From assembly GCA_001586195.1 (NCBI GenBank), contig CP014609.1, positions 1,090,001 through 1,154,000 of the forward strand: a DNA stretch of 64,000 nucleotides, read 5' to 3'. The position numbers were made by a program, and so were the translations under genes. Source of the stretch: Solibacillus silvestris. GTDB lineage: Bacteria > Bacillota > Bacilli > Bacillales_A > Planococcaceae. Position 1 is the first letter of the stretch; every line of letters starts with the position of its first letter. Positions 1 through 64,000 of the stretch are shown here, piece after piece. A model generated the notes under the pieces. It was not told the origin of the DNA and did no database searches. It worked only from the letters and a program-made list of their open reading frames with translations.

Positions 1-1255
1 ACGTAATTTTTTCATCGACCGTAGTTTGACCAGTCGACCATTTTAAATATTCAATGGCAGGACCATAATCAATTAAAGGTTTTAAAGTCGAACCAGGCTG
101 GCGGGTTGTCATATCGTAGGCAAAGTTATAGTTAAATTCACCTGTGTAATTGCGTCCGCCGCCAATTGCACGAATTTCACCTGTTGGTGTATCGATGACT
201 GCAACACCGGCCTGAATCTCTTCAGTAGGGAAGTTGCTGTCATTGTTCATCAAATCTTCTACAATCGTCTGTGCTTTTGGGTCTAGCGTTGTATAAACTT
301 TGATCCCTTCGGAAGTCAGTTCGCTATCACCGTTTTTTTCAAGTTCTGCTAAAACGACATCCAAAAAGGCAGGATATTTCGTTGTACTATTTGCTACACG
401 CTCTTCTTCAGGAATGAGCCCACCTGTAATAGGTTCCTTTTTCGCTTTTTCCGCTTCAGCTTCAGTAATTTTACCGTGCTGAACCATTAAGCCTAAAACG
501 ATATTACGACGTTTTTTTGCACGGTCCGGCTTTTTATATGGATTATAATTGTTCGGACTTTGAGGCATCCCTGCTAATTGAGCATATTCAGCCAATGATA
601 GTTCACTTAATTCTTTTCCGTAAAATTCTTTTGCTGCTGTACCAAAGCCATGGATTCTACCTGACATTAGGATTTTATTAAAGTACATTTCGAAAATTTC
701 TTCTTTACTATATTGACGTTCCAGCTTAATTGCGAGCCAAGCTTCCTGCGCTTTACGCTCCAACTTTTTCTCATTGGTAAAGAACGAGTTTTTTACAACT
801 TGCTGTGTAATTGTACTCGCACCTTGAGCACCAAATCCATCACGGAAGTTGGCAAGTACGGCACCGCCAAGACGCCACAAGTCAACACCGAAGTGATCGA
901 AAAATCGTGCATCTTCTGTTGCGATAATCGCGTCAATCATTTGCTGTGGTATATCTTCATATTTTACATAATTTCGTTTTTCTGCACCAATTGTTGCAAA
1001 AAGTTCTCCATTTATATCATAAAACTCCGACGAGATCGGATCCTTTAATGCATCTTCATCCAGTTCAGGTGCTTTGCTGACATAGTAGCCAAATAATGCA
1101 GCACCACTTAGGAAACCAATTACCCCAATTAAAACGATTGCTAAAACAATGCGCTTAATCCATTTTCCTGCAGAAGTTTTCGGTTTTCTGGATTTTTTGT
1201 TTTTTTGTTGACGTTCGCGCTTAATTTGTTCGCGTGTTTTTCTATTTTCCGTCAC
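1..1255 (-). CDS. ponA: Penicillin-binding protein 1A, class A (3' end outside window)
   Basis: Bifunctional peptidoglycan glycosyltransferase/transpeptidase anchored in the membrane. Translating the minus strand from GTG at 1255 gives a basic N-terminus, one membrane segment (about residues 28-50), then a glycosyltransferase domain with the catalytic Glu in ATEDARFFDHFG and the QGASTITQQ motif. The transpeptidase Ser-Lys motif STLK is reached near 88-100, just before the window ends, so roughly 418 residues are visible and the rest of the transpeptidase domain is missing. The start has a GAGGAG site and overlaps the end of recU by 14 nt, the usual recU-ponA operon. GpsB, a known PBP1A partner in related bacteria, is encoded 5 kb away. 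Confidence 0.95.
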   Translation of the reverse strand, partial: MTENRKTREQIKRERQQKNKKSRKPKTSAGKWIKRIVLAIVLIGVIGFLSGAALFGYYVSKAPELDEDALKDPISSEFYDINGELFATIGAEKRNYVKYEDIPQQMIDAIIATEDARFFDHFGVDLWRLGGAVLANFRDGFGAQGASTITQQVVKNSFFTNEKKLERKAQEAWLAIKLERQYSKEEIFEMYFNKILMSGRIHGFGTAAKEFYGKELSELSLAEYAQLAGMPQSPNNYNPYKKPDRAKKRRNIVLGLMVQHGKITEAEAEKAKKEPITGGLIPEEERVANSTTKYPAFLDVVLAELEKNGDSELTSEGIKVYTTLDPKAQTIVEDLMNNDSNFPTEEIQAGVAVIDTPTGEIRAIGGGRNYTGEFNYNFAYDMTTRQPGSTLKPLIDYGPAIEYLKWSTGQTTVDEKIT

Positions 1256-1925
1256 GTTGTTTCTCCTCACTTTCACAAACATTGTAGTTTGCGATTAACT
1301 TTTTTACCGCCTGTAAATAATCGAGCCTTGGTACATAACCTTCGGAAATTTCGATGGCATCCTGCTCAAAAACGGCGATTGGTATGGATTTCCTTCCACC
1401 TTCACCCATTGCTGAAAACCATTTTGCCACAACATGATACGAAATGACAAAGTTACGGTTTAACGTGCTGAATCGTACAATGAAGAATGCAACTCCTCGC
1501 TGGATTGTCACGGAATGCATATGGTCCATTTGGTGAGGGTGAATGTTTTTTAATGGAAAGGATGTTTTACTATCCGTTTCTTTTGCTTCAAAGTCAATGT
1601 AATATCCATTCCATACGCCATTATAATCCGTCGTTGAAGGTGTGCGGAAATAAGCCTCTTTAATAACCGCAGCACTTCTTGCCGGATAATCTACTTTGAC
1701 GATTTGTATAGGAACAGGTTTCTTGTGTATATTTGCCATATTCCTATGTAAATAAAACATATTTGTTTCATTTAGGTCATCTTCTAAGCTTTTTCCACGG
1801 TTACTGTAATTGACGGCTCTTTTATTTGTTTCTTTTGCAACCGATTGAGATTTGGCGGATTCCTTTTTTGTCTCAATCTTTGGCGCACTTTCATAGAGTT
1901 TACCGTTTGGATAACGAATCACCAT
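1242..1925 (-). CDS. recU: Holliday junction resolvase RecU
   Basis: Endonuclease that resolves Holliday junctions in recombination and chromosome segregation. The 227-residue product has the family core: YSNRGKSLEDDLNETN near residue 55-70 and the PD-(D/E)XK-type metal site in TDYNGVWNGYYIDFEAKET. Length fits the family, with a longer charged N-terminal region (residues 10-50) than the B. subtilis protein. ATG at 1925 is preceded by AAGAAGGTGAT. It is the promoter-proximal gene of a two-gene unit with ponA and is transcribed divergently from the small gene at 2107. Confidence 0.95.
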   Translation of the reverse strand: MVIRYPNGKLYESAPKIETKKESAKSQSVAKETNKRAVNYSNRGKSLEDDLNETNMFYLHRNMANIHKKPVPIQIVKVDYPARSAAVIKEAYFRTPSTTDYNGVWNGYYIDFEAKETDSKTSFPLKNIHPHQMDHMHSVTIQRGVAFFIVRFSTLNRNFVISYHVVAKWFSAMGEGGRKSIPIAVFEQDAIEISEGYVPRLDYLQAVKKLIANYNVCESEEKQRDGK

Positions 1926-2106
1926 GGAATCACCTTCTTTCCTGGAAGAAATAATACTTTAATAGTGTATCACAAACAATGTACCCGTTAATAATTTTGT
2001 AAAAGCTATGCAAAATATAACTTCTTTTAGCGAATGGACACTATTTTTGCCACATGACAAGGATTCCGTAAAAAAAGAAAGAATCATTGTGAAAAGGGGG
2101 CATTAT

Positions 2107-2337
2107 ATGTCGAAATTATCACGCTTAATCGAACAAGTTGAAATGGCACAAACATTATTATCTTTGCAAATGGAACGCGAGCAATTAAGAATGAAAGTGG
2201 AGCATTTAACCAATCTACTCTCAGTTTATCAAAAAGTTAGCTTAGCAGAAACAAAGAGTCAAGTAAAGAATGCCTGTTCGCATATAAGTAGTACAAACGA
2301 TGAGAATTTGATACACTTAAGAACAAATATACTTTAG
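2107..2337 (+). CDS. Small hypothetical coiled-coil protein (76 aa)
   Basis: I do not recognise this protein. The open frame extends back to 2008, but ATG at 2107 is favoured because AAAAGGGGG lies 7 nt upstream. Residues 1-50 are rich in Leu, Glu, Gln and Lys with hydrophobic spacing suggesting one amphipathic helix or short coiled coil; the tail is polar with one Cys. No membrane segment or signal peptide is visible. It stands divergently from recU and upstream of yppE, where B. subtilis keeps several unrelated small ypp genes, so it may be a lineage-specific member of that set. It lacks the Spo0E-type phosphatase signature. Confidence 0.55.
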   Translation: MSKLSRLIEQVEMAQTLLSLQMEREQLRMKVEHLTNLLSVYQKVSLAETKSQVKNACSHISSTNDENLIHLRTNIL

Positions 2338-2436
2338 CCTGAATGGGCAAAGACTATTAAAATATTGTCTTAGCAGCGAACTACAGTAATTTCCGCTGCA
2401 AGGCTAAAACAGATGAAATCATTCGAGGTGCACTTT

Positions 2437-2802
2437 ATGCAATTAATAGATAAAACATACCAATTAATAGAAGAATGTGATGCGTGTTTACATCGTTTTC
2501 AGGAAATGCGACGTTTAGACAAGGAGCCGGATTTCTTTCAAGAGGTCAAGCCACATGTCGATGAAGTCCATACACGTATTCACGAATGGCAGCAGCAGTC
2601 GACAAATTGGATAAAAAGTACGTACCCAAAAAATTTATATGTACAACAAATTGACCACGCAGCCGATGCGATGGAACAATTTGTTGTACAGTCTTTCTTT
2701 AAAGGAACGAGCAAAAAACGGTTTATTCAATCAATCCAATCTGCCCAATATACATTGAAGCTACTCGCAACGAAGATTGAGGAAGGTGAAGACGGTGCTT
2801 AG
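2437..2802 (+). CDS. yppE: YppE family protein (DUF1798)
   Basis: A 121-residue, probably all-helical cytoplasmic protein of unknown function, matching the YppE/DUF1798 family in size, in the N-terminal LIDKTYQLIEECDACLHRFQ region and in its position before yprA. ATG at 2437 is chosen over the in-frame ATG at 2413 because GAGGTG lies 6 nt before it. Its last 8 nt overlap the start of mrfA, so the two are probably translationally coupled. No catalytic motif is visible. Confidence 0.75.
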   Translation: MQLIDKTYQLIEECDACLHRFQEMRRLDKEPDFFQEVKPHVDEVHTRIHEWQQQSTNWIKSTYPKNLYVQQIDHAADAMEQFVVQSFFKGTSKKRFIQSIQSAQYTLKLLATKIEEGEDGA

Positions 2803-5071
2803 TAAGAAAAGAACCATTTCGCAGCTTGTCGACGAGTGGCAATATGACGGGGAAATGAAGCAAAATATTGTCGCCATGCATACGATCGATGAAAAACAGG
2901 CCCAGTATGCAGACTTTCCGCCCAATCTACACCCATCGATTATTAAAGCATTGCATGGGCGCGGCATTGAGCAGCTTTATATCCATCAGCGTCAAGCATT
3001 CGACTACGCACAACAGCTAAAGCATTTTACTGCGATTACACCGACTGCTTCGGGGAAATCGTATTGCTACCATTTGCCGGTTTTACAGCAAATTTTAGAA
3101 GATCGCTCAAGTCGCGCCATTTATTTGTTTCCTACTAAGGCGCTTGCACAGGATCAGAAATCAGATCTTAATGAACTGATTGAACTGATGGATGAGGATA
3201 TATTAAGTTACACATATGATGGAGATACAGCACCAGGCATTCGCCAAAAAATTCGAAAAGCCGGTCATATCGTCATGACAAATCCGGATATGCTGCATTC
3301 AGGCATTTTACCGCACCATACGAAATGGGTATCCCTTTTTGAAAACTTAAAGTATATCGTCATTGATGAGCTGCATACGTATAAAGGCGTGTTCGGTTCA
3401 CATGTCGCGCATGTTATAAGAAGACTTCAGCGTATTTGCGAATTTTATGGAAGCAATCCGATTTTTATTTGTACGAGTGCCACGATCAAAAACCCTAAAG
3501 AATTAGCAGAAAGCCTGACAAATAGTAAGCATGAGCTAATCGAGCAGTCAGGTGCACCTGTAGGAAAGAAAACATTTGTTTTTTACAACCCGCCGATCGT
3601 CCATCCGACATTTGGCGTTAGACGCAGTGCCGTGCTCGAAGTACGCGATATTTCAAAGCGCTTGTTTGAAGCGGGTATTCAAACGATTATTTTTGCAAAG
3701 TCAAGAGTTCGTGTGGAAATGCTCGTTACGTATTTAAAAACATTAACAGCAAAGAAAATTATGGATGAATCCATTCAAGGCTATCGTGGCGGTTATTTAC
3801 CGAGTGAACGGCGAGAAATCGAGAAAGGCTTGCGGACTGGGTCGATTCAAATGGTGGTCAGTACGAATGCACTTGAATTGGGTGTCGATATCGGCCAATT
3901 ACAGGCATGTATTATGACCGGTTACCCCGGGAATATTGCGAGTGCCTGGCAGCAAGCGGGTAGGGCAGGAAGACGTCAAGATGAGGCGCTCATTGTGTAT
4001 GTTGCGCAATCGACGGCATTGGACCAATATGTTGTCCAAAATCCTAGCTATCTATTAGGAAGTTCACCAGAAGAAGCACGTATTAACCCGGAAAACCTGT
4101 TGATTTTAATGGAGCATTTAAAATGTGCTGCGTTTGAACTGCCATTCTCGATGGAAGATACGTACGGAGAATATGAAGTTCAGGAACTATTAGCCTATTT
4201 AGAAGAAGAAGGCGTGCTTGTGCGTACGAGTACGAAATGGCATTGGATGAGCGACCGTTTCCCGGCTCATGAAATTTCGTTGCGATCTGCGGCACAGGAA
4301 AATGTCGTCATTATCGATATTTCAACACCTGCCAATACGAAAGTAATCGGGGAAATGGATACGTACAGTGCGATGACTCTTTTACATGAAGAAGCCATCT
4401 ATTTGCACCAGGGGATTCAGTTCCAAGTTGAAAAGCTGGATTGGGAAGAGAAAAAGGCATTCGTTCGTGAAGTGGATGTCGACTATTTTACAGATGCGAA
4501 TTTGGCTGTCGAGCTGAAAGTGCTGAGTGAAGATAAATCGGCACCATTTAAAAACTCGACAGTAAGTTACGGAGATGTAAGTATTCTGGCCATTCCTACT
4601 ATATTTAAGAAAATCCGTTTTAATACACATGATAATATCGGATCCGGTCCGATTTCGATTCCTCCGATGGAAATGCATACAAATGCGACATGGATGAGCT
4701 TTGACTTACCGGCCAATTGGACAGAAGAGCAGCTGACCGATGCACTGACAGGGGCTGCCTATGCAATGGGGAGCTTTATCCCTCTATTTATCCATTGTGA
4801 CCGGTCGGATGTGTCGGTTGTCCCGCAGGTAAAAGCGATTCATAATGAAAAGCCGACATTGTTTATTTATGACAGTTATCCCGGTGGAATCGGCTTGAGT
4901 GAACGTGTATACGATGTATTGCTGTCGCTGCTTGAAAGAACAGCGCAGCATGTGGAGAACTGTCCGTGCCAGCAAGGTTGTCCTTCATGCATTGGTGCGC
5001 AGGATAGTTTAGGTGAAAACAAAAAACAAGTAATGAAAGTGCTAAATATTTTAATAAACGAAATGATGTGA
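2795..5071 (+). CDS. mrfA: MrfA/YprA DNA-repair helicase
   Basis: Superfamily 2 helicase that in B. subtilis acts with the nuclease MrfB in a UvrA-independent pathway for mitomycin C damage. In this 758-residue protein the Walker A motif TPTASGKS is at residues 82-89, the DEAH-like box DELH at 191-194, and motif VI is QQAGRAGRR. The C-terminal DUF1998-type region carries the four-cysteine cluster CPCQQGCPSC at 723-732, the metal site needed in the family. GTG at 2795 is preceded by GGAAGGTG; a TTG at 2777 is in frame but lacks a site. It overlaps yppE by 8 nt and is followed 4 nt later by mrfB. Confidence 0.93.
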   Translation: MLSKKRTISQLVDEWQYDGEMKQNIVAMHTIDEKQAQYADFPPNLHPSIIKALHGRGIEQLYIHQRQAFDYAQQLKHFTAITPTASGKSYCYHLPVLQQILEDRSSRAIYLFPTKALAQDQKSDLNELIELMDEDILSYTYDGDTAPGIRQKIRKAGHIVMTNPDMLHSGILPHHTKWVSLFENLKYIVIDELHTYKGVFGSHVAHVIRRLQRICEFYGSNPIFICTSATIKNPKELAESLTNSKHELIEQSGAPVGKKTFVFYNPPIVHPTFGVRRSAVLEVRDISKRLFEAGIQTIIFAKSRVRVEMLVTYLKTLTAKKIMDESIQGYRGGYLPSERREIEKGLRTGSIQMVVSTNALELGVDIGQLQACIMTGYPGNIASAWQQAGRAGRRQDEALIVYVAQSTALDQYVVQNPSYLLGSSPEEARINPENLLILMEHLKCAAFELPFSMEDTYGEYEVQELLAYLEEEGVLVRTSTKWHWMSDRFPAHEISLRSAAQENVVIIDISTPANTKVIGEMDTYSAMTLLHEEAIYLHQGIQFQVEKLDWEEKKAFVREVDVDYFTDANLAVELKVLSEDKSAPFKNSTVSYGDVSILAIPTIFKKIRFNTHDNIGSGPISIPPMEMHTNATWMSFDLPANWTEEQLTDALTGAAYAMGSFIPLFIHCDRSDVSVVPQVKAIHNEKPTLFIYDSYPGGIGLSERVYDVLLSLLERTAQHVENCPCQQGCPSCIGAQDSLGENKKQVMKVLNILINEMM

Positions 5072-5075
5072 GAAC

Positions 5076-6338
5076 ATGTCGTATGAAAATAAACTATTGC
5101 AAATGAAAAAACTGCTTGGTAAAAAAACGGAGCAAAAAAAAGAAAAGCCAAAATTCATAAAACCTGAACCGCCTTTATATAGCGAGCAATGGCAACAGGC
5201 AGGGCTTGAACGGGTAGAAAATGAATTTGGTATGCTTTTTAAACGGGAAGTGCATTATCCTTTCGATTATCAGCACGGTGATTACAAGCTCGGGGAATTT
5301 TTTCATTCCTTAAAACGCTGGAAGTTCGAAGCCGAAGATCATCCGTTCGCCATAAGCGGTAATGAAACGATAGTGTTTTTTGATACAGAAACAACCGGTT
5401 TAAAAGGTGCGGGTACCCACATATTTCTGCTCGGTTTTTTGGAGGCGGATGATGAAGGTTTTACGCTAACACAGTATGTATTGGCGGATCCTTCGAATGA
5501 AGCGGCACTTCTTTTTGAATCAAAGCTATGGCAACGAAATGTTACGATTGTTTCCTATAACGGAAAAAGCTTCGACTGGCCGCAGCTTCAAGTGCGCTGG
5601 ACGTTGAATCAGCAATTTTTACCGCCTTTGAAATCACAGCGGCAAATTGATTTGCTGCATAGTACGAAACGCCTTTGGAAAGATGATTTATCGCGTATGA
5701 AGCTTACCCAAGTGGAACAGGACAAGCTCGGCTTTTACCGAAAAGGAGATATACCAGGTCATTTAGCACCGATAATTTATTTTGATGCGGTAAAAAGCGG
5801 GAATGCGGAAACGTTAATGAAAGTACTGTTGCATAATGAATGGGATTTACTGTCGCTGATCACTTTGTATATTCATTCAACGAATTTATTGTTCGATGAT
5901 ATATCAACAGAATCGGCGACAACGTATACGAATATCGGAAAATGGTTTGGCGATTTAAAAAAGCGGCAAACTAGTACGGAAATACTTCAGGCAGTGACGG
6001 CACATTTCGAAACAAAAGATACCGGTTATGCGCATTTTTATTTAGCGTATGAACTGAAGCGCATTGGAGAAACAGATCTGGCAATCCAATCGTTTCAAAC
6101 AGCTCTTCCGGCAATCCCGGTCAGAAAACAGTTGCTGGCATACGAACAGCTAGCCATTCTATATGAACATAAAGTAAAGGACTACGAACAGGCATACAAT
6201 TATACAAAAATAGGGAATAATCTACTTCCTGATATCCCGTTTCAAAAAGAAACCCATCTTCAAAATCAGCAAAAGAATTGGCAGAAAAGGCTTAGTCGTT
6301 TGGCCAATAAAAGAAATAAAAATTTTTTCGACAAATAA
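5076..6338 (+). CDS. mrfB: MrfB/YprB exonuclease with TPR-like C-terminus
   Basis: DEDDh-type 3'-5' exonuclease, partner of MrfA in repair of mitomycin-type lesions in B. subtilis. The RNase H-like fold is evident: FFDTETTGL gives metal ligands Asp103 and Glu105, SYNGKSFDWPQL the next Asp, and HNEWDLLSL the final His/Asp pair. Residues from about 290 to 400 form helical repeats resembling tetratricopeptide repeats, probably for binding partners. It is 420 residues long, starts 4 nt after mrfA and is surely co-transcribed with it. The ribosome site before ATG 5076 is weak, suggesting translational coupling. Confidence 0.92.
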   Translation: MSYENKLLQMKKLLGKKTEQKKEKPKFIKPEPPLYSEQWQQAGLERVENEFGMLFKREVHYPFDYQHGDYKLGEFFHSLKRWKFEAEDHPFAISGNETIVFFDTETTGLKGAGTHIFLLGFLEADDEGFTLTQYVLADPSNEAALLFESKLWQRNVTIVSYNGKSFDWPQLQVRWTLNQQFLPPLKSQRQIDLLHSTKRLWKDDLSRMKLTQVEQDKLGFYRKGDIPGHLAPIIYFDAVKSGNAETLMKVLLHNEWDLLSLITLYIHSTNLLFDDISTESATTYTNIGKWFGDLKKRQTSTEILQAVTAHFETKDTGYAHFYLAYELKRIGETDLAIQSFQTALPAIPVRKQLLAYEQLAILYEHKVKDYEQAYNYTKIGNNLLPDIPFQKETHLQNQQKNWQKRLSRLANKRNKNFFDK

Positions 6339-6392
6339 TGAAAAATTTTTCGACAACTAGAACATATGTAGTCGTCCCATTTGTCAGACCTA

Positions 6393-6401
6393 TGCTATAA
6401 T
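6393..6401 (+). promoter_or_regulatory. Extended -10 promoter for gpsB
   Basis: TGCTATAAT is a perfect extended -10 element about 38 nt before the gpsB start. No good -35 box lies 17 nt upstream, which extended -10 promoters do not need. It sits in the short gap after mrfB. Confidence 0.5.
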
Positions 6402-6438
6402 AAATCAAAGAAGTAGCGTGATGGAAGGACGAGGAATA

Positions 6439-6738
6439 ATGGATATTAAATTAACAGCTGACCATATATTGGAAAAAGAATTCAAAAAGAGTATGAAAGG
6501 TTATAACATTGACGAAGTGGATCAATTTTTGGATGTAATTCGCGAAGATTATGACACATTTACTGCAAAAATTGCTTCTTTAGAAGAGGAGAACGAGCGC
6601 TTAAAGCAAGAGCTGGCAAACTCAAGCCGCAAATCGGCGGTAGCTCCTGCTCCAACAGCAAATAGTACAAACTTCGATATTTTAAAGCGACTTTCAAACT
6701 TGGAGAAGCATGTTTTTGGGAGTAAGCTTTACGAATAG
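6439..6738 (+). CDS. gpsB: Cell division regulator GpsB
   Basis: Small cytoplasmic coiled-coil protein that shuttles PBP1 between septum and side wall with DivIVA and FtsZ. The 99-residue product begins with the DivIVA-like membrane/partner-binding domain ([18 protein letters not shown], then [10 protein letters not shown]), followed by a coiled coil to about residue 60, a linker rich in Ala, Pro and Ser, and a short C-terminal helix ([14 protein letters not shown]), the full GpsB architecture. ATG at 6439 is preceded by a GACGAGGA site; the ATG at 6418 has none. It lies directly before rnpB as in Bacillus. Confidence 0.95.
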
Positions 6739-6758
6739 TTAAACTATTCATGGGAATA

Positions 6759-6787
6759 TTGTTTTTTTTCTATTATTGCAGTATACT
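6759..6787 (+). promoter_or_regulatory. Promoter of RNase P RNA
   Basis: TTGTTT (6759-6764) and TATACT (6782-6787) are separated by 17 nt and place the transcription start near 6795, right at the 5' end of the RNase P RNA. Confidence 0.65.
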
Positions 6788-6796
6788 TTATTCATA

Positions 6797-7192
6797 CATC
6801 AATATTCGAGTAATCGCTGCGATTTCTATATCGTAGAGGAAAGTCCATGCTCACACGGTGCTGCGATGCCCGTAGTGTTCGTGCTTACTGAAAAAATAAG
6901 GTAAGGCAAGAGAATTTCTCTTGACGGCGGAAGGAACTCCTAAGTCTTTTAGATATGGACAAAACTTCCTGAAAGTGCCACAGTGACGGAGCTTATAGTG
7001 AAAGCTATAAGGTGGAACGAGGTAAACCCCATGAGTGAGAAACCCAAATTATGGTAGGGGCACTCTCCTGAAGGAATTGAACGGATGGAGGGACGGTCAG
7101 CATGGCCGTAGATAGATGATTACTACCTAGTCGTACGAGGCGCAAGCTGTTTGAGTACTTAGGAACAAAACATGGCTTATTGATTATTGATG
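6797..7192 (+). ncRNA. rnpB: RNase P RNA, type B (Bacillus-type)
   Basis: Catalytic RNA that removes the 5' leader from tRNA precursors. The universally conserved GAGGAAAGTCC is at 6836-6846, followed by CACGGTGCTG and GCCCGTAGTGTTCGTGC. The core segments GAAAGTGCCACAGTGACGG, GGTAAACCCC, GAGAAACCCAAAT and AGATAGATGATT all follow in the order of B. subtilis RNase P RNA, ending with GGAACAAAACATGGCTTA. Ends are set by helix P1: CATCAAT at 6797-6803 pairs with ATTGATG at 7186-7192. A T run and a second hairpin terminator follow. Confidence 0.97.
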
Positions 7193-7213
7193 CTTTTTTC
7201 TGAACATATAAAA

Positions 7214-7246
7214 GGGCTCTCCATTCTTTTGTGGAGAGCCTTTCTT
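7214..7246 (+). terminator. Rho-independent terminator after rnpB
   Basis: Nine-base-pair stem GGCTCTCCA (7214-7222) with TGGAGAGCC (7232-7240), followed by TTTC. Confidence 0.8.
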
Positions 7247-7380
7247 AGTAGGAAAAATTATTATAATATTAAAAATGAAGGCTCATGACGGGCGATTACG
7301 GATTAAAATCTTTAAAACAACACTTATTTCTGCCGGAGTGAATATATATAAAATTGTTTTTTATTTAAGGGTGATATTTC

Positions 7381-9129
7381 TTGAGCGAATTGAAGTCTAA
7401 TAGATCCATCATGCAAGAACTGGCACTGTCTCAGTTCCCAAAAGAATTAATCGAAAGAGTTTTTGAAAATATTGCGGAAGGTATAATGATTACCGATCGG
7501 TATAGAAGAATTTTATCGATTAATGTTGCTTTTGAATTTGTAACAGGCTTTAAATTAGAAGAGGTACAAGGGGAAAAACCATCTATTTTGCAGTCTGGTG
7601 TGCATGACAGAGCTTTTTATATAGATATGTGGAAACAAATTGGCAAGACAGGTATATGGCAAGGCGAAATTTGGAATAGACGCAAAACAGGTGAATTATA
7701 CCCGGAGTGGCTGACAATACTAGCGATTAAAGATGAGGCAGGGAAAATCACAAATTACTGCGGCATTTTTACTGATTTGTCGGAACGTAAAATCGTGGAA
7801 GACGAACTTGAAAAAAGATCTCTTCATGATTCATTAACTGAAGTCTGCAACCGTTTTGCCTATATTGAACGTATGAAAGCATTGCTGGAAGTGACAGAAA
7901 ACCAGATGATGCCGATACAGCATGCCGTTCTTTTTATAGATTTAGACCGTTTTAAGCAAGTAAATGACATGCTCGGACATGCCATTGGTGATCAGTTATT
8001 GATAGAGGTATCCGAACGTGTAAAGGCATTAGTGAAAAACAAGGATATTTTAGCGCGCTTTGGCGGAGATGAATTTGTCATTACATTAGCAAATATCCAG
8101 CATCCACGGGAAGCTGCAAAATTTGCGGAACAGGTACTCAGAGTTTTTGAAGCGCCGATTAAAGTTCATGATCAGGATGTCTATATATCGACAAGTATGG
8201 GAATCAGTATTTATCCGGCAGACGGTACGACAACAGAACAGCTGTTGAATCGTGCAGATCGTGCTATGTCATTTTCAAAAGATAATGGGCGTAATTGCTA
8301 TTCGTTTTACTTTGACGAGTTGGAAACGGATTCGAATCGAGTGCTGACACTTGATAGTGAGTTACGTAAAGCGATTGAAAACAGAGAATTTACGCTTGCC
8401 TACCAGCCGAAAATTAGTACAGAAAAAAACGAAATTGTCGGGATTGAAGCATTGGTACGATGGAACAGTGAGAAACTTGGCTTTGTATCACCTGCTGAAT
8501 TTATCGAACATGCCGAAGAGTCGGGTTTAATTATCCCATTGAGCGAGCTTATTTTTGAGCTTGCATGTGAAGGCTATCATCAGCTTGTTTCTGCTGGTTA
8601 TCCGAATGTTCCGATCGCAGTAAATGTTTCCAGCATCCACTTTCAGCAACAAAGCTTTTTGGATTCGGTTCAGACAATTTTAGAGCGTAATAATACTTCG
8701 GCCCAAAGTTTTGAAATCGAAGTGACAGAGCGGACAGTGATGAACAGTGCGCAGGAGACCGTGAGTAAATTAGTAAAGCTGAGGCAGTTAGGTTTTAAGC
8801 TTTCAATTGACGACTTCGGGACGGGGTATTCTTCGTTAAGTTACTTGGTACGGTTCCCGCTCGATGTGCTGAAGATTGACCGCAGCTTCATTCAGCATAT
8901 TTGCTCGCTTGATGATAAGCAGGCAATTGTCGATGCGATTATTCAAATGGCGCATCGCCTGAAAATGAAAGTAGTGGCAGAAGGTGTGGAAACTAGCCAG
9001 CAAGTCGAACTGCTTAAATCGATGGGCTGTGATTATATTCAAGGGTATTACTACAGTAAACCTTTGCCTATGGAAGAATTAATTGACTTTTTCCATTTTT
9101 GGGAAGTCGAGCATCAAGGAAGGATTTAG
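7381..9129 (+). CDS. PAS-GGDEF-EAL cyclic-di-GMP signalling protein
   Basis: Cytoplasmic protein of 582 residues that could both make and break cyclic di-GMP. A PAS domain spans about residues 25-140, the GGDEF domain 145-310 with intact GGDEF at 228-232, and the EAL domain 325-575 with EAL at 356-358 plus DDFGTGYSSLSYL and KIDRSFI. The product-inhibition site is degenerate: Lys219 replaces the Arg of RxxD, with Asp222 kept. No membrane segment is visible, so the PAS domain probably senses a cytosolic signal. TTG at 7381 is preceded by AAGGGTGAT. Its stop is 4 nt before the methyltransferase start, so the two are likely co-transcribed. Confidence 0.93.
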   Translation: MSELKSNRSIMQELALSQFPKELIERVFENIAEGIMITDRYRRILSINVAFEFVTGFKLEEVQGEKPSILQSGVHDRAFYIDMWKQIGKTGIWQGEIWNRRKTGELYPEWLTILAIKDEAGKITNYCGIFTDLSERKIVEDELEKRSLHDSLTEVCNRFAYIERMKALLEVTENQMMPIQHAVLFIDLDRFKQVNDMLGHAIGDQLLIEVSERVKALVKNKDILARFGGDEFVITLANIQHPREAAKFAEQVLRVFEAPIKVHDQDVYISTSMGISIYPADGTTTEQLLNRADRAMSFSKDNGRNCYSFYFDELETDSNRVLTLDSELRKAIENREFTLAYQPKISTEKNEIVGIEALVRWNSEKLGFVSPAEFIEHAEESGLIIPLSELIFELACEGYHQLVSAGYPNVPIAVNVSSIHFQQQSFLDSVQTILERNNTSAQSFEIEVTERTVMNSAQETVSKLVKLRQLGFKLSIDDFGTGYSSLSYLVRFPLDVLKIDRSFIQHICSLDDKQAIVDAIIQMAHRLKMKVVAEGVETSQQVELLKSMGCDYIQGYYYSKPLPMEELIDFFHFWEVEHQGRI

Positions 9130-9133
9130 ACGC

Positions 9134-10273
9134 ATGACAAAATTTAATTTAGTTGCAACAGCTGCGATGGGCCTAGAGGCAATTGTAGCAGAAGAAGTAC
9201 GTGAATTAGGATATGAAACACGTGTTGATAACGGGAAAGTATACTTTGAAGGGGATGAGATGGCGATTGCACGCACGAATCTATGGCTACGAGTAGCAGA
9301 CCGTGTGAAAATCGTCGTTGCCCAATTCCCTGCTAAAACTTTTGACCAGTTATTTGAAGGCGTAAAAGCGGTTCAATGGGAAAAATACTTACCGGTGGAT
9401 GCAAATTTCCCGGTATCAGGAAAATCGGTAAAATCGACATTGTTCAGTGTACCGGATTGTCAGGCAATCACGAAAAAAGCAATTGTTGAACGAATGAAAC
9501 TTGCATATAAACGTTTAGGATTTTTAGATGAGTCCGGCCCGACATTTAAAATCGAAATTTCGATTTTAAAAGATATGGCAACATTAACGATCGATACATC
9601 CGGGGTCGGGTTGCATAAGCGCGGATACCGCACGACTCAAGGTGAAGCACCATTAAAAGAAACACTTGCAGCAGCTTTAGTAAAAATTTCAAAATGGTCA
9701 CCAAGCCGTCCGTTCGTAGATCCTTTCTGTGGTTCAGGAACGATTGCATTGGAAGCGGCTATGATTGGCCAAAATATTGCACCGGGTTATAATCGTGAAT
9801 TTATTTCGGAATCATGGCCATGGATGAAGCAGGATATTTGGGATAAAGCGCGTGATGAAGCGGATTCTTTAGCGAATTATGATCAGGAATTAACGATAAT
9901 CGGTACAGATATCGATCATAAAATGGTTGCCATTGCGCAAGAAAATGCACTTGAAGCAGGCTTTGGCGATTTATTGACATTCAAGCAAATGCAGGCGACA
10001 GATTTCACAACGAAGCTGACAGACGGGGTTATTGTTACAAACCCACCATATGGTGAGCGTATCGGTGAAGTGGAAGAAATCGAAAAAATGCTGCGCCAGT
10101 TTGGACAAGTTATGCAAAATTACCCTACATGGTCAGTGTATATGCTGTCATCAATGGAAGACTTCGAAGTACATTACGGTAAAAAAGCGACGAAAAAGCG
10201 TAAATTATTCAACGGATTCATCCGCACAGATTTATACCAGTATTGGGGTCAAAAATCTAAGCGCGAAAATTAA
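9134..10273 (+). CDS. THUMP-domain class I rRNA methyltransferase (RlmL/YpsC-like)
   Basis: S-adenosylmethionine-dependent RNA methyltransferase, likely acting on guanine N2 in 23S rRNA. The 379-residue protein has an N-terminal THUMP RNA-binding region (to about 160), then a Rossmann methyltransferase domain with DPFCGSGTIALEAA as motif I, the acidic GTDIDHK segment and the catalytic NPPYGER motif. This is the short single-domain form of E. coli RlmL, typical of Bacillus YpsC. ATG at 9134 begins FNLVATAAMGLE, the normal family start. Co-transcribed with the upstream c-di-GMP gene. Confidence 0.88.
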   Translation: MTKFNLVATAAMGLEAIVAEEVRELGYETRVDNGKVYFEGDEMAIARTNLWLRVADRVKIVVAQFPAKTFDQLFEGVKAVQWEKYLPVDANFPVSGKSVKSTLFSVPDCQAITKKAIVERMKLAYKRLGFLDESGPTFKIEISILKDMATLTIDTSGVGLHKRGYRTTQGEAPLKETLAAALVKISKWSPSRPFVDPFCGSGTIALEAAMIGQNIAPGYNREFISESWPWMKQDIWDKARDEADSLANYDQELTIIGTDIDHKMVAIAQENALEAGFGDLLTFKQMQATDFTTKLTDGVIVTNPPYGERIGEVEEIEKMLRQFGQVMQNYPTWSVYMLSSMEDFEVHYGKKATKKRKLFNGFIRTDLYQYWGQKSKREN

Positions 10274-10279
10274 TAACGA

Positions 10280-10320
10280 AGAGCGTGTCCGAAAAGACAT
10301 TTCGGAGAACGCTCTTTTTG
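10280..10320 (+). terminator. Terminator after the rRNA methyltransferase
   Basis: AGAGCGT pairs with ACGCTCT and inner GTCCGAA with TTCGGA-type sequence, followed by TTTTTG. Confidence 0.75.
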
Positions 10321-10457
10321 TTGCATATTATTAGTCTTTTTTATGTAAATCGTTGTATAATGATGAGTACAGAATTTTTAATATAAATTGTAAAATGTTA
10401 GTATTTGCGGGAGAAATTGTAGATTTCTTCCGCCTCATATTGAGGGGGAACATCCAT

Positions 10458-12359
10458 TTGAGAAAATCTTTACCTTTTGAACTTTCAAGAGAAAAAACTT
10501 TCTTTGATTCGTTAGGTGATTGGCTCGGTGACGTATTATATGATGAGCTACCAGAACGAGGATTTGAATGCCGTGACGAACAAATATTCATGGCCTACCA
10601 AATAGAGCAAGCTTTAAAAGAAAAGAATGTATTATTTGCGGAAGCGGGTGTAGGAACAGGAAAAACAATTGCCTACTTATTACCGGCCGTATCATATGCG
10701 CGTTATACAGGAAAACCGGCATTAATTGCCTGTGCTGATGAAACTTTAATCGACCAGCTCGTAAAAGAGGGCGGCGATATTCATAAACTTCGTGATGTAT
10801 TAGGACTTGATATCGATGTCCGTCTTGCAAAATCACGTGACCAATATTTATGTTTAAAGCGTTTTGAAGAAGCGGAAAAAACGGAAACGGAAGATTGGAT
10901 TGATGATATTGCGTTTTCAATTCCGGATGGTGTGTATGCACAAGGCAGTATGATTGCGGTGCAGCCATACGGGGAGCGCTCGGATTATCCGTTAGTGACA
11001 GATGAAGACTGGGAGAAAGTAAACTACAATTCAATTATGCAATGTGCGGTTTGTGATTTACGTAATCGATGCGGTCAAACATTGCATCGTGCCCATTACC
11101 GTAAATCGACGGACCTTATTATTTGCTCGCAGGATTTCTTAATGGAACATTTGGCGACTAAGGAATCACGTGAGCGTGAAGGACAATTACCGTTATTACC
11201 GGAAGTTTCAATGATGGTGCTTGATGAAGGACATTTACTTGAATATGCAGCTCAAAAGGCATTAACGTATAAAGTTCAGGCTTATACGATTGTCGAGTTA
11301 TTGGAACGATTAATGGTAGATGGTGTCCGTGAGCGTACTTTATATGCGATGGAACATTTACAAGATCACCATGAACTGTTTTTTGACCAGTTGCGTGAAG
11401 ATGTCATTAAGTCAGAAGAAGAACGTAAACGAATTGTGAAATCAGAGCGATTGATCCAGTTGGGCGAACAGGTTATTGCAAATGTCGACCAATTGCTGGA
11501 AGAATTCGTTTTTGAATCGGAACTCTATATGATTCCTGAATATGAGCTGAATATGGCAGAAGAATTTTTAGAGCATTATGTTGCGGCAATTCGTATATTT
11601 GTTGCACAAGGTGATGCTGTTGATTGGCTGGAGGACACGGATGGCGAAGAGACGCTCGTCATTATGCCGCGCCTAATTACCGATGTCCTTTCCGAAACAT
11701 TATTCTCGAAAAAAATGCCAATCGTGTTCTCATCGGCTACACTTTCGGTGAATAAGGATTTCAGCTATATCGCATCAAGCTTAGGCATCGAACAATACCA
11801 AAGCTTCAGTGTCCCATCACCGTTTGATTACGAAGAAGTAATGAAGATTTATTTACATGAACTTTCTCAATCTGAAAAAACTGCAAAAGTAGAGCAGCTT
11901 TTAGAAGATGATAAACAAACGTTAATTTTATTTAAATCAAAACAGGCAATGAATCACTTTAAATCAAATGTAGGTTTAATGGAGCGATTGAATATCGCAT
12001 TTGAAGGCGACCGTGAGCTTTCCGCAATCGTCCGTGAGTTCCAAAACGGTGAAGTGAAAACATTATGTTCCTATCATTTATGGGAAGGCTTGGATTTACC
12101 GGAAGAAGCGTTAACGCGTGTTATTATTTTCGACTTGCCATTCCCGCCGCATGATCCATTGTTTGATGCAAAACGTTCATTTGCACAAAATCCTTTTGAA
12201 GAAGTGGAGTTACCATTCATGCAGCTTCGACTTCAACAAGGAATGGGCCGTTTAATTCGTACATCGAATGACCATGGTGACATTCATATTTTATTAAATA
12301 ATGAAGAAGTAAAAGTGAAACCAAACTTTGTAGACATTTTGGCAGTAGAGCCACAATAG
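10458..12359 (+). CDS. DinG/YoaA-type iron-sulphur DNA helicase
   Basis: XPD-family superfamily 2 helicase of 633 residues, without the N-terminal exonuclease domain found in long Firmicute DinG. Walker A is AGVGTGKT at 63-70 and the Walker B box DEGH at 256-259. Four cysteines, Cys132, Cys196, Cys199 and Cys205, are placed as ligands for the helicase 4Fe-4S cluster. Motif VI is QQGMGRLIR near the end. TTG at 10458 is selected because AGGGGGAA lies 7-8 nt upstream; the frame is open back to 10353 but that part has no site. Probable role: unwinding damaged or structured DNA. It sits where B. subtilis has the DinG-like ypvA. Confidence 0.87.
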   Translation: MRKSLPFELSREKTFFDSLGDWLGDVLYDELPERGFECRDEQIFMAYQIEQALKEKNVLFAEAGVGTGKTIAYLLPAVSYARYTGKPALIACADETLIDQLVKEGGDIHKLRDVLGLDIDVRLAKSRDQYLCLKRFEEAEKTETEDWIDDIAFSIPDGVYAQGSMIAVQPYGERSDYPLVTDEDWEKVNYNSIMQCAVCDLRNRCGQTLHRAHYRKSTDLIICSQDFLMEHLATKESREREGQLPLLPEVSMMVLDEGHLLEYAAQKALTYKVQAYTIVELLERLMVDGVRERTLYAMEHLQDHHELFFDQLREDVIKSEEERKRIVKSERLIQLGEQVIANVDQLLEEFVFESELYMIPEYELNMAEEFLEHYVAAIRIFVAQGDAVDWLEDTDGEETLVIMPRLITDVLSETLFSKKMPIVFSSATLSVNKDFSYIASSLGIEQYQSFSVPSPFDYEEVMKIYLHELSQSEKTAKVEQLLEDDKQTLILFKSKQAMNHFKSNVGLMERLNIAFEGDRELSAIVREFQNGEVKTLCSYHLWEGLDLPEEALTRVIIFDLPFPPHDPLFDAKRSFAQNPFEEVELPFMQLRLQQGMGRLIRTSNDHGDIHILLNNEEVKVKPNFVDILAVEPQ

Positions 12360-12367
12360 TATTACTT

Positions 12368-12397
12368 AACCCGTTCGTTTATTCGAACGGGTTTTTT
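12368..12397 (+). terminator. Terminator after the DinG-like helicase
   Basis: Perfect 10-bp stem AACCCGTTCG (12368-12377) with CGAACGGGTT (12384-12393), then TTTTT. It lies just before repeat array A. Confidence 0.9.
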
Positions 12398-12425
12398 GTT
12401 TAGAAATTTTTTGGGAGGCAGGCTT

Positions 12426-12600
12426 TTCTAATAAACGTAAAGGTGTTCTGATATAATGGAAAGTCGTCTAATATAATGCTGATTTTCTAAAAAGTGGATC
12501 ATATTTTCTAAAATGGGTTCGACAAGTTCAAATAAACTAGTAAATTGTTCTGATAAAGTATAGAGATGTTCTAATATACGTAAATTTCTTCAAATAAAAA
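12426..12600. repeat. Phased TTCTAATA array A, 9 units
   Basis: Nine copies of a short motif (consensus TTCTAATA[AT]A, with variants TTCTGATA, GTCTAATA, TTCAAATA) begin at 12426, 12446, 12466, 12485, 12506, 12527, 12548, 12569 and 12589. Unit lengths are 20, 20, 19, 21, 21, 21, 21 and 20 nt; the 9-11 nt between motifs are not conserved. It fills the gap between the terminator of the helicase gene and the convergent cheX gene. Variable unit length rules out a conserved reading frame. Function unknown. Confidence 0.85.
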
Positions 12601-12637
12601 ACCTTTCATTGAAATAGTCAACAAAAGGTAATATTAA

Positions 12638-13102
12638 TTACTCGTCTTCTTCAGTATCGATTGTATAGAGAATAACAAAATCTCCAATACCTTCTATTGT
12701 TGCGGGTATTTTAAATGCTTGCTTAAAGCCATATAATTTCGTATGTCCAACCATCACGGTAGGTGGCGTAATATCAAGCTCCAAATCATGTTGGACCGTG
12801 TATGTACATAAATTACCGGCAATCATATTACCAAGTTCCCCTGTAAAAGATTCCAGCATAGCACCTTCCAAAGGCATTCCGAACATTGCAGAGCCGAGTG
12901 AACTAAATTTTTCCGGTGTACCATCAATGATAATGCGCCCTTTAATATCACCAACTAATCCTATTAGCACACCCATCTCAAGTTGTTCATACGGTTCATT
13001 TATGATGGAAGGAGATTTTACATCTATAATCATAGGTAATATAGTTTTTAGTGAATTTATTGTCCCGTTTAAAATGGTTTGAATATGCGTCGAATTACTC
13101 AA
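12638..13102 (-). CDS. cheX: CheX-like chemotaxis phosphatase
   Basis: A 154-residue member of the CheC/CheX/FliY phosphatase family, which dephosphorylates CheY-P or related response regulators. The single signature helix ESFTGELGNMIAGN places the catalytic pair at Glu89 and Asn92. Having one such motif and a C-terminal strand-rich region makes it CheX-like rather than CheC. TTG at 13102 is the start, with GGAAGGAG 8 nt upstream. No other chemotaxis gene lies nearby, so its target is unknown; it may act on a non-motility response regulator. Monocistronic, convergent with the helicase gene. Confidence 0.75.
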   Translation of the reverse strand: MSNSTHIQTILNGTINSLKTILPMIIDVKSPSIINEPYEQLEMGVLIGLVGDIKGRIIIDGTPEKFSSLGSAMFGMPLEGAMLESFTGELGNMIAGNLCTYTVQHDLELDITPPTVMVGHTKLYGFKQAFKIPATIEGIGDFVILYTIDTEEDE

Positions 13103-13186
13103 TATTTATTTCTCCTTCCTAGACTTTTAATTCATATTAACATGTGGCTTCGGTATATGTATAGAACAAATTTAAAAGAGACTGTA

Positions 13187-13215
13187 TTGACAGACAATTT
13201 CAGAGCATATATAAT
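13187..13215 (+). promoter_or_regulatory. Consensus sigma-A promoter of the 26-aa gene
   Basis: TTGACA (13187-13192), a 17-nt spacer and TATAAT (13210-13215): a perfect match to the consensus, predicting very strong transcription starting near 13221-13223 inside the Fur box. Confidence 0.85.
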
Positions 13216-13220
13216 GAAAA

Positions 13221-13235
13221 TGATAATTATTATCA
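13221..13235. promoter_or_regulatory. Perfect Fur box
   Basis: TGATAATTATTATCA is an exact match to the Bacillus 7-1-7 Fur consensus TGATAATnATTATCA. It covers the predicted transcription start, where bound Fur-Fe(II) would block RNA polymerase, so the downstream gene should be derepressed under iron starvation. Confidence 0.85.
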
Positions 13236-13256
13236 GTGAATAGGGCGGTGTTTAAA

Positions 13257-13337
13257 ATGTTGTATACTTTTATTGGGGCAACAGTAATCGTTTATGTAGC
13301 AATTGGAAACTATGTATTAAAAAATGTAGCGAATTAG
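13257..13337 (+). CDS. 26-aa Fur-regulated single-span membrane microprotein
   Basis: ATG at 13257 opens a 26-codon frame ending TAG at 13337. The product starts MLYTFIGATVIVYVAIGNY and ends with a short tail containing one Lys; residues 2-21 can form one membrane helix. AGGGCGGTG gives a ribosome site about 7 nt upstream. The gene has a consensus promoter, a perfect Fur box over the start of transcription, and a hairpin terminator 24 nt after the stop, so the whole unit spans only about 200 nt. I do not recognise the sequence. It is too short for routine gene callers. Its role is an inference: part of the iron-starvation response, perhaps as a small subunit or regulator of a membrane transporter or oxidase. 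Confidence 0.7.
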   Translation: MLYTFIGATVIVYVAIGNYVLKNVAN

Positions 13338-13360
13338 AAAGTAAATATTAAAAATTATTC

Positions 13361-13391
13361 ATCGCATTGTCACATAGACAATGCGATTTTT
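13361..13391 (+). terminator. Terminator of the 26-aa gene
   Basis: Perfect 11-bp stem ATCGCATTGTC (13361-13371) with GACAATGCGAT (13377-13387), followed by TTTT. It may also serve the convergent Nudix gene. Confidence 0.85.
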
Positions 13392-13414
13392 ATGTGGAAG
13401 CTAAAACATTTAGG

Positions 13415-13867
13415 TCAATTAATAGTTTCCAAATATTTTTGGATTACTATTTGATCGGGAGGGCTGATTTTTTCAGGCAGAGCACTGAAGGGGAAAAATT
13501 TTAAATCTATTGCTTCATCTGAATCAAAACGTAATGTACCGGAATAATCATCACAAATATATGTTGTTGCAACTATATATACTTCATCTCCATGTGGATA
13601 TTGATAGTATAATTCTTTGCCGGAGAATATACCAAACTGTTGTAGACTATGTGCTGTAAGTCCAGTTTCCTCGTACATTTCTCGTATAGCGACTTCTTCC
13701 AATGTTTCACCTAATTCCATTGATCCACCTGCAAGTCCCCAGCATCCATTATCCTTACGAAGCTGCATTAGTAATTGCCTTTGTTCATTTAAAATAATCA
13801 CGCAGGCACCCACCATAATAATAGGTGTAGTGCCAATTTTTTTGCGTAGATTCATTATATAGCTCAT
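13415..13867 (-). CDS. Nudix hydrolase
   Basis: A 150-residue hydrolase of nucleoside diphosphates linked to another group. The complete Nudix box (G-x5-E-x7-REU-x-EE-x-GU) occupies residues 48-70, with Gly48, Glu54, Arg62-Glu63, Glu66-Glu67 and Gly69 all present. ATG at 13867 has GGGAG 7 nt upstream. Substrate cannot be told from sequence; it could be a nucleotide-pool sanitiser or ADP-ribose-type hydrolase. It stands alone on the minus strand, 72 nt upstream of the S66 peptidase's 3' end. Confidence 0.88.
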   Translation of the reverse strand: MSYIMNLRKKIGTTPIIMVGACVIILNEQRQLLMQLRKDNGCWGLAGGSMELGETLEEVAIREMYEETGLTAHSLQQFGIFSGKELYYQYPHGDEVYIVATTYICDDYSGTLRFDSDEAIDLKFFPFSALPEKISPPDQIVIQKYLETIN

Positions 13868-13939
13868 TGAAATTCTCCCACTTCCATTGGTTATTTTTAC
13901 AATAAACGTTTCATAGACAAAATAGGTTGCGTTAATTTA

Positions 13940-14929
13940 CTAAAGCCAATGTTCAATACAGGTAATCGTTTGAGTGATTGTATCGAGACGTATTTTTTTG
14001 CCGATTGCTAAAGGAAACATCGGATGGGTATGGGCACAGTCGACATCGGCAAGTATAGGAATTATTTTTCCATCCAACTGTTCCAATAACAGATCAAGCG
14101 GCTGTTTACCGGTTCCTTCATCATCAAAGAGCTCATGTTTCCCGAGGATTATACCTCCAACTTTGTCAAAGATCCCGTGCAGTTTCAACATGGCCAAATT
14201 CTTTTCTACAGTTGACGCACTCTTTAAAGAATCCTCAATCAATAAAATATCGCCGTTTTTAATAACAGGAAAATAAGGTGTCCCGATGAAGCCATACATT
14301 GTATTATTATTGCCGCCAATTAGTCGTCCTTCGACAACACCTTCATGAAAGCTAATCCATTTATTTGAATAGAGTGTTTTTGGCTTCTCATAAGTTAGCC
14401 AGTTTATCATTTCATCTGACCAGACAGGTGACATTGGAATCGTATACGGAACGCTTGGTTGAGAAAAATAGTGTTTGAAATAATTGTAAGTTTCATGGAC
14501 AAGCGGCTCAAATTCGCCAAATGACGGGATGAGTGCAGGGCCATAATATGTAGGTATATTTGTTTTTGCGAAAAGGGCCAATAGAATTGCAGTAGTATCA
14601 GAGTATCCAATCACAATTTTCGGATTATTTTTAAACGCTTCGTAATCGATATAGGGGAGCAGGCTATTTGAATTTGTCCCACCGATTGAGGACATGATCA
14701 TTTTAATCGAAGGATCTCTTAGTAGTTGATTGAATTCTTTAGCTCGTTCTTTTGGCGTACCTGACCGATAGCCATCTTGTTTACCTGTTAGATTTCCCTC
14801 TATAATATGAAATCCTTTTGCCTGTAGAAATTCTTTACCGCGATCGTAGCGTAATTTTGCGGTAGAGGTTGCCGGGACAGAAGATGAAAAAATACCGATT
14901 TTATCTCCTCGTTGCAATGGTTGAAACAT
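13940..14929 (-). CDS. S66 serine peptidase, MccF/LD-carboxypeptidase-like
   Basis: Serine peptidase of 329 residues in the MEROPS S66 family, which includes LD-carboxypeptidase (murein recycling) and MccF (immunity to microcin C-type peptidyl-nucleotides). The nucleophile is the Ser in VIGYSDTTAILLA, with the supporting Glu in the IGGNN...LLIED region and the His near the C-terminus in CAHTHPMFPLAIG. SSIGGTNSNSLLPYIDY is also typical. ATG at 14929 follows AGGTGAT. No neighbouring microcin genes, so specificity is open. Divergent from glutaminase. Confidence 0.85.
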   Translation of the reverse strand: MFQPLQRGDKIGIFSSSVPATSTAKLRYDRGKEFLQAKGFHIIEGNLTGKQDGYRSGTPKERAKEFNQLLRDPSIKMIMSSIGGTNSNSLLPYIDYEAFKNNPKIVIGYSDTTAILLALFAKTNIPTYYGPALIPSFGEFEPLVHETYNYFKHYFSQPSVPYTIPMSPVWSDEMINWLTYEKPKTLYSNKWISFHEGVVEGRLIGGNNNTMYGFIGTPYFPVIKNGDILLIEDSLKSASTVEKNLAMLKLHGIFDKVGGIILGKHELFDDEGTGKQPLDLLLEQLDGKIIPILADVDCAHTHPMFPLAIGKKIRLDTITQTITCIEHWL

Positions 14930-15037
14930 ACAATCACCTATCTTTGCTAATTTATAGTTTTCGGTATATGTTAAAATTATACAATATATTCGAATGGAAA
15001 AAAGGAAATAATAAATATAGCGTATATGATAGAAAAT

Positions 15038-15074
15038 GGGGAGGTGAGCAGCTAGTTACAGCAACTAGTGTCCA
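15038..15074 (+). promoter_or_regulatory. Distant Shine-Dalgarno with intervening hairpin before glsA
   Basis: GGGGAGGTGA (15038-15046) is an excellent ribosome site but lies about 28 nt before ATG 15075, too far for normal use. Between them CTAGTT (15052-15057) and AACTAG (15063-15068) form a 6-bp hairpin with a 5-nt loop. Folding this hairpin would leave a spacing of about 9 nt. An in-frame TAG at 15066 excludes any earlier start for glsA. Confidence 0.5.
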
Positions 15075-15995
15075 ATGAATAAATTACAAATGATTTATGA
15101 ACAGGCAAAGCAAAGGACAGCCAATGGTCAGGTCGCATCTTATATACCGGCGCTTGCAGCAGCAAATGGTGATTTATTTGCTGTAAGTTTACTAAGTGCA
15201 GAACATGAAATCGAATTAGGGGATTGTACAGAAACTTTTACGCTTCAAAGTGTCGTGAAAGTAATCAGTTTTATGGTTGCTGCCAATTATCACGGGATAG
15301 AGGAAATCATGCACTATGTTGATGTGGAGCCGACAGGAGATTCATTTAATTCGATCGTCCGCCTGGAGAGCCATAATAATAAGCCGTTCAATCCGATGAT
15401 TAATGCAGGAGCAATAACAATTGCCTCGTTACTTCCAGGTGAGACAATGTTCGAAAAAGTGAAATCTGTGACGACTTTTTTAGAACAAATTATCGGAAAG
15501 AAAGTGCATATTAATAATGAAGTGTATTTTTCGGAATACCAGTCCGCTGATTATAACCGCGCAATCGCCTATATATTACAGGCGAACGGTTTTTTGAAAT
15601 CCGATGTGGAAGAAGCGCTTCAAGTGTATTTACAGCTTTGCTCGATTTCAGTAGATGTATCGGATTTAGCGAAATTAGCATTTTATTTTGCGACGAATGG
15701 AAAAGAAAGTGAAGCTATTTGCAATAAGGGAGTCATTAATATTGCGAAAGCATTAATGATTACATGCGGAATGTACAATGCGTCCGGAAAATTTGCGGCA
15801 TTCATTGGATTACCAGCCAAAAGCGGAGTATCCGGTGCAATTATTGCCGTTGTGCGTAATGGAGAAATTGAACAGCTGCAAGGGCCAATTGGAATCGGCA
15901 TCTATGGACCCGCAATTGATCAAGTCGGCAATAGTGTGGCGGGCATCGAGTTTCTGATGCATCTGTCAAAGGAATATGATTTGTTTTGTTTATAG
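15075..15995 (+). CDS. glsA: Glutaminase
   Basis: Serine-dependent beta-lactamase-like hydrolase converting glutamine to glutamate and ammonia. The 306-residue length and motifs fit the family: YIPALAAANGDLFAVSL at the N-terminus, the catalytic Ser59-x-x-Lys62 in TLQSVVKV, NKPFNPMINAGAI, and the C-terminal SGVSGAIIAVV segment. ATG 15075 is the first possible start because a stop codon lies 9 nt upstream in frame; the ribosome site is set back behind a hairpin (see separate entry). Glutamate supply links it functionally to gdhA further along. Confidence 0.92.
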   Translation: MNKLQMIYEQAKQRTANGQVASYIPALAAANGDLFAVSLLSAEHEIELGDCTETFTLQSVVKVISFMVAANYHGIEEIMHYVDVEPTGDSFNSIVRLESHNNKPFNPMINAGAITIASLLPGETMFEKVKSVTTFLEQIIGKKVHINNEVYFSEYQSADYNRAIAYILQANGFLKSDVEEALQVYLQLCSISVDVSDLAKLAFYFATNGKESEAICNKGVINIAKALMITCGMYNASGKFAAFIGLPAKSGVSGAIIAVVRNGEIEQLQGPIGIGIYGPAIDQVGNSVAGIEFLMHLSKEYDLFCL

Positions 15996-16000
15996 TACAA

Positions 16001-16041
16001 AAAGGAACATTCCATCATAATAGATGAAGGAATGTTCCTTT
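16001..16041. terminator. Bidirectional terminator between glsA and the Lsa-type gene
   Basis: Perfect 13-bp stem AAAGGAACATTCC (16001-16013) with GGAATGTTCCTTT (16029-16041), flanked by A-rich and T-rich tracts; serves both convergent genes. Confidence 0.88.
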
Positions 16042-16047
16042 CTTAAT

Positions 16048-17508
16048 TTAATGATAAGGGATGAGCTCAATAACTTTCGTTGCTGTATTTTTTACGAATG
16101 TTGCATCATGCTCCACGAATAATAAAGTCGGTTTAAAGTGAGCGATCATTTTCTCGATTTGTTGCTGGTTAAAGACGTCCAAATAGTTGAGCGGTTCGTC
16201 CCAAATATAAAATTCAGCTTCGAGTCCGAGCGACCTTGAAAATTCGACTTTCTTTTGCTGACCCATGCTCATCTTTTCAATAGGCACCTGAAAAACATCA
16301 CGGTTAAATCCGAAAATACGTAAATTGTTCAAAAATAAGGTGTAGTCGATTTCATGATCCGAAGCAAAATCCTTTAATATCCCCCGGTTATCCTCATAAT
16401 TTTGGCGAATTATACTTGTGCTCAACCCTTGCGGCATCAGTATTTCACCATTAGCGGTACCGGAAAATGTTCCTTGTAAAAATTGAACAAGTGATGTTTT
16501 CCCGCTGCCGTTCGGTCCGACAATAGCAACTTGCTCTCCTTGGAATAGTTCAAAGGAAATAGGATGGAACAGCGGTTGGTCACTGTAACTTAACGTAAAG
16601 TTTTTCATTCGAAGCACAGGATTCCGATGCTTATATTGACAGTTAATCGTCAAATCGCTTACCGTCTCGATATTTTTTAACAGTTTCGTTTTATCTTCAA
16701 TTTTCTCCTGTGTCCGTTTTTCAATCGCCTTTGCCCGTTTATTCATGCGCTTTGCAATGGCATTCCCAAATGGATCATTGCCAGAAGGTTTTTCGCGTTG
16801 CGCGGCCCAGTTCGATTTTTCCCGCGCAGTTTTTTGCAGGCGATTTATTTCAGCATTTAATGAGCGATTTTGCTCGAGTTCAAACTCATCCTGCAGCTTT
16901 TTTTCCTGTTCATAGATGGAGAAATTCCCTTTGTATAGGCTCAGCCGGTTTTTTTCAATCGCTAAAATATGCGTCACTACTTCATTAATAAAATGCCGGT
17001 CATGACTGACGACAATAAAGCCTTTTTTCTTTTTCAAATAGTTTGCCACAATGGACCGGCCTTTCGTATCCAGGTGATTCGTCGGTTCATCGAGCAGCAA
17101 AAAACGGTTTTCTCCACAAAAGACGGCCGCAAGCATTACTTTCGTTTGTTCACCGCCTGATAATTGCTCAAAGGGCGCCCATAGCAACGATTGATCAAGC
17201 GACAAAAGCCGACATTCCCGCTCTAGCTTCCATAGCTCTACAGGCATTACTTCATCAATTGCGTAATACGTACTAACTTTTGAATTACGAATGGCAAGGG
17301 GAAAATATTGAAATTCTTCGTCGCTCGTAACCGTTCCGCTGTAAGGTAATTTGTTTTGCAGTAACCGCAATAAAGTTGTTTTTCCACGACCATTGCGTCC
17401 TATTAGTCCGAGTTTCCAGGAATTATCGATCGTTATATTAATGTTGTTAAATAATGGTTCATCCAGCAAGTCATAGCTGAACGATACGTTTTTCATTTCT
17501 ATCGGCAT
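16048..17508 (-). CDS. ABC-F ribosomal protection protein, Lsa family
   Basis: ATPase that binds the ribosomal E site and displaces peptidyl-transferase antibiotics; relatives such as Lsa(A) confer lincosamide, streptogramin A and pleuromutilin resistance. The 486-residue protein has two ABC domains: first Walker A GRNGRGKTT at 37-45 with signature LSGGEQ and LLLDEPTNHLD; second Walker A GPNGSGKTS with MSMGQQKK and the distinctive YIWDEPLNYLDVFNQQQ shared with Lsa(A). A long charged linker (about 190-310) is the antibiotic-resistance interdomain arm. The open frame extends to 17607, but that part covers a transcription terminator; ATG 17508 with GGGGG upstream is the start. No transporter subunit is nearby, as expected for ABC-F. 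Confidence 0.88.
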   Translation of the reverse strand: MPIEMKNVSFSYDLLDEPLFNNINITIDNSWKLGLIGRNGRGKTTLLRLLQNKLPYSGTVTSDEEFQYFPLAIRNSKVSTYYAIDEVMPVELWKLERECRLLSLDQSLLWAPFEQLSGGEQTKVMLAAVFCGENRFLLLDEPTNHLDTKGRSIVANYLKKKKGFIVVSHDRHFINEVVTHILAIEKNRLSLYKGNFSIYEQEKKLQDEFELEQNRSLNAEINRLQKTAREKSNWAAQREKPSGNDPFGNAIAKRMNKRAKAIEKRTQEKIEDKTKLLKNIETVSDLTINCQYKHRNPVLRMKNFTLSYSDQPLFHPISFELFQGEQVAIVGPNGSGKTSLVQFLQGTFSGTANGEILMPQGLSTSIIRQNYEDNRGILKDFASDHEIDYTLFLNNLRIFGFNRDVFQVPIEKMSMGQQKKVEFSRSLGLEAEFYIWDEPLNYLDVFNQQQIEKMIAHFKPTLLFVEHDATFVKNTATKVIELIPYH

Positions 17509-17565
17509 ATATGCATACCCCCAAATGTTGATTTGAAAGTATACGCATTCACAAAGATATCGATA

Positions 17566-17597
17566 TAAAAAAATCCTTCTGAAAAAGTCAGAAGGAT
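17566..17597 (-). terminator. Leader terminator (attenuator) of the Lsa-type gene
   Basis: On the minus strand ATCCTTCTGA and TCAGAAGGAT form a perfect 10-bp stem followed by seven T, 58 nt before the gene start. It is a full intrinsic terminator inside the 5' leader. Confidence 0.85.
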
Positions 17598-17662
17598 TAG
17601 TATTCATACGTAAATAAGCCTTTAAGTTCGCTAAAGGAAGTATAAATGGGCAGACTAATCCT
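17593..17662 (-). promoter_or_regulatory. Antiterminator pairing in the Lsa-type leader
   Basis: On the minus strand AGGATTAGT (17662-17654) is perfectly complementary to ACTAATCCT (17601-17593). The second arm overlaps the 5' half of the terminator stem, so this pairing and the terminator exclude each other. A small CCTTTA/TAAAGG hairpin lies between the arms. The arrangement matches antibiotic-induced attenuation known for vmlR- and lsa-type genes. Confidence 0.75.
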
Positions 17663-17687
17663 ATTTTATGTGAAAATGCGTATACAT
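17661..17687 (-). CDS. Candidate leader peptide MYTHFHIK
   Basis: An 8-codon frame from ATG 17687 to TAG 17661; its stop codon overlaps the 5' arm of the antiterminator. The upstream ribosome site is weak. A ribosome stalled here by antibiotic would alter leader folding. Tentative. Confidence 0.35.
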   Translation of the reverse strand: MYTHFHIK

Positions 17688-17709
17688 TTTACGTGTAAAA
17701 TAGAATTAT

Positions 17710-17724
17710 TTATCCATCAGCCAT
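17710..17724 (-). CDS. Candidate leader peptide MADG
   Basis: A 4-codon frame (ATG 17724 to TAA 17710) with a strong GGAAAGGA site (17738-17731) 6 nt upstream. Ribosome loading at this minimal frame may be what senses the drug. Tentative because of its length. Confidence 0.35.
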   Translation of the reverse strand: MADG

Positions 17725-17752
17725 TCAACTTCCTTTCCAGTAAATTACTAGT

Positions 17753-17781
17753 AGTATGGCATAGATTGATTGGAATTTCAA
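17753..17781 (-). promoter_or_regulatory. Predicted promoter of the Lsa-type gene
   Basis: On the minus strand TTGAAA (17781-17776), 17-nt spacer, CATACT (17758-17753). It would give a leader of about 240 nt containing both short frames and the attenuator. Confidence 0.45.
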
Positions 17782-17935
17782 CCCTCTTTATTCCTGTAAC
17801 AAATAACTCCAGAGTGCATTGACCTCCGAAAAACCTGTCTTGAAGTAAAGCCAATTTGCTTCAAGGATACAATAAATCCGATTTTCCGCGAAGAAAATGA
17901 TAAAGGTGAATTAGTTATATTTGATAAACAAAAAA

Positions 17936-17949
17936 TAAAAACGTTTACA
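17936..17949 (+). promoter_or_regulatory. CcpA cre-like site upstream of the DUF2087 regulator
   Basis: TAAAAACGTTTACA matches 13 of 14 positions of the cre consensus TGWAANCGNTNWCA. It lies 43 nt before the regulator's start, suggesting catabolite control. Confidence 0.4.
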
Positions 17950-17991
17950 AATACAATAACATATATTATAAATGTTACAGAGGTGATATTT

Positions 17992-18720
17992 TTGGAAATT
18001 CAAAATATTTCAACGGAAGCACTTATAAAAGGATATGAAATGAAACAGGAACGATATCAATGTTTGTTTTGTGGAGAATCCTATCATTTGGATGAAGTTT
18101 TTCCTTACGACGAACGTTTTCTAACAGCGGAAGGCATGATTAAAAAGCATATTGAGAGTGCACATATTTCATCATTTCACGCTTTGCTTGCTTTAGATAA
18201 AAAAGTAAGCGGGTTGTCAGATGTTCAAATTGAAATGATGCAGCATTTTTTCGAAGGTAAAACAGATCTGGAAATTGTAAATGATAGCAATGTTTCAAGT
18301 GTATCAACAGTTCGCCAGCATCGGTTTAAACTTCGCGAAAAGGAAAAACAGGCGAAAATTTTTGTTGCACTTATGCAGTTAATGAAAAACCCTGAACATT
18401 ATCAGATTCATAAAGGAGCGAGGCAAGTGGACGAACGTTACAGTATTGAACAGAAGGAACGTGAAAAAGTGCTGACTACCTATTTTAAAAACGGATTGGA
18501 CGCCGGGATTGAAACAATTCCAAGTAAGGAAAAGAAAAAGCTTATTATCCTGCAACATATTTTAAAGCGTTTTGAAGAGAGTAAACACTACCATGAAAAA
18601 GAGGTAAATGAAATTTTAAAAACTGTTCATGATGATTTTGTATCGCTGCGCCGTCATCTGATTGAGTACGGCTTTATGGAGCGCAATGACGATGGTTTGG
18701 AGTATTGGGTGAAAAAATAG
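17992..18720 (+). CDS. DUF2087-domain transcriptional regulator
   Basis: A 242-residue probable DNA-binding regulator. Residues 22-60 contain CLFCGESY and a downstream His pair (HIESAH), resembling a C2H2-like zinc site. Residues 70-120 look like a LuxR/sigma-type helix-turn-helix (GLSDVQIEMMQHFFEGKTDLEIVN...STVRQHRFKLREKEKQ). Residues 150-242 match DUF2087 (GLDAGIETIPSKEKKKLIILQHILKRFE...LRRHLIEYGFMER). TTG at 17992 has GAGGTGA 5 nt upstream and is preferred to GTG 17983 within that site. Probably co-transcribed with the DUF6176 gene 11 nt downstream. Target unknown. Confidence 0.7.
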   Translation: MEIQNISTEALIKGYEMKQERYQCLFCGESYHLDEVFPYDERFLTAEGMIKKHIESAHISSFHALLALDKKVSGLSDVQIEMMQHFFEGKTDLEIVNDSNVSSVSTVRQHRFKLREKEKQAKIFVALMQLMKNPEHYQIHKGARQVDERYSIEQKEREKVLTTYFKNGLDAGIETIPSKEKKKLIILQHILKRFEESKHYHEKEVNEILKTVHDDFVSLRRHLIEYGFMERNDDGLEYWVKK

Positions 18721-18731
18721 GGGGGCACGAG

Positions 18732-19079
18732 ATGAAGGTGGAGTTGACACGATATCGTGTGAAAGAAGGGAAAACTTCGAAAGTTATGGAATGGCTTGAT
18801 TTTTTAAACAATCATATGGAAGATGTACTCGTAACACTGGAGGGGGAAAAGATGTTTGTGGAAACAATTTTTCATGAACATTTGAATGGTGAAGAATATT
18901 TATACTGGTATTCTGTGCAAGGAAACGGTGGATTGGATGTAGAAGATTCCGCACATTGGATCGATAAAAAACATCTGGAATACTGGGATGAATGTATCGA
19001 TGAAAGTTTTGGTTCGGTTGATTTAATAACAAAAGTTGTAATGATTCCTGAAAAAGTTCGGGCTAGTATGAACGATTAA
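18732..19079 (+). CDS. DUF6176-like small protein
   Basis: A 115-residue soluble protein resembling the DUF6176 family (opening VELTRYRVKEGKTSKVMEWLDFLNN, then EGEKMFVETIF and YWYSVQG), which may adopt an alpha-beta barrel-like dimeric fold of the kind seen in small monooxygenase-like proteins. No catalytic residue can be assigned. ATG at 18732 has GGGGG upstream. It follows the DUF2087 regulator closely, so the two are probably one unit, with the regulator perhaps controlling this gene. Confidence 0.65.
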   Translation: MKVELTRYRVKEGKTSKVMEWLDFLNNHMEDVLVTLEGEKMFVETIFHEHLNGEEYLYWYSVQGNGGLDVEDSAHWIDKKHLEYWDECIDESFGSVDLITKVVMIPEKVRASMND

Positions 19080-19260
19080 CGAAGCCGTTACTCATGATTT
19101 CAGGAAAAGGAACTTTATAATAGAAGTGATTGTTGTTGAATATCCTTTAATAAAAATCGTTCATTTTTGTCCTTTAAACAAGAAAACCGACTAAAACTAT
19201 ACGATTATCTTAATATCAATCAAAATACTTGTATTATAGTAGTATTATATTATATTATAT

Positions 19261-19292
19261 TCCTATTGATAAACTTGGTTTTATAAATAGGA
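19261..19292 (+). promoter_or_regulatory. Possible RBS-masking hairpin before tsuA
   Basis: TCCTATT (19261-19267) is the exact complement of AATAGGA (19286-19292), the second arm running into the AGGAGG ribosome site of tsuA. The 18-nt loop makes it weak, so translational control is only a suggestion. Confidence 0.3.
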
Positions 19293-19301
19293 GGAATTAT
19301 T

Positions 19302-20351
19302 TTGTTGCAAATGGCAATTACGGGTATCCTTTGTGGTGCTCTTTTAGGTTTTGTGATGCAACGTGGACGCTTCTGTTTAACAGGTGGTTTCCGGGATATG
19401 TACATCGCAAAAGATAATCGTATGTTTTATGCTTTACTAGTAGCCATTGCAGTTCAAGCGGTAGGTGTATTTCTACTGATTGAGGCAGGGGCGTTTGAAT
19501 ATACAGCAGGGCAGCTCCCATTGTGGGCAACAATTGCCGGCGCGTTTATTTTCGGTATTGGGATTATTTTAGCTGGTGGCTGTGCAACAGGTACTTGGTA
19601 TCGTGCGGGTGAAGGCTTAATCGGAAGCTGGATCGCCTTAGCATTTTACATGTTAATGGCAGCTATTATGAAGTCAGGTCCATTAGCACAATTTACAGTT
19701 GAAGCACGTACACCGGTAGTAGGTACTGATTCAATTGCCGAAACATTTGGCATTAATGTCTGGTTTTTAGTCATACCGTTTGTTGCATTGGTAGCATTCA
19801 TTGTTTACCGTGAATTGCGCAAACCACGTGTGAAAATTCCAGGCTTGAAACCTAAGAAAACAGGCTTGGCACATATTTTATTCGAAAAACGCTGGAATCC
19901 TTATGTGACAGCAACTTTAATCGGTTTGATCGCAACATTGGCATGGCCTTTAAGTGCCGCATCAGGACGTATTTTCGGTTTAGGGATTACAACACCTTCA
20001 GCGAACATTCTGCAGTTTTTAGTAACTGGGGATTTAGACATCATTAACTGGGGTGTATTCCTTGTAATGGGTATTTTATTCGGTTCATACTTTGCTGCTA
20101 AAATGAGCGGTGAATTCCGTCTGCGTACACCCGATACAAAAACAGTTGTACGAAGCTCTGGCGGCGGTATTTTAATGGGATTCGGCGCAAGTCTTGCAGG
20201 CGGCTGTTCAATCGGGAACGGTCTTGTTATGACAGCTATGATGACTTGGTCGGGTTGGGTAGCTTTAGTATTCATGATTTTGGGGACATGGACAGCATCG
20301 TACTTCGTATTTGTGCGTCCATCAAAAAAACGTGCAGTAGCGCGTGCTTAA
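19302..20351 (+). CDS. tsuA: YeeE/YedE-type thiosulfate (sulfur) transporter
   Basis: Membrane protein of 349 residues with about nine hydrophobic helices in the YeeE/YedE (DUF395) family, whose best-studied member TsuA imports thiosulfate through a relay of conserved cysteines. Three cysteines sit in the expected places: Cys25 (GRFCLTGG), Cys94 (GGCATGTWYR) and Cys302 (GGCSIGNG). TTG at 19302 has AGGAGGA 7 nt upstream. The next gene encodes a TusA-like sulfur carrier 13 nt away, the standard TsuA-TsuB pairing, so the two should import thiosulfate sulfur and hand it to cytosolic enzymes. Confidence 0.85.
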   Translation: MLQMAITGILCGALLGFVMQRGRFCLTGGFRDMYIAKDNRMFYALLVAIAVQAVGVFLLIEAGAFEYTAGQLPLWATIAGAFIFGIGIILAGGCATGTWYRAGEGLIGSWIALAFYMLMAAIMKSGPLAQFTVEARTPVVGTDSIAETFGINVWFLVIPFVALVAFIVYRELRKPRVKIPGLKPKKTGLAHILFEKRWNPYVTATLIGLIATLAWPLSAASGRIFGLGITTPSANILQFLVTGDLDIINWGVFLVMGILFGSYFAAKMSGEFRLRTPDTKTVVRSSGGGILMGFGASLAGGCSIGNGLVMTAMMTWSGWVALVFMILGTWTASYFVFVRPSKKRAVARA

Positions 20352-20364
20352 GGAGAGAATTAAT

Positions 20365-20589
20365 ATGAAAAAAACATTAGAAGTTTTAGGGATGGTTTGT
20401 CCGTTTCCGTTAATCGAAGCAAAAGAAGCAATTAAAGAGTTAAACACAGGCGATGAGCTGGAAGTACAATTCGACTGTACTCAAGGTACAGAATCCATTC
20501 CACGCTGGGCAGCAGAAGACGGTCATGAAGTGACAAACTACGAGCAGTTAGGCGAAGCTTCTTGGACAATTACAATTAAGAAAAAATAA
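20365..20589 (+). CDS. TusA-like sulfurtransferase (TsuB-type)
   Basis: A 74-residue sulfur-carrier protein. The N-terminal CPxP motif is CPFP with the persulfide-forming Cys12, followed by IEAKEAIKEL and a ferredoxin-like fold ending WTITIKK. It is translated from ATG 20365 with AAGGAGAG upstream, 13 nt after tsuA. In the TsuA-TsuB system this partner takes sulfur arriving through the transporter. A strong terminator follows. Confidence 0.87.
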   Translation: MKKTLEVLGMVCPFPLIEAKEAIKELNTGDELEVQFDCTQGTESIPRWAAEDGHEVTNYEQLGEASWTITIKKK

Positions 20590-20604
20590 TTTTAAGACTG
20601 TGGG

Positions 20605-20639
20605 GCAGCATCTCGATTTTTGAGGTGCTGCTTTTTTTT
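20605..20639 (+). terminator. Terminator after the tsuA-tusA unit
   Basis: GCAGCATCTC (20605-20614) pairs with GAGGTGCTGC (20622-20631), followed by TTTTTTT. Confidence 0.85.
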
Positions 20640-20684
20640 ATTCGGTTGGGGAGGAGCGGGGGATTAGTTGGCTTTGGTTTTTTA

Positions 20685-20964
20685 TTAGAACAAGTCGGAG
20701 GGATATTAGAAAATCTACAATAGAGGTTAGAAAAAAAGCGTGCCGATCACTATTTTTCGGCGGGTGCGATAGAAAAGTACTTGGCTTGGGATTTTATTAG
20801 AACAAAATAGCAGTTATTAGAAAAAGTTGGAGAGATTTTAGAAAATCCCAAGGTGATATTAGAACATCCGAACACTTATTAGAAGAACCGGGTAATATTT
20901 TAGAAAATCGGCATTTTATTAGAACAAATAAAAATATATTAGAAGATTTCCAAATATATTAGAA
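20685..20964. repeat. Phased TATTAGAA array B, 13 motif copies over 14 unit positions
   Basis: Reverse-complement orientation of arrays A and C. TTAGAA-type motifs begin at 20685, 20706, 20727, 20769 (ATAGAA), 20797, 20817, 20838, 20859, 20879, 20900, 20919, 20939 and 20959. Steps are 19-21 nt except 42 nt (two units, one decayed near 20748) and 28 nt. Most copies read (A/T)TATTAGAA(A/C/G)A. It occupies the gap between the tusA terminator and the convergent LysR gene. Confidence 0.85.
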
Positions 20965-21028
20965 AACCGCCCAACGACAGCCGCTCTCCGCTCTTAATAA
21001 AAGACAAAAGGGACTACCGAATAGCCCC

Positions 21029-21943
21029 TCACAATGAATTGGCGGAAAAAGACAACTGATAATTTGTCAGCGCAGGTTCCAATAAATCAAGAAATGCTTT
21101 AAAAGCAGGAGATTGCAGGCGCTCCTTTTGATAGATCAGCAATGTTTCTCTTTCCAGTAAAGGATGCTGAATGATATGAGCGTGCAGTTTATCCGACACG
21201 TGAAGGTCAAACAATGTTTTGGCTACAATCGTTCCACCAAGACCTTGCTCTACAAATTGAAAAATAGCGGGAATGCTCGATGTTTCAAACTTCGGCTCAA
21301 TCGATAACTTGTCCGATTTAGCCGCAGCATTTAAAATTCGCCGGCACAGGTGGGCATTTGGAAACAAAACAAGTGGTTCGTTTAGAATGTCACGCAATTG
21401 TACGGGTTCATGTTGTGCAGCGCTGTCTTTGCTTTCTACATAACAGAACTGTTCAGTGTATAAAGGGATTTCCACAAACTGCTCATCGTAGTTTTCAATC
21501 AGTGGTGAAAACGAAAAGCCGATATCGATTTTATTGTTCTTCAATAATGTATGAATATCTTCACCGGAAGTAACGGTTACTTGTATATGCGGAAATTTAT
21601 GCATGAACTTTAATACTAAATCTGACACAATATTGGTCAATTCACCGGGCAATGCGCCAATACGAAGAATCCCTTTTTCAAGTGAAGCCAATTGCTGCAT
21701 TTGTATTTTTGTCGTATGCAATGTTTTAAAGATTGTTTGTGCTTGGCGGTAAAGGATCTGACCAGCTTCCGTAAGGGTGATTTTCTTGCCGATCCGGTGA
21801 AACAATGGGGTATTTACTTCATTTTCGAGCACTTTAATTTGTTGACTTAAAGTTGGCTGTGCAATATTAAGCCGTTCAGCTGCTCTTGTGAATTGCATCT
21901 CTTCACATAACATTAAAAAATACTCTAACTGTCGTAATTCCAT
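21029..21943 (-). CDS. LysR-family transcriptional regulator
   Basis: A 304-residue LysR-type regulator. The N-terminal winged helix (MELRQLEYFLMLCEEMQFTRAAERLNIAQPTLSQQIKVLENEV) is textbook, followed by a periplasmic-binding-like effector domain (about 90-295). ATG at 21943. It is not divergent from an obvious target; the upstream neighbour is the SpoVD-like gene. It lies across repeat array B from the sulfur-uptake pair, so a role in sulfur metabolism is possible but unproven. Confidence 0.88.
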   Translation of the reverse strand: MELRQLEYFLMLCEEMQFTRAAERLNIAQPTLSQQIKVLENEVNTPLFHRIGKKITLTEAGQILYRQAQTIFKTLHTTKIQMQQLASLEKGILRIGALPGELTNIVSDLVLKFMHKFPHIQVTVTSGEDIHTLLKNNKIDIGFSFSPLIENYDEQFVEIPLYTEQFCYVESKDSAAQHEPVQLRDILNEPLVLFPNAHLCRRILNAAAKSDKLSIEPKFETSSIPAIFQFVEQGLGGTIVAKTLFDLHVSDKLHAHIIQHPLLERETLLIYQKERLQSPAFKAFLDLLEPALTNYQLSFSANSL

Positions 21944-22132
21944 TAAGAACGCCTCGCTTTATTATAGTTATAAACTATCATATATATGTATTTCATAAGC
22001 TGTATCTATTGTAAATTATATATAGATAAATAGAAAGATGAGTATTTTAAATTTTTCTAAGTAACGGTTTCACTTATTGTTGCTTGAATAGAAATTCGCT
22101 TTTATTCATAACGTGAATATTGAGGTGATTTT

Positions 22133-24052
22133 TTGAAGTGGATTTCAACTATTTCTAAAAATAGATTGAGGTTAATCTTTGCGGCTTTTATACTTTTCGG
22201 CGTTATCGTTTTTATAAGACTGTTTTATGTGCAGGTTATTCAGCATGATAAACTAACAGAACTTGCAAAAACGAATTGGGATCGGGAAATTCCGTTTACT
22301 TCAGAACGGGGAGAAATTACGGACCGTAACGGTGAAGTTATTGTTACAAACGAATTGGCTCCAACGCTGTATTTCATGCCAACACAGAATGATAATATCG
22401 AAGAAGCTTCCAATCAAATTGCAGATGTACTAAATTTGGATGCAAAAAGATTATTCGAAAAAATGAATTCTAAAAGTTACCTGGTCAAACTTGCACCAGA
22501 AGCGAAAAATATTTCATACGAACAGGCGGTTAAAATTCAGGAATTGAAAATTGACGGACTCTATAGTGGTGTAGATTATGACAGGAGTTATCCGTACGGT
22601 AACTTGTTATCCCGACTAGTCGGATTTACTGGATATGATTCACAAGGACTTGCAGGAATTGAATATCAATATGATAAACTATTAACTTCAAAAGATGCAG
22701 CAATCAAGTTATTTACGGATGCAAAAGGAAAGGCATTACCCCATGTGAATGATGAATGGCGAGAAGGGAAGCAAGGAGCAACGGTAGGTTTAACAATTGA
22801 TTTAGAAGTTCAGAAAGTAATAGAACGGGAACTGTCACAAGCTATGACAAAATATAATGCGGAACAGGCACTAGCTATTGCGATGAATCCCAAAACTGGT
22901 GAAATTTTAGCACTTTCTTCATATCCTACATACGATCCATCAAAGTTTGAAGAAGTAGAATCATCCATTTACAATCGAAATTTGCCGGTATGGATGACTT
23001 ATGAGCCAGGGTCAACCTTTAAGATTATAACATTGAGTGCCGCTGTTGAAGAAAATGTAGTGGATCTGGAAAAGGATACTTATTTTGATAAAGGTTACAC
23101 AATGGTGGAAGGTGTGAGACTTCGCTGTTGGAAACGCGATGGTCATGGAGAGGAAACGTTTTTACAAGTCGTGGAAAATTCCTGTAATCCAGGATTTATC
23201 GAGCTTGGGCAACGAGTAGGTGCTGACAAGTTAATGAAGTACATCAAGAATTTTGGGTTCGGTAAAACAACAGGTTCTAATATTGCCGGAGAAGCGTCTG
23301 GTATTTTATTTTCTGAAGAGGCATTTGGACCAGTTGAACATGCCACCACTTCTTTTGGGCAAGGTATTTCGGTGACACCAATTCAACAAGTTCAAGCAGT
23401 TGCTGCTGCGGTAAATGGTGGAAAACTGTTTACACCGTATGTTGTTTCAAAAGTCTATAATCCGGAAAGTGGAGAAGTGGTTATCGAAAATAAACCGAAC
23501 TTAAAACGTAATGTGGTCAGTGAGGAGACTTCCAAAATAGTAAGAGATGCGCTGGAGTCTGTTGTAGCAAATGGGTCAGGGAGAGCTGCATACCGGGATG
23601 GACTTCGAATCGGAGGGAAGACGGGTACTGCTCAAAAAGTCGAAAATGGACGTTATAAAGATGGGGACTATATTGTATCATTTATTGGTTTCGCACCAGC
23701 AAATGATCCGGAAGTTGTCGTATATGTTGCGGTTGATAGTCCAAAAGGGGAATTGGTATTCGGCAGTACAATTGTAGCTCCGATTGTTGGACAGATTATT
23801 GAAGATATTGCACCTATTTTGGGAATAGAAAAAGATCGGGAAGGTCAATTAGAAAAGCAATATCGTTGGGGTGATAAAATTACAGAGCGTGTACCTGATT
23901 TAGTAGGTGTACCAGTTAATGAAATTATGGAGTTGGAATATCCTTATCAGATCGAAGTACATGGTGAAGGTGAGACAGTAAAAGCGCAGTTACCGGAGCC
24001 TGAAAGTGTATTGGAACTGGATGGCACTCTTCATCTTTATTTAGAAAAATAG
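22133..24052 (+). CDS. spoVD: SpoVD-like class B penicillin-binding protein with PASTA domain
   Basis: Membrane-anchored transpeptidase of 639 residues. A membrane helix spans about 12-32, a dimerisation/pedestal domain 50-200 with SERGEITDRNGEVI, and the transpeptidase domain 240-580 with Ser294-TFK297, Ser350-CN and Lys496-TG. One PASTA domain follows at about 585-639. Length and single PASTA match SpoVD (spore cortex synthesis) rather than division PBP2B. It stands alone, outside a division-wall cluster. TTG at 22133 has GAGGTGAT upstream. A TGAATA...CATAACGT arrangement at 22085-22114 faintly resembles a sigma-E promoter. It could instead be a vegetative paralogue. Confidence 0.8.
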   Translation: MKWISTISKNRLRLIFAAFILFGVIVFIRLFYVQVIQHDKLTELAKTNWDREIPFTSERGEITDRNGEVIVTNELAPTLYFMPTQNDNIEEASNQIADVLNLDAKRLFEKMNSKSYLVKLAPEAKNISYEQAVKIQELKIDGLYSGVDYDRSYPYGNLLSRLVGFTGYDSQGLAGIEYQYDKLLTSKDAAIKLFTDAKGKALPHVNDEWREGKQGATVGLTIDLEVQKVIERELSQAMTKYNAEQALAIAMNPKTGEILALSSYPTYDPSKFEEVESSIYNRNLPVWMTYEPGSTFKIITLSAAVEENVVDLEKDTYFDKGYTMVEGVRLRCWKRDGHGEETFLQVVENSCNPGFIELGQRVGADKLMKYIKNFGFGKTTGSNIAGEASGILFSEEAFGPVEHATTSFGQGISVTPIQQVQAVAAAVNGGKLFTPYVVSKVYNPESGEVVIENKPNLKRNVVSEETSKIVRDALESVVANGSGRAAYRDGLRIGGKTGTAQKVENGRYKDGDYIVSFIGFAPANDPEVVVYVAVDSPKGELVFGSTIVAPIVGQIIEDIAPILGIEKDREGQLEKQYRWGDKITERVPDLVGVPVNEIMELEYPYQIEVHGEGETVKAQLPEPESVLELDGTLHLYLEK

Positions 24053-24077
24053 ATAGATAAATTTAAAAAAATTATTG

Positions 24078-24115
24078 AAAACAACCATTTCCTCAAAGGG
24101 CAAATGGTTGTTTTA
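24078..24115. terminator. Bidirectional terminator between spoVD-like gene and zinT
   Basis: Perfect 13-bp stem AAAACAACCATTT (24078-24090) with AAATGGTTGTTTT (24102-24114). Confidence 0.85.
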
Positions 24116-24138
24116 TTGCTGATTTCTAATGAACTATA

Positions 24139-24864
24139 TTAGTGGGCTATCATCTCGTGTGCAATCTCATGGCCATCCAATTGCGAAGGGTAATAGGTTG
24201 GCCAATTTGTTACTTCCTTTAATAAGGCTTCACGGTCATCACCCCAGTAGATGTGGTAATGTCCCGATTTTTGAGGCGCAATAATATGATCACTGAACTG
24301 AATATAAGCAGGTACTCCTTTTTCATCTCCCACATGTTTAAAAATAAACCGGACTCCGCGATTACCTTTTTCATATGTTAAAATTTCAAATCCATCATAT
24401 TTGTATTCTCCTTTGTGGGCGTGACCGTGATCATAAAATGTAACAAAATTATCCTCTATTACAATACGGTCGGTAGTTGTTTTATAGCCTATTTCATAAT
24501 AATTTTTAAACTCCTCAAAGCTTTTGCTGCTATCCTGGGAAGCCTTATGTTCAAATACTTCATCTAATGTGCCATCCTGCAAATAAGGATATACCGATTG
24601 CCAGTCACCGGCCCAATCGCTTAATGGACGATCTTGTACTTGTTCATCTTTAAAATAGCCGTTGTAAATTTCTTTTTGTTCCTCGTCGGATTCATGCTGA
24701 TGTTCATGGTCATGGTCGTGTTCTTGTTGACTTTCATGTTCTTTTGCAGCTTCTCCCTTTACTTCACTAGAAGCGGTATTCTCCTTTTCGTCGGTATTTC
24801 CTGCACAACCTACCAGCATGAAGCTAAATGCCAGCATACTTAACCAATTTAATTTCCTTTTCAT
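24139..24864 (-). CDS. zinT: ZinT-domain zinc-binding lipoprotein
   Basis: Surface lipoprotein that captures zinc for ABC import. The signal peptide ends in the lipobox LVGC (Cys20). Residues 40-62 form a His/Asp/Glu-rich loop, then a ZinT (YodA) domain of about 180 residues carries GYFKDEQVQDRPLSDWAGDWQSVYPYL, YDHGHAHKGEY and SGHYHIYWGDD, whose histidines form the metal site. In many Firmicutes this domain is fused to AdcA; here it stands alone. The promoter region has Zur-type operators (separate entries), so expression should rise under zinc starvation. No zinc ABC genes are in the window. Confidence 0.88.
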   Translation of the reverse strand: MKRKLNWLSMLAFSFMLVGCAGNTDEKENTASSEVKGEAAKEHESQQEHDHDHEHQHESDEEQKEIYNGYFKDEQVQDRPLSDWAGDWQSVYPYLQDGTLDEVFEHKASQDSSKSFEEFKNYYEIGYKTTTDRIVIEDNFVTFYDHGHAHKGEYKYDGFEILTYEKGNRGVRFIFKHVGDEKGVPAYIQFSDHIIAPQKSGHYHIYWGDDREALLKEVTNWPTYYPSQLDGHEIAHEMIAH

Positions 24865-24876
24865 AACTTACCTCCT

Positions 24877-24897
24877 AAATAGTAACTGTTACTATTT
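24877..24897. promoter_or_regulatory. 21-bp perfect palindrome over the zinT transcription start
   Basis: A perfect inverted repeat, arms AAATAGTAAC and GTTACTATTT around a central T. Its core TAGTAACtGTTACTA resembles the Zur consensus TCGTAATnATTACGA with symmetrical changes. It covers the predicted start point, an ideal repressor position. Confidence 0.6.
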
Positions 24898-24902
24898 ATA
24901 AT

Positions 24903-24929
24903 ATTATATAGTTGACCTTTGCTTGTCAA
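24903..24929 (-). promoter_or_regulatory. zinT promoter
   Basis: Minus strand: -35 TTGACA (24929-24924). TATAAT (24908-24903) follows at 15 nt, or TAATAT two bases further at 17 nt. Confidence 0.65.
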
Positions 24930-24935
24930 TGATAA

Positions 24936-24950
24936 TCGTAATAATTACTA
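24936..24950. promoter_or_regulatory. Zur box upstream of zinT
   Basis: TCGTAATAATTACTA matches 14 of 15 positions of the Bacillus Zur core TCGTAATnATTACGA. It lies just upstream of the zinT -35 box and just before the stop of the DUF2332 gene. Confidence 0.7.
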
Positions 24951-24959
24951 TTTAAGATT

Positions 24960-25970
24960 TTAATTCCAGCTGAAAAACTTCCCATGCCCGTCTGTATCTT
25001 TTAGTGATTTGACGGTTTGAATTACACCACCGGCAATGTAATCCACATATAAATCAGCATCATCCATATTGTTATAAATGTGATAAATGCTTTGAATATG
25101 GCTTAGTTGCTGCAGCATTGTCAGCAATTCCGTTTTTAATTTTGCGGGAAACTGATTTGCCACATGTGTGTGGAAAATAATAATCTGGCTACCTTTAAAT
25201 TCATGAGTATCAAATAAAGGGGGAATAAGCTCTCTAAAATCACCAGTTAGTAAAAGCTTTGAATATTGCAGGTGAATCGCCCTTGCTTTCTCTAAATTTT
25301 CTTTCCGTATAATTTGTTCAGGCCAAATTAAACTTTTCAGCCATAAATATTCTTCGGAATCTTGTAAATCTATAATATTTAAATCGATTCCAATGCGGTA
25401 TAAAATGTCCAAGTTTTTTACAGAAGTTATAGAAGTGCCGTAGTTTTTAGCAAAAAGAGTGAGAGGGCTATTTTCATTACCAAATGAGATCTGCGGTTCT
25501 TGTTCGATTTCATACCGATACCCGTCTAAATTAAGCAAAAGTCCTGCACTTGTACCGATTTCCAATAATGTTAACGGAAGTTCCACTTCTTCGGCTATTT
25601 CCGAGAAAATCGGGAAAAGATAGCTGGCCCGCTGTACTTCATTTGTTTGAACGGATTTTGTATGAAACAACTGCAACAGTTCATCTGAATGTGTTAAACA
25701 GAAATCGATGAGTAATTGAAAGCTTGCTTCCAAATCCACTTCGAAAGGACTTTCGAATATTCGTTTCAAAGGGGTTTCTTTTTGTACTGATAAATACTGC
25801 ACAGACCCGAAAAATAAATTAGGCTTTGGCTGCGTCTCCGGAATATGCATAATGAGATTTAATAGTTGCTCATTTGTCATAATCCTTTTACACCAATATT
25901 CGTAAAGTTGACTATTGTTTTTTGCTTCATGGCTGGCGAAACGTCCGAAAGCGGCGACTAGTTTTTCCAT
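24960..25970 (-). CDS. DUF2332 family protein
   Basis: A 336-residue cytoplasmic protein of the DUF2332 family, function unknown. The central LTLLEIGTSAGLLLNLDGYRYE has the look of an S-adenosylmethionine-binding motif I, and IIIFHTHVANQFP follows later, so a methyltransferase-like fold is plausible. ATG at 25970 is used because GAGGTG lies 6 nt upstream; the GTG in that site (25979) is in frame but improbable. Divergent from a LysR regulator, which may control it. Confidence 0.75.
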   Translation of the reverse strand: MEKLVAAFGRFASHEAKNNSQLYEYWCKRIMTNEQLLNLIMHIPETQPKPNLFFGSVQYLSVQKETPLKRIFESPFEVDLEASFQLLIDFCLTHSDELLQLFHTKSVQTNEVQRASYLFPIFSEIAEEVELPLTLLEIGTSAGLLLNLDGYRYEIEQEPQISFGNENSPLTLFAKNYGTSITSVKNLDILYRIGIDLNIIDLQDSEEYLWLKSLIWPEQIIRKENLEKARAIHLQYSKLLLTGDFRELIPPLFDTHEFKGSQIIIFHTHVANQFPAKLKTELLTMLQQLSHIQSIYHIYNNMDDADLYVDYIAGGVIQTVKSLKDTDGHGKFFSWN

Positions 25971-26081
25971 TTGAAACACCTCATTTCGTGTATTGCTTAC
26001 AGTGTATAATAGACTTACAATTAACGGAATTAATGAATTTTAATGTATTTGATTATTAATCTTAATAAGAGGGTGATGAAC

Positions 26082-26966
26082 ATGGATATCAAGTGGCTAA
26101 AAACATTTATAGCAGTTGTCGAAGAAGGGAGCTTTCGAGCAGCAGCAGAAAAACTGTTTATTTCTCAACCAAGTATCACTGTACATATGAAGTTATTGGA
26201 GGAGCATTTACGGGTTCAATTGTTTCACCGGGAACATACAAAGGTTAAGGTATCTGCAATTGGCGAAAAATATTATCCTATGGCCAAAAAACTTGTGGCT
26301 CAAATAGAAGCGAGTACAAAAGAAATTCACCTTGAAACACTAAATCCGGCTGTTCCATTAATAATTTCAGTTTCACCCGCCTTGCTGTATACGAATCTAT
26401 TAGATCGAATACATGATTTTATTGAATTGCATCAACAATACATTGTAGAAATTGTTATGGAAGATCAGGTACAGTTAGAAAGTGCAATAAAAGGACAACA
26501 AATAGATGTAGCACTAGGTTTACACAAATTTATTTCTAAAGAGTTTCATTCGGAGCGTATTGACCGTTCACCATTAAGACTGGTATATTCTTCTAAATTA
26601 CAGCTAATGGAAAAGCAGTTGGATTTACAGCTTAAAGCACTTTTTAATGAGCATCCGCTTTATATAGGTTATTTAAATGAACATATTCCTGTAGTTGAAT
26701 GGTTAAATAACGAGTACGAGATAAAGAAATTCAACAAAATAAAGGATGTTATTTTTGCTATAAAATTAATTAAGGAAGGTTTAGGTATCGGGCTATTGCC
26801 TGAAAGTTTAATTTCAGAGGAAATTGAAGCGGATTTATTAAGGGTAGTGGATATAGGTCCGATCGGGACTATTAATCCAGTTGATATTTATATGAGCCAC
26901 TTAAGAAATTCTATTAAAATTATTCCTTTGACGAGTTTTATCCGAAATAGTTTACTGGAAAATTGA
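26082..26966 (+). CDS. LysR-family transcriptional regulator
   Basis: A 294-residue LysR-type regulator with the standard winged helix (MDIKWLKTFIAVVEEGSFRAAAEKLFISQPSITVHMKLLEEHL) and effector domain. ATG 26082 is chosen because GAGGGTG lies 8 nt upstream. It is divergent from the DUF2332 gene across 110 nt, the classic LysR-target layout, and precedes a small membrane protein by 17 nt. Confidence 0.87.
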   Translation: MDIKWLKTFIAVVEEGSFRAAAEKLFISQPSITVHMKLLEEHLRVQLFHREHTKVKVSAIGEKYYPMAKKLVAQIEASTKEIHLETLNPAVPLIISVSPALLYTNLLDRIHDFIELHQQYIVEIVMEDQVQLESAIKGQQIDVALGLHKFISKEFHSERIDRSPLRLVYSSKLQLMEKQLDLQLKALFNEHPLYIGYLNEHIPVVEWLNNEYEIKKFNKIKDVIFAIKLIKEGLGIGLLPESLISEEIEADLLRVVDIGPIGTINPVDIYMSHLRNSIKIIPLTSFIRNSLLEN

Positions 26967-26983
26967 GGAGAGGGGAGCATAGT

Positions 26984-27190
26984 TTGTTTTTTAAAAAAAT
27001 GACAGACATTGAAAAAAGAAATAGTAAAAAAGCTGCGCAGTTTGGATTTTTCTTTTATTCGGTTACCCTACTTACACATTCTATCTATTCATACATAAAC
27101 AATGCTGTTTTAAATAGTTCATTTTATATTTTAATGGCGGGACTGGTCATCTTTTTTATTTGTGAATTTATATTTAATAAAAAAAGGTAA
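26984..27190 (+). CDS. Small membrane protein (68 aa)
   Basis: I do not recognise this protein. It has a basic N-terminus (FKKMTDIEKRNSKK) and two predicted membrane helices (about 20-38 and 45-62) ending in NKKR, consistent with both termini in the cytoplasm. TTG at 26984 has AGGGGAG about 8 nt upstream; the frame opens earlier at 26963 inside the LysR stop region. Likely co-transcribed with the LysR gene. Confidence 0.6.
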   Translation: MFFKKMTDIEKRNSKKAAQFGFFFYSVTLLTHSIYSYINNAVLNSSFYILMAGLVIFFICEFIFNKKR

Positions 27191-27222
27191 AACAAATAGA
27201 AATTATGGCTTCACGTATTTAT

Positions 27223-27684
27223 TTAAAATGAGGTCAATGTTGTACGAAGGTCATTCTCATCCGTAATGTACACTATATTTTCGTACCTATTCTGAACCGC
27301 TTTTCTGTAAATCCGTTCAGTTACATGTTGATCTTTTACATAGATCGTTACATAGGCACTATCAACAATTAAAAGAACGATTTCACACTGGCAATTAAGG
27401 AACTCTTCATATGTAGCAATGTCCTGCACATGTAATTTATCTTTAAATGCTTTTAAGTCTGCAAATAGTACATAATAGTCTTTTACGGAAATTCGGTTAT
27501 ACAGTTCTTCACCGGTATATGTATAAGGCTGCGGGAACATGGCTTCATCCAACTGATTATTTTCAATATAATATGCTTCTTCGGCTTCTGATTTCCAAAA
27601 GTAAGCCCTTATGTCGATAGCTTCTAAAATTTCATATAAATATCGGCCATGCTGGTTCGGTATCTCGAAGGATAAACCTCTCAT
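27223..27684 (-). CDS. DUF2691-like protein
   Basis: A 153-residue soluble protein; its opening RGLSFEIPNQHGRYLYEILEAIDIRAYFWK resembles DUF2691, a small Bacillus family of unknown function. No catalytic motif or membrane segment visible. ATG 27684 is the start. A TATAAT-like -10 on the minus strand lies at 27762-27757. It ends convergently with the small membrane protein. Confidence 0.6.
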   Translation of the reverse strand: MRGLSFEIPNQHGRYLYEILEAIDIRAYFWKSEAEEAYYIENNQLDEAMFPQPYTYTGEELYNRISVKDYYVLFADLKAFKDKLHVQDIATYEEFLNCQCEIVLLIVDSAYVTIYVKDQHVTERIYRKAVQNRYENIVYITDENDLRTTLTSF

Positions 27685-28017
27685 TGCTTCGTCATCTCCT
27701 ACTTCTCAATTGTTTAAATAAGTCCCCATTTTCTGCTCCAATCTTTTTATTTTCTCATTATACTGATATTATGTTGGGTAATGATGAGTTTTTGTGATTT
27801 TTAATAAAACGGACATGATGATACGTTTAATTGAGTATAATAACCTGGTTATTCCGAAATAGCAATTCAATTAAGGAAAAGTCAATATTTAACGAAAATA
27901 TGCAGAAAACAATAATTTTAAAAAAATACTAGCCGATTTTATTGACTGGGCATGGTACTATAGAAATGTGACGAATTTAAGGCAAAAAGATATAAATTGA
28001 TATAAAGGGGTCGTAAT
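27685..28017. other. Intergenic region between DUF2691 gene and dynA
   Basis: 333 nt, AT-rich, divergent promoters expected. Beyond a -10-like TATAAT on the minus strand and the AAAGGGG ribosome site of dynA, I see no convincing operator, repeat or RNA. Confidence 0.5.
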
Positions 28018-31000
28018 ATGACGATGTTTGACGAGAAAATTCAGGGATTGTTACAGCAATCGGCATTACAATACATAATTTATAAAGAAAATGAAGATAC
28101 AGAACGAATTGAAAAGCTCCATCTGTTTGCACGAAAGCTTTTACAAAAGGAATTTGTCATCGGTTTTGCCGGTCACTTTTCCGCGGGTAAATCGAGTATG
28201 ATCAATGCGCTGTCAGGGGAAAACATTTTAGCGACAAGCCCAATTCCGACAAGTGCGAACATTGTTAAAGTGCACAAATCGGATGAAGATTTTGCGATTC
28301 TTTATTTGCATAATGAAAAGCCGGTAAAGTTTGAAGCGGGCTATGATATTAAACAAGTAAAAGAATTGAGCAAAAACGGCGAATTGGTATCACAAATTGA
28401 AATCGGACATAGTACTTCAAGCTTGCCTGAAGGGGTAACTGTTATGGATACTCCGGGTGTTGATTCAACGGACGATGCACATGCGATGAGTACGGAGTCT
28501 GCCTTGCATATTGCCGATATGGTGTTCTACACAATGGACTACAATCATGTGCAATCTGAGCTGAACTTCCAATTTACAAAACAGTTGATGAAATACAATC
28601 CGAATGTGTATTTAATCGTCAATCAAATTGACAAGCACCGTGAAGCGGAACTTTCGTTTGAAGATTTCAAGCAATCCGTTCATAACTCATTTGCGGCATG
28701 GGGTGTTTACCCGAAAAATATTTTCTTCACATCATTACGTGAAAAAGAGCTTCCGAACAATGATTTTGATCAAGTGAAAAAAATAGTTATGGATTCGATG
28801 AATGACTGGCAGGAACAGCTGATTTTAACAGCAGAAAATACACTGACAAAGCTGCAGCACGAGCATGAAGCGTATTTGGAAGAGGAGAAGCAAGACCGCT
28901 TCACAACATATGCTGAACTCGTTTCTGAAGATGACTGGCAGCACCGTGATGATATATTAGAGCAATATGAAAAACTGACGCGTCAAACAGAACTTTTCTC
29001 GTTTGATGTATTTGATATGCAGTTTGATGAAAAACGTAAAGACTTGCTTGCAAATGCTGCAATTATGCCGGCGGATGTCCGTGATAAACTGCGTGCCTAT
29101 TTAGAAAGTCAACAAGATGACTTTAAAGTAGGCGGACTGTTTACTGCGAAAAAGAAAACAGCGGAAGAGAAAGCACGTCGTCAGGAAGATGCATATGCAG
29201 GCTTTAACCATGTTGTCCAATCACAAATTACAGGTCATATTAAAGCATTGATGAAGCAAGCGTTAAAAGATGTCGGTGCATTGAATGACGAACGGGCAGC
29301 AAGTATTGATAAGAAGGAATTTAATTTCCCGTTCTCGATTATTGAAGAACAAGTTCAAAAAAGCGCGGTTATTACAGGAGATGCGGTACTAAACTTTGCG
29401 AATCGAGTTTCTGAGGCGACAAAACGATACTTTGTCCAAACAACAGATGCATGGAAACTTGAACAAAAAGAAACATTGGAGCAAGTAGCGCGTGAAGCGG
29501 CAGCGCCTGTTAAACTGAAAATTAATGCAATGTCCGAAAAAGTGAATGCGCTTCAGCATATTATGAAAATCGAGAAATTCCAGGTGTTCAACAACACATT
29601 AATGAAACAAGTTTCCAATGAAATTCGCGCAGAATCCAAAATTTATTTGGAAAATTGGAAGCGTGAACATGAGCAGGCATTGAAAGATATTCGTCCCTTT
29701 GATGAATCGATGCTGCAGTTAAAAAATCAGGAAACAGAAATTGCTGCTGAACAAACAGAGGAAAAAGCAGGAACAGGATTAAATGTTGACACGGTAACCG
29801 AAAAAGCATTGAAAACAGCGCATATTATTAAAGATGTACAAGGCTTTAAAGAAGTATCGAGCTTCTTGACAAAAAAAGTGGAACGTCTGCAAAAACGTGA
29901 CTTTACGATTGCCTTATTCGGTGCATTCAGTGCGGGTAAATCAAGCTTTTCGAATGCTTTGATGGGAGAGCGTGTATTACCTGTATCACCAAACCCGACG
30001 ACAGCGGCAATCAATAAAATTCGTCCTGTCACACCGGAACAACCGCACGAAACAGCAGATGTTCATCTGAAAAATGAAGCACAGCTACTTGAAGATATTC
30101 AAGGCTCATATGCAGCAATTGGCATCCAAGTATCATCTTTGAAAGAAGCGTATGATCGTGCAGAAGAAGGATTGGCTGTTCCATTAACAGATGAGCGCCT
30201 GAATGTTCATAAATCCTTTATCCGTGCTTATTCGGAAGGTTATGAAACATTCATTACAAAACTTGGAACGACATTACGGGTTAATCGTCATGATTTTGAA
30301 AAATACGTGGCGCAGGAAAACCGTTCTTGTTTCGTAGACAATATTGATTTCTACTTTGATTCACCACTTACGCGTATGGGTGTAACGTTAGTAGATACAC
30401 CAGGTGCAGACTCGATCAACGCACGCCATACAGGTGTAGCGTTCGATTACATTCGAAATGCCGATGCCATTCTTTTCATAACATACTACAACCATGCATT
30501 TGCAAAAGCGGACCGTGAGTTCTTGATCCAATTAGGTCGTGTTAAAGATGCGTTTGAACTGGATAAAATGTTCTTTATCGTGAATGCCATTGACTTAGCT
30601 TCGACAATGGAAGAAGAGGAAGAAGTAAAAGGCTATGTTCGTTCAGAACTTCAACGCTTCGGTATCCGTTTCCCGAGACTTTACGGAGTATCAAGTTTAC
30701 TGGCATTAAAAGAAAAGCAGGATCAGCTCGAACATCAGTCGGGTATGGCACCATTTGAAGATGCATTCCACCACTTCCTAAATGACGAACTGATGGGTAT
30801 TGCGGTTCAGGCATTACAAGAAGAAGTGGATAAAACAGAAGCACGCCTGAATGATTTAATTACACAAACAGAAGAAAACTTGAAACGTAAAGATGAACGA
30901 CTTGAAGAATTGGCTCATTTGGAAAAGCTAGTACGTTCCAAATTCCAGACAACCCAAACAGCGATGATTGAAAGTGAGACAAAGCAAGAACTGGATGAAC

Positions 31001-31629
31001 TGTTATATTACGTACTGCAACGTGTGTACTACCGCTATCCGGACTTCTACCGTGAAAGCTACAATCCGTCCACTTTTGCGCAAATGCCGGCACAGCAAGC
31101 ATTGCAAACTGCATTAAAAGAAGTGCTGCAGGCGTTAAGCTTCGACTTCGCTCAGGAGTTGCGGGTAACGAATTTCCGTTTAGCACAATTTGTCGAGAAG
31201 AAAATGAAAGAACTGTTCAAAGAGGAAGCGCGTGAATTAAAAGAACTAAACCCAAGCTTCGCGTTTTTAAGCTATGAATCAAAAGAACCTGAAATTTTGG
31301 ATTTTACAGGTCCATTTTCAGATCCAGCACCATATGAAGTGGTAAAATCCCACTTTAAAAATGTAAAAGCATTCTTTGAAAAGAATGAAAAAGAGCAATT
31401 GCGTGATGCGCTGGAGCAACTAACAAAACCAAATGCGCAAAACTATCTGGATATGGAAAAAGCTAAAATAATGGAGTGGGCAGCAAGCCATATCGCCATT
31501 GAAGCAGAAGGATTGCGCCAGCATATGCTTGAACAGGCAGTCGAGCAGATTGAGACAGAACGTTTATTACTTCAGGAAGAAAGTCGCTTAGCTGTTTGGA
31601 AGGATATTTACGCGCAACTACAAGCGTAA
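28018..31629 (+). CDS. dynA: Two-GTPase bacterial dynamin DynA
   Basis: Large membrane-remodelling GTPase of 1203 residues, an internal fusion of two dynamin-like units as in B. subtilis DynA, which tethers and fuses membranes and protects against phage and membrane stress. The first unit has P-loop GHFSAGKS at 52-59 and switch DTPGVDSTD; the second has GAFSAGKSS near 635-643 and DTPGADSIN. Each GTPase is followed by long helical stalk regions. ATG 28018 has AAAGGGG upstream. It is followed 14 nt later by a rhodanese gene. Confidence 0.93.
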   Translation: MTMFDEKIQGLLQQSALQYIIYKENEDTERIEKLHLFARKLLQKEFVIGFAGHFSAGKSSMINALSGENILATSPIPTSANIVKVHKSDEDFAILYLHNEKPVKFEAGYDIKQVKELSKNGELVSQIEIGHSTSSLPEGVTVMDTPGVDSTDDAHAMSTESALHIADMVFYTMDYNHVQSELNFQFTKQLMKYNPNVYLIVNQIDKHREAELSFEDFKQSVHNSFAAWGVYPKNIFFTSLREKELPNNDFDQVKKIVMDSMNDWQEQLILTAENTLTKLQHEHEAYLEEEKQDRFTTYAELVSEDDWQHRDDILEQYEKLTRQTELFSFDVFDMQFDEKRKDLLANAAIMPADVRDKLRAYLESQQDDFKVGGLFTAKKKTAEEKARRQEDAYAGFNHVVQSQITGHIKALMKQALKDVGALNDERAASIDKKEFNFPFSIIEEQVQKSAVITGDAVLNFANRVSEATKRYFVQTTDAWKLEQKETLEQVAREAAAPVKLKINAMSEKVNALQHIMKIEKFQVFNNTLMKQVSNEIRAESKIYLENWKREHEQALKDIRPFDESMLQLKNQETEIAAEQTEEKAGTGLNVDTVTEKALKTAHIIKDVQGFKEVSSFLTKKVERLQKRDFTIALFGAFSAGKSSFSNALMGERVLPVSPNPTTAAINKIRPVTPEQPHETADVHLKNEAQLLEDIQGSYAAIGIQVSSLKEAYDRAEEGLAVPLTDERLNVHKSFIRAYSEGYETFITKLGTTLRVNRHDFEKYVAQENRSCFVDNIDFYFDSPLTRMGVTLVDTPGADSINARHTGVAFDYIRNADAILFITYYNHAFAKADREFLIQLGRVKDAFELDKMFFIVNAIDLASTMEEEEEVKGYVRSELQRFGIRFPRLYGVSSLLALKEKQDQLEHQSGMAPFEDAFHHFLNDELMGIAVQALQEEVDKTEARLNDLITQTEENLKRKDERLEELAHLEKLVRSKFQTTQTAMIESETKQELDELLYYVLQRVYYRYPDFYRESYNPSTFAQMPAQQALQTALKEVLQALSFDFAQELRVTNFRLAQFVEKKMKELFKEEARELKELNPSFAFLSYESKEPEILDFTGPFSDPAPYEVVKSHFKNVKAFFEKNEKEQLRDALEQLTKPNAQNYLDMEKAKIMEWAASHIAIEAEGLRQHMLEQAVEQIETERLLLQEESRLAVWKDIYAQLQA

Positions 31630-31643
31630 GGAGGATCTTTTTA

Positions 31644-32444
31644 ATGACGAATATTTTTGTGACCGCAAATCGAATGGAAAGAACAGGCCGGTTGATCGAT
31701 ACAAGATTTGATATGAGCAATGTAGAGTCAGGCAGAAAGATGTATGAAGAGGGCCATATTGAAGGGGCGATATACTGGGATTTAAATACCGATCTGTCGG
31801 ATTTATCGAAACAAGAAGGGCGACATCCGCTTCCTGAGAAGGAGCAGCTTCAGGCTTTGTTTGAAAAGCACGGTTTAAATTACAATGATGCCATCTATAT
31901 TTACGATCAAGGGGCGGCAGCAAGTGCAACACGCGCCTGGTGGATATTGCATTATGCAGGCTTCAAACATGCCTATGTCGTTAATGGCGGTTTTGAAGCA
32001 CTGAAGGAAGCAGGATTCCCTGTAACGACAGAAGTACCTGTATTTAAGGAAAGTAATCTTGATATACAGTGGAATGATGATATTTTATTAAAACGTCAGG
32101 ATATTATGCATATTATTGAAGGCAAGCGAAAAGCGACATTAATTGATGCCCGCGCACCGGAGCGTTACCGTGGTGAAACAGAGCCGTTTGATAAAGTGGC
32201 AGGACATATCCCAACAGCAAAAAACTATGATTGGGAACAGTTGCGTAATGGCTCTGAATTGGTAATTACGTCTTCTCTCCTCAAGGAAGTTCCAAAAGAT
32301 GAGGAAGTAGTTGTGTACTGCGGGTCAGGTGTTACTGCTACACCGGTATATACAGTATTAAAGGAAGCAGGCTATCAAAATATAAAAATTTATATGGCAG
32401 GCTATAGTGATTGGGTACATCATCACTCTGTCGAAAAAGGTTGA
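31644..32444 (+). CDS. sseA: Rhodanese-type sulfurtransferase (3-mercaptopyruvate/thiosulfate)
   Basis: Two rhodanese domains in 266 residues; the C-terminal one is catalytic, with Cys226 in the loop YCGSGVTATP, a sequence typical of mercaptopyruvate sulfurtransferases. The N-terminal domain has RFDMSNVESGRKMYEEGHIEGAIYWD. ATG 31644 has AAGGAGG upstream; the frame open from 31596 overlaps dynA. Probably co-transcribed with dynA, although no functional link is known. A perfect hairpin terminator follows. Confidence 0.88.
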   Translation: MTNIFVTANRMERTGRLIDTRFDMSNVESGRKMYEEGHIEGAIYWDLNTDLSDLSKQEGRHPLPEKEQLQALFEKHGLNYNDAIYIYDQGAAASATRAWWILHYAGFKHAYVVNGGFEALKEAGFPVTTEVPVFKESNLDIQWNDDILLKRQDIMHIIEGKRKATLIDARAPERYRGETEPFDKVAGHIPTAKNYDWEQLRNGSELVITSSLLKEVPKDEEVVVYCGSGVTATPVYTVLKEAGYQNIKIYMAGYSDWVHHHSVEKG

Positions 32445-32457
32445 CACTGCTTAACAG

Positions 32458-32493
32458 GCCGTTATGTAAACAAGTTTTACATAACGGCTTTTT
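32458..32493 (+). terminator. Terminator after sseA
   Basis: Perfect 13-bp stem GCCGTTATGTAAA (32458-32470) with TTTACATAACGGC (32476-32488), then TTTTT. Confidence 0.88.
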
Positions 32494-32587
32494 GTCGTAC
32501 AAAAATTTAACAAAGAGTTGGGTCTAATTTCCAATATTTGTGATAAAGTGGTATTGTAGAAAAATAACGGTCAAAGGAGTGAGAAAT

Positions 32588-33394
32588 GTGTTATTTAAGA
32601 AAAAAATAGAGCTGAGCGAAAAGAACGGCGTGAAAATGATCAATGGATCTGTCCAGTTTCAAGCGGTTTATTTAAATGTACATTGTTTTGAAGTGGACGG
32701 TATCCTAATTGATACAGGTTCTGCATCGCTTCTTAAGCAGTTTAAGCCCTTTTTTGAACAGATGGACGTTGACCGGATTATGTTGACTCATTATCATGAA
32801 GATCACTCCGGAGGCGCTCATTTTTTACAAAAAGCATATAAATTGCAGATATTTATGCATCCGCTCAACATAGAAGAATGTAGGAAGAAGGCAAGCTATC
32901 CTTTATATCGTAAGCTTTTCTGGGGGGCAAGGCTGCCGTTTCTTGCACAGCCTGTCGGAGATTCTTTTTCATCTAGAACGACGAATTGGAAAGTGATTGA
33001 AACTCCCGGACATACAGAAGACCATGTTGCCTATTTGAATGAATCGACAGGTCAACTCTTTACAGGTGATCTGTATGTGACACCGAAAACAAAAGTCGTC
33101 CTGCGTGAAGAAAGTATTCCTCAAATTATCCGATCGCTGGAGAAAGTATTAACGTATGATTTTCTTGAAGTGTATTGTAATCATGCGGGATATATCGAAA
33201 ACGGAAGAGAGGCTTTAATGCGAAAACTTCATTACTTAAAAGAGCTAAGTTATAAAATAGAAATGATGAACGAAGAAGGCTTGACCACTTCTGAAATTAC
33301 AGCACAGCTTTTCAGTAAAAAGTATCCGATTACAAAACTGTCTTTAGGTGAATGGGACGCAGCTCATATCGTATCTTCTGTCCTAAACAAATAA
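32588..33394 (+). CDS. Metallo-beta-lactamase-fold hydrolase
   Basis: A 268-residue MBL-fold hydrolase with the full metal motif THYHEDH at residues 67-73 and downstream ligands in ETPGHTEDH and FTGDLYV. A C-terminal helical segment (about 215-265: YKIEMMNEEGLTTSEITAQLFSKKYPI) resembles the winged-helix tail of hydroxyacyl-glutathione hydrolase/LACTB2-like proteins. GTG 32588 is preceded by AAAGGAGTGAGA. Substrate unknown; thioesters or lactones are usual for the group. Monocistronic. Confidence 0.82.
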   Translation: MLFKKKIELSEKNGVKMINGSVQFQAVYLNVHCFEVDGILIDTGSASLLKQFKPFFEQMDVDRIMLTHYHEDHSGGAHFLQKAYKLQIFMHPLNIEECRKKASYPLYRKLFWGARLPFLAQPVGDSFSSRTTNWKVIETPGHTEDHVAYLNESTGQLFTGDLYVTPKTKVVLREESIPQIIRSLEKVLTYDFLEVYCNHAGYIENGREALMRKLHYLKELSYKIEMMNEEGLTTSEITAQLFSKKYPITKLSLGEWDAAHIVSSVLNK

Positions 33395-33411
33395 GGAAAT
33401 AGGATCATCGT

Positions 33412-33441
33412 CTAGTAAGTAGAAACTTACTAGGCTTTTTT
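33412..33441 (+). terminator. Terminator after the MBL-fold gene
   Basis: CTAGTAAGT (33412-33420) pairs with ACTTACTAG (33425-33433), followed by GCTTTTTTT. Confidence 0.85.
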
Positions 33442-33785
33442 TAATGAAAATTGAAGGTGAAAAAATAACTTTTATGAAACTTAAAATTTACATTAGCTTT
33501 ACAATTAACATGATATAAAATTGGGTACTGAAGAATAAAAGTGAAATTTTATTAGCAATGCTGTCGAAAGTGCCGGAAAAAGGCACTATATTAATAAATT
33601 TCGGTTAGTTTCAGAATATTTCATTAAATATCGCCTGAATTTAACCGGATATGTTAAAAAAGTTATGTTTCACAATTGTAAAGCTTTTGTAAATAACATA
33701 AATTAATGTTGAAGATATTGAAAAATCGGTGTTATGATAACCTAGGTTTTAATTTACAAACTTCATTTTAGGAGGATTTTATTCG
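33442..33785 (+). promoter_or_regulatory. Regulatory region of the pit operon
   Basis: 344 nt without a gene. A promoter candidate is TTGAAG (33709-33714), 18-nt spacer, TATGAT (33733-33738). Just upstream three hexamers repeat every 11 nt: TGTTTC (33666), TGTAAA (33677), TGTAAA (33688). Read on the minus strand these are GAAACA/TTTACA/TTTACA, the spacing and sequence expected of PhoP-binding direct repeats (TT[AT]ACA). PhoP control is an inference. Confidence 0.45.
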
Positions 33786-34406
33786 ATGTTCAACTCAAAA
33801 AAACCAGATCCATTTTTTGAAGGATTATTAAATATTGCAAAAAATGTACAACAAGGTGCCAACTATGCAAAAGAATCGACAATTACTACAGTATCAGAAC
33901 TGAAACAAATTCAGATTAAAATGAAATCATATGAAACAGCGGGAGACAAGCTGATCCATGAATTAATCGTTAAATTAAACGATTCGTTTATGACTCCTAT
34001 TGAGCGTGAAGATATTTTATCATTAGCCATTAAATTGGATGATATTCTGGATGGCATCGAAAATACAATTGCCCACTTTGAAATGTACTCATTTACAGAA
34101 GTAAATCAGTATATGCGCGACTTCGTAGACTATATCGCTAAATCATCAGATGAAGCTGTAAAGGCGATGGAATTATTAAATAAAAAAGACTTAATCGGTA
34201 TGCGTCAACATGCCATCCTGATCAAGGACTATGAGCGTGAATGTGATGAAATTTTCCGTAAATCCATTACTGAACTATTCCAGATTGAGAAAGATCCAAT
34301 TCGCTTAATTATCTTTAAAGATTTATATGAGCAGTTAGAAGAAATTGCAGACTACTGCCAAAATGTAGCGAATACAATCGAATCAATTATTATGCGAAAT
34401 GCATAA
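33786..34406 (+). CDS. DUF47/PhoU-like Pit accessory protein
   Basis: A 206-residue all-helical cytoplasmic protein of the DUF47 (PhoU-related) family, which accompanies Pit transporters. Conserved acidic/metal-contact sections include ETAGDKLIHELIVKLNDSFMTPIEREDILSLA, IKLDDILDGIENT and KDYERECDEIFRKSI. ATG 33786 has TAGGAGGA upstream. The pit gene follows after 17 nt. It probably tunes phosphate uptake as YkaA does beside YkaB/Pit in B. subtilis. Confidence 0.9.
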   Translation: MFNSKKPDPFFEGLLNIAKNVQQGANYAKESTITTVSELKQIQIKMKSYETAGDKLIHELIVKLNDSFMTPIEREDILSLAIKLDDILDGIENTIAHFEMYSFTEVNQYMRDFVDYIAKSSDEAVKAMELLNKKDLIGMRQHAILIKDYERECDEIFRKSITELFQIEKDPIRLIIFKDLYEQLEEIADYCQNVANTIESIIMRNA

Positions 34407-34423
34407 TGAAAAAGGAGTAAATT

Positions 34424-35440
34424 ATGGATACGCTATTAATCATTACCGTACTCGTTGTCATCTTTGCGCTGGCATTCGACTTTATTAACGGTTTCCATGA
34501 TACAGCGAATGCAATCGCCACATCTGTATCGACACGTGCATTAAAACCTCGTGTAGCTGTTCTGTTAGCGGCAGTGATGAACTTCGTAGGTGCGATGACG
34601 TTCGTAGGTGTAGCAAAAGCTGTAGCATCTGGAATTGTGGACCCGTTCTCTTTAAACGCATTTGAAGGGGATACAACAGGGTCTGTAGTAATATTGGCAG
34701 CATTATGTTCTGCCATCACATGGAACTTATTAACTTGGTATTTCGGTATTCCATCAAGTTCTTCCCATACACTGATCGGCTCAATTGCTGGTGCAGCAGT
34801 TGCCTCTGCAGGTATGAATATTTTAAACTATGAAGGCTTCTTTAAAATTTTACAGGCGTTAATTATTTCGCCGATTTTAGCATTGACTCTTGGTTTTATC
34901 GTCATGAAACTATTCAAATTTATTTTCCACCGTTCACCATTATATGGGACAACGAAAGCATTCCGATTAACGCAAATCGGTACGGCGGCATTACAATCGT
35001 TTACACATGGTACGAACGATGCTCAAAAAGCGATGGGTATTATTACTATGGCTTTAATCGCTGCAAACTGGCAATCGACTGATGAAGTTCAGGATTGGGT
35101 ACGTTTTGCCTGTGCACTGGCGATGGGTCTAGGAACGTCAGTAGGCGGATATAAAATCATTAAAACAGTCGGCGGTAAAATTATGAAAATCCGTCCGGTT
35201 AACGGGGTAGCGGCTGACTTAACTTCTGCATCAATTATTTTTGGTGCTACAGTCATCGCATTACCAGTTTCGACAACACATGTAATTTCTTCTGCAATTA
35301 TGGGTGTTGGTGCAGCTCAACGTGTGAAAGGTGTTAAATGGGGAATGGCGCGTAAAATTGTAATCACGTGGTTTATCACATTGCCAATTTCCGCATTAAT
35401 GGCCGCATTATTCTACTTCTTAATTAGCCTGATTTTCTAA
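34424..35440 (+). CDS. pit: Low-affinity inorganic phosphate permease, PiT family
   Basis: Membrane permease of 338 residues taking up phosphate (or metal-phosphate) with a cation. The two inverted PiT signature repeats are visible: FDFINGFHDTANAIATSVSTRAL near the N-terminus and FTHGTNDAQKAMGI in the second half, each starting a five-helix bundle. ATG 34424 has AAAGGAG upstream. Operon partner of the DUF47 protein. A strong terminator and repeat array C follow. Confidence 0.93.
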   Translation: MDTLLIITVLVVIFALAFDFINGFHDTANAIATSVSTRALKPRVAVLLAAVMNFVGAMTFVGVAKAVASGIVDPFSLNAFEGDTTGSVVILAALCSAITWNLLTWYFGIPSSSSHTLIGSIAGAAVASAGMNILNYEGFFKILQALIISPILALTLGFIVMKLFKFIFHRSPLYGTTKAFRLTQIGTAALQSFTHGTNDAQKAMGIITMALIAANWQSTDEVQDWVRFACALAMGLGTSVGGYKIIKTVGGKIMKIRPVNGVAADLTSASIIFGATVIALPVSTTHVISSAIMGVGAAQRVKGVKWGMARKIVITWFITLPISALMAALFYFLISLIF

Positions 35441-35444
35441 TTTT

Positions 35445-35484
35445 AAAACGGCGCTCAATGATCGAAATTGAGTAGCCGTTTTTT
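35445..35484 (+). terminator. Terminator after pit
   Basis: AAAACGGC...CTCAAT pairs with ATTGAG...GCCGTTTT, followed by TTTTG (35445-35484). Confidence 0.85.
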
Positions 35485-35506
35485 GCTGTTTTGGTGAGGT
35501 GGCATT

Positions 35507-35660
35507 TTCTAATAAACTTGCAGGATGTGCTAATATAACAAGGAGTTTCTAATAAAAGGAACGTTTGTTCTAATATGAGCAATTGATCTTCTAATAAACG
35601 ATATGAAAGTTCTAAAATAGTATCCAACACTTCTAATATCATTCACAAAAGTTCTAATAT
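35507..35660. repeat. Phased TTCTAATA array C, 8 units
   Basis: Motifs begin at 35507, 35528, 35547, 35568, 35589, 35610, 35631 and 35652: steps 21, 19, 21, 21, 21, 21, 21. Seven of eight begin TTCTAA, one TGCTAA; seven of eight continue TA, giving TTCTAATA followed by A or T. The rest of each unit is unrelated. It lies between the pit terminator and the convergent serine protease gene. Confidence 0.88.
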
Positions 35661-35717
35661 ACTGAACTGCCCCACGATGGTTCCGAAACCTTTAAGCTGA
35701 GTGATCGATTTTCCTTA

Positions 35718-36533
35718 TCACTTCAGATAAGTGTGAAACAGCTCATGCACATTTTCAATCGGGATAAACAATCCGACTTTCCCGTGACCTTCACGAGTAC
35801 CTGTTGCAAACACAATGCCGATTACATGTCCGTTTTCATTGATGACCGGGCTACCGCTGTTTCCGCGATAAACAGGAGCATCCATCATAATGATGTCGGG
35901 CTGGATGTCAGCAGCAGTCGTATAGCCAATAACCGTTCCTTTATTTGCAATCCCGCTAAATGCAAGCGGATTGCCGATAAAATAGACAGGCTCATTTTTA
36001 CGGAATTCGCTCGATGGGGAAAGTGACAGAAATGGCAAGTTTTCCGCATCCACTTTCAACAGTGCTAGATCATATTCTTCATATGATTCAACTATTTCAG
36101 CTTTATAGAGTGAGTCATCAGGAAAGACAACGGTAATCGTCAATGCATCCTCAATGACATGATCATTAGTAATTATGTAGCCATTATCCGATACCGCAAA
36201 TCCTGTTCCTTTTCCGGAGTCGGTATCAATTGTGACAACAGATTGTTTATATGTTTGGATATTTTCCTGATTTGATAATTGTGCCGATACTTTTAAAAAT
36301 TCGATGGCAGGAATGGAATACACATTGAAAATCACAGCAAACGTGCTAAAAGCTAATGTTAATGCCATCAGCCATACTACAATCCGAACAAATGGTTTTT
36401 GCTTTTTTGGTTTTTTCGGCTGTGGGTTTAACCGTTCCTCTCGTGCTTTTGCAAGCGCCTTTTCCTGTTCTTCCAAAACAAGTTCCAAAAATTCTTCTTC
36501 TGCCAGTTCCTCGGTATGTTTTTTTTCTGTCAT
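35718..36533 (-). CDS. Membrane-anchored trypsin-like serine protease (HtrA-like, no PDZ)
   Basis: A 271-residue protease with a charged cytoplasmic N-terminus (residues 1-50), one membrane helix (about 51-71) and an extracellular chymotrypsin-fold domain. The triad is His125 (TNDHVIED), Asp155 (YDLALL) and Ser226 (RGNSGSP). Unlike DegP/HtrA it ends directly after the protease domain, so there is no PDZ domain. ATG 36533 has GGAGGG 6 nt upstream. Likely role: cell-surface protein quality control or signalling cleavage. Confidence 0.87.
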   Translation of the reverse strand: MTEKKHTEELAEEEFLELVLEEQEKALAKAREERLNPQPKKPKKQKPFVRIVVWLMALTLAFSTFAVIFNVYSIPAIEFLKVSAQLSNQENIQTYKQSVVTIDTDSGKGTGFAVSDNGYIITNDHVIEDALTITVVFPDDSLYKAEIVESYEEYDLALLKVDAENLPFLSLSPSSEFRKNEPVYFIGNPLAFSGIANKGTVIGYTTAADIQPDIIMMDAPVYRGNSGSPVINENGHVIGIVFATGTREGHGKVGLFIPIENVHELFHTYLK

Positions 36534-36922
36534 TGTGTTCCCTCCGTTATGTATAAGTGTAACAAATGTACGCGGAAATGGAGACAAAAAGTGCTGTTCA
36601 AAATTTTTTTTGGAAAGTTTGTGAAGTGTTTCATATTACTAAATTGAAAATACTTCGTGCAATTCATCACATACTTCACCTTGATAAAGCGCGGTTTTGA
36701 AAATGACAGCCCTTACATTTATTATTCTAGAATAATTGATTGTGTTTAAAATCACAAGTTAAATAAGCGTTTGCTAATTGCTATAAACGTTGTTATATCA
36801 ATGTTTATAGAGTGTTTTAAGAGCTTATTATAAATTTCAAAAGCTATTGTTGACAAAATAAAAGGTAGAGGTTAACATTCGTAATTACAAAGGACTTCAA
36901 AAATTAGAAGGGGATGGTAATT
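36534..36922. promoter_or_regulatory. Divergent regulatory region of the protease and malic enzyme genes
   Basis: 389 nt. The malic enzyme promoter is TTGACA (36850-36855), 17-nt spacer, TAACAT (36873-36878). Two inverted repeats precede it: the 16-bp perfect palindrome ATTATTCTAGAATAAT (36721-36736) and CTATAAACGTTG (36781-36792) facing CAATGTTTATAG (36799-36810) with one G-T wobble. They are operator or hairpin candidates; the binding proteins are unknown. Confidence 0.5.
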
Positions 36923-38137
36923 ATGGATTTAATGAAAAAGTCGCTTGAAATGCACGAACATTTTGGAGGGAAAATGGAAATTCGTGCAAAAGTTCCGGTT
37001 CAGGATAAATATGATTTGAGTTTAGCTTATTCACCGGGTGTCGCCGCCCCTTGTCTTGCAATTGAGCAGAATCCTTCAACGGTGTATGACTATACGATGA
37101 AAGGAAATTTAGTAGCGGTTATTACAGACGGAACCGCGGTTTTAGGATTAGGGGATATTGGACCGGAAGCTGCCTTACCGGTAATGGAAGGGAAGGCGTT
37201 ATTATTAAAGCGCTTTGCAAATGTTGATGCGGTGCCGGTATGCTTAAATACTAAAAACGTAGACGAGATTGTCAATATTGTAAAAGCGATTTCACCGACA
37301 TATGGTGCGATCAACTTGGAGGATATTTCAGCACCACGCTGTTTTGAAATTGAAGACCGACTGCGTGCTGAATGTTCAATTCCTGTATTTCATGATGACC
37401 AGCACGGAACAGCAATTGTCGTAGGGGCAGGTTTAATTAATGCGGTGAAACTTGTGAAAAAAGACGTCGCGAAATTAAAGGTTGTCATAAACGGAGCTGG
37501 AGCTGCAGGTATTGCGATTCTCCGTATCCTAATTCAGATGGGTTATACAAATGTCGTAATGTGTGACACGAAGGGCATTATTTATGAAGGCCGTCCTGAA
37601 GGTATGAATCCGGTGAAAGAACAGGTCGCTAATTTATCGAATCCGGATCAATTACGCGGCACTTTAGATGATGCATTAATAGGGGCAGATGTTTTTATCG
37701 GGGTTTCGGCAGCAAATATTTTAACGGAAAATCATATTAAATCGATGGCTATAGATCCAATTGTCTTTGCATTGGCAAATCCGGATCCTGAAATAACGCC
37801 GGAAAATGCGAAAAAGTGGGGCGTGAAAATTATCGGTACCGGCCGTTCTGACCATGCTAACCAAGTGAATAATATGTTAGCTTTCCCTGGTATTTTCCGT
37901 GGTGCATTGGATGTAAGAGCAACGGATATAAATGAATCGATGAAGCTGGCGGCAGTTGAGGCTATTGCTTCGCTTGTAACGGACGAAGAGCTGAATGAAG
38001 ATTTCATTATCCCAAGTTCGATGGACGAACGGGTTGCAGGAGTAGTTGCGAAAGCGGTTGGATCAGCTGCAATCGAATCAGGGGTATCTGAATTGTTCCA
38101 GCAAGAGGATTTTATCAACACTTCGGTAGCCATCTAA
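36923..38137 (+). CDS. NAD(P)-dependent malic enzyme (YtsJ-like)
   Basis: Oxidatively decarboxylates malate to pyruvate. The 404-residue protein is the short bacterial type: SLAYSPGVAAPC, DYTMKGNLVAVITDGTAVLGLGDIGPEAALPVMEGK, NLEDISAPRCFEIE, FHDDQHGTA and the nucleotide-binding INGAGAAGIAI. It resembles B. subtilis YtsJ. ATG 36923 is preferred because AGAAGGGG ends 9 nt upstream; ATG 36914 abuts the site. Monocistronic with its own promoter. Links malate to pyruvate and reduced cofactor supply. Confidence 0.92.
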   Translation: MDLMKKSLEMHEHFGGKMEIRAKVPVQDKYDLSLAYSPGVAAPCLAIEQNPSTVYDYTMKGNLVAVITDGTAVLGLGDIGPEAALPVMEGKALLLKRFANVDAVPVCLNTKNVDEIVNIVKAISPTYGAINLEDISAPRCFEIEDRLRAECSIPVFHDDQHGTAIVVGAGLINAVKLVKKDVAKLKVVINGAGAAGIAILRILIQMGYTNVVMCDTKGIIYEGRPEGMNPVKEQVANLSNPDQLRGTLDDALIGADVFIGVSAANILTENHIKSMAIDPIVFALANPDPEITPENAKKWGVKIIGTGRSDHANQVNNMLAFPGIFRGALDVRATDINESMKLAAVEAIASLVTDEELNEDFIIPSSMDERVAGVVAKAVGSAAIESGVSELFQQEDFINTSVAI

Positions 38138-38198
38138 AAAGGATGTGCTTGAAAGTAAATTCAGCACACCCTGCAATCTAATATAGTGAGGACGAACA

Positions 38199-38232
38199 AT
38201 CAGTGGGATGTAGATAATCTCCACTGATTGTA
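38199..38232. repeat. Inverted repeat between malic enzyme and pepF genes
   Basis: CAATCAGTGG (38199-38208) and CCACTGATTG (38223-38232) form a perfect 10-bp stem with a 14-nt loop in the convergent gap. No T run follows on either strand, so it is not a standard intrinsic terminator; it may be a 3' protective hairpin. Confidence 0.5.
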
Positions 38233-38240
38233 GGATCACG

Positions 38241-40046
38241 CTAAACTGTTTGAAGCTCAGAAGTCAGTTGCTCCAATTGCGTAATTAAATCACCGATAAA
38301 TGCGATTGTGTCACGTAATGGCTGTTCAGTCGTAATATCGACACCGGCCATTTGTGCAAGTTCAACAGGTGTTTTCGTGCCGCCTGCTTTTAATACATCG
38401 ATCCACTGTTCAACAGCTGCTTCGTCACCGTTTAAAATCCGTTGTGAAACTTGAGTTGAAATAGTTAAACCTGCAGAGTACGTATATGGATATAAGCCCA
38501 TATAGTAATGTGGCTGACGCATCCATGTCAATTCTGCGCCTTCAGTTACTTCAACTGTATCTCCCCAGAACTGCTCAAGCACCTCACGTTTTAATTCATT
38601 TAGTTTAGGTGCATTGACGCTTCCTCCAGCATCGATAATTTCATATACTTTGCGTTGGTAAGCTGCTTCAAGTAAATGTGTCACGAAATTATGGTAGTAC
38701 GTACGGCTAATAATTGTTGAAATGACCCAACGTTTAAAGCGCGCATCAGTTGAATTTTTTAATAGGTGGTTTGCCATAAGCATTTCATTCATTGTTGATG
38801 GAGCTTCAATGAAATAAAGTGATGGTCTTGCATTAAAAATGTTTTGCTCTTCATTTGCCAAATAGAAATGACCGGCATGACCAAGTTCATGGGCTAAAAC
38901 GAATACTTCATTCATTCGGCTTGTCCAAGAAATCAATACATACGGGTGTACACCATATGGGCTTGAACAGAATGCACCAGTTGATTTTCCGGCATTTTGT
39001 GCAAAATCGATCCAACGCTCATCAAAAGAACGATCGATCATATTCGTATAATGCTCGCCCATAATAGATAACCCGTCTTTCATATATTGACGAGATTCTT
39101 CCACCGTAATTTTCGGCTCATATGATGGGTCCAATGAAATTTTAAGATCCGCAAATGTCATTTTATCCAACTGATGTGTTTTTTGCAGAAGTTTCGCATA
39201 GCGACGCATATGTGGTGCCAGCTCATTCATAATTAAATCGATTTGACGGTTATACATCGAGCGGTCCACTTGCTGTGACTGTAATAATGAATCAAAAATA
39301 TTGTCGTAGCCACGAAGGTCTGCATCCGTTTTTTCAATCGTCAAGTGTGAATTATATGTTTTGGCAGTCGTATGCTGATAGTCACGCAGTTTTTTTGAAA
39401 AGGCTTCAAATGCAGCGCGACGCTTATCCGTGTCTGTTTCAAGCTCCCAATCGCCTTCAAACAAGTTGTAGCTAAGCGGGAATGATTCACCATCTACTTC
39501 AAAATTCGGGAACTGCATATCGACTAATTTTGTTGTATTGTAAAGCTCATATGGCGCGTCAAATGTTGCACCGAATGCCGCTAGAGCTTTCTCCGCTTCA
39601 GGATGTAACTGATGCGGCTTTTGTACTAATAATTTATTAATAAAGTTAGCGTATTCCGGTTTTGTATTTTGTGCTTCTTTTAAAACGGCTTCGTCCAAGG
39701 CTAGCAAATCACTTTTTACAAATGATAGCTTGGTTGCAAGTTTTGCAGCGAAAGAACCGAAGCTAGCAGCACGCATCTGATTTTCGGTGCTCGTCTGATC
39801 AACACTATGTGAAAGACTCGCATATGTCCCAATGACCACCATCTTCTCCTGAATTTTTTCCGTTGCCTCAATTGCCTTAATCGCACCTTGTACATTTGTA
39901 ATTGTCCCTGCGAGTTCAGCCGCAGTTTCCTCTACAAGTTGCCCTAACTCTTCGATTGCCGCTGTGTAGGCCTGTTCTGTAGCAAATAAATCTTCCAAAT
40001 TCCAAGTTTCTTCAACCGGTACATCACTACGTTTCAACATTGACAT
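38241..40046 (-). CDS. pepF: Oligoendopeptidase F
   Basis: Cytoplasmic M3-family zinc metallopeptidase of 601 residues that cuts short peptides. The HExxH motif is HELGH (about residue 385, in VLAHELGHAGHFYLA) with the third ligand Glu in EAPSTMNEML downstream. N-terminal RSDVPVEETWNLEDLFA is typical. ATG 40046 has AGGAGGCT upstream. Monocistronic. Confidence 0.94.
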   Translation of the reverse strand: MSMLKRSDVPVEETWNLEDLFATEQAYTAAIEELGQLVEETAAELAGTITNVQGAIKAIEATEKIQEKMVVIGTYASLSHSVDQTSTENQMRAASFGSFAAKLATKLSFVKSDLLALDEAVLKEAQNTKPEYANFINKLLVQKPHQLHPEAEKALAAFGATFDAPYELYNTTKLVDMQFPNFEVDGESFPLSYNLFEGDWELETDTDKRRAAFEAFSKKLRDYQHTTAKTYNSHLTIEKTDADLRGYDNIFDSLLQSQQVDRSMYNRQIDLIMNELAPHMRRYAKLLQKTHQLDKMTFADLKISLDPSYEPKITVEESRQYMKDGLSIMGEHYTNMIDRSFDERWIDFAQNAGKSTGAFCSSPYGVHPYVLISWTSRMNEVFVLAHELGHAGHFYLANEEQNIFNARPSLYFIEAPSTMNEMLMANHLLKNSTDARFKRWVISTIISRTYYHNFVTHLLEAAYQRKVYEIIDAGGSVNAPKLNELKREVLEQFWGDTVEVTEGAELTWMRQPHYYMGLYPYTYSAGLTISTQVSQRILNGDEAAVEQWIDVLKAGGTKTPVELAQMAGVDITTEQPLRDTIAFIGDLITQLEQLTSELQTV

Positions 40047-40195
40047 AAGTAGCCTCCTAATATTACGATATTCGAAATAAATAATACCATATTTCTGAAT
40101 ATTTAGGAAGTAGCGAAAATTTGATTAAGAAATATTTTTTATATTATTTAAGGCATATAGTAAAATAGAGGAAAGATGGAAATAGGGGAAAGAGT

Positions 40196-41062
40196 GTGAC
40201 GATGATGCATGAAATAAAGGATTGTAGTTTAATACTTGAAGGCGGTACATTTCGAACAGTTTTCACAGCAGGAGTTTTAGATGCTCTAATGGAGGAACAA
40301 ATAAAGATGCCGTATATTGCAGCGATTTCAGCGGGTGCCATTAACGCGGTGTCCTATATGTCAAATCAGCCTGAACGGACAATGCGTGTGTTAACGACGT
40401 ATCGCAATGATCCACGCTATATGGGAGCGCGAAATTTCTTAAAAGAAAAAAGTCTTTTTGGATTGGATTTTGCCTATAATATTGTGCCGAATCAGCTTGA
40501 TTTATTTGATTGGGATGCTTATTACAACTACCCGGGTGAGGTGGAGTTCGGATTAACGAATGCATATACCGGAAAGGTAGAGTATAAAAGTGCGCATAGT
40601 ATGACAAAAACATGTGATATACTTCAGGCAACATGTGCGATTCCAATACTTTTTCCCGAGATTAAAATTGACAATGTTCCGTATTATGATGGGGGACTAT
40701 CCGATTCGATTCCAATTAAACGTGCCATCGAAAAAGGATATAACAAGCATTTGCTAATTTTGACGAGGGAACCCGGCTATATAAAAAGTGCCTCGAAAAC
40801 GAATCAGTGGGCAACGAAGCTTTTCCAAAAACGTTACCCAAGACTCGCGGCTGCAATGAGACATCGTGCGGATATGTATAATGAAACAATGCAATATATC
40901 GCTCAAAAAGAGACGGATCAGGAAGCATTCATTTTTAAGCCGGACCGCCCAATCAAAAGCTTTGAAAGCAAAGTCGATCAAATGAAAGCCAATTATGCGG
41001 TCGGCTATGAACAGGCACAAAAACAAATGCCTGAATTAAAGATGTTTTTGGGGATTGGATAA
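40196..41062 (+). CDS. Patatin-like phospholipase
   Basis: A 288-residue lipid acyl hydrolase of the bacterial patatin family (YjjU-like). The Ser-Asp dyad is Ser45 in AISAGAIN and the Asp of YYDGGLSDSIP; the oxyanion loop is LEGGTFR near residues 14-20. There is no signal peptide. GTG 40196 has AGGGGAA upstream, with ATG codons two and three codons later as alternatives. Substrate unknown. Confidence 0.87.
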   Translation: MTMMHEIKDCSLILEGGTFRTVFTAGVLDALMEEQIKMPYIAAISAGAINAVSYMSNQPERTMRVLTTYRNDPRYMGARNFLKEKSLFGLDFAYNIVPNQLDLFDWDAYYNYPGEVEFGLTNAYTGKVEYKSAHSMTKTCDILQATCAIPILFPEIKIDNVPYYDGGLSDSIPIKRAIEKGYNKHLLILTREPGYIKSASKTNQWATKLFQKRYPRLAAAMRHRADMYNETMQYIAQKETDQEAFIFKPDRPIKSFESKVDQMKANYAVGYEQAQKQMPELKMFLGIG

Positions 41063-41167
41063 GGTAGAAATAAGAATACTAGCATAGTTTAATATAGAAT
41101 ATACTTGCAATAGCGAGGGTAATTATATTAAAATAAAGCTAAGAACATTAAATTAAATAATAAGTGC

Positions 41168-41216
41168 AAGACAAGGTGGAGCCATAGTCAACTATGGCAC
41201 CGCCTTGTCTTTTTTG
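41168..41216 (+). terminator. Strong terminator ending just before the antiporter RBS
   Basis: A long hairpin: AAGACAAGG...GCCATAGT folds onto ACTATGGC...CCTTGTCTT, followed by TTTTTT. Only about 7 nt separate the T run from the GAAAGGGG ribosome site of the next gene, leaving no room for a promoter in between, so it may be a leader attenuator. Confidence 0.8.
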
Positions 41217-41234
41217 CATTGAAAGGGGAAATTT

Positions 41235-42374
41235 ATGTTTATTTTACAAATTGCGTTAGTTTTATTTGCTACGAAGCTCGCTGGAAATCTTGCTGCAAGA
41301 ATTGGGCAACCATCTGTACTGGGGAAAATAATTGTTGGTATTATTCTCGGTCCAGCCCTTCTTGGTTGGGTTCATGATACTGAACTGTTGACCGTATTTA
41401 GTCAAATAGGTGTTTTACTTTTAATGTTTTTAGCTGGTCTTGAAACGGATCTTCAGGAAATGAATAGAAACAAAAAAGCAGCGATTTATGTTGCTTTAGG
41501 TGGTATTATCCTGCCGATTATTTTAGGTTATGCAGGTTCACAGTATTACGGAATGTCTGTAGGAGAATCCATTTTTATTGGTTTATTACTTTCTGCTACA
41601 TCTGTCAGTATTTCGGTACAGGCATTAAGAGAGCTTGGCTGGCTGAATAGTAAAGAAGGGTCAACATTACTCGGTGCGGCCGTATTGGATGATATTGTAG
41701 TCGTTATTTTAATCGCAATTGCGATGAGTTTCTTTGCCGGTTCTGATACAAATATCGGTGTATTGATCGGTAAGAAAGTATTATTCTTCGCCATCTTGAT
41801 TGTGCTTGCAAAATGGTTTATCCCACACTTCATTAGAATATTTAAGAAATTTAAAGTTACAGAATCGATATTAAGCGCTGGCCTGATTATTTGTTTTGGC
41901 TTGTCATATTTTGCGGAATTCCTAGGTATAGCAGGTATTATTGGTGCTTTCTTTGCGGGGATTGCGATTGCACAAACAGAATTTAAAAATGAAATTGAGC
42001 ATAAGGTTGAGCCGATTGCATACGGGATTTTTGTTCCATTCTTCTTTGTCAGTATCGGGTTAGCCGTTTCATTCGATGGAATTGGCGATCAAATCGGGTT
42101 TATCGTCGTGTTTTCCATTATAGCAGTCGTATCGAAATTTATCGGCTCTGGATTAGGTGCAAAATTAGCCGGATTCAATACGAAATCATCGATGGGTGTT
42201 GGTGCTGGAATGGTTTCGCGAGGCGAAGTTGCACTAATATTGGCTGCAATGGGACTTGAAGGTGGCTTGCTGCCGGCTAATTACTATACATCCATTATAA
42301 TTGTAATTATCGTAACAACAATTGTGACACCACCTCTTTTAAAGGCAATTTTCGGGAAGCGAATTGCAGTTTAG
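41235..42374 (+). CDS. CPA2-family cation/proton antiporter
   Basis: Integral membrane protein of 379 residues with about 12 helices, in the KefB/NapA-type CPA2 family. Signature sections include RIGQPSVLGKIIVGIILGPALLG, LLMFLAGLETDL and the ion-site region LGAAVLDDIVVVILIA with two adjacent Asp residues, typical of electrogenic exchangers. There is no C-terminal TrkA-N domain. ATG 41235. It sits right behind a strong terminator, so it is probably expressed through read-through or a regulated leader. Ion specificity (Na+ or K+) cannot be told. Confidence 0.88.
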   Translation: MFILQIALVLFATKLAGNLAARIGQPSVLGKIIVGIILGPALLGWVHDTELLTVFSQIGVLLLMFLAGLETDLQEMNRNKKAAIYVALGGIILPIILGYAGSQYYGMSVGESIFIGLLLSATSVSISVQALRELGWLNSKEGSTLLGAAVLDDIVVVILIAIAMSFFAGSDTNIGVLIGKKVLFFAILIVLAKWFIPHFIRIFKKFKVTESILSAGLIICFGLSYFAEFLGIAGIIGAFFAGIAIAQTEFKNEIEHKVEPIAYGIFVPFFFVSIGLAVSFDGIGDQIGFIVVFSIIAVVSKFIGSGLGAKLAGFNTKSSMGVGAGMVSRGEVALILAAMGLEGGLLPANYYTSIIIVIIVTTIVTPPLLKAIFGKRIAV

Positions 42375-42406
42375 TTTGTAGCATGCTGAAAACTTAGGAA
42401 AAAATG

Positions 42407-42446
42407 AAAAGCAGCAATTTTCTTTTGAGAAAATTGCTGCTTTTCT
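42407..42446. terminator. Bidirectional terminator after the CPA2 antiporter
   Basis: Perfect 17-bp stem from 42407-42423 (AAAAGCAGCAATTTTCT) to 42428-42444, with T tracts in both directions. Confidence 0.88.
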
Positions 42447-42504
42447 GCTCTGGGGAGCTTTATTCACTGGATTCTAGTTCTGTCTCAACCGATTCCTTAA
42501 TATA

Positions 42505-43218
42505 TTATGCTTTCCTGACTTTAATCAGATGATAAAGAGACATTAATAAGGAAATAAACGCTACAAAGACGGTTGCACCAATGACAGCAGCAGCTACAAT
42601 CTGTACTGCTTTTAAGTCCGATTGTAACAATGCAAAAATCGCAATTAATACTGCGATAGCAGGGATCAACTTCGTAGCTATAACGAAACCGTTTTTGTTT
42701 TCTGTTTTCCATTGATTCCCGAATGCAGTCAGTGCAGTCCAGAGTAAAGGGATCGTAATTACGGTAAATAGAAGAGCTAATATAAAGGAAATTGTGTGAA
42801 TGATGCCAAACGCTTGTTGTGTAATCATCCAAGAAATGATTGTACTCGGAACAAGTATCAACGAAGCAAGTTGTAATGGCTTTACTTGGTTTTTATACTT
42901 CTCAATCGTTGTATCACGGTCCGTGTAAATCGGCTTCGTGTTGGGAGCAGCACGAAATAAATGGATATCACCTGCAGAATCCACAAGTGACCAGCCTGCA
43001 TCTTTAAAAAGTTCAAAGTATTCTTCATCCGTATTTTCCAGTGTTCGATAATCTATACTGTATACATAATCAGCACATTCACCTTTTTCAAGTGTGTAAC
43101 CTAAAAATGAAAAACTTCGGACATGCCAACCTTCAAGCGAAAGTTTATGCAATTTTTCCAAATCCTTTTGCTCAGAAAATGCTAATCCACCAGACATCAT
43201 ATACTTCGTTTTTGTCAT
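42505..43218 (-). CDS. DUF2812 membrane protein
   Basis: A 237-residue protein with an N-terminal DUF2812 domain (about 1-110: KLHKLSLEGWHVRSFSFLGYTLEKGE...YFELFKDAGWSLVDSAGDIHLFRA) and four C-terminal membrane helices (about 117-235). DUF2812 genes are nearly always paired with PadR regulators, as here: its ATG overlaps the padR stop by 4 nt. Function unknown, thought to be controlled by and possibly to antagonise the PadR partner. Confidence 0.85.
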   Translation of the reverse strand: MTKTKYMMSGGLAFSEQKDLEKLHKLSLEGWHVRSFSFLGYTLEKGECADYVYSIDYRTLENTDEEYFELFKDAGWSLVDSAGDIHLFRAAPNTKPIYTDRDTTIEKYKNQVKPLQLASLILVPSTIISWMITQQAFGIIHTISFILALLFTVITIPLLWTALTAFGNQWKTENKNGFVIATKLIPAIAVLIAIFALLQSDLKAVQIVAAAVIGATVFVAFISLLMSLYHLIKVRKA

Positions 43219-43529
43219 ACTTCATCCTCCATTCTTCTTTCAGCTAACTGAATCATCAGCTTTCTAATTGTTAACTCCTCTTTTAAAACGGTTTTGCCTT
43301 TTTGCGTCAGTAAATACACTTTACGCCTTGAATCCGTATCGTCGTATAAATAAATCCAATCATTTTGTAAAAGTTTTTTTATAATCGTGTACATTGAAGC
43401 TGGACCGATTGAAATATTCCCTTTTGATGTTTCTTCAATTAAATTCATAATCGCGTATCCGTGTTGGGGCGTTGTTAATGCGGCCATAATATGAAACATT
43501 GAATCGGTCAATTGTTCATTGTTTTTCAC
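43215..43529 (-). CDS. PadR-family transcriptional regulator
   Basis: A 104-residue winged-helix repressor: residues 8-85 form the PadR domain (MFHIMAALTTPQHGYAIMNLIEETSKGNISIGPASMYTIIKKLLQNDWI then RRKVYLLTQKGKTVL). GTG 43529 with GGGAGGTGA 6 nt upstream is chosen; the frame opens further upstream through the operator. It is translationally coupled to the DUF2812 gene and probably represses both via the adjacent inverted operators. Confidence 0.88.
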   Translation of the reverse strand: MKNNEQLTDSMFHIMAALTTPQHGYAIMNLIEETSKGNISIGPASMYTIIKKLLQNDWIYLYDDTDSRRKVYLLTQKGKTVLKEELTIRKLMIQLAERRMEDEV

Positions 43530-43543
43530 TATGTCACCTCCCG

Positions 43544-43598
43544 ATATATCATAAAGTGATATATATGTCTGAAAACAATATATCACTTTATGATATAT
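43544..43598. promoter_or_regulatory. Double palindromic PadR operator
   Basis: Two 21-bp perfect inverted copies, 43544-43564 and 43578-43598, separated by 13 nt. Each copy is itself a palindrome: ATATATCA, 5-nt centre, TGATATAT. It lies 15 nt before the padR start, overlapping the expected promoter, so autorepression is likely. Confidence 0.75.
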
Positions 43599-43647
43599 AT
43601 GTAAACAGAATTATCGATTAATTTGATGGGGGAGTGGGAATGCGGGA

Positions 43648-43683
43648 AAATAAAAAGCCTGCTCGTTCTATAACGGAGCAGGC
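43648..43683 (-). terminator. Terminator of nhaC
   Basis: Stem GCCTGCTC (43657-43664) with GAGCAGGC (43676-43683); on the minus strand it is followed by TTTTTATTTT. It begins 7 nt past the nhaC stop. Confidence 0.82.
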
Positions 43684-43689
43684 GATCTT

Positions 43690-45072
43690 TTAATTATTGC
43701 TGATTTTCGTAATCGTAATATTCAACCAGCCAAACAAAATCGTAATGACTGGACTTAACAGGCAAAAGAATGCGAACGGTAAATAGTCGATGACAGAAAT
43801 ATTCAATGTAGAAGCAATGAACAGACCGCACACGCTCCATGGAACGAGCGGATTGATGACAGTACCTGCATCCTCAATTGTACGGGCTAAATTTTTCGGA
43901 TGAAGCTGAACGGCTTTGAATTTTTCCTTAAATGCTTCACCTGTTAATAACAGCGATAAATACTGTTCACCGATTGTAACGTTAATTCCGATTGCGGTAA
44001 AAGCTGTTCCCGTAATAACCGATCCGACCGATTTCAACTGGTTTTGAAGCGCCTGCAGCAATGTTTGGATAATACCAAGCGTAAATAGCAGTCCACCCAT
44101 AGAAAGGGACAGTACAATCAAAATAATCGTAAACAGCATACTGTTCATTCCGCCACGTGACAGTAATGAATCAATTGCTTCGACTCCGGTCTCCATTGAA
44201 TAGCCGTTATACAAAATCCCAAACAGTTCGTTCAATGGAATCGAGCTGTGGAAATACGATAGCACGATGCCGGAAATCGTACTAATTGTCAGTGTAGCAA
44301 TGCTCGGCATTTTAAAGATCGTGCAGACAATCAGAACGACAAGCGGAATGATTGCATACCAATGAATTAGATTTGTTGCAAGCAGTGTTTCTTTAAAGCT
44401 TGTAATAAGCTCTGTGTCCATATGCTGGCTTTTGGGAGAAATCCAGGCATATACGATGAGCGAAATAATAAATGCCGGAATGGTCGTGAACATCATATTT
44501 CTAATATGCTTAAACAAGTCAATACCGGCAACAGTCGCCGCCAAGTTCGTCGTATCGGACAACGGTGACATTTTATCCCCGAAAAATGCTCCGGAAACAA
44601 TCGCTCCTGCAGTAACCGCAAGCGAAGCGTCTATAGAACTCGCAACTCCTAGCATTGCAACACCAACTGTTGCAACGGTAGTAAGCGAACTGCCGATTGC
44701 TGTGCCGATAATGCTTGTAATAAGGAAGACAACTGCATAAAAAAAGCTCGCAGTAATGATTGAAAGACCAATATACAATAGTGTAGGAATTGTCCCGCTT
44801 ATTAACCAACTGCTGATTAAAACACCGATCAACAGAAAAATATAAACTGCGCCTATACTTGTTGAAACAGAAGCAATCATACTTTGCTCCATGATTCGGT
44901 ACGGTACTTTTCGCAGAACACCATACATGATCAGTATAATAATGGCTATGAAAATCGGAATATGCGGAACACTGCCGAGTTTCATAATGCTATAAGAGAT
45001 GAGTGCAATAATAAATAAAATTAAAATAAGTGCTTCAAAAAAATGTGGTTTTACATGTTGTTTTGCATTCAT
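43690..45072 (-). CDS. nhaC: NhaC-family Na+/H+ antiporter
   Basis: Membrane protein of 460 residues with about 11-12 helices. Typical NhaC sections: SGAFFGDKMSPLSDTTNLAATVAGIDLFKHIRNM, and the C-terminal NLARTIEDAGTVINPLVPWSVCG. Exchanges Na+ (or malate/Na+-lactate in some relatives) for protons. ATG 45072 has GAGGT upstream. Its leader carries a perfect 16-bp palindrome (see next entry). Confidence 0.9.
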   Translation of the reverse strand: MNAKQHVKPHFFEALILILFIIALISYSIMKLGSVPHIPIFIAIIILIMYGVLRKVPYRIMEQSMIASVSTSIGAVYIFLLIGVLISSWLISGTIPTLLYIGLSIITASFFYAVVFLITSIIGTAIGSSLTTVATVGVAMLGVASSIDASLAVTAGAIVSGAFFGDKMSPLSDTTNLAATVAGIDLFKHIRNMMFTTIPAFIISLIVYAWISPKSQHMDTELITSFKETLLATNLIHWYAIIPLVVLIVCTIFKMPSIATLTISTISGIVLSYFHSSIPLNELFGILYNGYSMETGVEAIDSLLSRGGMNSMLFTIILIVLSLSMGGLLFTLGIIQTLLQALQNQLKSVGSVITGTAFTAIGINVTIGEQYLSLLLTGEAFKEKFKAVQLHPKNLARTIEDAGTVINPLVPWSVCGLFIASTLNISVIDYLPFAFFCLLSPVITILFGWLNITITKISNN

Positions 45073-45102
45073 GATGATTAGACCTCGCTATGTAGTTTCG
45101 CG

Positions 45103-45118
45103 CTTCAACGCGTTGAAG
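45103..45118. promoter_or_regulatory. 16-bp palindrome upstream of nhaC
   Basis: CTTCAACGCGTTGAAG is a perfect inverted repeat 31 nt before the nhaC start. Its form suits a dimeric repressor operator; the regulator is unknown. Confidence 0.5.
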
Positions 45119-45163
45119 TACAAAAGTAAGTGTAGCATTTTATATAGAAAAAGGGAAGGGGGT

Positions 45164-45203
45164 AAAAATAAAAGGAACATACCGGATAGTCCGGAATGTC
45201 CCT
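45164..45203 (-). terminator. Terminator of the purC-like gene
   Basis: On the minus strand AGGGACAT...CCGGA pairs with TCCGG...ATGTTCCT, followed by TTTATTTTT. Confidence 0.75.
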
Positions 45204-45239
45204 CTAGCGCTTGATGAAAAGCATTAAAAATATTTGAAA

Positions 45240-45926
45240 TTATTCAGCAAGCATAATCTTTTCTAATTGTAATGGTTCAATATATGTATCACCTTGATAT
45301 GCACGCATATTACCGCCTGAAATTTCATCGATCAGTAAAATTTCACCTGTTTTTGCATCTCGGCCAAATTCCAATTTAATATCATAAAGTGTTAATCCTT
45401 TTTTCTCTAACTCAGCCGCAACAAATTTTGAAATTTCGATTGTGCGTTGTTTCAAAATTGCATATTCGTCATGAGTTAAAATACCAAGCATTGCGAGTGC
45501 ATCTTCTGAAATAGGAGGATCGAGTCGTTCATCGTCTTTAATTGTTACTTCTACAAATGAATCCAAATCCTGACCTTCTGTTGCATAAGCACCATAGCGG
45601 CGTAAAAAAGAACCGACTGCTTTAAATCGGCAAATAACTTCCAAACCTTTTCCGAAAACAGTTGCTGGTTTAACCGTCATTGTCGCTTCATCAAAATTTG
45701 CCTCTACGTAATGTGTCGGTACATTTAATTGATTTAATTTTGAGTAAAAGAAGGAAGTAAGTTTTAACCCGGCAAGCCCGGCACCATCAATTGTTAAACC
45801 GACTGTATTTGCACCTGGATCAAAAACACCATTTTCTCCAGTTACATCATCTTTGAATTTTAATAAAAAAAGTTCATTTTCTAGTTTAAATACATCTTTT
45901 GTTTTACCTGTATAAATTAATTCCAC
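45240..45926 (-). CDS. PurC-like SAICAR synthetase, orphan
   Basis: A 228-residue protein of the phosphoribosylaminoimidazole-succinocarboxamide synthase family, which joins aspartate to CAIR in purine synthesis. Present: IYTGKTKDVF (usually YEGKAKKIY in PurC), KFKDDVTG, the VICRFKAVGSFLRRYG segment in place of VRN-type PurC sequence, and DIKLEFGRD...LIDEISGGNMR. No other purine gene is nearby, so this is either the only PurC or a diverged paralogue. GTG 45926 with TTGGAGGT 7 nt upstream is the start; the TTG at 45941 lies within the site. Confidence 0.78.
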   Translation of the reverse strand: MELIYTGKTKDVFKLENELFLLKFKDDVTGENGVFDPGANTVGLTIDGAGLAGLKLTSFFYSKLNQLNVPTHYVEANFDEATMTVKPATVFGKGLEVICRFKAVGSFLRRYGAYATEGQDLDSFVEVTIKDDERLDPPISEDALAMLGILTHDEYAILKQRTIEISKFVAAELEKKGLTLYDIKLEFGRDAKTGEILLIDEISGGNMRAYQGDTYIEPLQLEKIMLAE

Positions 45927-46102
45927 GTGAGATACCTCCAATAGTAATTTCAGATTTATTATAACACGAATGATTTTATATTAATAACATAAAAATGTTC
46001 GTATTTTGAAGAAAGACGTCTAACCTTATGGGAAGTGTGCCCCTTTGTTTACAATGTAATGGTAACATTTGTTATACTAATTTTAGACAAGGAGTGATTT
46101 AG

Positions 46103-46525
46103 ATGCTAAAAACGTATAAAAATATTGTTGTGGCAATAGACTTTTCGGAAAAAGCTAAAGTTGCTTTTGAGCGCGGTATGAACGTTGCTCGATTGACAGA
46201 TGCCACATTGCATTTAGTAAGTGTAATTGATACACATTCTTTCGGCTCAGTGGAAGCATATGATCTAAAGTATGCAAAGGCTCTAACGGAAAAAACTCTT
46301 GATCAGTTAAAGGAATACAAGGTTATAGCAGAGCAAGCCGGCGTTAAAAATGTACAAGTATCAGTTGAAGAAGGGTCGCCGAAAGCAGTATTGACGAACT
46401 TGGCCGATACCGATTTGATTATTGTCGGAGCAACTGGTTTAAACCGTGCAGAACGCTTCCTACTCGGCTCTGTATCGGAAAATGTTGTACGCAGCGCCAA
46501 ATGTGATGTTTTAGTAGTACGTTAA
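46103..46525 (+). CDS. Universal stress protein (UspA family)
   Basis: A 140-residue cytoplasmic UspA-type protein. NIVVAIDFSEKAKVAFERGMNVA begins the Rossmann-like fold, and the ATP-binding signature G-x2-G-x9-G-S is present as GATGLNRAERFLLGSVSENVV near residues 111-130, so it is an ATP-binding member. ATG 46103 has AAGGAGTGAT upstream. Convergent with gdhA through a shared terminator. Confidence 0.92.
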   Translation: MLKTYKNIVVAIDFSEKAKVAFERGMNVARLTDATLHLVSVIDTHSFGSVEAYDLKYAKALTEKTLDQLKEYKVIAEQAGVKNVQVSVEEGSPKAVLTNLADTDLIIVGATGLNRAERFLLGSVSENVVRSAKCDVLVVR

Positions 46526-46531
46526 AAAAAT

Positions 46532-46574
46532 AAACCCGCAATACTCCTTAATCGAAGGGAATTGCGGGTTTTTG
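46532..46574. terminator. Bidirectional terminator between usp and gdhA
   Basis: AAACCCGCAAT (46532-46542) pairs with ATTGCGGGTTT (46561-46571), with inner TCCTT/AAGGG pairing. Confidence 0.85.
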
Positions 46575-46578
46575 TTAA

Positions 46579-47946
46579 TTAATAAACGCCTTCTACAAGC
46601 ATACCGTTCGCTACTTTAATGAAGCCGGCAATGTTTGAACCGACAACTAAATTGCCTTCATAACCGTATTTTTTCGCTGCATCCGAACTTTCTTTAAAAA
46701 TTGATTTCATAATGCCATGCAGTTTTTCATCAACTTCCTGGAAAGTCCAGTAATTACGGCCGGAATTTTGAGCCATTTCAAGTGCTGACACGGCAACACC
46801 ACCTGCATTTGCTGCTTTACCAGGACCAAATAATACATCGCTCGCTAAAAACTCATTGATTGCATCTAAATTCGATGGCATATTTGCACCTTCCGCAACG
46901 ACTTTTACCCCATTTGCAATTAACGTACGAGCCTGATCGCCGTTAATTTCATTTTGAGTTGCACATGGAAGGGCGATATCACATGGAATTGTCCAAATAC
47001 CGTCACAGCCTTCTGTATAAAGAGCATTTGGACGATAATTTACATATTCTTTAATACGCTTCCCTTCAACTTCTTTTAACTGTTTAACAATTTTTAAATT
47101 AATGCCTTCCGGATCGTAAATGTAACCAGAAGAATCTGAGCAGGCCACTACTTTCGCTCCAAAGTGCTGGGCTTTTTCAATTGCATAAATTGCTACATTT
47201 CCAGATCCTGAAACGACAACTGTTTTGTTGTTAATTGAAAGTTTTGCTTCACGAAGCATTTCTTCAACAAAGTATACTAAACCGTATCCTGTTGCTTCTG
47301 TACGTGCTAGTGAACCGCCGTAGCCAGGTTTTTTACCTGTTAATACACCTGCTTCATATGCACCGCGAATTCGCTTGTATTGCCCCCATAAATAGCCGAC
47401 TTCGCGTGAACCTACACCAATATCTCCGGCCGGAACATCGACATCAGGACCAACATAGCGGTATAATTCTGTCATGAATGCTTGGCAGAAGCGCATAATT
47501 TCTGCATTTGATTTACCTTTTGGATTAAAGTCGGAACCGCCTTTACCTCCGCCGATCTGTTGACCAGTTAAAGCGTTTTTGAAAATTTGTTCAAAGGCTA
47601 AAAACTTCATAATAGATTCGTTTACAGTAGGATGGAAGCGTAAACCACCTTTATATGGCCCAATAACGTTATTATATTGAACACGGTATCCGCGGTTTAC
47701 TTGTACTTGGTTTTGATCATCTTGCCAAGCGACACGGAAAGAGATGATTCTGTCGGGCTCAACGATACGTTCTAAAATGTTATGTTGAATGTATTCAGGA
47801 TGTTGTTCGAATACAGGAACTAGAGAAAGGAAAATTTCTTCCGCTGCTTGTAAGAATTCTAATTGATGTGCGTTCTTAGATTTTAATTTTTCAAACACTC
47901 CATCAACATATTGCTGTGCGTTACTCGTTGTTGTCATTGTCGTCAT
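46579..47946 (-). CDS. gdhA: NADP-type glutamate dehydrogenase
   Basis: Hexameric enzyme interconverting 2-oxoglutarate plus ammonia and glutamate. The 455-residue protein follows the E. coli GdhA pattern: VEPDRIISFRV, GPYKGGLRFHP (substrate Lys), IGGGKGGSDFNPKGKS, VPAGDIGVGSREVGYL, nucleotide fold VVVSGSGNVAIYAIEKA with SDSSG, and CATQNE. This biosynthetic type differs from Bacillus RocG/GudB. ATG 47946 has GGGGG upstream. A cre-like site lies about 105 nt upstream of the start. Glutaminase at 15075 feeds the same pool. Confidence 0.95.
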   Translation of the reverse strand: MTTMTTTSNAQQYVDGVFEKLKSKNAHQLEFLQAAEEIFLSLVPVFEQHPEYIQHNILERIVEPDRIISFRVAWQDDQNQVQVNRGYRVQYNNVIGPYKGGLRFHPTVNESIMKFLAFEQIFKNALTGQQIGGGKGGSDFNPKGKSNAEIMRFCQAFMTELYRYVGPDVDVPAGDIGVGSREVGYLWGQYKRIRGAYEAGVLTGKKPGYGGSLARTEATGYGLVYFVEEMLREAKLSINNKTVVVSGSGNVAIYAIEKAQHFGAKVVACSDSSGYIYDPEGINLKIVKQLKEVEGKRIKEYVNYRPNALYTEGCDGIWTIPCDIALPCATQNEINGDQARTLIANGVKVVAEGANMPSNLDAINEFLASDVLFGPGKAANAGGVAVSALEMAQNSGRNYWTFQEVDEKLHGIMKSIFKESSDAAKKYGYEGNLVVGSNIAGFIKVANGMLVEGVY

Positions 47947-48050
47947 GTCTATACCCCCAAATGGATTAATAAGTATACATTAGTATGAATTATCAAACAA
48001 TTCAATTATATTTTATGTAACATCACTGTGTGAATTCGATGTTAAAAAAG

Positions 48051-48064
48051 AGAAAACGTTTTCA
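48051..48064. promoter_or_regulatory. CcpA cre-like palindrome between gdhA and yqxD
   Basis: AGAAAACGTTTTCA matches 13 of 14 positions of the cre consensus TGWAANCGNTNWCA, with a perfect 12-bp palindrome GAAAACGTTTTC at its core. It lies in the divergent promoter region and could control either gene. Confidence 0.55.
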
Positions 48065-48117
48065 AATATTATATCGATATAATGATTTGGAGTTGCTTTT
48101 GGAAAGGATGATGAACT

Positions 48118-48576
48118 ATTTTACAACTATTAATTGATGCAGATGCTTGCCCGGTTGTTGATTTAGCGCTGTTTATTTCATCTCGATATGAGATAAGACC
48201 AATCTTGTTCTGCGATACATCACATCGAATGGAACGGGAGGGGGCAAAAACAATTATTGTCGACAAGGGACCAGATTCTGTTGATTTTAAGCTCCTCAGT
48301 GTCTTAAAGAGAGGAGATATTGTCATAACAGGAGATTATGGTCTTGCTGCGATGTGTATAGCAAAAGGTGGAATTGTGATCAATCACAACGGGAAAGAAC
48401 TGACGTCAGACAACATAGATCAACTGTTGGCATTTCGATTTGAAAGTGCGAAAATAAGACGTGCAGGGGGACGTACGAAAGGACCCAAAAAGCGCACGGA
48501 AGAAAATAATTTGGCTTTTGAAACAAAATTTCGACAAATTTGTGAACGTGCGATTTTTGAGAAGGAGGAATCATAA
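48118..48576 (+). CDS. yqxD: YqxD/YaiI family protein (UPF0178), ATT start
   Basis: A 152-residue protein of the UPF0178 family, predicted PIN-like nuclease fold of unknown role. The family N-terminus IDADACP (Asp7, Asp9, Cys11) is complete, and KRGDIVITGDYGLAAMCIAKGG and GRTKGPKKRT follow. No ATG, GTG or TTG exists in frame before this motif: the frame has a stop at 48112-48114 and the only plausible start is ATT at 48118, with AAAGGA about 9 nt upstream. Starting at the first TTG (48205) would remove the conserved motif. Its stop is adjacent to the dsdA start, so the two are coupled. Confidence 0.8.
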   Translation: MLQLLIDADACPVVDLALFISSRYEIRPILFCDTSHRMEREGAKTIIVDKGPDSVDFKLLSVLKRGDIVITGDYGLAAMCIAKGGIVINHNGKELTSDNIDQLLAFRFESAKIRRAGGRTKGPKKRTEENNLAFETKFRQICERAIFEKEES

Positions 48577-49905
48577 ATGAATCAGCAAATCTTAAATTTA
48601 GACGCATTAAAAGCGCGCTTTCCGTTAATTGAAAAGCTGCAATCCGAACAATACGTATTTTGGGAAAATGAAAATGTAGCGAAAGATAGTCAAGTATCTG
48701 AACAAGTAACACTCGATATGATCCAGGACGCAGAAAATAGATTGAAGCGTTTTTCTTCTTATATAGAGGTCGCATTTCCAATCACGAAATTTTCAGACGG
48801 TATTATTGAATCGGAATTAAAAGAAATTGCTTCGATGAAAAAACTAATAGAAGGAAGACGCGGTTTTAATATTCCCGGAAAATTAATGCTTAAATGTGAT
48901 CATGCATTACCGATCGCCGGTTCGATTAAAGCGCGTGGCGGTATATACGAGGTGTTGAGTCATGCCGAAAAACTGGCAATCGATGCCGGTATGATAACAG
49001 AACAAGATGATTACGCAATTTTCCATAGTGAAGAATTCCGTAAATTTTTTAGTCAATATAAAGTAGCGGTCGGGTCAACGGGCAATTTAGGTCTGAGTAT
49101 CGGTATTATTAGCGCAGAGCTTGGCTTCCAGGTAACGGTCCATATGTCGATAGAGGCAAAGGAATGGAAAAAAGAAATGCTGCGTGAAAAAGGGGTAGAA
49201 GTAATCGAATACGAATCTGATTACACGTCTGCCGTGGAAAACGGCCGCCAAGTAGCAGAACTGGATCCATCATGCCATTTCGTTGATGATGAAAATTCCA
49301 TCGATCTGTTTTTAGGATATTCAGTAGCGGGTCTGCGCCTGAAAGAACAGCTACAGCAAGCAAAAATTACAGTCGATGCAAATCATCCGTTATTTGTTTA
49401 TCTGCCTTGCGGTGTTGGCGGTGCGCCCGGAGGAATTGCCTATACTTTAAAACAAATTTATGGTGAATATATTCATATTTTCTTTGCAGAACCATTTGCA
49501 TCACCATGTATGCTTTTAGGATTGATGACGGGTATGCATGACAAAATTAGTGTGAATGATATTGGGTTGTCCAATCGGACGGAAGCTGACGGATTGGCGG
49601 TAGGGCGGCCTTCACGATTTGTCGGAACATTGATGGAATCCGTTATAAGCGGATGTTATACTGTGGATGACAGCTTTTTATTTAGAAGTTTAAAAGGTAT
49701 GTTTGAGACGGAAAACATTTTTATGGAACCTTCAGCACATGCGGGAGTTTATGGTCCGATCGAATTAATGATGCAGGGCACTTCATACATTGAAAAGCAT
49801 GGGCTTACAGATAAAATGGAAAACGCCACACATATTATATGGTCAACAGGCGGCGATTTAGTGCCTGAAGAATTACGACAGCAGTATTTACAAACAGAGA
49901 TATAG
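48577..49905 (+). CDS. dsdA: D-serine dehydratase
   Basis: PLP enzyme turning D-serine into pyruvate and ammonia, which also protects against toxic D-serine. The 442-residue protein has the PLP Lys118 in AGSIKARGG, the phosphate loop STGNLGLSIG, PCGVGGAPGG, and GLSNRTEADGLAVGRPS, all matching DsdA. ATG 48577 directly follows the yqxD stop and uses GAAGGAGGA inside that gene. Followed 14 nt later by a DUF4181 gene. Confidence 0.94.
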   Translation: MNQQILNLDALKARFPLIEKLQSEQYVFWENENVAKDSQVSEQVTLDMIQDAENRLKRFSSYIEVAFPITKFSDGIIESELKEIASMKKLIEGRRGFNIPGKLMLKCDHALPIAGSIKARGGIYEVLSHAEKLAIDAGMITEQDDYAIFHSEEFRKFFSQYKVAVGSTGNLGLSIGIISAELGFQVTVHMSIEAKEWKKEMLREKGVEVIEYESDYTSAVENGRQVAELDPSCHFVDDENSIDLFLGYSVAGLRLKEQLQQAKITVDANHPLFVYLPCGVGGAPGGIAYTLKQIYGEYIHIFFAEPFASPCMLLGLMTGMHDKISVNDIGLSNRTEADGLAVGRPSRFVGTLMESVISGCYTVDDSFLFRSLKGMFETENIFMEPSAHAGVYGPIELMMQGTSYIEKHGLTDKMENATHIIWSTGGDLVPEELRQQYLQTEI

Positions 49906-49919
49906 AAGGGAAGTCGCTT

Positions 49920-50270
49920 GTGTTAATTGTAGTAGTAATCATCGCATTTTTTGGAGCAGGTTTACTCGATTTAAACTTACGTAAAAAATATAACATCCCA
50001 AAAAACGAGAAATTTATGGATCAGTATGTGGGGATTTGGCATCTCTTCTTGGAAATCTTCCTATGTTTCATGTTTTTATCGTATGTAACTATTAATCTAT
50101 TTGACCAAAAAACATTATATTCAGTATTGTTTGCGTTCATTATGATTTTATTTATAGTTCGTGGATTATTGGAGTTTTGGTTAAGAAGAGAAAAGCGTCG
50201 TCATATTATTTCATTTACTTATGTAGTGCTTTGTGCAATTTGCAGTATCGCAATTGCCATTATTATGTAA
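49920..50270 (+). CDS. DUF4181-like small membrane protein
   Basis: A 116-residue protein with about four membrane helices (residues 2-16, 40-60, 68-86, 98-115), resembling DUF4181 proteins of Bacillus (DLNLRKKYNIPKNE motif after the first helix). Function unknown. GTG 49920 has AGAAGGGAAG upstream. Last gene of the yqxD-dsdA unit. Confidence 0.7.
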   Translation: MLIVVVIIAFFGAGLLDLNLRKKYNIPKNEKFMDQYVGIWHLFLEIFLCFMFLSYVTINLFDQKTLYSVLFAFIMILFIVRGLLEFWLRREKRRHIISFTYVVLCAICSIAIAIIM

Positions 50271-50272
50271 GA

Positions 50273-50314
50273 AAGAAGTGTGTTGGGGGAGGACTCCTCA
50301 ACACACTTCTTTTT
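50273..50314. terminator. Bidirectional terminator
   Basis: Perfect 13-bp stem AAGAAGTGTGTTG (50273-50285) with CAACACACTTCTT (50299-50311), then TTT. Its 3' side overlaps the last codons of the convergent gene. Confidence 0.88.
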
Positions 50315-51134
50315 AGTCTACCTGGATTTCTTCAACTGTCGCTTCAACTTCTGAGCGGGACATTTTTTCTCGTCCTTCTTTCATGGCCTGCAACGTTTTA
50401 TGCGCCAATGCTAAAGGCAGTCTACAGAATAATTTAATCGAACGTTTATCTAAATCTTTCATATAAAGGTCGGCCTTTGCCAGGTTTTCCTCTGCATAAG
50501 CAAATAGTTCAGCACGCGTCCAGCCATCGGGTACGAAGCTGACACCGCGCTCATCCAAATCTTCCTGCTCATTACGTAGAATGTTTACTGCCTGTAAACC
50601 GCGACCATAGCCGATTGCCAGTTCACGGTCTGTTTTCGTGCCGGCACTCCATTCCCAAAGCTCCGAAAGCATGACACCGACTAAACCGGCAACGTAGTAG
50701 GTATAGTCGTCCAAGTCTTCTTTCGTATGCACCTGCCAATTTGCGAGCGCCCATTTTGCCATCCCTTCCGCCATCTCACTCGTCGCAGATGTGACAATAG
50801 AGAAAGCACCCTGAGGGCAAACTTCCAGCCAGTCAGCAAGACGTAGTGTCACTTCAGGCATTTTGTCCTTTATAGGTGCCAAGGCATCAAGGTAAGCATT
50901 GTTATCGAAGACAGAGGCTTTCAATAATTCCGCTACTTTTAATAATGTTGCATTTTTCATTTCATTGGAAACATCTTCATGATCTTCAATTTCATCAATC
51001 GCTCGCATCGCTAAATAGGCCGAGGCAACCGTTAATTTTAATTCTTTATCTAAAAAAGTAATGGGGATAAAAAATGTACGGCTCGTCTCTTTTAATACGC
51101 GCATCGCATCTTTTTGTAAAGCTTTATTCGACAT
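50313..51134 (-). CDS. Squalene/phytoene synthase-like prenyl enzyme
   Basis: A 273-residue all-helical protein of the trans-isoprenyl head-to-head synthase family, which uses prenyl diphosphates. The first Asp motif is intact (Asp47-EIE-Asp51, in MRAIDEIEDHED). The second, normally NxLRDxxED, reads NILRNEQED, so its leading Asp is Asn188 while Glu191-Asp192 remain. YYVAGLVGVMLSELW fits the family. No crtN or other carotenoid gene is adjacent. B. subtilis YisP, a relative, is a farnesyl-diphosphate phosphatase, so a true condensing activity is uncertain. ATG 51134 with GGAGGA upstream is the start. Confidence 0.78.
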   Translation of the reverse strand: MSNKALQKDAMRVLKETSRTFFIPITFLDKELKLTVASAYLAMRAIDEIEDHEDVSNEMKNATLLKVAELLKASVFDNNAYLDALAPIKDKMPEVTLRLADWLEVCPQGAFSIVTSATSEMAEGMAKWALANWQVHTKEDLDDYTYYVAGLVGVMLSELWEWSAGTKTDRELAIGYGRGLQAVNILRNEQEDLDERGVSFVPDGWTRAELFAYAEENLAKADLYMKDLDKRSIKLFCRLPLALAHKTLQAMKEGREKMSRSEVEATVEEIQVD

Positions 51135-51252
51135 AAGGAAAACTTCCTCCATTCTAAATTGCATCCACTTATTATCGTAACGCAAATTTGTAAAAAGGGA
51201 AAATAAAAGTTCCGGCTTTTCTTGTTCAAGGGTGTAGGGGGAATAGGGTGGA

Positions 51253-51420
51253 TGTAAAACATCGGGAACCGAAAATGTAACGAATGAAACGGAAAGTAGA
51301 AAGTTTGACTGAAAAAGTGGAACATCGCAACCGGAAAGTAGAACGAAATCGTCGGAAAGTAGAAAGTATGACCTGCAAAGTAGAATCGCCTTTCCTAAAA
51401 GGAGAACTCCGCCCCTAAAA
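51253..51420. repeat. 21-nt periodic array D, 8 units
   Basis: Eight units of exactly 21 nt start at 51253, 51274, 51295, 51316, 51337, 51358, 51379 and 51400. The five central units start AGTAGAA or AGTGGAA, and units tend to end in GGAA or AAA; the middle is variable. The motif differs from arrays A-C. It lies upstream of the phytoene-synthase-like gene in a divergent gap. A 44-codon frame (51284-51418) runs through it as heptads K-V-E-x4 but has no ribosome site. Confidence 0.85.
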
Positions 51421-51499
51421 AAGCACTCATTTCCAGTATGTACATATTTATTGAAATATGGTAATATTAGAACAATTCAAATGGACGGAGGTGAATGGA

Positions 51500-51631
51500 A
51501 TGAAGAAGTTGGCGATTGAGACAGGTGTAAAAGTGGATACAGCTATGTATTTTGCACGTGTCATTACTTTTAAATTTGGGTCTAACGGGATAGGTGTGTC
51601 CTTTTTTAGACAATTTAAAAATAATGCGTAG
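51500..51631 (+). CDS. Candidate 43-aa small protein
   Basis: ATG 51500 is preceded by a near-perfect GGAGGTGA (51488-51495) at 4 nt and opens a 43-codon frame ending TAG 51631, followed by an intrinsic terminator. The product begins MKKLAIETGVKVDTAMYFAR and ends with FFRQFKNNA; it has a basic N-terminus and no clear membrane helix. Not recognised. The strong ribosome site and own terminator are the main evidence. Confidence 0.5.
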   Translation: MKKLAIETGVKVDTAMYFARVITFKFGSNGIGVSFFRQFKNNA

Positions 51632-51662
51632 CTAATTAACTTCATTCTTTTCACCAATACTG

Positions 51663-51695
51663 AAAAGACTGCTCTCGTTAATGAGCAGTCTTTTT
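51663..51695 (+). terminator. Terminator after the 43-aa gene
   Basis: AAAAGACTGCTC (51663-51674) pairs with GAGCAGTCTTTT (51683-51694), then T run. Confidence 0.85.
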
Positions 51696-51728
51696 GTTTT
51701 TTAGCTGCGCCGTTGGAGGCGTAGAAAT

Positions 51729-53342
51729 ATGCAGTTAAAAGCAGAAAACATTACGAAAATTATCGGTGGCAACACCATTTTTAAGGATCTTTCTATAGAA
51801 GTAAATACAGGTGAACGTATCGCAATTGTCGGTCGAAACGGCAGCGGAAAAACGACATTATTTAAAGTGCTGGCAGACATTGAACAGCCGGATGAAGGAC
51901 GGATCATAAAATCGAAAGGTCAAACAATCGGTTACTTGCATCAAATTCCCCGATACACAGATACATCCGTTTTTGATGTATTGTCAAAAGCATTTGCTGA
52001 ATTACATCAAATTAAAGACCGTTTAGCTCATTTGGAAAAGCGGATGGCAACTGATTTATCGGAGAAGATTTTAAATCAGTACGGTGAGCTGCAAGAGCAC
52101 TATTTAGCAAAGGGCGGATACGAAATCGAAGCGAAAATCGCATCGATCGCCAATGGACTCGCGATTACAAAGTTATTAGATCAACCTTTTGATGCGCTGA
52201 GTGGTGGAGAAAAAACAAAGGTAATGCTCGCTCAAATTTTATTGCAGCAGCCAGATATTTTGCTGTTGGATGAACCGACAAATCATTTGGATCTTGCTGC
52301 AACACAGTGGCTTGAAGATTATTTACAATACTTCAGAGGTACCGTTGTTGTAATCTCGCATGACCGGATGTTTTTAAATAAAATTGTTCAGTATGTGGCA
52401 GAAATTGAAGACGGCCAAATTTGGGTAAGTAAGGGTAACTATGATCAGTACATTAATAATAAAGAAGCAAAAATAGCGCAACAGTTTGCGGCATATGACG
52501 AACAGCAAAAAAAGATTCAGAAGATGAAAGAGGCGATTCGCCGATTACGACAATGGGCGAATGAAGCGTCTCCTCCGAATCCTGATTTATACCGTAAAGC
52601 AAAAGTAATGGAGAAAATGCTGGCACGAATGGAAATCGTCAAGAAGCCAAAAACCGAGCGACATATGAATTTACAGCTGAAAACGGAAGACCGGACTGGA
52701 AAAGAAGTGTTTATGCTGAAAAACATTTCCCACGGGTTTGAACATGACTTTTTATTTATGGATGTTGATTTATCGATACATTTTCAAGATAGGGTAGCGA
52801 TTGTTGGGAATAACGGTACGGGAAAATCCACGTTATTAAAAATTCTATTAGGAGAAATTACGCCGGTTGATGGAGAGGCAAGACAAGGGAGCAATTTAAA
52901 AATCGGTTACCTTGCACAGCAGTTTGACCAATTGAACGGCAAGCAGCGTCTTATCGATGCATTCCGAGAGCGGGTGTCATTAACGGAATACGATGCGCGG
53001 CATATGCTCGCCAAATTTTTGTTTTACGGTCATGATGTATTTAAAAAAGTGGATCAACTAAGCGGCGGGGAAAAAATGAGGCTTCGACTAGCTCAATTAA
53101 TGATTCAAAAATGCAATGTTCTCGTTTTGGATGAACCAACGAACCATCTTGATATTGAGTCGAGAGAAGCGCTTGAAGAAGCATTGGAGAACTTTGAAGG
53201 AACCATTCTTGCAATTAGCCATGACCGCTATTTTTTGCAAAAACTATTTACGAGAACGGCTTGGCTGGAAAATCAACAGCTAACCGTTCATGATGGTCCA
53301 TTTGAATGGGCGCAGTCGAAACAAAAGGAGTTAAGCAAATGA
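51729..53342 (+). CDS. ABC-F family ATPase (housekeeping type)
   Basis: A 537-residue twin-ATPase translation factor without membrane domains. First ABC: Walker A GRNGSGKTT (residues 35-43), LSGGEKTKV, LLLDEPTNHLDLAATQWLEDYL. Second ABC: Walker A GNNGTGKST, LSGGEKMRLR, VLDEPTNHLDIESREALEEAL. The interdomain linker (about 240-320) is moderate in length and contains RRLRQWANEASPPNPDLYRKAKVMEKM, as in Uup/YdiF-type factors rather than the Lsa type at 16048. Probable role: relieving stalled or difficult translation. The downstream ASCH gene overlaps by 4 nt. Confidence 0.85.
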   Translation: MQLKAENITKIIGGNTIFKDLSIEVNTGERIAIVGRNGSGKTTLFKVLADIEQPDEGRIIKSKGQTIGYLHQIPRYTDTSVFDVLSKAFAELHQIKDRLAHLEKRMATDLSEKILNQYGELQEHYLAKGGYEIEAKIASIANGLAITKLLDQPFDALSGGEKTKVMLAQILLQQPDILLLDEPTNHLDLAATQWLEDYLQYFRGTVVVISHDRMFLNKIVQYVAEIEDGQIWVSKGNYDQYINNKEAKIAQQFAAYDEQQKKIQKMKEAIRRLRQWANEASPPNPDLYRKAKVMEKMLARMEIVKKPKTERHMNLQLKTEDRTGKEVFMLKNISHGFEHDFLFMDVDLSIHFQDRVAIVGNNGTGKSTLLKILLGEITPVDGEARQGSNLKIGYLAQQFDQLNGKQRLIDAFRERVSLTEYDARHMLAKFLFYGHDVFKKVDQLSGGEKMRLRLAQLMIQKCNVLVLDEPTNHLDIESREALEEALENFEGTILAISHDRYFLQKLFTRTAWLENQQLTVHDGPFEWAQSKQKELSK

Positions 53343-53779
53343 ATAATATAGAAGCATTTTGGCAGCAATATTGTGATTCGGAAGGTATGGAAAATATCCG
53401 TTATAAAGAAGCATTTCAATTTGGTGAAAAGGCGGATTGGCTTGCAGGACTTGTCGAGGAGGGCACTAAAACCGCAACTTGCTCGAGTTTTCCGTTGTAT
53501 GAACGAGAAGGGGAAAGTTTACCGGAAATTGGGGACTATCAAATTGTTTTAAACAGTAAGGATGAACCGGTAGCGATCATACAATCCTATTCTATTGAAA
53601 TATACCCATTCAATGAAGTACCTGTTGATTTTGCTTTGGCAGAAGGGGAAGGTACTTATGAGGAATGGAAGGAAGCACATGTCGCGTTTTTTAGCAAAGA
53701 ACTCTCAGCGCAAGGTCTGGAATTTACCGAGGAAATGCTGACTGTTTGTGACCGCTTTAAAAAAGTTTTTCCTAAATAA
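53339..53779 (+). CDS. ASCH-domain protein
   Basis: A 146-residue ASCH (PUA-like) protein predicted to bind RNA. Hallmarks: FGEKADWLAGLVEEGTKTATCSSFPLYEREGESLPEIGDYQIVLNSKDEPVAIIQ, then EGTYEEWKEAHVAFF near the C-terminus. Some relatives are RNA or nucleoside hydrolases. ATG 53339 overlaps the ABC-F stop (ATGA), so the two are translated together; a translation-linked role fits that partner. Confidence 0.86.
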   Translation: MNNIEAFWQQYCDSEGMENIRYKEAFQFGEKADWLAGLVEEGTKTATCSSFPLYEREGESLPEIGDYQIVLNSKDEPVAIIQSYSIEIYPFNEVPVDFALAEGEGTYEEWKEAHVAFFSKELSAQGLEFTEEMLTVCDRFKKVFPK

Positions 53780-53814
53780 GATAAGAAAGCTACAATATTT
53801 AATAGCTAGACCTA

Positions 53815-53853
53815 AAAAATGGAGGGATTTGCTTAGGCAACCTCCATTTTTTT
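53815..53853 (+). terminator. Terminator after the ASCH gene
   Basis: AAAAATGGAGG (53815-53825) pairs with CCTCCATTTTT (53841-53851), extended by T run. Confidence 0.85.
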
Positions 53854-54007
53854 ACTGTTTTTGTTCAAGAACAACATTTCCTGGCAACAATTGCTATCGG
53901 CCATCGTTACATAATAGTTGCATAGGTTAATGTTTTTTTGATATATTAAATCTTGTTTTTCTCTATATAAAGGGAAAAATGTTTTGAATAGAAAGAGTGA
54001 TTACAAG

Positions 54008-55909
54008 GTGAAAAACTTAGTAAAAAATAAAAGCTTATTAAATAATTTCCTAGCGATTTTCGTTCTGGCCGTTTTAATGCTATGGGCGAAAACTTACATT
54101 ACACAAGTGACGCAGTTTAAGCTGGGTGTTGAGGGGCCGCTCCAGCAGTTTCTTTTATTGATCAACCCATTGGGATCTGCGCTACTATTTTTATCAGTTG
54201 CATTTCTGTTTAAAGGAAAAAGAAAACTGACAGTATTGATCTTTATCTATACGTTGATGACAATTCTTTTATTTGCAAATGCTGTATATTATCGTTTCTT
54301 CAGCGATTTTATTACACTACCTACGATATCTCAAACACAAAATTTCGGGGATTTAGGCGGCAGTGTATTAACTTTATTAAAACCTTATGATGTATTATTT
54401 TTTGTGGATATTTTCGTGTTGATCTATATTCGTTTTTCAAAAAAAATTAATTTCCAATCCGGCAAAATCGGATTTAAAATGCCGGCAGCAGTTGTGGCTG
54501 CGGCAATTATATTGTCTATTGTTAACTTGCAATTAGCGGAAGCAGATCGCCCGGATTTATTGAGCCGAGGCTTTGACCGCAGTTATATTGTAAAATATTT
54601 AGGAATGTACAATTATTCAATTTATGATTCTGTTAAAACGTTTGAAGCATCTTCAGAGCGTGCTTCAGCAGACAGCAGTGATATTGCGGAAATAATAAAC
54701 TATACAAATTCATTTTCATCTCAACCAAACGAGAAGTATTTTGGTAAAGCAAAAGATATGAATGTTATTTATTTACATTTGGAATCTATGCAGTCATTTT
54801 TAATTGACTATGAGCTTGATGGCGAACAAGTAACACCGTTTTTAAATTCATTGGTTAAAAATGAAAATACAATGTATTTCGATAACTTTTATCATCAAAC
54901 AGCGCAGGGCAAAACGTCCGATGCTGAATTTATGTTAGAGAATTCTTTATTCGGATTGCCACAAGGCTCGGCCTTTATAACGAAAGGACAAAATACGTTT
55001 GAAGCCGCACCATCGATTCTAAAAGATTATGGGTATACGTCTGCAGTATTCCACGGTAATAACGGCAGTTTCTGGAACCGAAATATGATTTATAATCAGT
55101 TTGGCTATGATGAATTTTTTGATGAAAGTTCATATGATACAGCCGATTCGAAAAATATGGCGGAGTACGGTTTAATGGATAAACCATTTTTCGAGCAGTC
55201 GCAAAGCTTGCTAGAAACATTGCCGCAGCCATTCTATACAAAATTCATCACGGTTGCCCATCACTTCCCATATAAGATTGACCAGGATTTAGTGTCGATC
55301 GGGAAAGCGACGACAGGTGATACGAGTGTCGATAATTATTTCCAGACAGCTCGATACGCTGACGAAGCAATTGAACAGTTCTTTACGTATTTAAAAGAAT
55401 CCGGTCTGTATGAAAATACAATGATTGTGATGTACGGAGACCATTACGGAATTTCCGACAACCATAATAAAGCGATGGAACAAATTATTGGTGAAGAAGT
55501 GACACCTGTTGTAAATGCCGATTTACAGCGTGTGCCTCTCTTTATTCATGTGCCGGGTATGGAAGGCGGCGTTAACCATACGTATGGTGGCCAAATAGAC
55601 CTTCTTCCGACAGTACTGCATTTACTTGGTGTTGAAACGAAAAACAATATTCATTTTGGGACAGACCTGCTATCGGAAGAGCATAGCGAAATCGTTCCGT
55701 TCAGAAACGGTAATTTTGTCAGCCCGACGATCTATTCATTGGACGGCAAATACTACGATCCGAAAACAGGCGAAATGCTCGATGAATCGAAAATGGAAAC
55801 AGCAGAAAAATTAAAAGCGATGGTAGAAGAAAAACTTCACTATTCAGATAAAGTTGTTAATGGGGATTTATTACGCTTTCATTCTAAAGATGGAAGTATA
55901 AAAGAATAA
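54008..55909 (+). CDS. ltaS: Lipoteichoic acid synthase family enzyme
   Basis: Membrane enzyme of about 633 residues that polymerises glycerol-phosphate from phosphatidylglycerol. Five N-terminal helices (about 10-190) precede an extracellular sulfatase-fold domain with the catalytic Thr303 in GKTSDAEF, HLESMQSFL earlier, and the metal ligands in VMYGDHYG and HHFPY. GTG 54008 is favoured by AAAGAGTGAT 6 nt upstream; TTG 53984 is in frame with a poorer site. Could be LtaS itself or one of the paralogues YfnI/YvgJ/YqgS. Monocistronic. Confidence 0.88.
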   Translation: MKNLVKNKSLLNNFLAIFVLAVLMLWAKTYITQVTQFKLGVEGPLQQFLLLINPLGSALLFLSVAFLFKGKRKLTVLIFIYTLMTILLFANAVYYRFFSDFITLPTISQTQNFGDLGGSVLTLLKPYDVLFFVDIFVLIYIRFSKKINFQSGKIGFKMPAAVVAAAIILSIVNLQLAEADRPDLLSRGFDRSYIVKYLGMYNYSIYDSVKTFEASSERASADSSDIAEIINYTNSFSSQPNEKYFGKAKDMNVIYLHLESMQSFLIDYELDGEQVTPFLNSLVKNENTMYFDNFYHQTAQGKTSDAEFMLENSLFGLPQGSAFITKGQNTFEAAPSILKDYGYTSAVFHGNNGSFWNRNMIYNQFGYDEFFDESSYDTADSKNMAEYGLMDKPFFEQSQSLLETLPQPFYTKFITVAHHFPYKIDQDLVSIGKATTGDTSVDNYFQTARYADEAIEQFFTYLKESGLYENTMIVMYGDHYGISDNHNKAMEQIIGEEVTPVVNADLQRVPLFIHVPGMEGGVNHTYGGQIDLLPTVLHLLGVETKNNIHFGTDLLSEEHSEIVPFRNGNFVSPTIYSLDGKYYDPKTGEMLDESKMETAEKLKAMVEEKLHYSDKVVNGDLLRFHSKDGSIKE

Positions 55910-55941
55910 GCAGAACAATTTAAAATTGAATAAATATACTC

Positions 55942-55986
55942 AGGCATCATCTATTTTGATTAATTCAAATGGATGATGCCTTTTTA
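55942..55986 (+). terminator. Terminator after ltaS
   Basis: GGCATCATC (55943-55951) pairs with GATGATGCC (55972-55980), followed by TTTTT. Confidence 0.85.
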
Positions 55987-56441
55987 TTATGGCTTAAAAA
56001 ATAATTATAAATATCCGAGTAAAGAAAAATACTTTTCAAAATCTATCGAAATACACGAAAAACTCTATTTGTTTCATAATAATTCACTATTGGAATTAAT
56101 GTTCATTTTACATATACCACAATGAATCGATATTTAAATTACCGTCTGATGTGATGTATTAACTTATATTGGAATATAAAGTGAAATTATGATTTGTTAT
56201 TAAAACCATAACATTAATCGTGGTATCAGTTAATTTTATTATTTAAAAGTACTAAATTGTTGAGAATAATTTCACCTGATTGTCTATATAAATTAAGAGA
56301 CAGATATTCAATTGCTTAATAGGTTGTAATCTTTTTGTATAAGCAACATATAGTGGGTTTTGGGAAAGCGAAACGATTTTAGAGTTTTTATGAGGCGATC
56401 TAAGCAATTCGCCACCCAATATACTAAGGGGGAATGAGTGT
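55987..56441. other. AT-rich intergenic region upstream of the acyl-CoA operon
   Basis: 455 nt without a supportable gene; the long minus-strand frame here only extends out of the thiolase gene. A loose promoter candidate is TTGAGA at 56259 with TCTATA 17 nt downstream. AAGGGGGAATGAG before 56442 is the thiolase ribosome site. No fatty-acid regulator operator could be recognised. Confidence 0.4.
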
Positions 56442-57560
56442 ATGAGAGAAGCCGTAATCGTCGCTGCAACACGAACACCGGTAGGCAGAAGAAATGGTGT
56501 CTTAGCAGAAGTACGAGCAGATGATTTAGCTGCAGATGTACTGGAGGAGGTAGTAAGTCGAGCAGGAATTGAAAAGGCACTTGTAGAGGATGTTATTTTC
56601 GGCTGTGTTTCCCAGACATTGGAGCAAGGCGGAAATATCGCACGAATTGCCGCACTGATGGCAGGCTTTCCGATTGAAGTGCCTGGTGTAACGATTGACC
56701 GGCAATGTGGCTCGAGTTTACAGGCAGTCCATTTTGCGGCACAAGCGATTATTTCTGGCGATATGGACATTGTCATTGCGGGTGGTATTGAAAGCATGAG
56801 TCGAGTACCGATGGGATCCAATATGGAGGGTACGCGTAAAAGTGATCGTATTAAAAAATATGAGTTGATCCACCAAGGTTTATCCGCAGAGCGAATTGCA
56901 GAACAATGGCAATTAACAGAGCAGGAAATTAATGAATATTCTGTGTTGAGCCAACAACGTGCCAGTGAAGCAATCAAAGCCGGCTATTTTAATGATGAAG
57001 TTGTAGCGATTGGTGATGTGGATACCGATGAAGGCCCGAGACCCGGAACAACCGTTGAAGTTCTGCAAGGCTTAAGGAAGCTGTTTAAAGAAGACGGATT
57101 TATTTCTGCCGGAACTTCATCACAAATGAGTGACGGTGCGTCGGCTGTACTCATTATGTCCAGTGATAAGGCAGAGGAACTCGGTGTGAAACCGATGGCA
57201 AAAATCATCGCGCGTACTGTCGTAGGTTCTGACCCGACACTTATGCTGACAGGCCCAATTGAAGCGACAAAACGTGTCCTTCAAAAGGCAAACTTAACGA
57301 TTGAAGAGATCGATACGTATGAAGTGAATGAAGCATTTGCTCCAGTACCAATAGTTTGGGCAAAAGAGCTGGGAGCCGATTTGTCGAAACTGAATCCGGA
57401 AGGTGGTGCAATTGCGCTAGGTCATCCACTTGGCGCAACCGGAACGAAATTATTAACTTCGATGCTTTATCGAATGGAGCGTAATAACCAACGTTACGGC
57501 CTGCTTGCGATTTGTGAAGGAATGGGCATGGCCAATGCCACAATTATTGAGAGAATTTAA
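56442..57560 (+). CDS. Acetyl-CoA acyltransferase (thiolase)
   Basis: Thiolase of 372 residues that cleaves 3-ketoacyl-CoA with CoA. The nucleophile is Cys89 in TIDRQCGSS; the C-terminal NPEGGAIALGHPLGATG gives the catalytic His, and ICEGMGMA the second Cys, where most thiolases have CIGGG. VNEAFAPVPIVW is also canonical. ATG 56442 has AAGGGGGAATGAG upstream. First gene of a seven-gene unit that includes a second thiolase, implying two different chain lengths or branch types. Confidence 0.92.
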   Translation: MREAVIVAATRTPVGRRNGVLAEVRADDLAADVLEEVVSRAGIEKALVEDVIFGCVSQTLEQGGNIARIAALMAGFPIEVPGVTIDRQCGSSLQAVHFAAQAIISGDMDIVIAGGIESMSRVPMGSNMEGTRKSDRIKKYELIHQGLSAERIAEQWQLTEQEINEYSVLSQQRASEAIKAGYFNDEVVAIGDVDTDEGPRPGTTVEVLQGLRKLFKEDGFISAGTSSQMSDGASAVLIMSSDKAEELGVKPMAKIIARTVVGSDPTLMLTGPIEATKRVLQKANLTIEEIDTYEVNEAFAPVPIVWAKELGADLSKLNPEGGAIALGHPLGATGTKLLTSMLYRMERNNQRYGLLAICEGMGMANATIIERI

Positions 57561-57589
57561 ATAAAGGCGATATTCATATTTTAAAGATT

Positions 57590-57603
57590 TGTAATCGCTT
57601 TCA
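57590..57603 (+). promoter_or_regulatory. Perfect CcpA cre site in the acyl-CoA operon
   Basis: TGTAATCGCTTTCA matches all 14 positions of TGWAANCGNTNWCA. It lies between the first thiolase and the first acyl-CoA dehydrogenase, 45 nt before the latter, where CcpA would act as a roadblock or control an internal promoter. Confidence 0.65.
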
Positions 57604-57647
57604 ATATAAAAAGGTGTTAAAAATATGATGAAGAGAGAGTGAATTCA

Positions 57648-58823
57648 ATGAATAAAACATTGGCGAAATCTAGAAAAGAGTCCCGTACATTTTTTAATGA
57701 TGATCATATTATGTTCAGGGATTCTCTTAGAAAATTTGTAGAAAAAGAAATTGATCCTTATTTTACACAATGGGAAAACGATCGTATTGTACCGCGTGAA
57801 TTATGGTTGAAGCTAGGCAGTCAAGGATTTTTATGTCCAAGCGTAGAGGAAAAGTACGGTGGGACGGGCTTAGACTTTATCTTTGATATTGTTTTGTCCG
57901 AGGAATTATCAAAAGTCGGCGGCGGCTTAAGTGGGATTGGTCTGCACAGCAATGTCGTAACACCGTATATCACTTCTTTTGGAACAGAAGAGCAGAAGAT
58001 GAAATACCTTCCGAAGTTTGTAAGCGGTGAATGGATTTCAGCAATTGCGATGACAGAACCGGGTGCAGGGTCTGATTTACAAAAAATGACGACGACTGCT
58101 GTGAAAGATGGATCAGACTATATTGTAAATGGTCAAAAAACATTCATTACGAACGGAATTCTTTCCGATGTCATCATCATCGCCTGTAAAACAGATCCAA
58201 AAGCGGTACCTGCCCATAATGGGGTAAGCCTATTGATCATTGAGAGAGGGATGGAAGGTTTCTCCCGTGGAAGAAAATTAGACAAGGTTGGTATGCATAG
58301 TCAGGATACAGCAGAACTGATTTTTGAAAATGTACGAGTACCTGCAGAAAATCTTCTTGGGGAAGAAGGAAAAGGGTTCTTGTATTTAATGCAAAAATTG
58401 CAGCAAGAACGTCTGCTCACAGCAGTAGGGGCAATTACCGCTGCAAAAGATATGCTGGATTTGACGTTGCAATATGTAAAAGAGCGGGAAGCGTTTGGTA
58501 AACCAATTGGTAAATTCCAGAATACACAATTTACACTGGCGGAAATTGCGACACAAGTAAAAATCGGCCAAACATTTGTGGATGATTTGATCTTACGCCA
58601 TTTAGAAGGACAGGATCTCGTGACGGAAGTATCAATGGCCAAATGGTGGACAACGGATATGGCTCGCAAAATATCAGTAGAGTGTATGCAATTACATGGC
58701 GGCTACGGCTATATGGAAGAATATAAGATTGCGAGACGATTCCGGGATATTGCCGTTACACCAATTTTCGCCGGTTCCAACGAAATTATGAAAGTCATTA
58801 TTGCCAAAAATTTGGGGCTGTAA
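57648..58823 (+). CDS. Acyl-CoA dehydrogenase (first of two)
   Basis: FAD enzyme of 391 residues that introduces the alpha-beta double bond in an acyl-CoA. FAD/substrate motifs: AIAMTEPGAGSDLQKM, YIVNGQKTFITNG, and the C-terminal MQLHGGYGYMEEYKIARRFRDI, where the first Glu of YMEEY is the expected catalytic base. ATG 57648 with AGAGAGTGA upstream is chosen; the GTG at 57639 is inside the site. Gap to the next gene is 68 nt. Confidence 0.92.
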   Translation: MNKTLAKSRKESRTFFNDDHIMFRDSLRKFVEKEIDPYFTQWENDRIVPRELWLKLGSQGFLCPSVEEKYGGTGLDFIFDIVLSEELSKVGGGLSGIGLHSNVVTPYITSFGTEEQKMKYLPKFVSGEWISAIAMTEPGAGSDLQKMTTTAVKDGSDYIVNGQKTFITNGILSDVIIIACKTDPKAVPAHNGVSLLIIERGMEGFSRGRKLDKVGMHSQDTAELIFENVRVPAENLLGEEGKGFLYLMQKLQQERLLTAVGAITAAKDMLDLTLQYVKEREAFGKPIGKFQNTQFTLAEIATQVKIGQTFVDDLILRHLEGQDLVTEVSMAKWWTTDMARKISVECMQLHGGYGYMEEYKIARRFRDIAVTPIFAGSNEIMKVIIAKNLGL

Positions 58824-58891
58824 TAAATCCGAAATTATTTCATCAAGTATAAACACATGATACGTAATATGAATTAATGAGGTGAGACGCA

Positions 58892-60085
58892 ATGAAAAAT
58901 GCCGTAATTATAGACTCTGTACGTACAGCAGTTGGTCGTATGGGCGAAACATTAAAAAATGTAGAGGTAGATTATCTTGCGGCAAAAGTGTTGGACGAAA
59001 TTACTGTTCGTACCGGAATTGGTAAGGATAAAATCGATGAAGTCATTATCGGACAAGCAAAGCAAAGTACTGATTCGCCTAATCTAGCCCGCTTAGCCCT
59101 TTTACGTGCAGGTTTTCCGATTGAAATTACCGGCTATACAGTTCACCGGCAATGCGGTTCAGGTCTGCAGGCAATGAATAGCGGTGCTCAGCAAATCATG
59201 TGTGGGCTTTCGGATATTATTATTGCGGGTGGAGCTGAAAGCATGAGCACAGCCCCATACTATTTGCGGAATGTCCGTTACGGTTACGGTGCTGGAAACG
59301 GTGAAATTCTCGATTCGAACACTGAAAGTCAACCACGTGCCCAGCCAATTGAAATATATGGCGCATTAACAATGGGAATGACTGCTGAAAACTTGGCTGT
59401 AAAATACGCCATTTCCCGAAGTGAACAAGATGAGTTTGCCATAAGGAGCCAGGAGAATGCAAAAAGAGCCATCGAAACGGGATTGTTCAAGGATCAAATC
59501 GTCCCATTTGAAGTGAAGACGAAAAAAGGAATGGTCGAATTTAAAGTAGACGAACATCCGAGGGAAACAACATTCGAAAGATTATCTCAATTAAAACCGG
59601 TTTTTAAAGAAAACGGTACAGTTACTGCCGGGAATACAAGCGGTCGTAATGATGGTGCGGGTGTGATTATGCTTATGTCGGAAGAAGCAGCTGCACAGTA
59701 TGATAAAAAACCTAAGGCGAAAATTATTGCGCAAGCTGTATCAGGAGTTTCACCGGAAATTATGGGAATTGGCCCTGCCCCGGCAACTAGAAAAGCGTTG
59801 CAATTAGCGGATTTAACACTTGATCAAATCGGTTTAATAGAATTAAATGAAGCCTTTGCAGCTCAATCCTTGGCCGTCATCAAGGAACTTGGCATGGATA
59901 TAAACCGAGTAAATGTAAATGGGGGCGCAATCGCACTTGGTCATCCGATTGGCGGCACAGGTGGTGTATTAATGACGAAGCTGCTTCATGAAATGGAAAG
60001 ACGTGGAGAAAAATACGGTCTAGTTACATTCTGTATTGGCGGCGGTCTTGGTATTACAACAATTGTTGAAAATATGCAGTTGTAG
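58892..60085 (+). CDS. Acetyl-CoA acyltransferase (second thiolase)
   Basis: Thiolase of 397 residues with nucleophile Cys88 in VHRQCGSGLQAMN, His in VNGGAIALGHPIGGTGG and second Cys in TFCIGGGLG. Compared with the first thiolase this one has the canonical CIGGG and a longer loop region (about 125-160), typical of degradative thiolases. ATG 58892 has GAGGTGAGA upstream. CoA-transferase gene follows after 23 nt. Confidence 0.92.
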   Translation: MKNAVIIDSVRTAVGRMGETLKNVEVDYLAAKVLDEITVRTGIGKDKIDEVIIGQAKQSTDSPNLARLALLRAGFPIEITGYTVHRQCGSGLQAMNSGAQQIMCGLSDIIIAGGAESMSTAPYYLRNVRYGYGAGNGEILDSNTESQPRAQPIEIYGALTMGMTAENLAVKYAISRSEQDEFAIRSQENAKRAIETGLFKDQIVPFEVKTKKGMVEFKVDEHPRETTFERLSQLKPVFKENGTVTAGNTSGRNDGAGVIMLMSEEAAAQYDKKPKAKIIAQAVSGVSPEIMGIGPAPATRKALQLADLTLDQIGLIELNEAFAAQSLAVIKELGMDINRVNVNGGAIALGHPIGGTGGVLMTKLLHEMERRGEKYGLVTFCIGGGLGITTIVENMQL

Positions 60086-60108
60086 ATACGGAACCGGAGC
60101 TGATCACG

Positions 60109-61395
60109 ATGAACAATACCGATTGGAAACCCCACTATACAAAAAAATGTACTACTGCTGAAAACGCAATCCAACTTATTGAATCCTCTCAAACGATATT
60201 TTTGGCACCGATGTGTAATGAACCTCAAGTACTTGTAGAAGAATTGATTCGTCAAAAGGCGCGATTACAAGAGATTTTATTATATACCATCATTTTAGGG
60301 AGTCCGTGTAAATATGCGGATCCCATATGTCACCCACACTTTAGAATTCGAACATTCTTAAATTCAACCTTATTGAAAAAAGCATACGAAAATAATAATT
60401 GTGATTACGTTCCTGTAAATTTCTCGGACATCCCTCGGTGGATCAAAGAAGAGAAAATTGATGTTGCACTTATTCAGGTTTCCCGTCCAGATGCAAACGG
60501 TTTTTGTAGTCTTGGTCTTTCGGTAGATGTTGTACAGACATTGATAAAGGAAGCGACGGTTGTAATTGCGGAAGTAAACAGCAATATTCCTTATACATTT
60601 GGAGAAACTCTCGTCCATGTATCCCAGATCGACAAGTTTGTTCCATCTGACCGACCGTTACTCACGATTCCAAACAGTCATCCGGCTAAAGAAGAATTAG
60701 CTATCGGTAATTACGTGGCAACGCTAATCCCTGATTATGCGACGATACAAGTTGGCGTCGGTAAAATCGCTGCTAGTATTGTCCGGTCACTCCAGTCCAA
60801 AGCAGGATTAGGAGTGCATTCGGGTTCGATTTCCGATGAGATTATGCAGCTCATTAATCTTGGAGTTATTACAAATGAACGAAAAGAGATCAACCGGCAT
60901 AAAACCGTTTGCACAACACTTACAGGAACAAATGATTTATATAAATTTTGTCATCAAAATAAAAGCGTTGAACTGTATCCGGTAAGTTACACCCATAATG
61001 CAGCGATTATATCGAAAATAAGTCATTTTTATTCAATTAACTCGGCGTTGGAAGTAAGCCTGTCCGGCCAAATCAATGCCGAGCAAGTTGAGGACTCCCA
61101 TGTTGTTGCAGGGGTTGGAGGTCAAATGGATTTCATTCACGGCTCAAAGCTTTCTTCAGGTGGAAGAGCAATTATTGCGCTGCCTTCTACGGCGAAAAAC
61201 GGATCGGAATCCCGGATAAAGATTCATACAAAATACGTGACGTCATTAAAGTCTGAAATCGACTACGTTGTCACAGAGTATGGTATTGCAAAACTGTTTG
61301 GAAAATCTTTAAGTGAACGGGCGCAAAACCTAATTGCCATTGCGCATCCGAAATTCCGGGCTGCTCTTACGGAAGAATACAAACAATTAGTGTAA
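60109..61395 (+). CDS. Acetyl-CoA hydrolase/CoA-transferase family protein
   Basis: A 428-residue CoA-transferase of the Cat1/4-hydroxybutyrate type. The catalytic Glu lies in INSALEVSLSGQINAE, and AGVGGQMDFIHGSKLSSGGRAIIALPST plus DYVVTEYGIAKLFGKSLSERAQNLIAIAHP are the family's C-terminal signature. It would activate the pathway's carboxylic acid by moving CoA from acetyl- or succinyl-CoA, avoiding ATP use. No acyl-CoA ligase is visible in the operon, consistent with this role. Confidence 0.87.
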   Translation: MNNTDWKPHYTKKCTTAENAIQLIESSQTIFLAPMCNEPQVLVEELIRQKARLQEILLYTIILGSPCKYADPICHPHFRIRTFLNSTLLKKAYENNNCDYVPVNFSDIPRWIKEEKIDVALIQVSRPDANGFCSLGLSVDVVQTLIKEATVVIAEVNSNIPYTFGETLVHVSQIDKFVPSDRPLLTIPNSHPAKEELAIGNYVATLIPDYATIQVGVGKIAASIVRSLQSKAGLGVHSGSISDEIMQLINLGVITNERKEINRHKTVCTTLTGTNDLYKFCHQNKSVELYPVSYTHNAAIISKISHFYSINSALEVSLSGQINAEQVEDSHVVAGVGGQMDFIHGSKLSSGGRAIIALPSTAKNGSESRIKIHTKYVTSLKSEIDYVVTEYGIAKLFGKSLSERAQNLIAIAHPKFRAALTEEYKQLV

Positions 61396-61422
61396 TGAAC
61401 CAAATAAGAAAGGATGTTAACT

Positions 61423-62334
61423 ATGTCGAATTTAAAAGATAAAGTTGCAATTGTCACAGGTTCCGGTCGAGGTATTGGACGAGATATTGCCTTACTTCTA
61501 GCGAAAGAAGGAGCAAAAGTTGTAGTCAATGATTTAGGTGGCGGATCCGATGGGCAAGGAAATGATACAAAAATTGCAGATGAAGTGGTGCAGGAAATAC
61601 AGGACCTTGGCGGAGATGCTGTAGCCAACTATGATTCCGTTGCTGACTATGAATCTGCTTCCAATATTATAGACACAGCATTATCACGATTTGGCCGCTT
61701 AGATATCGTCGTGAATAATGCAGGTATTTTACGTGACCGGATGTTGTTTAAAATGAGCGAAGAAGAGTGGGATACAGTAATTGCGGTTCACTTAAAGGGT
61801 TCATTTAATATGACACGAGCGGCATCAACAATCTTTAAAGAACAAAAAAGTGGGCGTTTTATTCATTTCACCTCCACATCCGGGTTAATCGGTAATGTGG
61901 GGCAAGCCAATTATTCAGCTGCTAAATTAGGGATTGTCGGATTAAGTAAAAGTACTGCGTTAGATATGGCCCGGTATAATGTTACATCGAATGCGATTGC
62001 CCCGTTTGCATGGAGCCGATTAATCGGGACAATCCCTACAGAGACAGAGGATGAAAAAGAGCGAGTGGAAAGACTGAAGCAGCTTTCGCCAGCTCATATT
62101 GCGCCATTAGTTGCCTTTTTGGCATCGGATGAAGCTGCCGATATTTCCGGTCAAATATTTGGTGTACGAGGTAAGGAAATTATGGTGTTTTCTCAGCCGC
62201 GTCCGATTCGCTCGGTATTCAATGCGAAAGGCTGGTCCGTTGATAGCTTAAGTGCAATCAAAGGCTCGCTTCAATCAAGTTTTACACCGCTTGAAGCTAG
62301 TGCGCAAGTTTTCCCGTATGCCCCATTAGTGTAA
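61423..62334 (+). CDS. SDR-family 3-hydroxyacyl-CoA dehydrogenase (MFE-2-like)
   Basis: Short-chain dehydrogenase of 303 residues resembling the dehydrogenase part of peroxisomal multifunctional enzyme type 2. NAD motif TGSGRGIG at 12-19, NNAG at 98-101, Ser151/Ser153 region, Tyr164 and Lys168 (YSAAK) form the active site. VVNDLGGGSDGQGNDTKIADEVVQEI is the MFE-2 hallmark after strand 2. ATG 61423 has AAAGGATG upstream. With the MaoC-type gene it supplies the D-3-hydroxyacyl route rather than the L-route of FadB. Confidence 0.9.
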   Translation: MSNLKDKVAIVTGSGRGIGRDIALLLAKEGAKVVVNDLGGGSDGQGNDTKIADEVVQEIQDLGGDAVANYDSVADYESASNIIDTALSRFGRLDIVVNNAGILRDRMLFKMSEEEWDTVIAVHLKGSFNMTRAASTIFKEQKSGRFIHFTSTSGLIGNVGQANYSAAKLGIVGLSKSTALDMARYNVTSNAIAPFAWSRLIGTIPTETEDEKERVERLKQLSPAHIAPLVAFLASDEAADISGQIFGVRGKEIMVFSQPRPIRSVFNAKGWSVDSLSAIKGSLQSSFTPLEASAQVFPYAPLV

Positions 62335-62370
62335 TTGTTTGGACTGTTAAATTGGAAGGGAGAGAGAAAA

Positions 62371-63543
62371 ATGGACTTTCAGCTACCACCCGATTTAATC
62401 GAAATGAAAAAAACAATTCGAGAGTTTATAGACAATGTGGTGGATCCACTTGCAGGAGAGATTGATCGTGAAGACCGAATACCGGACCATATTATGGAAA
62501 AGTCAAAAGAAATGGGGTTGTTCGGTCTAAGTATCCCTGCAGAATACGGTGGTACAGGCATTGATATGGTCGGGAAATGTAGTCTTTTTGAAGAAATCGG
62601 CCGTACATCGAACGGTTATATGACGGTAATCGGTGCACATACAGGAATTGGATCGGTCGGGATTGTGGAATTGGGGACGGAAGAGCAAAAGCAAAAATAT
62701 TTACCCCGCATGGCTTCGGGTGAAATTATTGGTGCGTTTGCTTTAACTGAAACGACTGCGGGTTCTCATGCAGCAGCTTTAAAAACAACGGCCGTTCGTA
62801 AAGGAGACAAATACATTCTGAATGGCGCGAAGCAGTATATTACAAATGCGCCGATTGCAGGGGTTTTTACGGTAATGGCTGTAACCGATCCAACTAAAGG
62901 CGCAAAAGGAATTACTTCTTTCCTTGTGGATAAAAGCGCTCCTGGTTTAATCATTGGAAAAACAGAAGAAAAAATGGGGCTTCGCGGATCCCATTCTTCT
63001 GAGATTTTCTTCGAGGATTGTGAAGTGCCGGTCGAAAATGTGCTTGGTGTAGAAGGATTAGGTTATGTCAATGCCTTAACCATTTTGGCAAATGGTCGTG
63101 CTGGGCTCGCGGCGAGAAACTTAGGCTCAGCGCAAAAGCTTTTTGAGCTATCCGTCAAATATGCACATGAGCGTGAACAGTTCGGAAAGCCGATTTTTGA
63201 ACAGCAAATCATTCAACATTACTTGGCGGAAATGGCATTGGATATCGAAACATTGAGATCCTTTACGTACCGAGTGGCATGGATGGTGGACCAGGGGATG
63301 AATGTCATCAAAGAGGCAGCGATGGCAAAACTTTTAGGTTCGGAAATTTATAATCGCATAGCAGATAAAGCTGTGCAAATTCATGGTGGCCTCGGTTATA
63401 TGAAAGAGTTCCCTGTTGAAAGATATTATCGGGATGCACGTATTACAAAAATATATGAAGGCACATCTGAAATTCAAAAAAATATTATTGCTGCTCAAAT
63501 TCATAAAGAATATTTGAAGAAAGCACCGCCCGTATCAATCTAG
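62371..63543 (+). CDS. Acyl-CoA dehydrogenase (second)
   Basis: A 390-residue FAD-dependent dehydrogenase. AFALTETTAGSHAAALKTTAV replaces the usual TEPxAGSD at the FAD site, so Pro and Asp are changed to Thr and His there. The substrate end has QIHGGLGYMKEFPVERYYRDARITKIYEGTSEIQ: Glu of YEGTSE is the catalytic base position used by short/branched-chain members. ATG 62371 with GGAAGGGAGAGAG upstream. Differences from the first dehydrogenase suggest separate substrates. Confidence 0.91.
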   Translation: MDFQLPPDLIEMKKTIREFIDNVVDPLAGEIDREDRIPDHIMEKSKEMGLFGLSIPAEYGGTGIDMVGKCSLFEEIGRTSNGYMTVIGAHTGIGSVGIVELGTEEQKQKYLPRMASGEIIGAFALTETTAGSHAAALKTTAVRKGDKYILNGAKQYITNAPIAGVFTVMAVTDPTKGAKGITSFLVDKSAPGLIIGKTEEKMGLRGSHSSEIFFEDCEVPVENVLGVEGLGYVNALTILANGRAGLAARNLGSAQKLFELSVKYAHEREQFGKPIFEQQIIQHYLAEMALDIETLRSFTYRVAWMVDQGMNVIKEAAMAKLLGSEIYNRIADKAVQIHGGLGYMKEFPVERYYRDARITKIYEGTSEIQKNIIAAQIHKEYLKKAPPVSI

Positions 63544-63600
63544 TAATCTGATTTGGAATATCTGAAAATAACGACAAATTAAATTGGAGGAGGTAATTTT

Positions 63601-64000
63601 TTGAGTATAGGGCTTAAGGAAAAAGTTGGTCTGAAGTTAGAAGCCTACACCTTTCGAGTTGAAAAAGGAAAAATCAAAGAATTGGCCCAAGCGATTGGTG
63701 ATGTGAAAGAGGAGTATTTGAATGGTGAAGCGGTTCCACCTACATTCCCGACAGTAATCGACTTTTGGGGTGGAGGTGCTTCCTCGTCCGAGCTATTAAA
63801 TTTAAACATGAAAAAGGTTCTCCATGGCGAGCAGGAGTATGAATATTTCAGGGAAATCGTTCCCGATGAAGAAATTACAGTACATGGGGTCATTGAAAAA
63901 GCTTATTCAAAAGCGGCGATGAACTTCTTTATCATACGAAAAGATTATTTGGATAAACATGGTGAAACGGTTTTAATCAGTCGATCCACGATTATCGAAA
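63601..64000 (+). CDS. MaoC/FAS1-type dehydratase N-terminal domain protein (partial)
   Basis: About 133 residues before the window ends. The sequence MSIGLKEKVGLKLEAYTFRVEKGKIKELAQAIGD..., AVPPTFPTVIDFWGGG, LNMKKVLHGEQEYEYFREIVPDEEITVHG and IEKAYSKAAMNFFIIRKDY matches the N-terminal half of MaoC-like hydratases (FAS1-type dehydratase domain). It would hydrate the enoyl-CoA made by the dehydrogenases to a 3-hydroxyacyl-CoA for the SDR. TTG 63601 has GGAGGAGGT upstream. Confidence 0.82.
   Translation, partial: MSIGLKEKVGLKLEAYTFRVEKGKIKELAQAIGDVKEEYLNGEAVPPTFPTVIDFWGGGASSSELLNLNMKKVLHGEQEYEYFREIVPDEEITVHGVIEKAYSKAAMNFFIIRKDYLDKHGETVLISRSTIIE

Follow-up and report, generated by a model that had tools for sequence, protein, structure and literature searches.

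The window, a stretch of 64,000 nucleotides of Solibacillus silvestris, carries at 13187-13391, as read from its motifs, what is likely a one-gene Fur-type unit with a 26-residue peptide that gene callers probably overlook. The elements of the unit and two further genes are as follows (positions are those of the window).

12638..13102, minus strand: CheX-type chemotaxis phosphatase (PF13690 above cut-off), the divergent neighbour, outside the unit
13187..13215, plus strand: sigma-A type promoter TTGACA-N17-TATAAT (-35 TTGACA at 13187-13192, spacer of 17, -10 TATAAT at 13210-13215), the single exact match in the window
13215..13229, plus strand: weaker Fur-like site TGAAAATGATAATTA with 3 mismatches, overlapping the Fur box
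13221..13235, plus strand: perfect Fur box TGATAATTATTATCA (7-1-7), over the expected start point
13242..13250, plus strand: ribosome-binding site AGGGCGGTG, read from the sequence; relatives have similar sites
13257..13337, plus strand: FbpC-like peptide MLYTFIGATVIVYVAIGNYVLKNVAN, 26 residues and a stop (ATG at 13257, TAG at 13335-13337), a single hydrophobic helix predicted to lie N-out/C-in
13361..13391, plus strand: intrinsic terminator with an 11-bp stem, a 5-nt loop and a T run (hairpin 13361-13387, TTTT to 13391)
28018..31629, plus strand: dynA, a double-dynamin GTPase (Pfam Dynamin_N matches twice), a positional marker that probably has no functional part

The promoter, Fur box, ribosome site, 26-codon frame and 11-bp terminator all lie where the original prediction had placed them, and its view that such a unit is unlikely to arise by chance holds: the exact promoter occurs once in the window against 0.02 expected from shuffles, and the exact Fur box occurs once in the window and in none of 100 shuffles. 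Chance coincidence of the motifs is rejected on these shuffles and on the recurrence of the box before homologues. No second Fur site with two or fewer mismatches is found in the window. Relatives within the genus show a TTGAC -35 and a TATAAT-like -10 element at the same place. An in-frame GTG at 13236 would yield an alternative product of 33 residues; the ATG at 13257 is favoured because of the ribosome site and because conservation in the relatives sets in there. The terminator folds at -16 kcal/mol (z -4.05), and its sequence varies among relatives. An Rfam scan of the unit returned no family at its gathering score.

Judged by its pattern of substitution, the 26-codon frame is a real conserved gene. 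The peptide is present in all 16 genomes of the window's genus (G000-G015), and among these members the frame is under purifying selection, with an omega of 0.19, a pooled pN/pS of 0.295, and 11, 9 and 23 variable columns of 25 at codon positions 1, 2 and 3, respectively. The original prediction had named loss of the frame beside a retained promoter and Fur box, as for a small RNA, as the outcome that would speak against it; the omega value argues instead for a conserved coding frame and not for a small RNA alone. A profile built from 19 peptides detects it in 113 of the 261 genomes of the window's family, in 10 of 19 genera, when matches are limited to E below 0.005 and frames below 80 codons; the tally at E 0.1 is 125, the difference being made up of weaker or long-frame matches. 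In the other 148 family genomes the profile search did not find the peptide, so it may be dispensable or more divergent in some genomes. Profile A2 missed Bacillus genomes such as G410 that profile A3 found, so the distribution given by a profile is a minimum. The peptide had been described as unannotated, which is borne out for the window peptide in both Pfam and NCBIfam: a Pfam search at E≤10 gave no match, and one relative reached DUF2523 below threshold, at E 0.016.

Within the 3.99-Mb genome of the organism there are six perfect Fur boxes, the one at 13221-13235 among them, and four of the other five adjoin siderophore genes:

locus L080: FecCD permease and binding protein
locus L081: a second binding protein
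locus L082: 2,3-dihydroxybenzoate-AMP ligase (711 bits against a cut-off of 723.55; the reading frame is incomplete at the end of the locus)
locus L083: 2,3-dihydro-2,3-dihydroxybenzoate dehydrogenase (361 bits, cut-off 300)

Because of these four neighbours the motif is taken to mark iron genes in this organism. A search of relatives for the peptide together with a Fur box, as had been suggested, found both in 101 of 109 homologue contexts (best box with two or fewer mismatches within 122 nt upstream), against 1 of 187 control starts, the latter being long genes in 41 chosen loci. The best box has no mismatch in 15 contexts, one in 40, two in 46, and three or more in 8. These contexts were condensed from the 190 matches above 25 bits that the joint profile gave in all loci analysed, the remaining matches scoring 15.1 bits or less; one match at 15.1 bits and matches less than 150 nt from the start of a locus were omitted. 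Three loci with the peptide, L094 (G028), L105 (G260) and L117 (G185), have a best box with 4 to 6 mismatches within 122 nt; Fur control may have been lost there in nature, or the box may lie farther upstream.

The converse comparison drew on the 148 family genomes in which the peptide was not found and covered the dynA upstream stretches of 20 of them, from six genera. The peptide is absent from all 20, and none holds a Fur box with zero or one mismatch; sites with two mismatches occur in two (L141, L143), and a site with three mismatches in three more. The case in which the frame is lost and promoter and box are kept thus went the other way, box and peptide standing together in the homologue contexts and no box of zero or one mismatch remaining in these 20 stretches. 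Among 29 further dynA upstream stretches, four have a box with two or fewer mismatches, each with the peptide; a fifth peptide lies at the edge of its stretch (L214), and 24 have neither box nor peptide.

With a wider profile, additional families of the class were seen to have the peptide; its gene is flanked there by ypbQ and dynA and preceded by two Fur-like boxes. Ten weak matches of this profile were inspected, of which seven are real and three (L175, L176, L181) were rejected. Outside the window's family the two boxes lie approximately 33-40 bp apart (L107-L111, L169-L174, L178, L235, L236), and two Fur-like sites at closer spacing are also seen in the family members L091, L106 and L121. 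The gene order bcsA, ypbQ, peptide, dynA was found in ten loci, which belong to six named Bacillus species (two of these represented by two loci each), another Bacillus and Peribacillus alkalitolerans. The peptide is present in all 44 genomes of the genus Bacillus (the genus of G410). The B. subtilis genome (G651) has a 29-residue version in the same bcsA-ypbQ-peptide-dynA order, and this 29-mer matches the NCBIfam model NF033217 (Fur_reg_FbpC) with 77.1 bits at a cut-off of 60. FbpC is given as 29 residues long in the part of the source available (PMC8464778). No direct statement of the chromosomal place of fbpC was found in the literature, and the link between FbpC and this position is made by the NF033217 match. 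In its accessible portion a review names ypbQ among Fur-linked genes, together with a gene spelled 'ybpR' (PMC12943173); a Fur site located between ypbQ and ypbR (dynA) would be consistent with this.

The relation of the window peptide to FbpC was followed through profiles. NF033217 gives no match at E≤10 to the window peptide or to three other peptides of its family, all of which thus stay below the 60-bit cut-off; it scores 62.6 for the B. safensis/pumilus type, 24.0 for an f14 peptide and 14.6 for the Peribacillus type, and has no score for an f29 peptide. A profile from Bacillus peptides only matches 14 of 36 members from the window's family at E≤10 and one at 0.01, a weak direct link, and the profile of the window's family matches 1 of 53 Bacillus members (E 0.053). 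The profile of the intermediate families matches all 36 members of the window's family at E≤10, 26 of them at ≤0.01, and all 53 Bacillus members at E≤0.01; the member lists of all these profile searches were themselves set by the joint profile. Its best member scores 2.2e-9 against E 0.74 for the best other reading frame of the family loci, and a spurious likeness among hydrophobic peptides is rejected on this ground. Comparison by hhalign of the family alignment A1 with the Bacillus alignment A4, a single comparison, gave a probability of 85.8 and an E value of 5.4e-6. By sequence, then, the window peptide appears as a divergent relative of the Fur-regulated FbpC, the relation being weak when taken directly and firm through the intermediate families. 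The suggestion of a new component of the iron-starvation response is not supported, since synteny, the 77.1-bit NF033217 match and the chain of profiles point to a divergent relative of a known one. Because the curated cut-off is not reached, the window peptide is termed FbpC-like and a probable positional counterpart of FbpC, not a member of NF033217.

With B. subtilis FbpC the window peptide shares a short gene behind a Fur box (26 against 29 residues), one hydrophobic helix, Y13 and V20-L21-K22, and its relatives share the dynA neighbourhood. It differs in having a single lysine, in having a perfect box with an overlapping weaker site where FbpC has two boxes approximately 35 bp apart, in lying 14.7 kb from dynA, and in belonging to a genus in which FsrA, FbpA and FbpB were not found.

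The proposed single hydrophobic helix is supported by the alignment of 87 distinct peptides: a charged residue occurs in positions 1-17 in only two of them, and the mean peak Kyte-Doolittle value is 2.11. The tail is net positive in 83 of the 87, and by the positive-inside rule, according to which a positive tail lies in the cytoplasm, the C-terminus is placed there. Setting the start aside, the lowest weighted column entropies are found at positions 13, 20, 9, 5, 21, 19, 10 and 6, with Tyr at position 13 in 81 of 87 peptides. For residues 4-22, the moment of conservation has its maximum at 100 degrees per residue, a height that 54 of 20,000 shuffles also attain. Residues 6, 9, 13, 16/17 and 20 make up the constrained face of the helix, centred on Tyr13, though 5, 19 and 21, also conserved, fall outside it. 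This looks like packing against another helix, of a partner or of the peptide itself, and the one-sided pattern fits self-association as well as the suggested role of a membrane regulator. It is not what would be expected of an RNA chaperone. Among small regulators of membrane proteins, several are single helices for which docking on a bigger protein of the membrane is the proposed mode of action. AcrZ, KdpF and SgrT, small peptides like the window 26-mer, are named among transport SEPs in the part of the article available (PMC6385055). BsrE, a type I toxin peptide of 30 residues that is described as transmembrane only (PMC8464778, accessible portion), resembles the window peptide in size and in its single membrane helix; the family of the window peptide differs from toxins of this type in its Fur box, its deep conservation and its fixed chromosomal place. 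A search that covered little of the subscription literature found no published membrane reading of FbpC.

We consider it rather probable, on these patterns, that the unit is a one-gene Fur-repressed unit whose FbpC-like single-pass peptide docks on a larger membrane protein and is the divergent counterpart of Bacillus FbpC. As its motif suggests, iron-loaded Fur on the box over the start point would shut the promoter, and shortage of iron would lead to synthesis of the 26-mer. From its charge pattern, the peptide would insert as one helix with the N-terminus outside and the lysine-bearing C-terminus inside. The conserved face (6, 9, 13, 16/17, 20) would then bind one helix of a bigger membrane protein and tune that protein to scarce iron, much as other single-helix regulators do; as a speculative first guess, the partner may be a respiratory complex rich in iron or a protein that imports iron. 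For the wider proposal that the FbpC family is a Bacillales-wide single-helix membrane regulator, forming an FsrA-independent part of the iron-sparing response that acts at membrane proteins, we see about even chances. Read in this way, the family would extend the curated, Bacillus-centred annotation of FbpC to several families of the class and would acquire an anatomy, the one-sided membrane helix, which questions the RNA-chaperone label repeated in reviews. The function of FbpC would also become directly testable, as that of a widespread membrane peptide with a docking face.

The published view of FbpC would make the peptide an RNA chaperone that aids the pairing of a Fur-regulated sRNA with the mRNAs of iron proteins. 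Published accounts see in FbpC a putative RNA chaperone that would assist the sRNA FsrA, and they treat FbpA, FbpB and FbpC together as FsrA helpers or chaperones. In the parts of two sources available the three are postulated or suggested RNA chaperones whose binding to RNA is unconfirmed (PMC8464778, PMC7430163); they are called proposed chaperones in a third (PMC12871923), and a fourth states that their chaperone action has been demonstrated (PMC9037510), both likewise in their accessible parts. Against this stands the accessible text of the first of these sources, which gives RNA binding as unconfirmed for FbpA, FbpB and FbpC (PMC8464778). The window peptide, moreover, is almost entirely a hydrophobic helix with helical conservation and a single lysine. 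The models of the other components also match nothing in the genus: the FsrA model RF02273 is found in 0 of 37 family genomes and 0 of 16 genus genomes (stricter filters), absence of FsrA here meaning no match to this one model; FbpB (PF13040) is found in 0 of 37 and 0 of 16; and FbpA (PF13076) is found in 12 of 37 family genomes and in none of the 16 genomes of the window's genus, its own genome included. The B. subtilis positive control was found with each model. The window's lineage is therefore a natural test case for independence from FsrA: its peptide gene has a perfect Fur box, and none of FsrA, FbpA and FbpB is detected. In favour of a chaperone, the genome itself holds a candidate Fur-regulated iron-sparing sRNA, by its sequence features, at approximately 81,690-81,950 of contig C1 (L078:1501-1760, G000:C1:81693). 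The last of the six perfect Fur boxes falls there within a TTGACA/TATAAC promoter that no convincing frame follows; its RNA folds far better than shuffled sequences (z -7.8) and has C-rich loops (ACCCCCUCAU). Because of this box, fold and loops the genus may have an iron-sparing sRNA of its own, and a link of the peptide to RNA is conceivable even where FsrA is undetected. The same RNA shows a weak likeness to Listeria rli22 (20 bits, gathering 80, E 0.66). With the helix and the missing components weighed against the published label, a chaperone role is judged unlikely.

A second alternative, that the peptide is made when iron is scarce to partner DynA or to serve as its membrane adaptor, draws on gene position. 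In 41 chosen loci, mostly of about 10 kb and picked to span genera, dynA (approximately 1,200 residues, two dynamin modules) follows directly after the peptide in 29 and lies within 4 kb in 7 more; in the other 5, one of them the window, no dynA lies within about 5 kb. The adjacency is retained in families with different upstream genes. Yet dynA occurs in 260 of 261 family genomes and the peptide in 113, and of the 109 contexts, 64 show a terminator-like hairpin behind the peptide by a simple detector and 45 show none; on the greater frequency of dynA and these hairpins dynA is treated as a landmark and not as a partner. It also lies approximately 13-51 kb from the peptide in several family genomes, and several kb beyond it in L173. 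In the window the distance is 14.7 kb downstream, ypbQ is not adjacent, and no Fur box with four or fewer mismatches precedes dynA. The region 13338-28017, about 14.7 kb that separates the two, holds genes that by eye are NUDIX-like, LD-carboxypeptidase-like, glutaminase-like and ABC-F-like, and others. A reading of the peptide as the first gene of a dynA operon was rejected on the sequence evidence of its own terminator, the 14.7-kb gap in the window and the dynA gene without a Fur box. A partnership with DynA is accordingly held to be improbable.

A membrane adaptor of mRNA decay, whose helix would dock on RNase Y and steer the decay of iron-protein mRNAs, would reconcile a membrane peptide with the link to FsrA. 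RNase Y is anchored in the membrane by one N-terminal helix, and FbpB has been proposed to recruit RNases, according to the accessible part of one source (PMC12871923). This variant is considered very unlikely, FsrA being undetected in the genus, and the docking peptide with a larger membrane protein as its partner remains the preferred reading. That the unit encodes a small RNA or dual-function RNA with an incidental frame, as its shortness, Fur-type control and own terminator might suggest, is extremely improbable given the codon-level selection on the frame, the family-wide peptide profile, the lack of an Rfam family at its gathering score and the differing terminator sequences of relatives; the first and third of these points also led to rejection of an sRNA alone.

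Two other RNA features are present in the window. The RNase P RNA (class B) lies at 6802-7184 on the plus strand, and a match to the Rfam family ncr1575 (Bacillus sRNA; 78.6 bits, gathering 60) lies at 17567-17749 on the minus strand, where it overlaps the ABC-F-like gene (16048-17607) at its 5' end.
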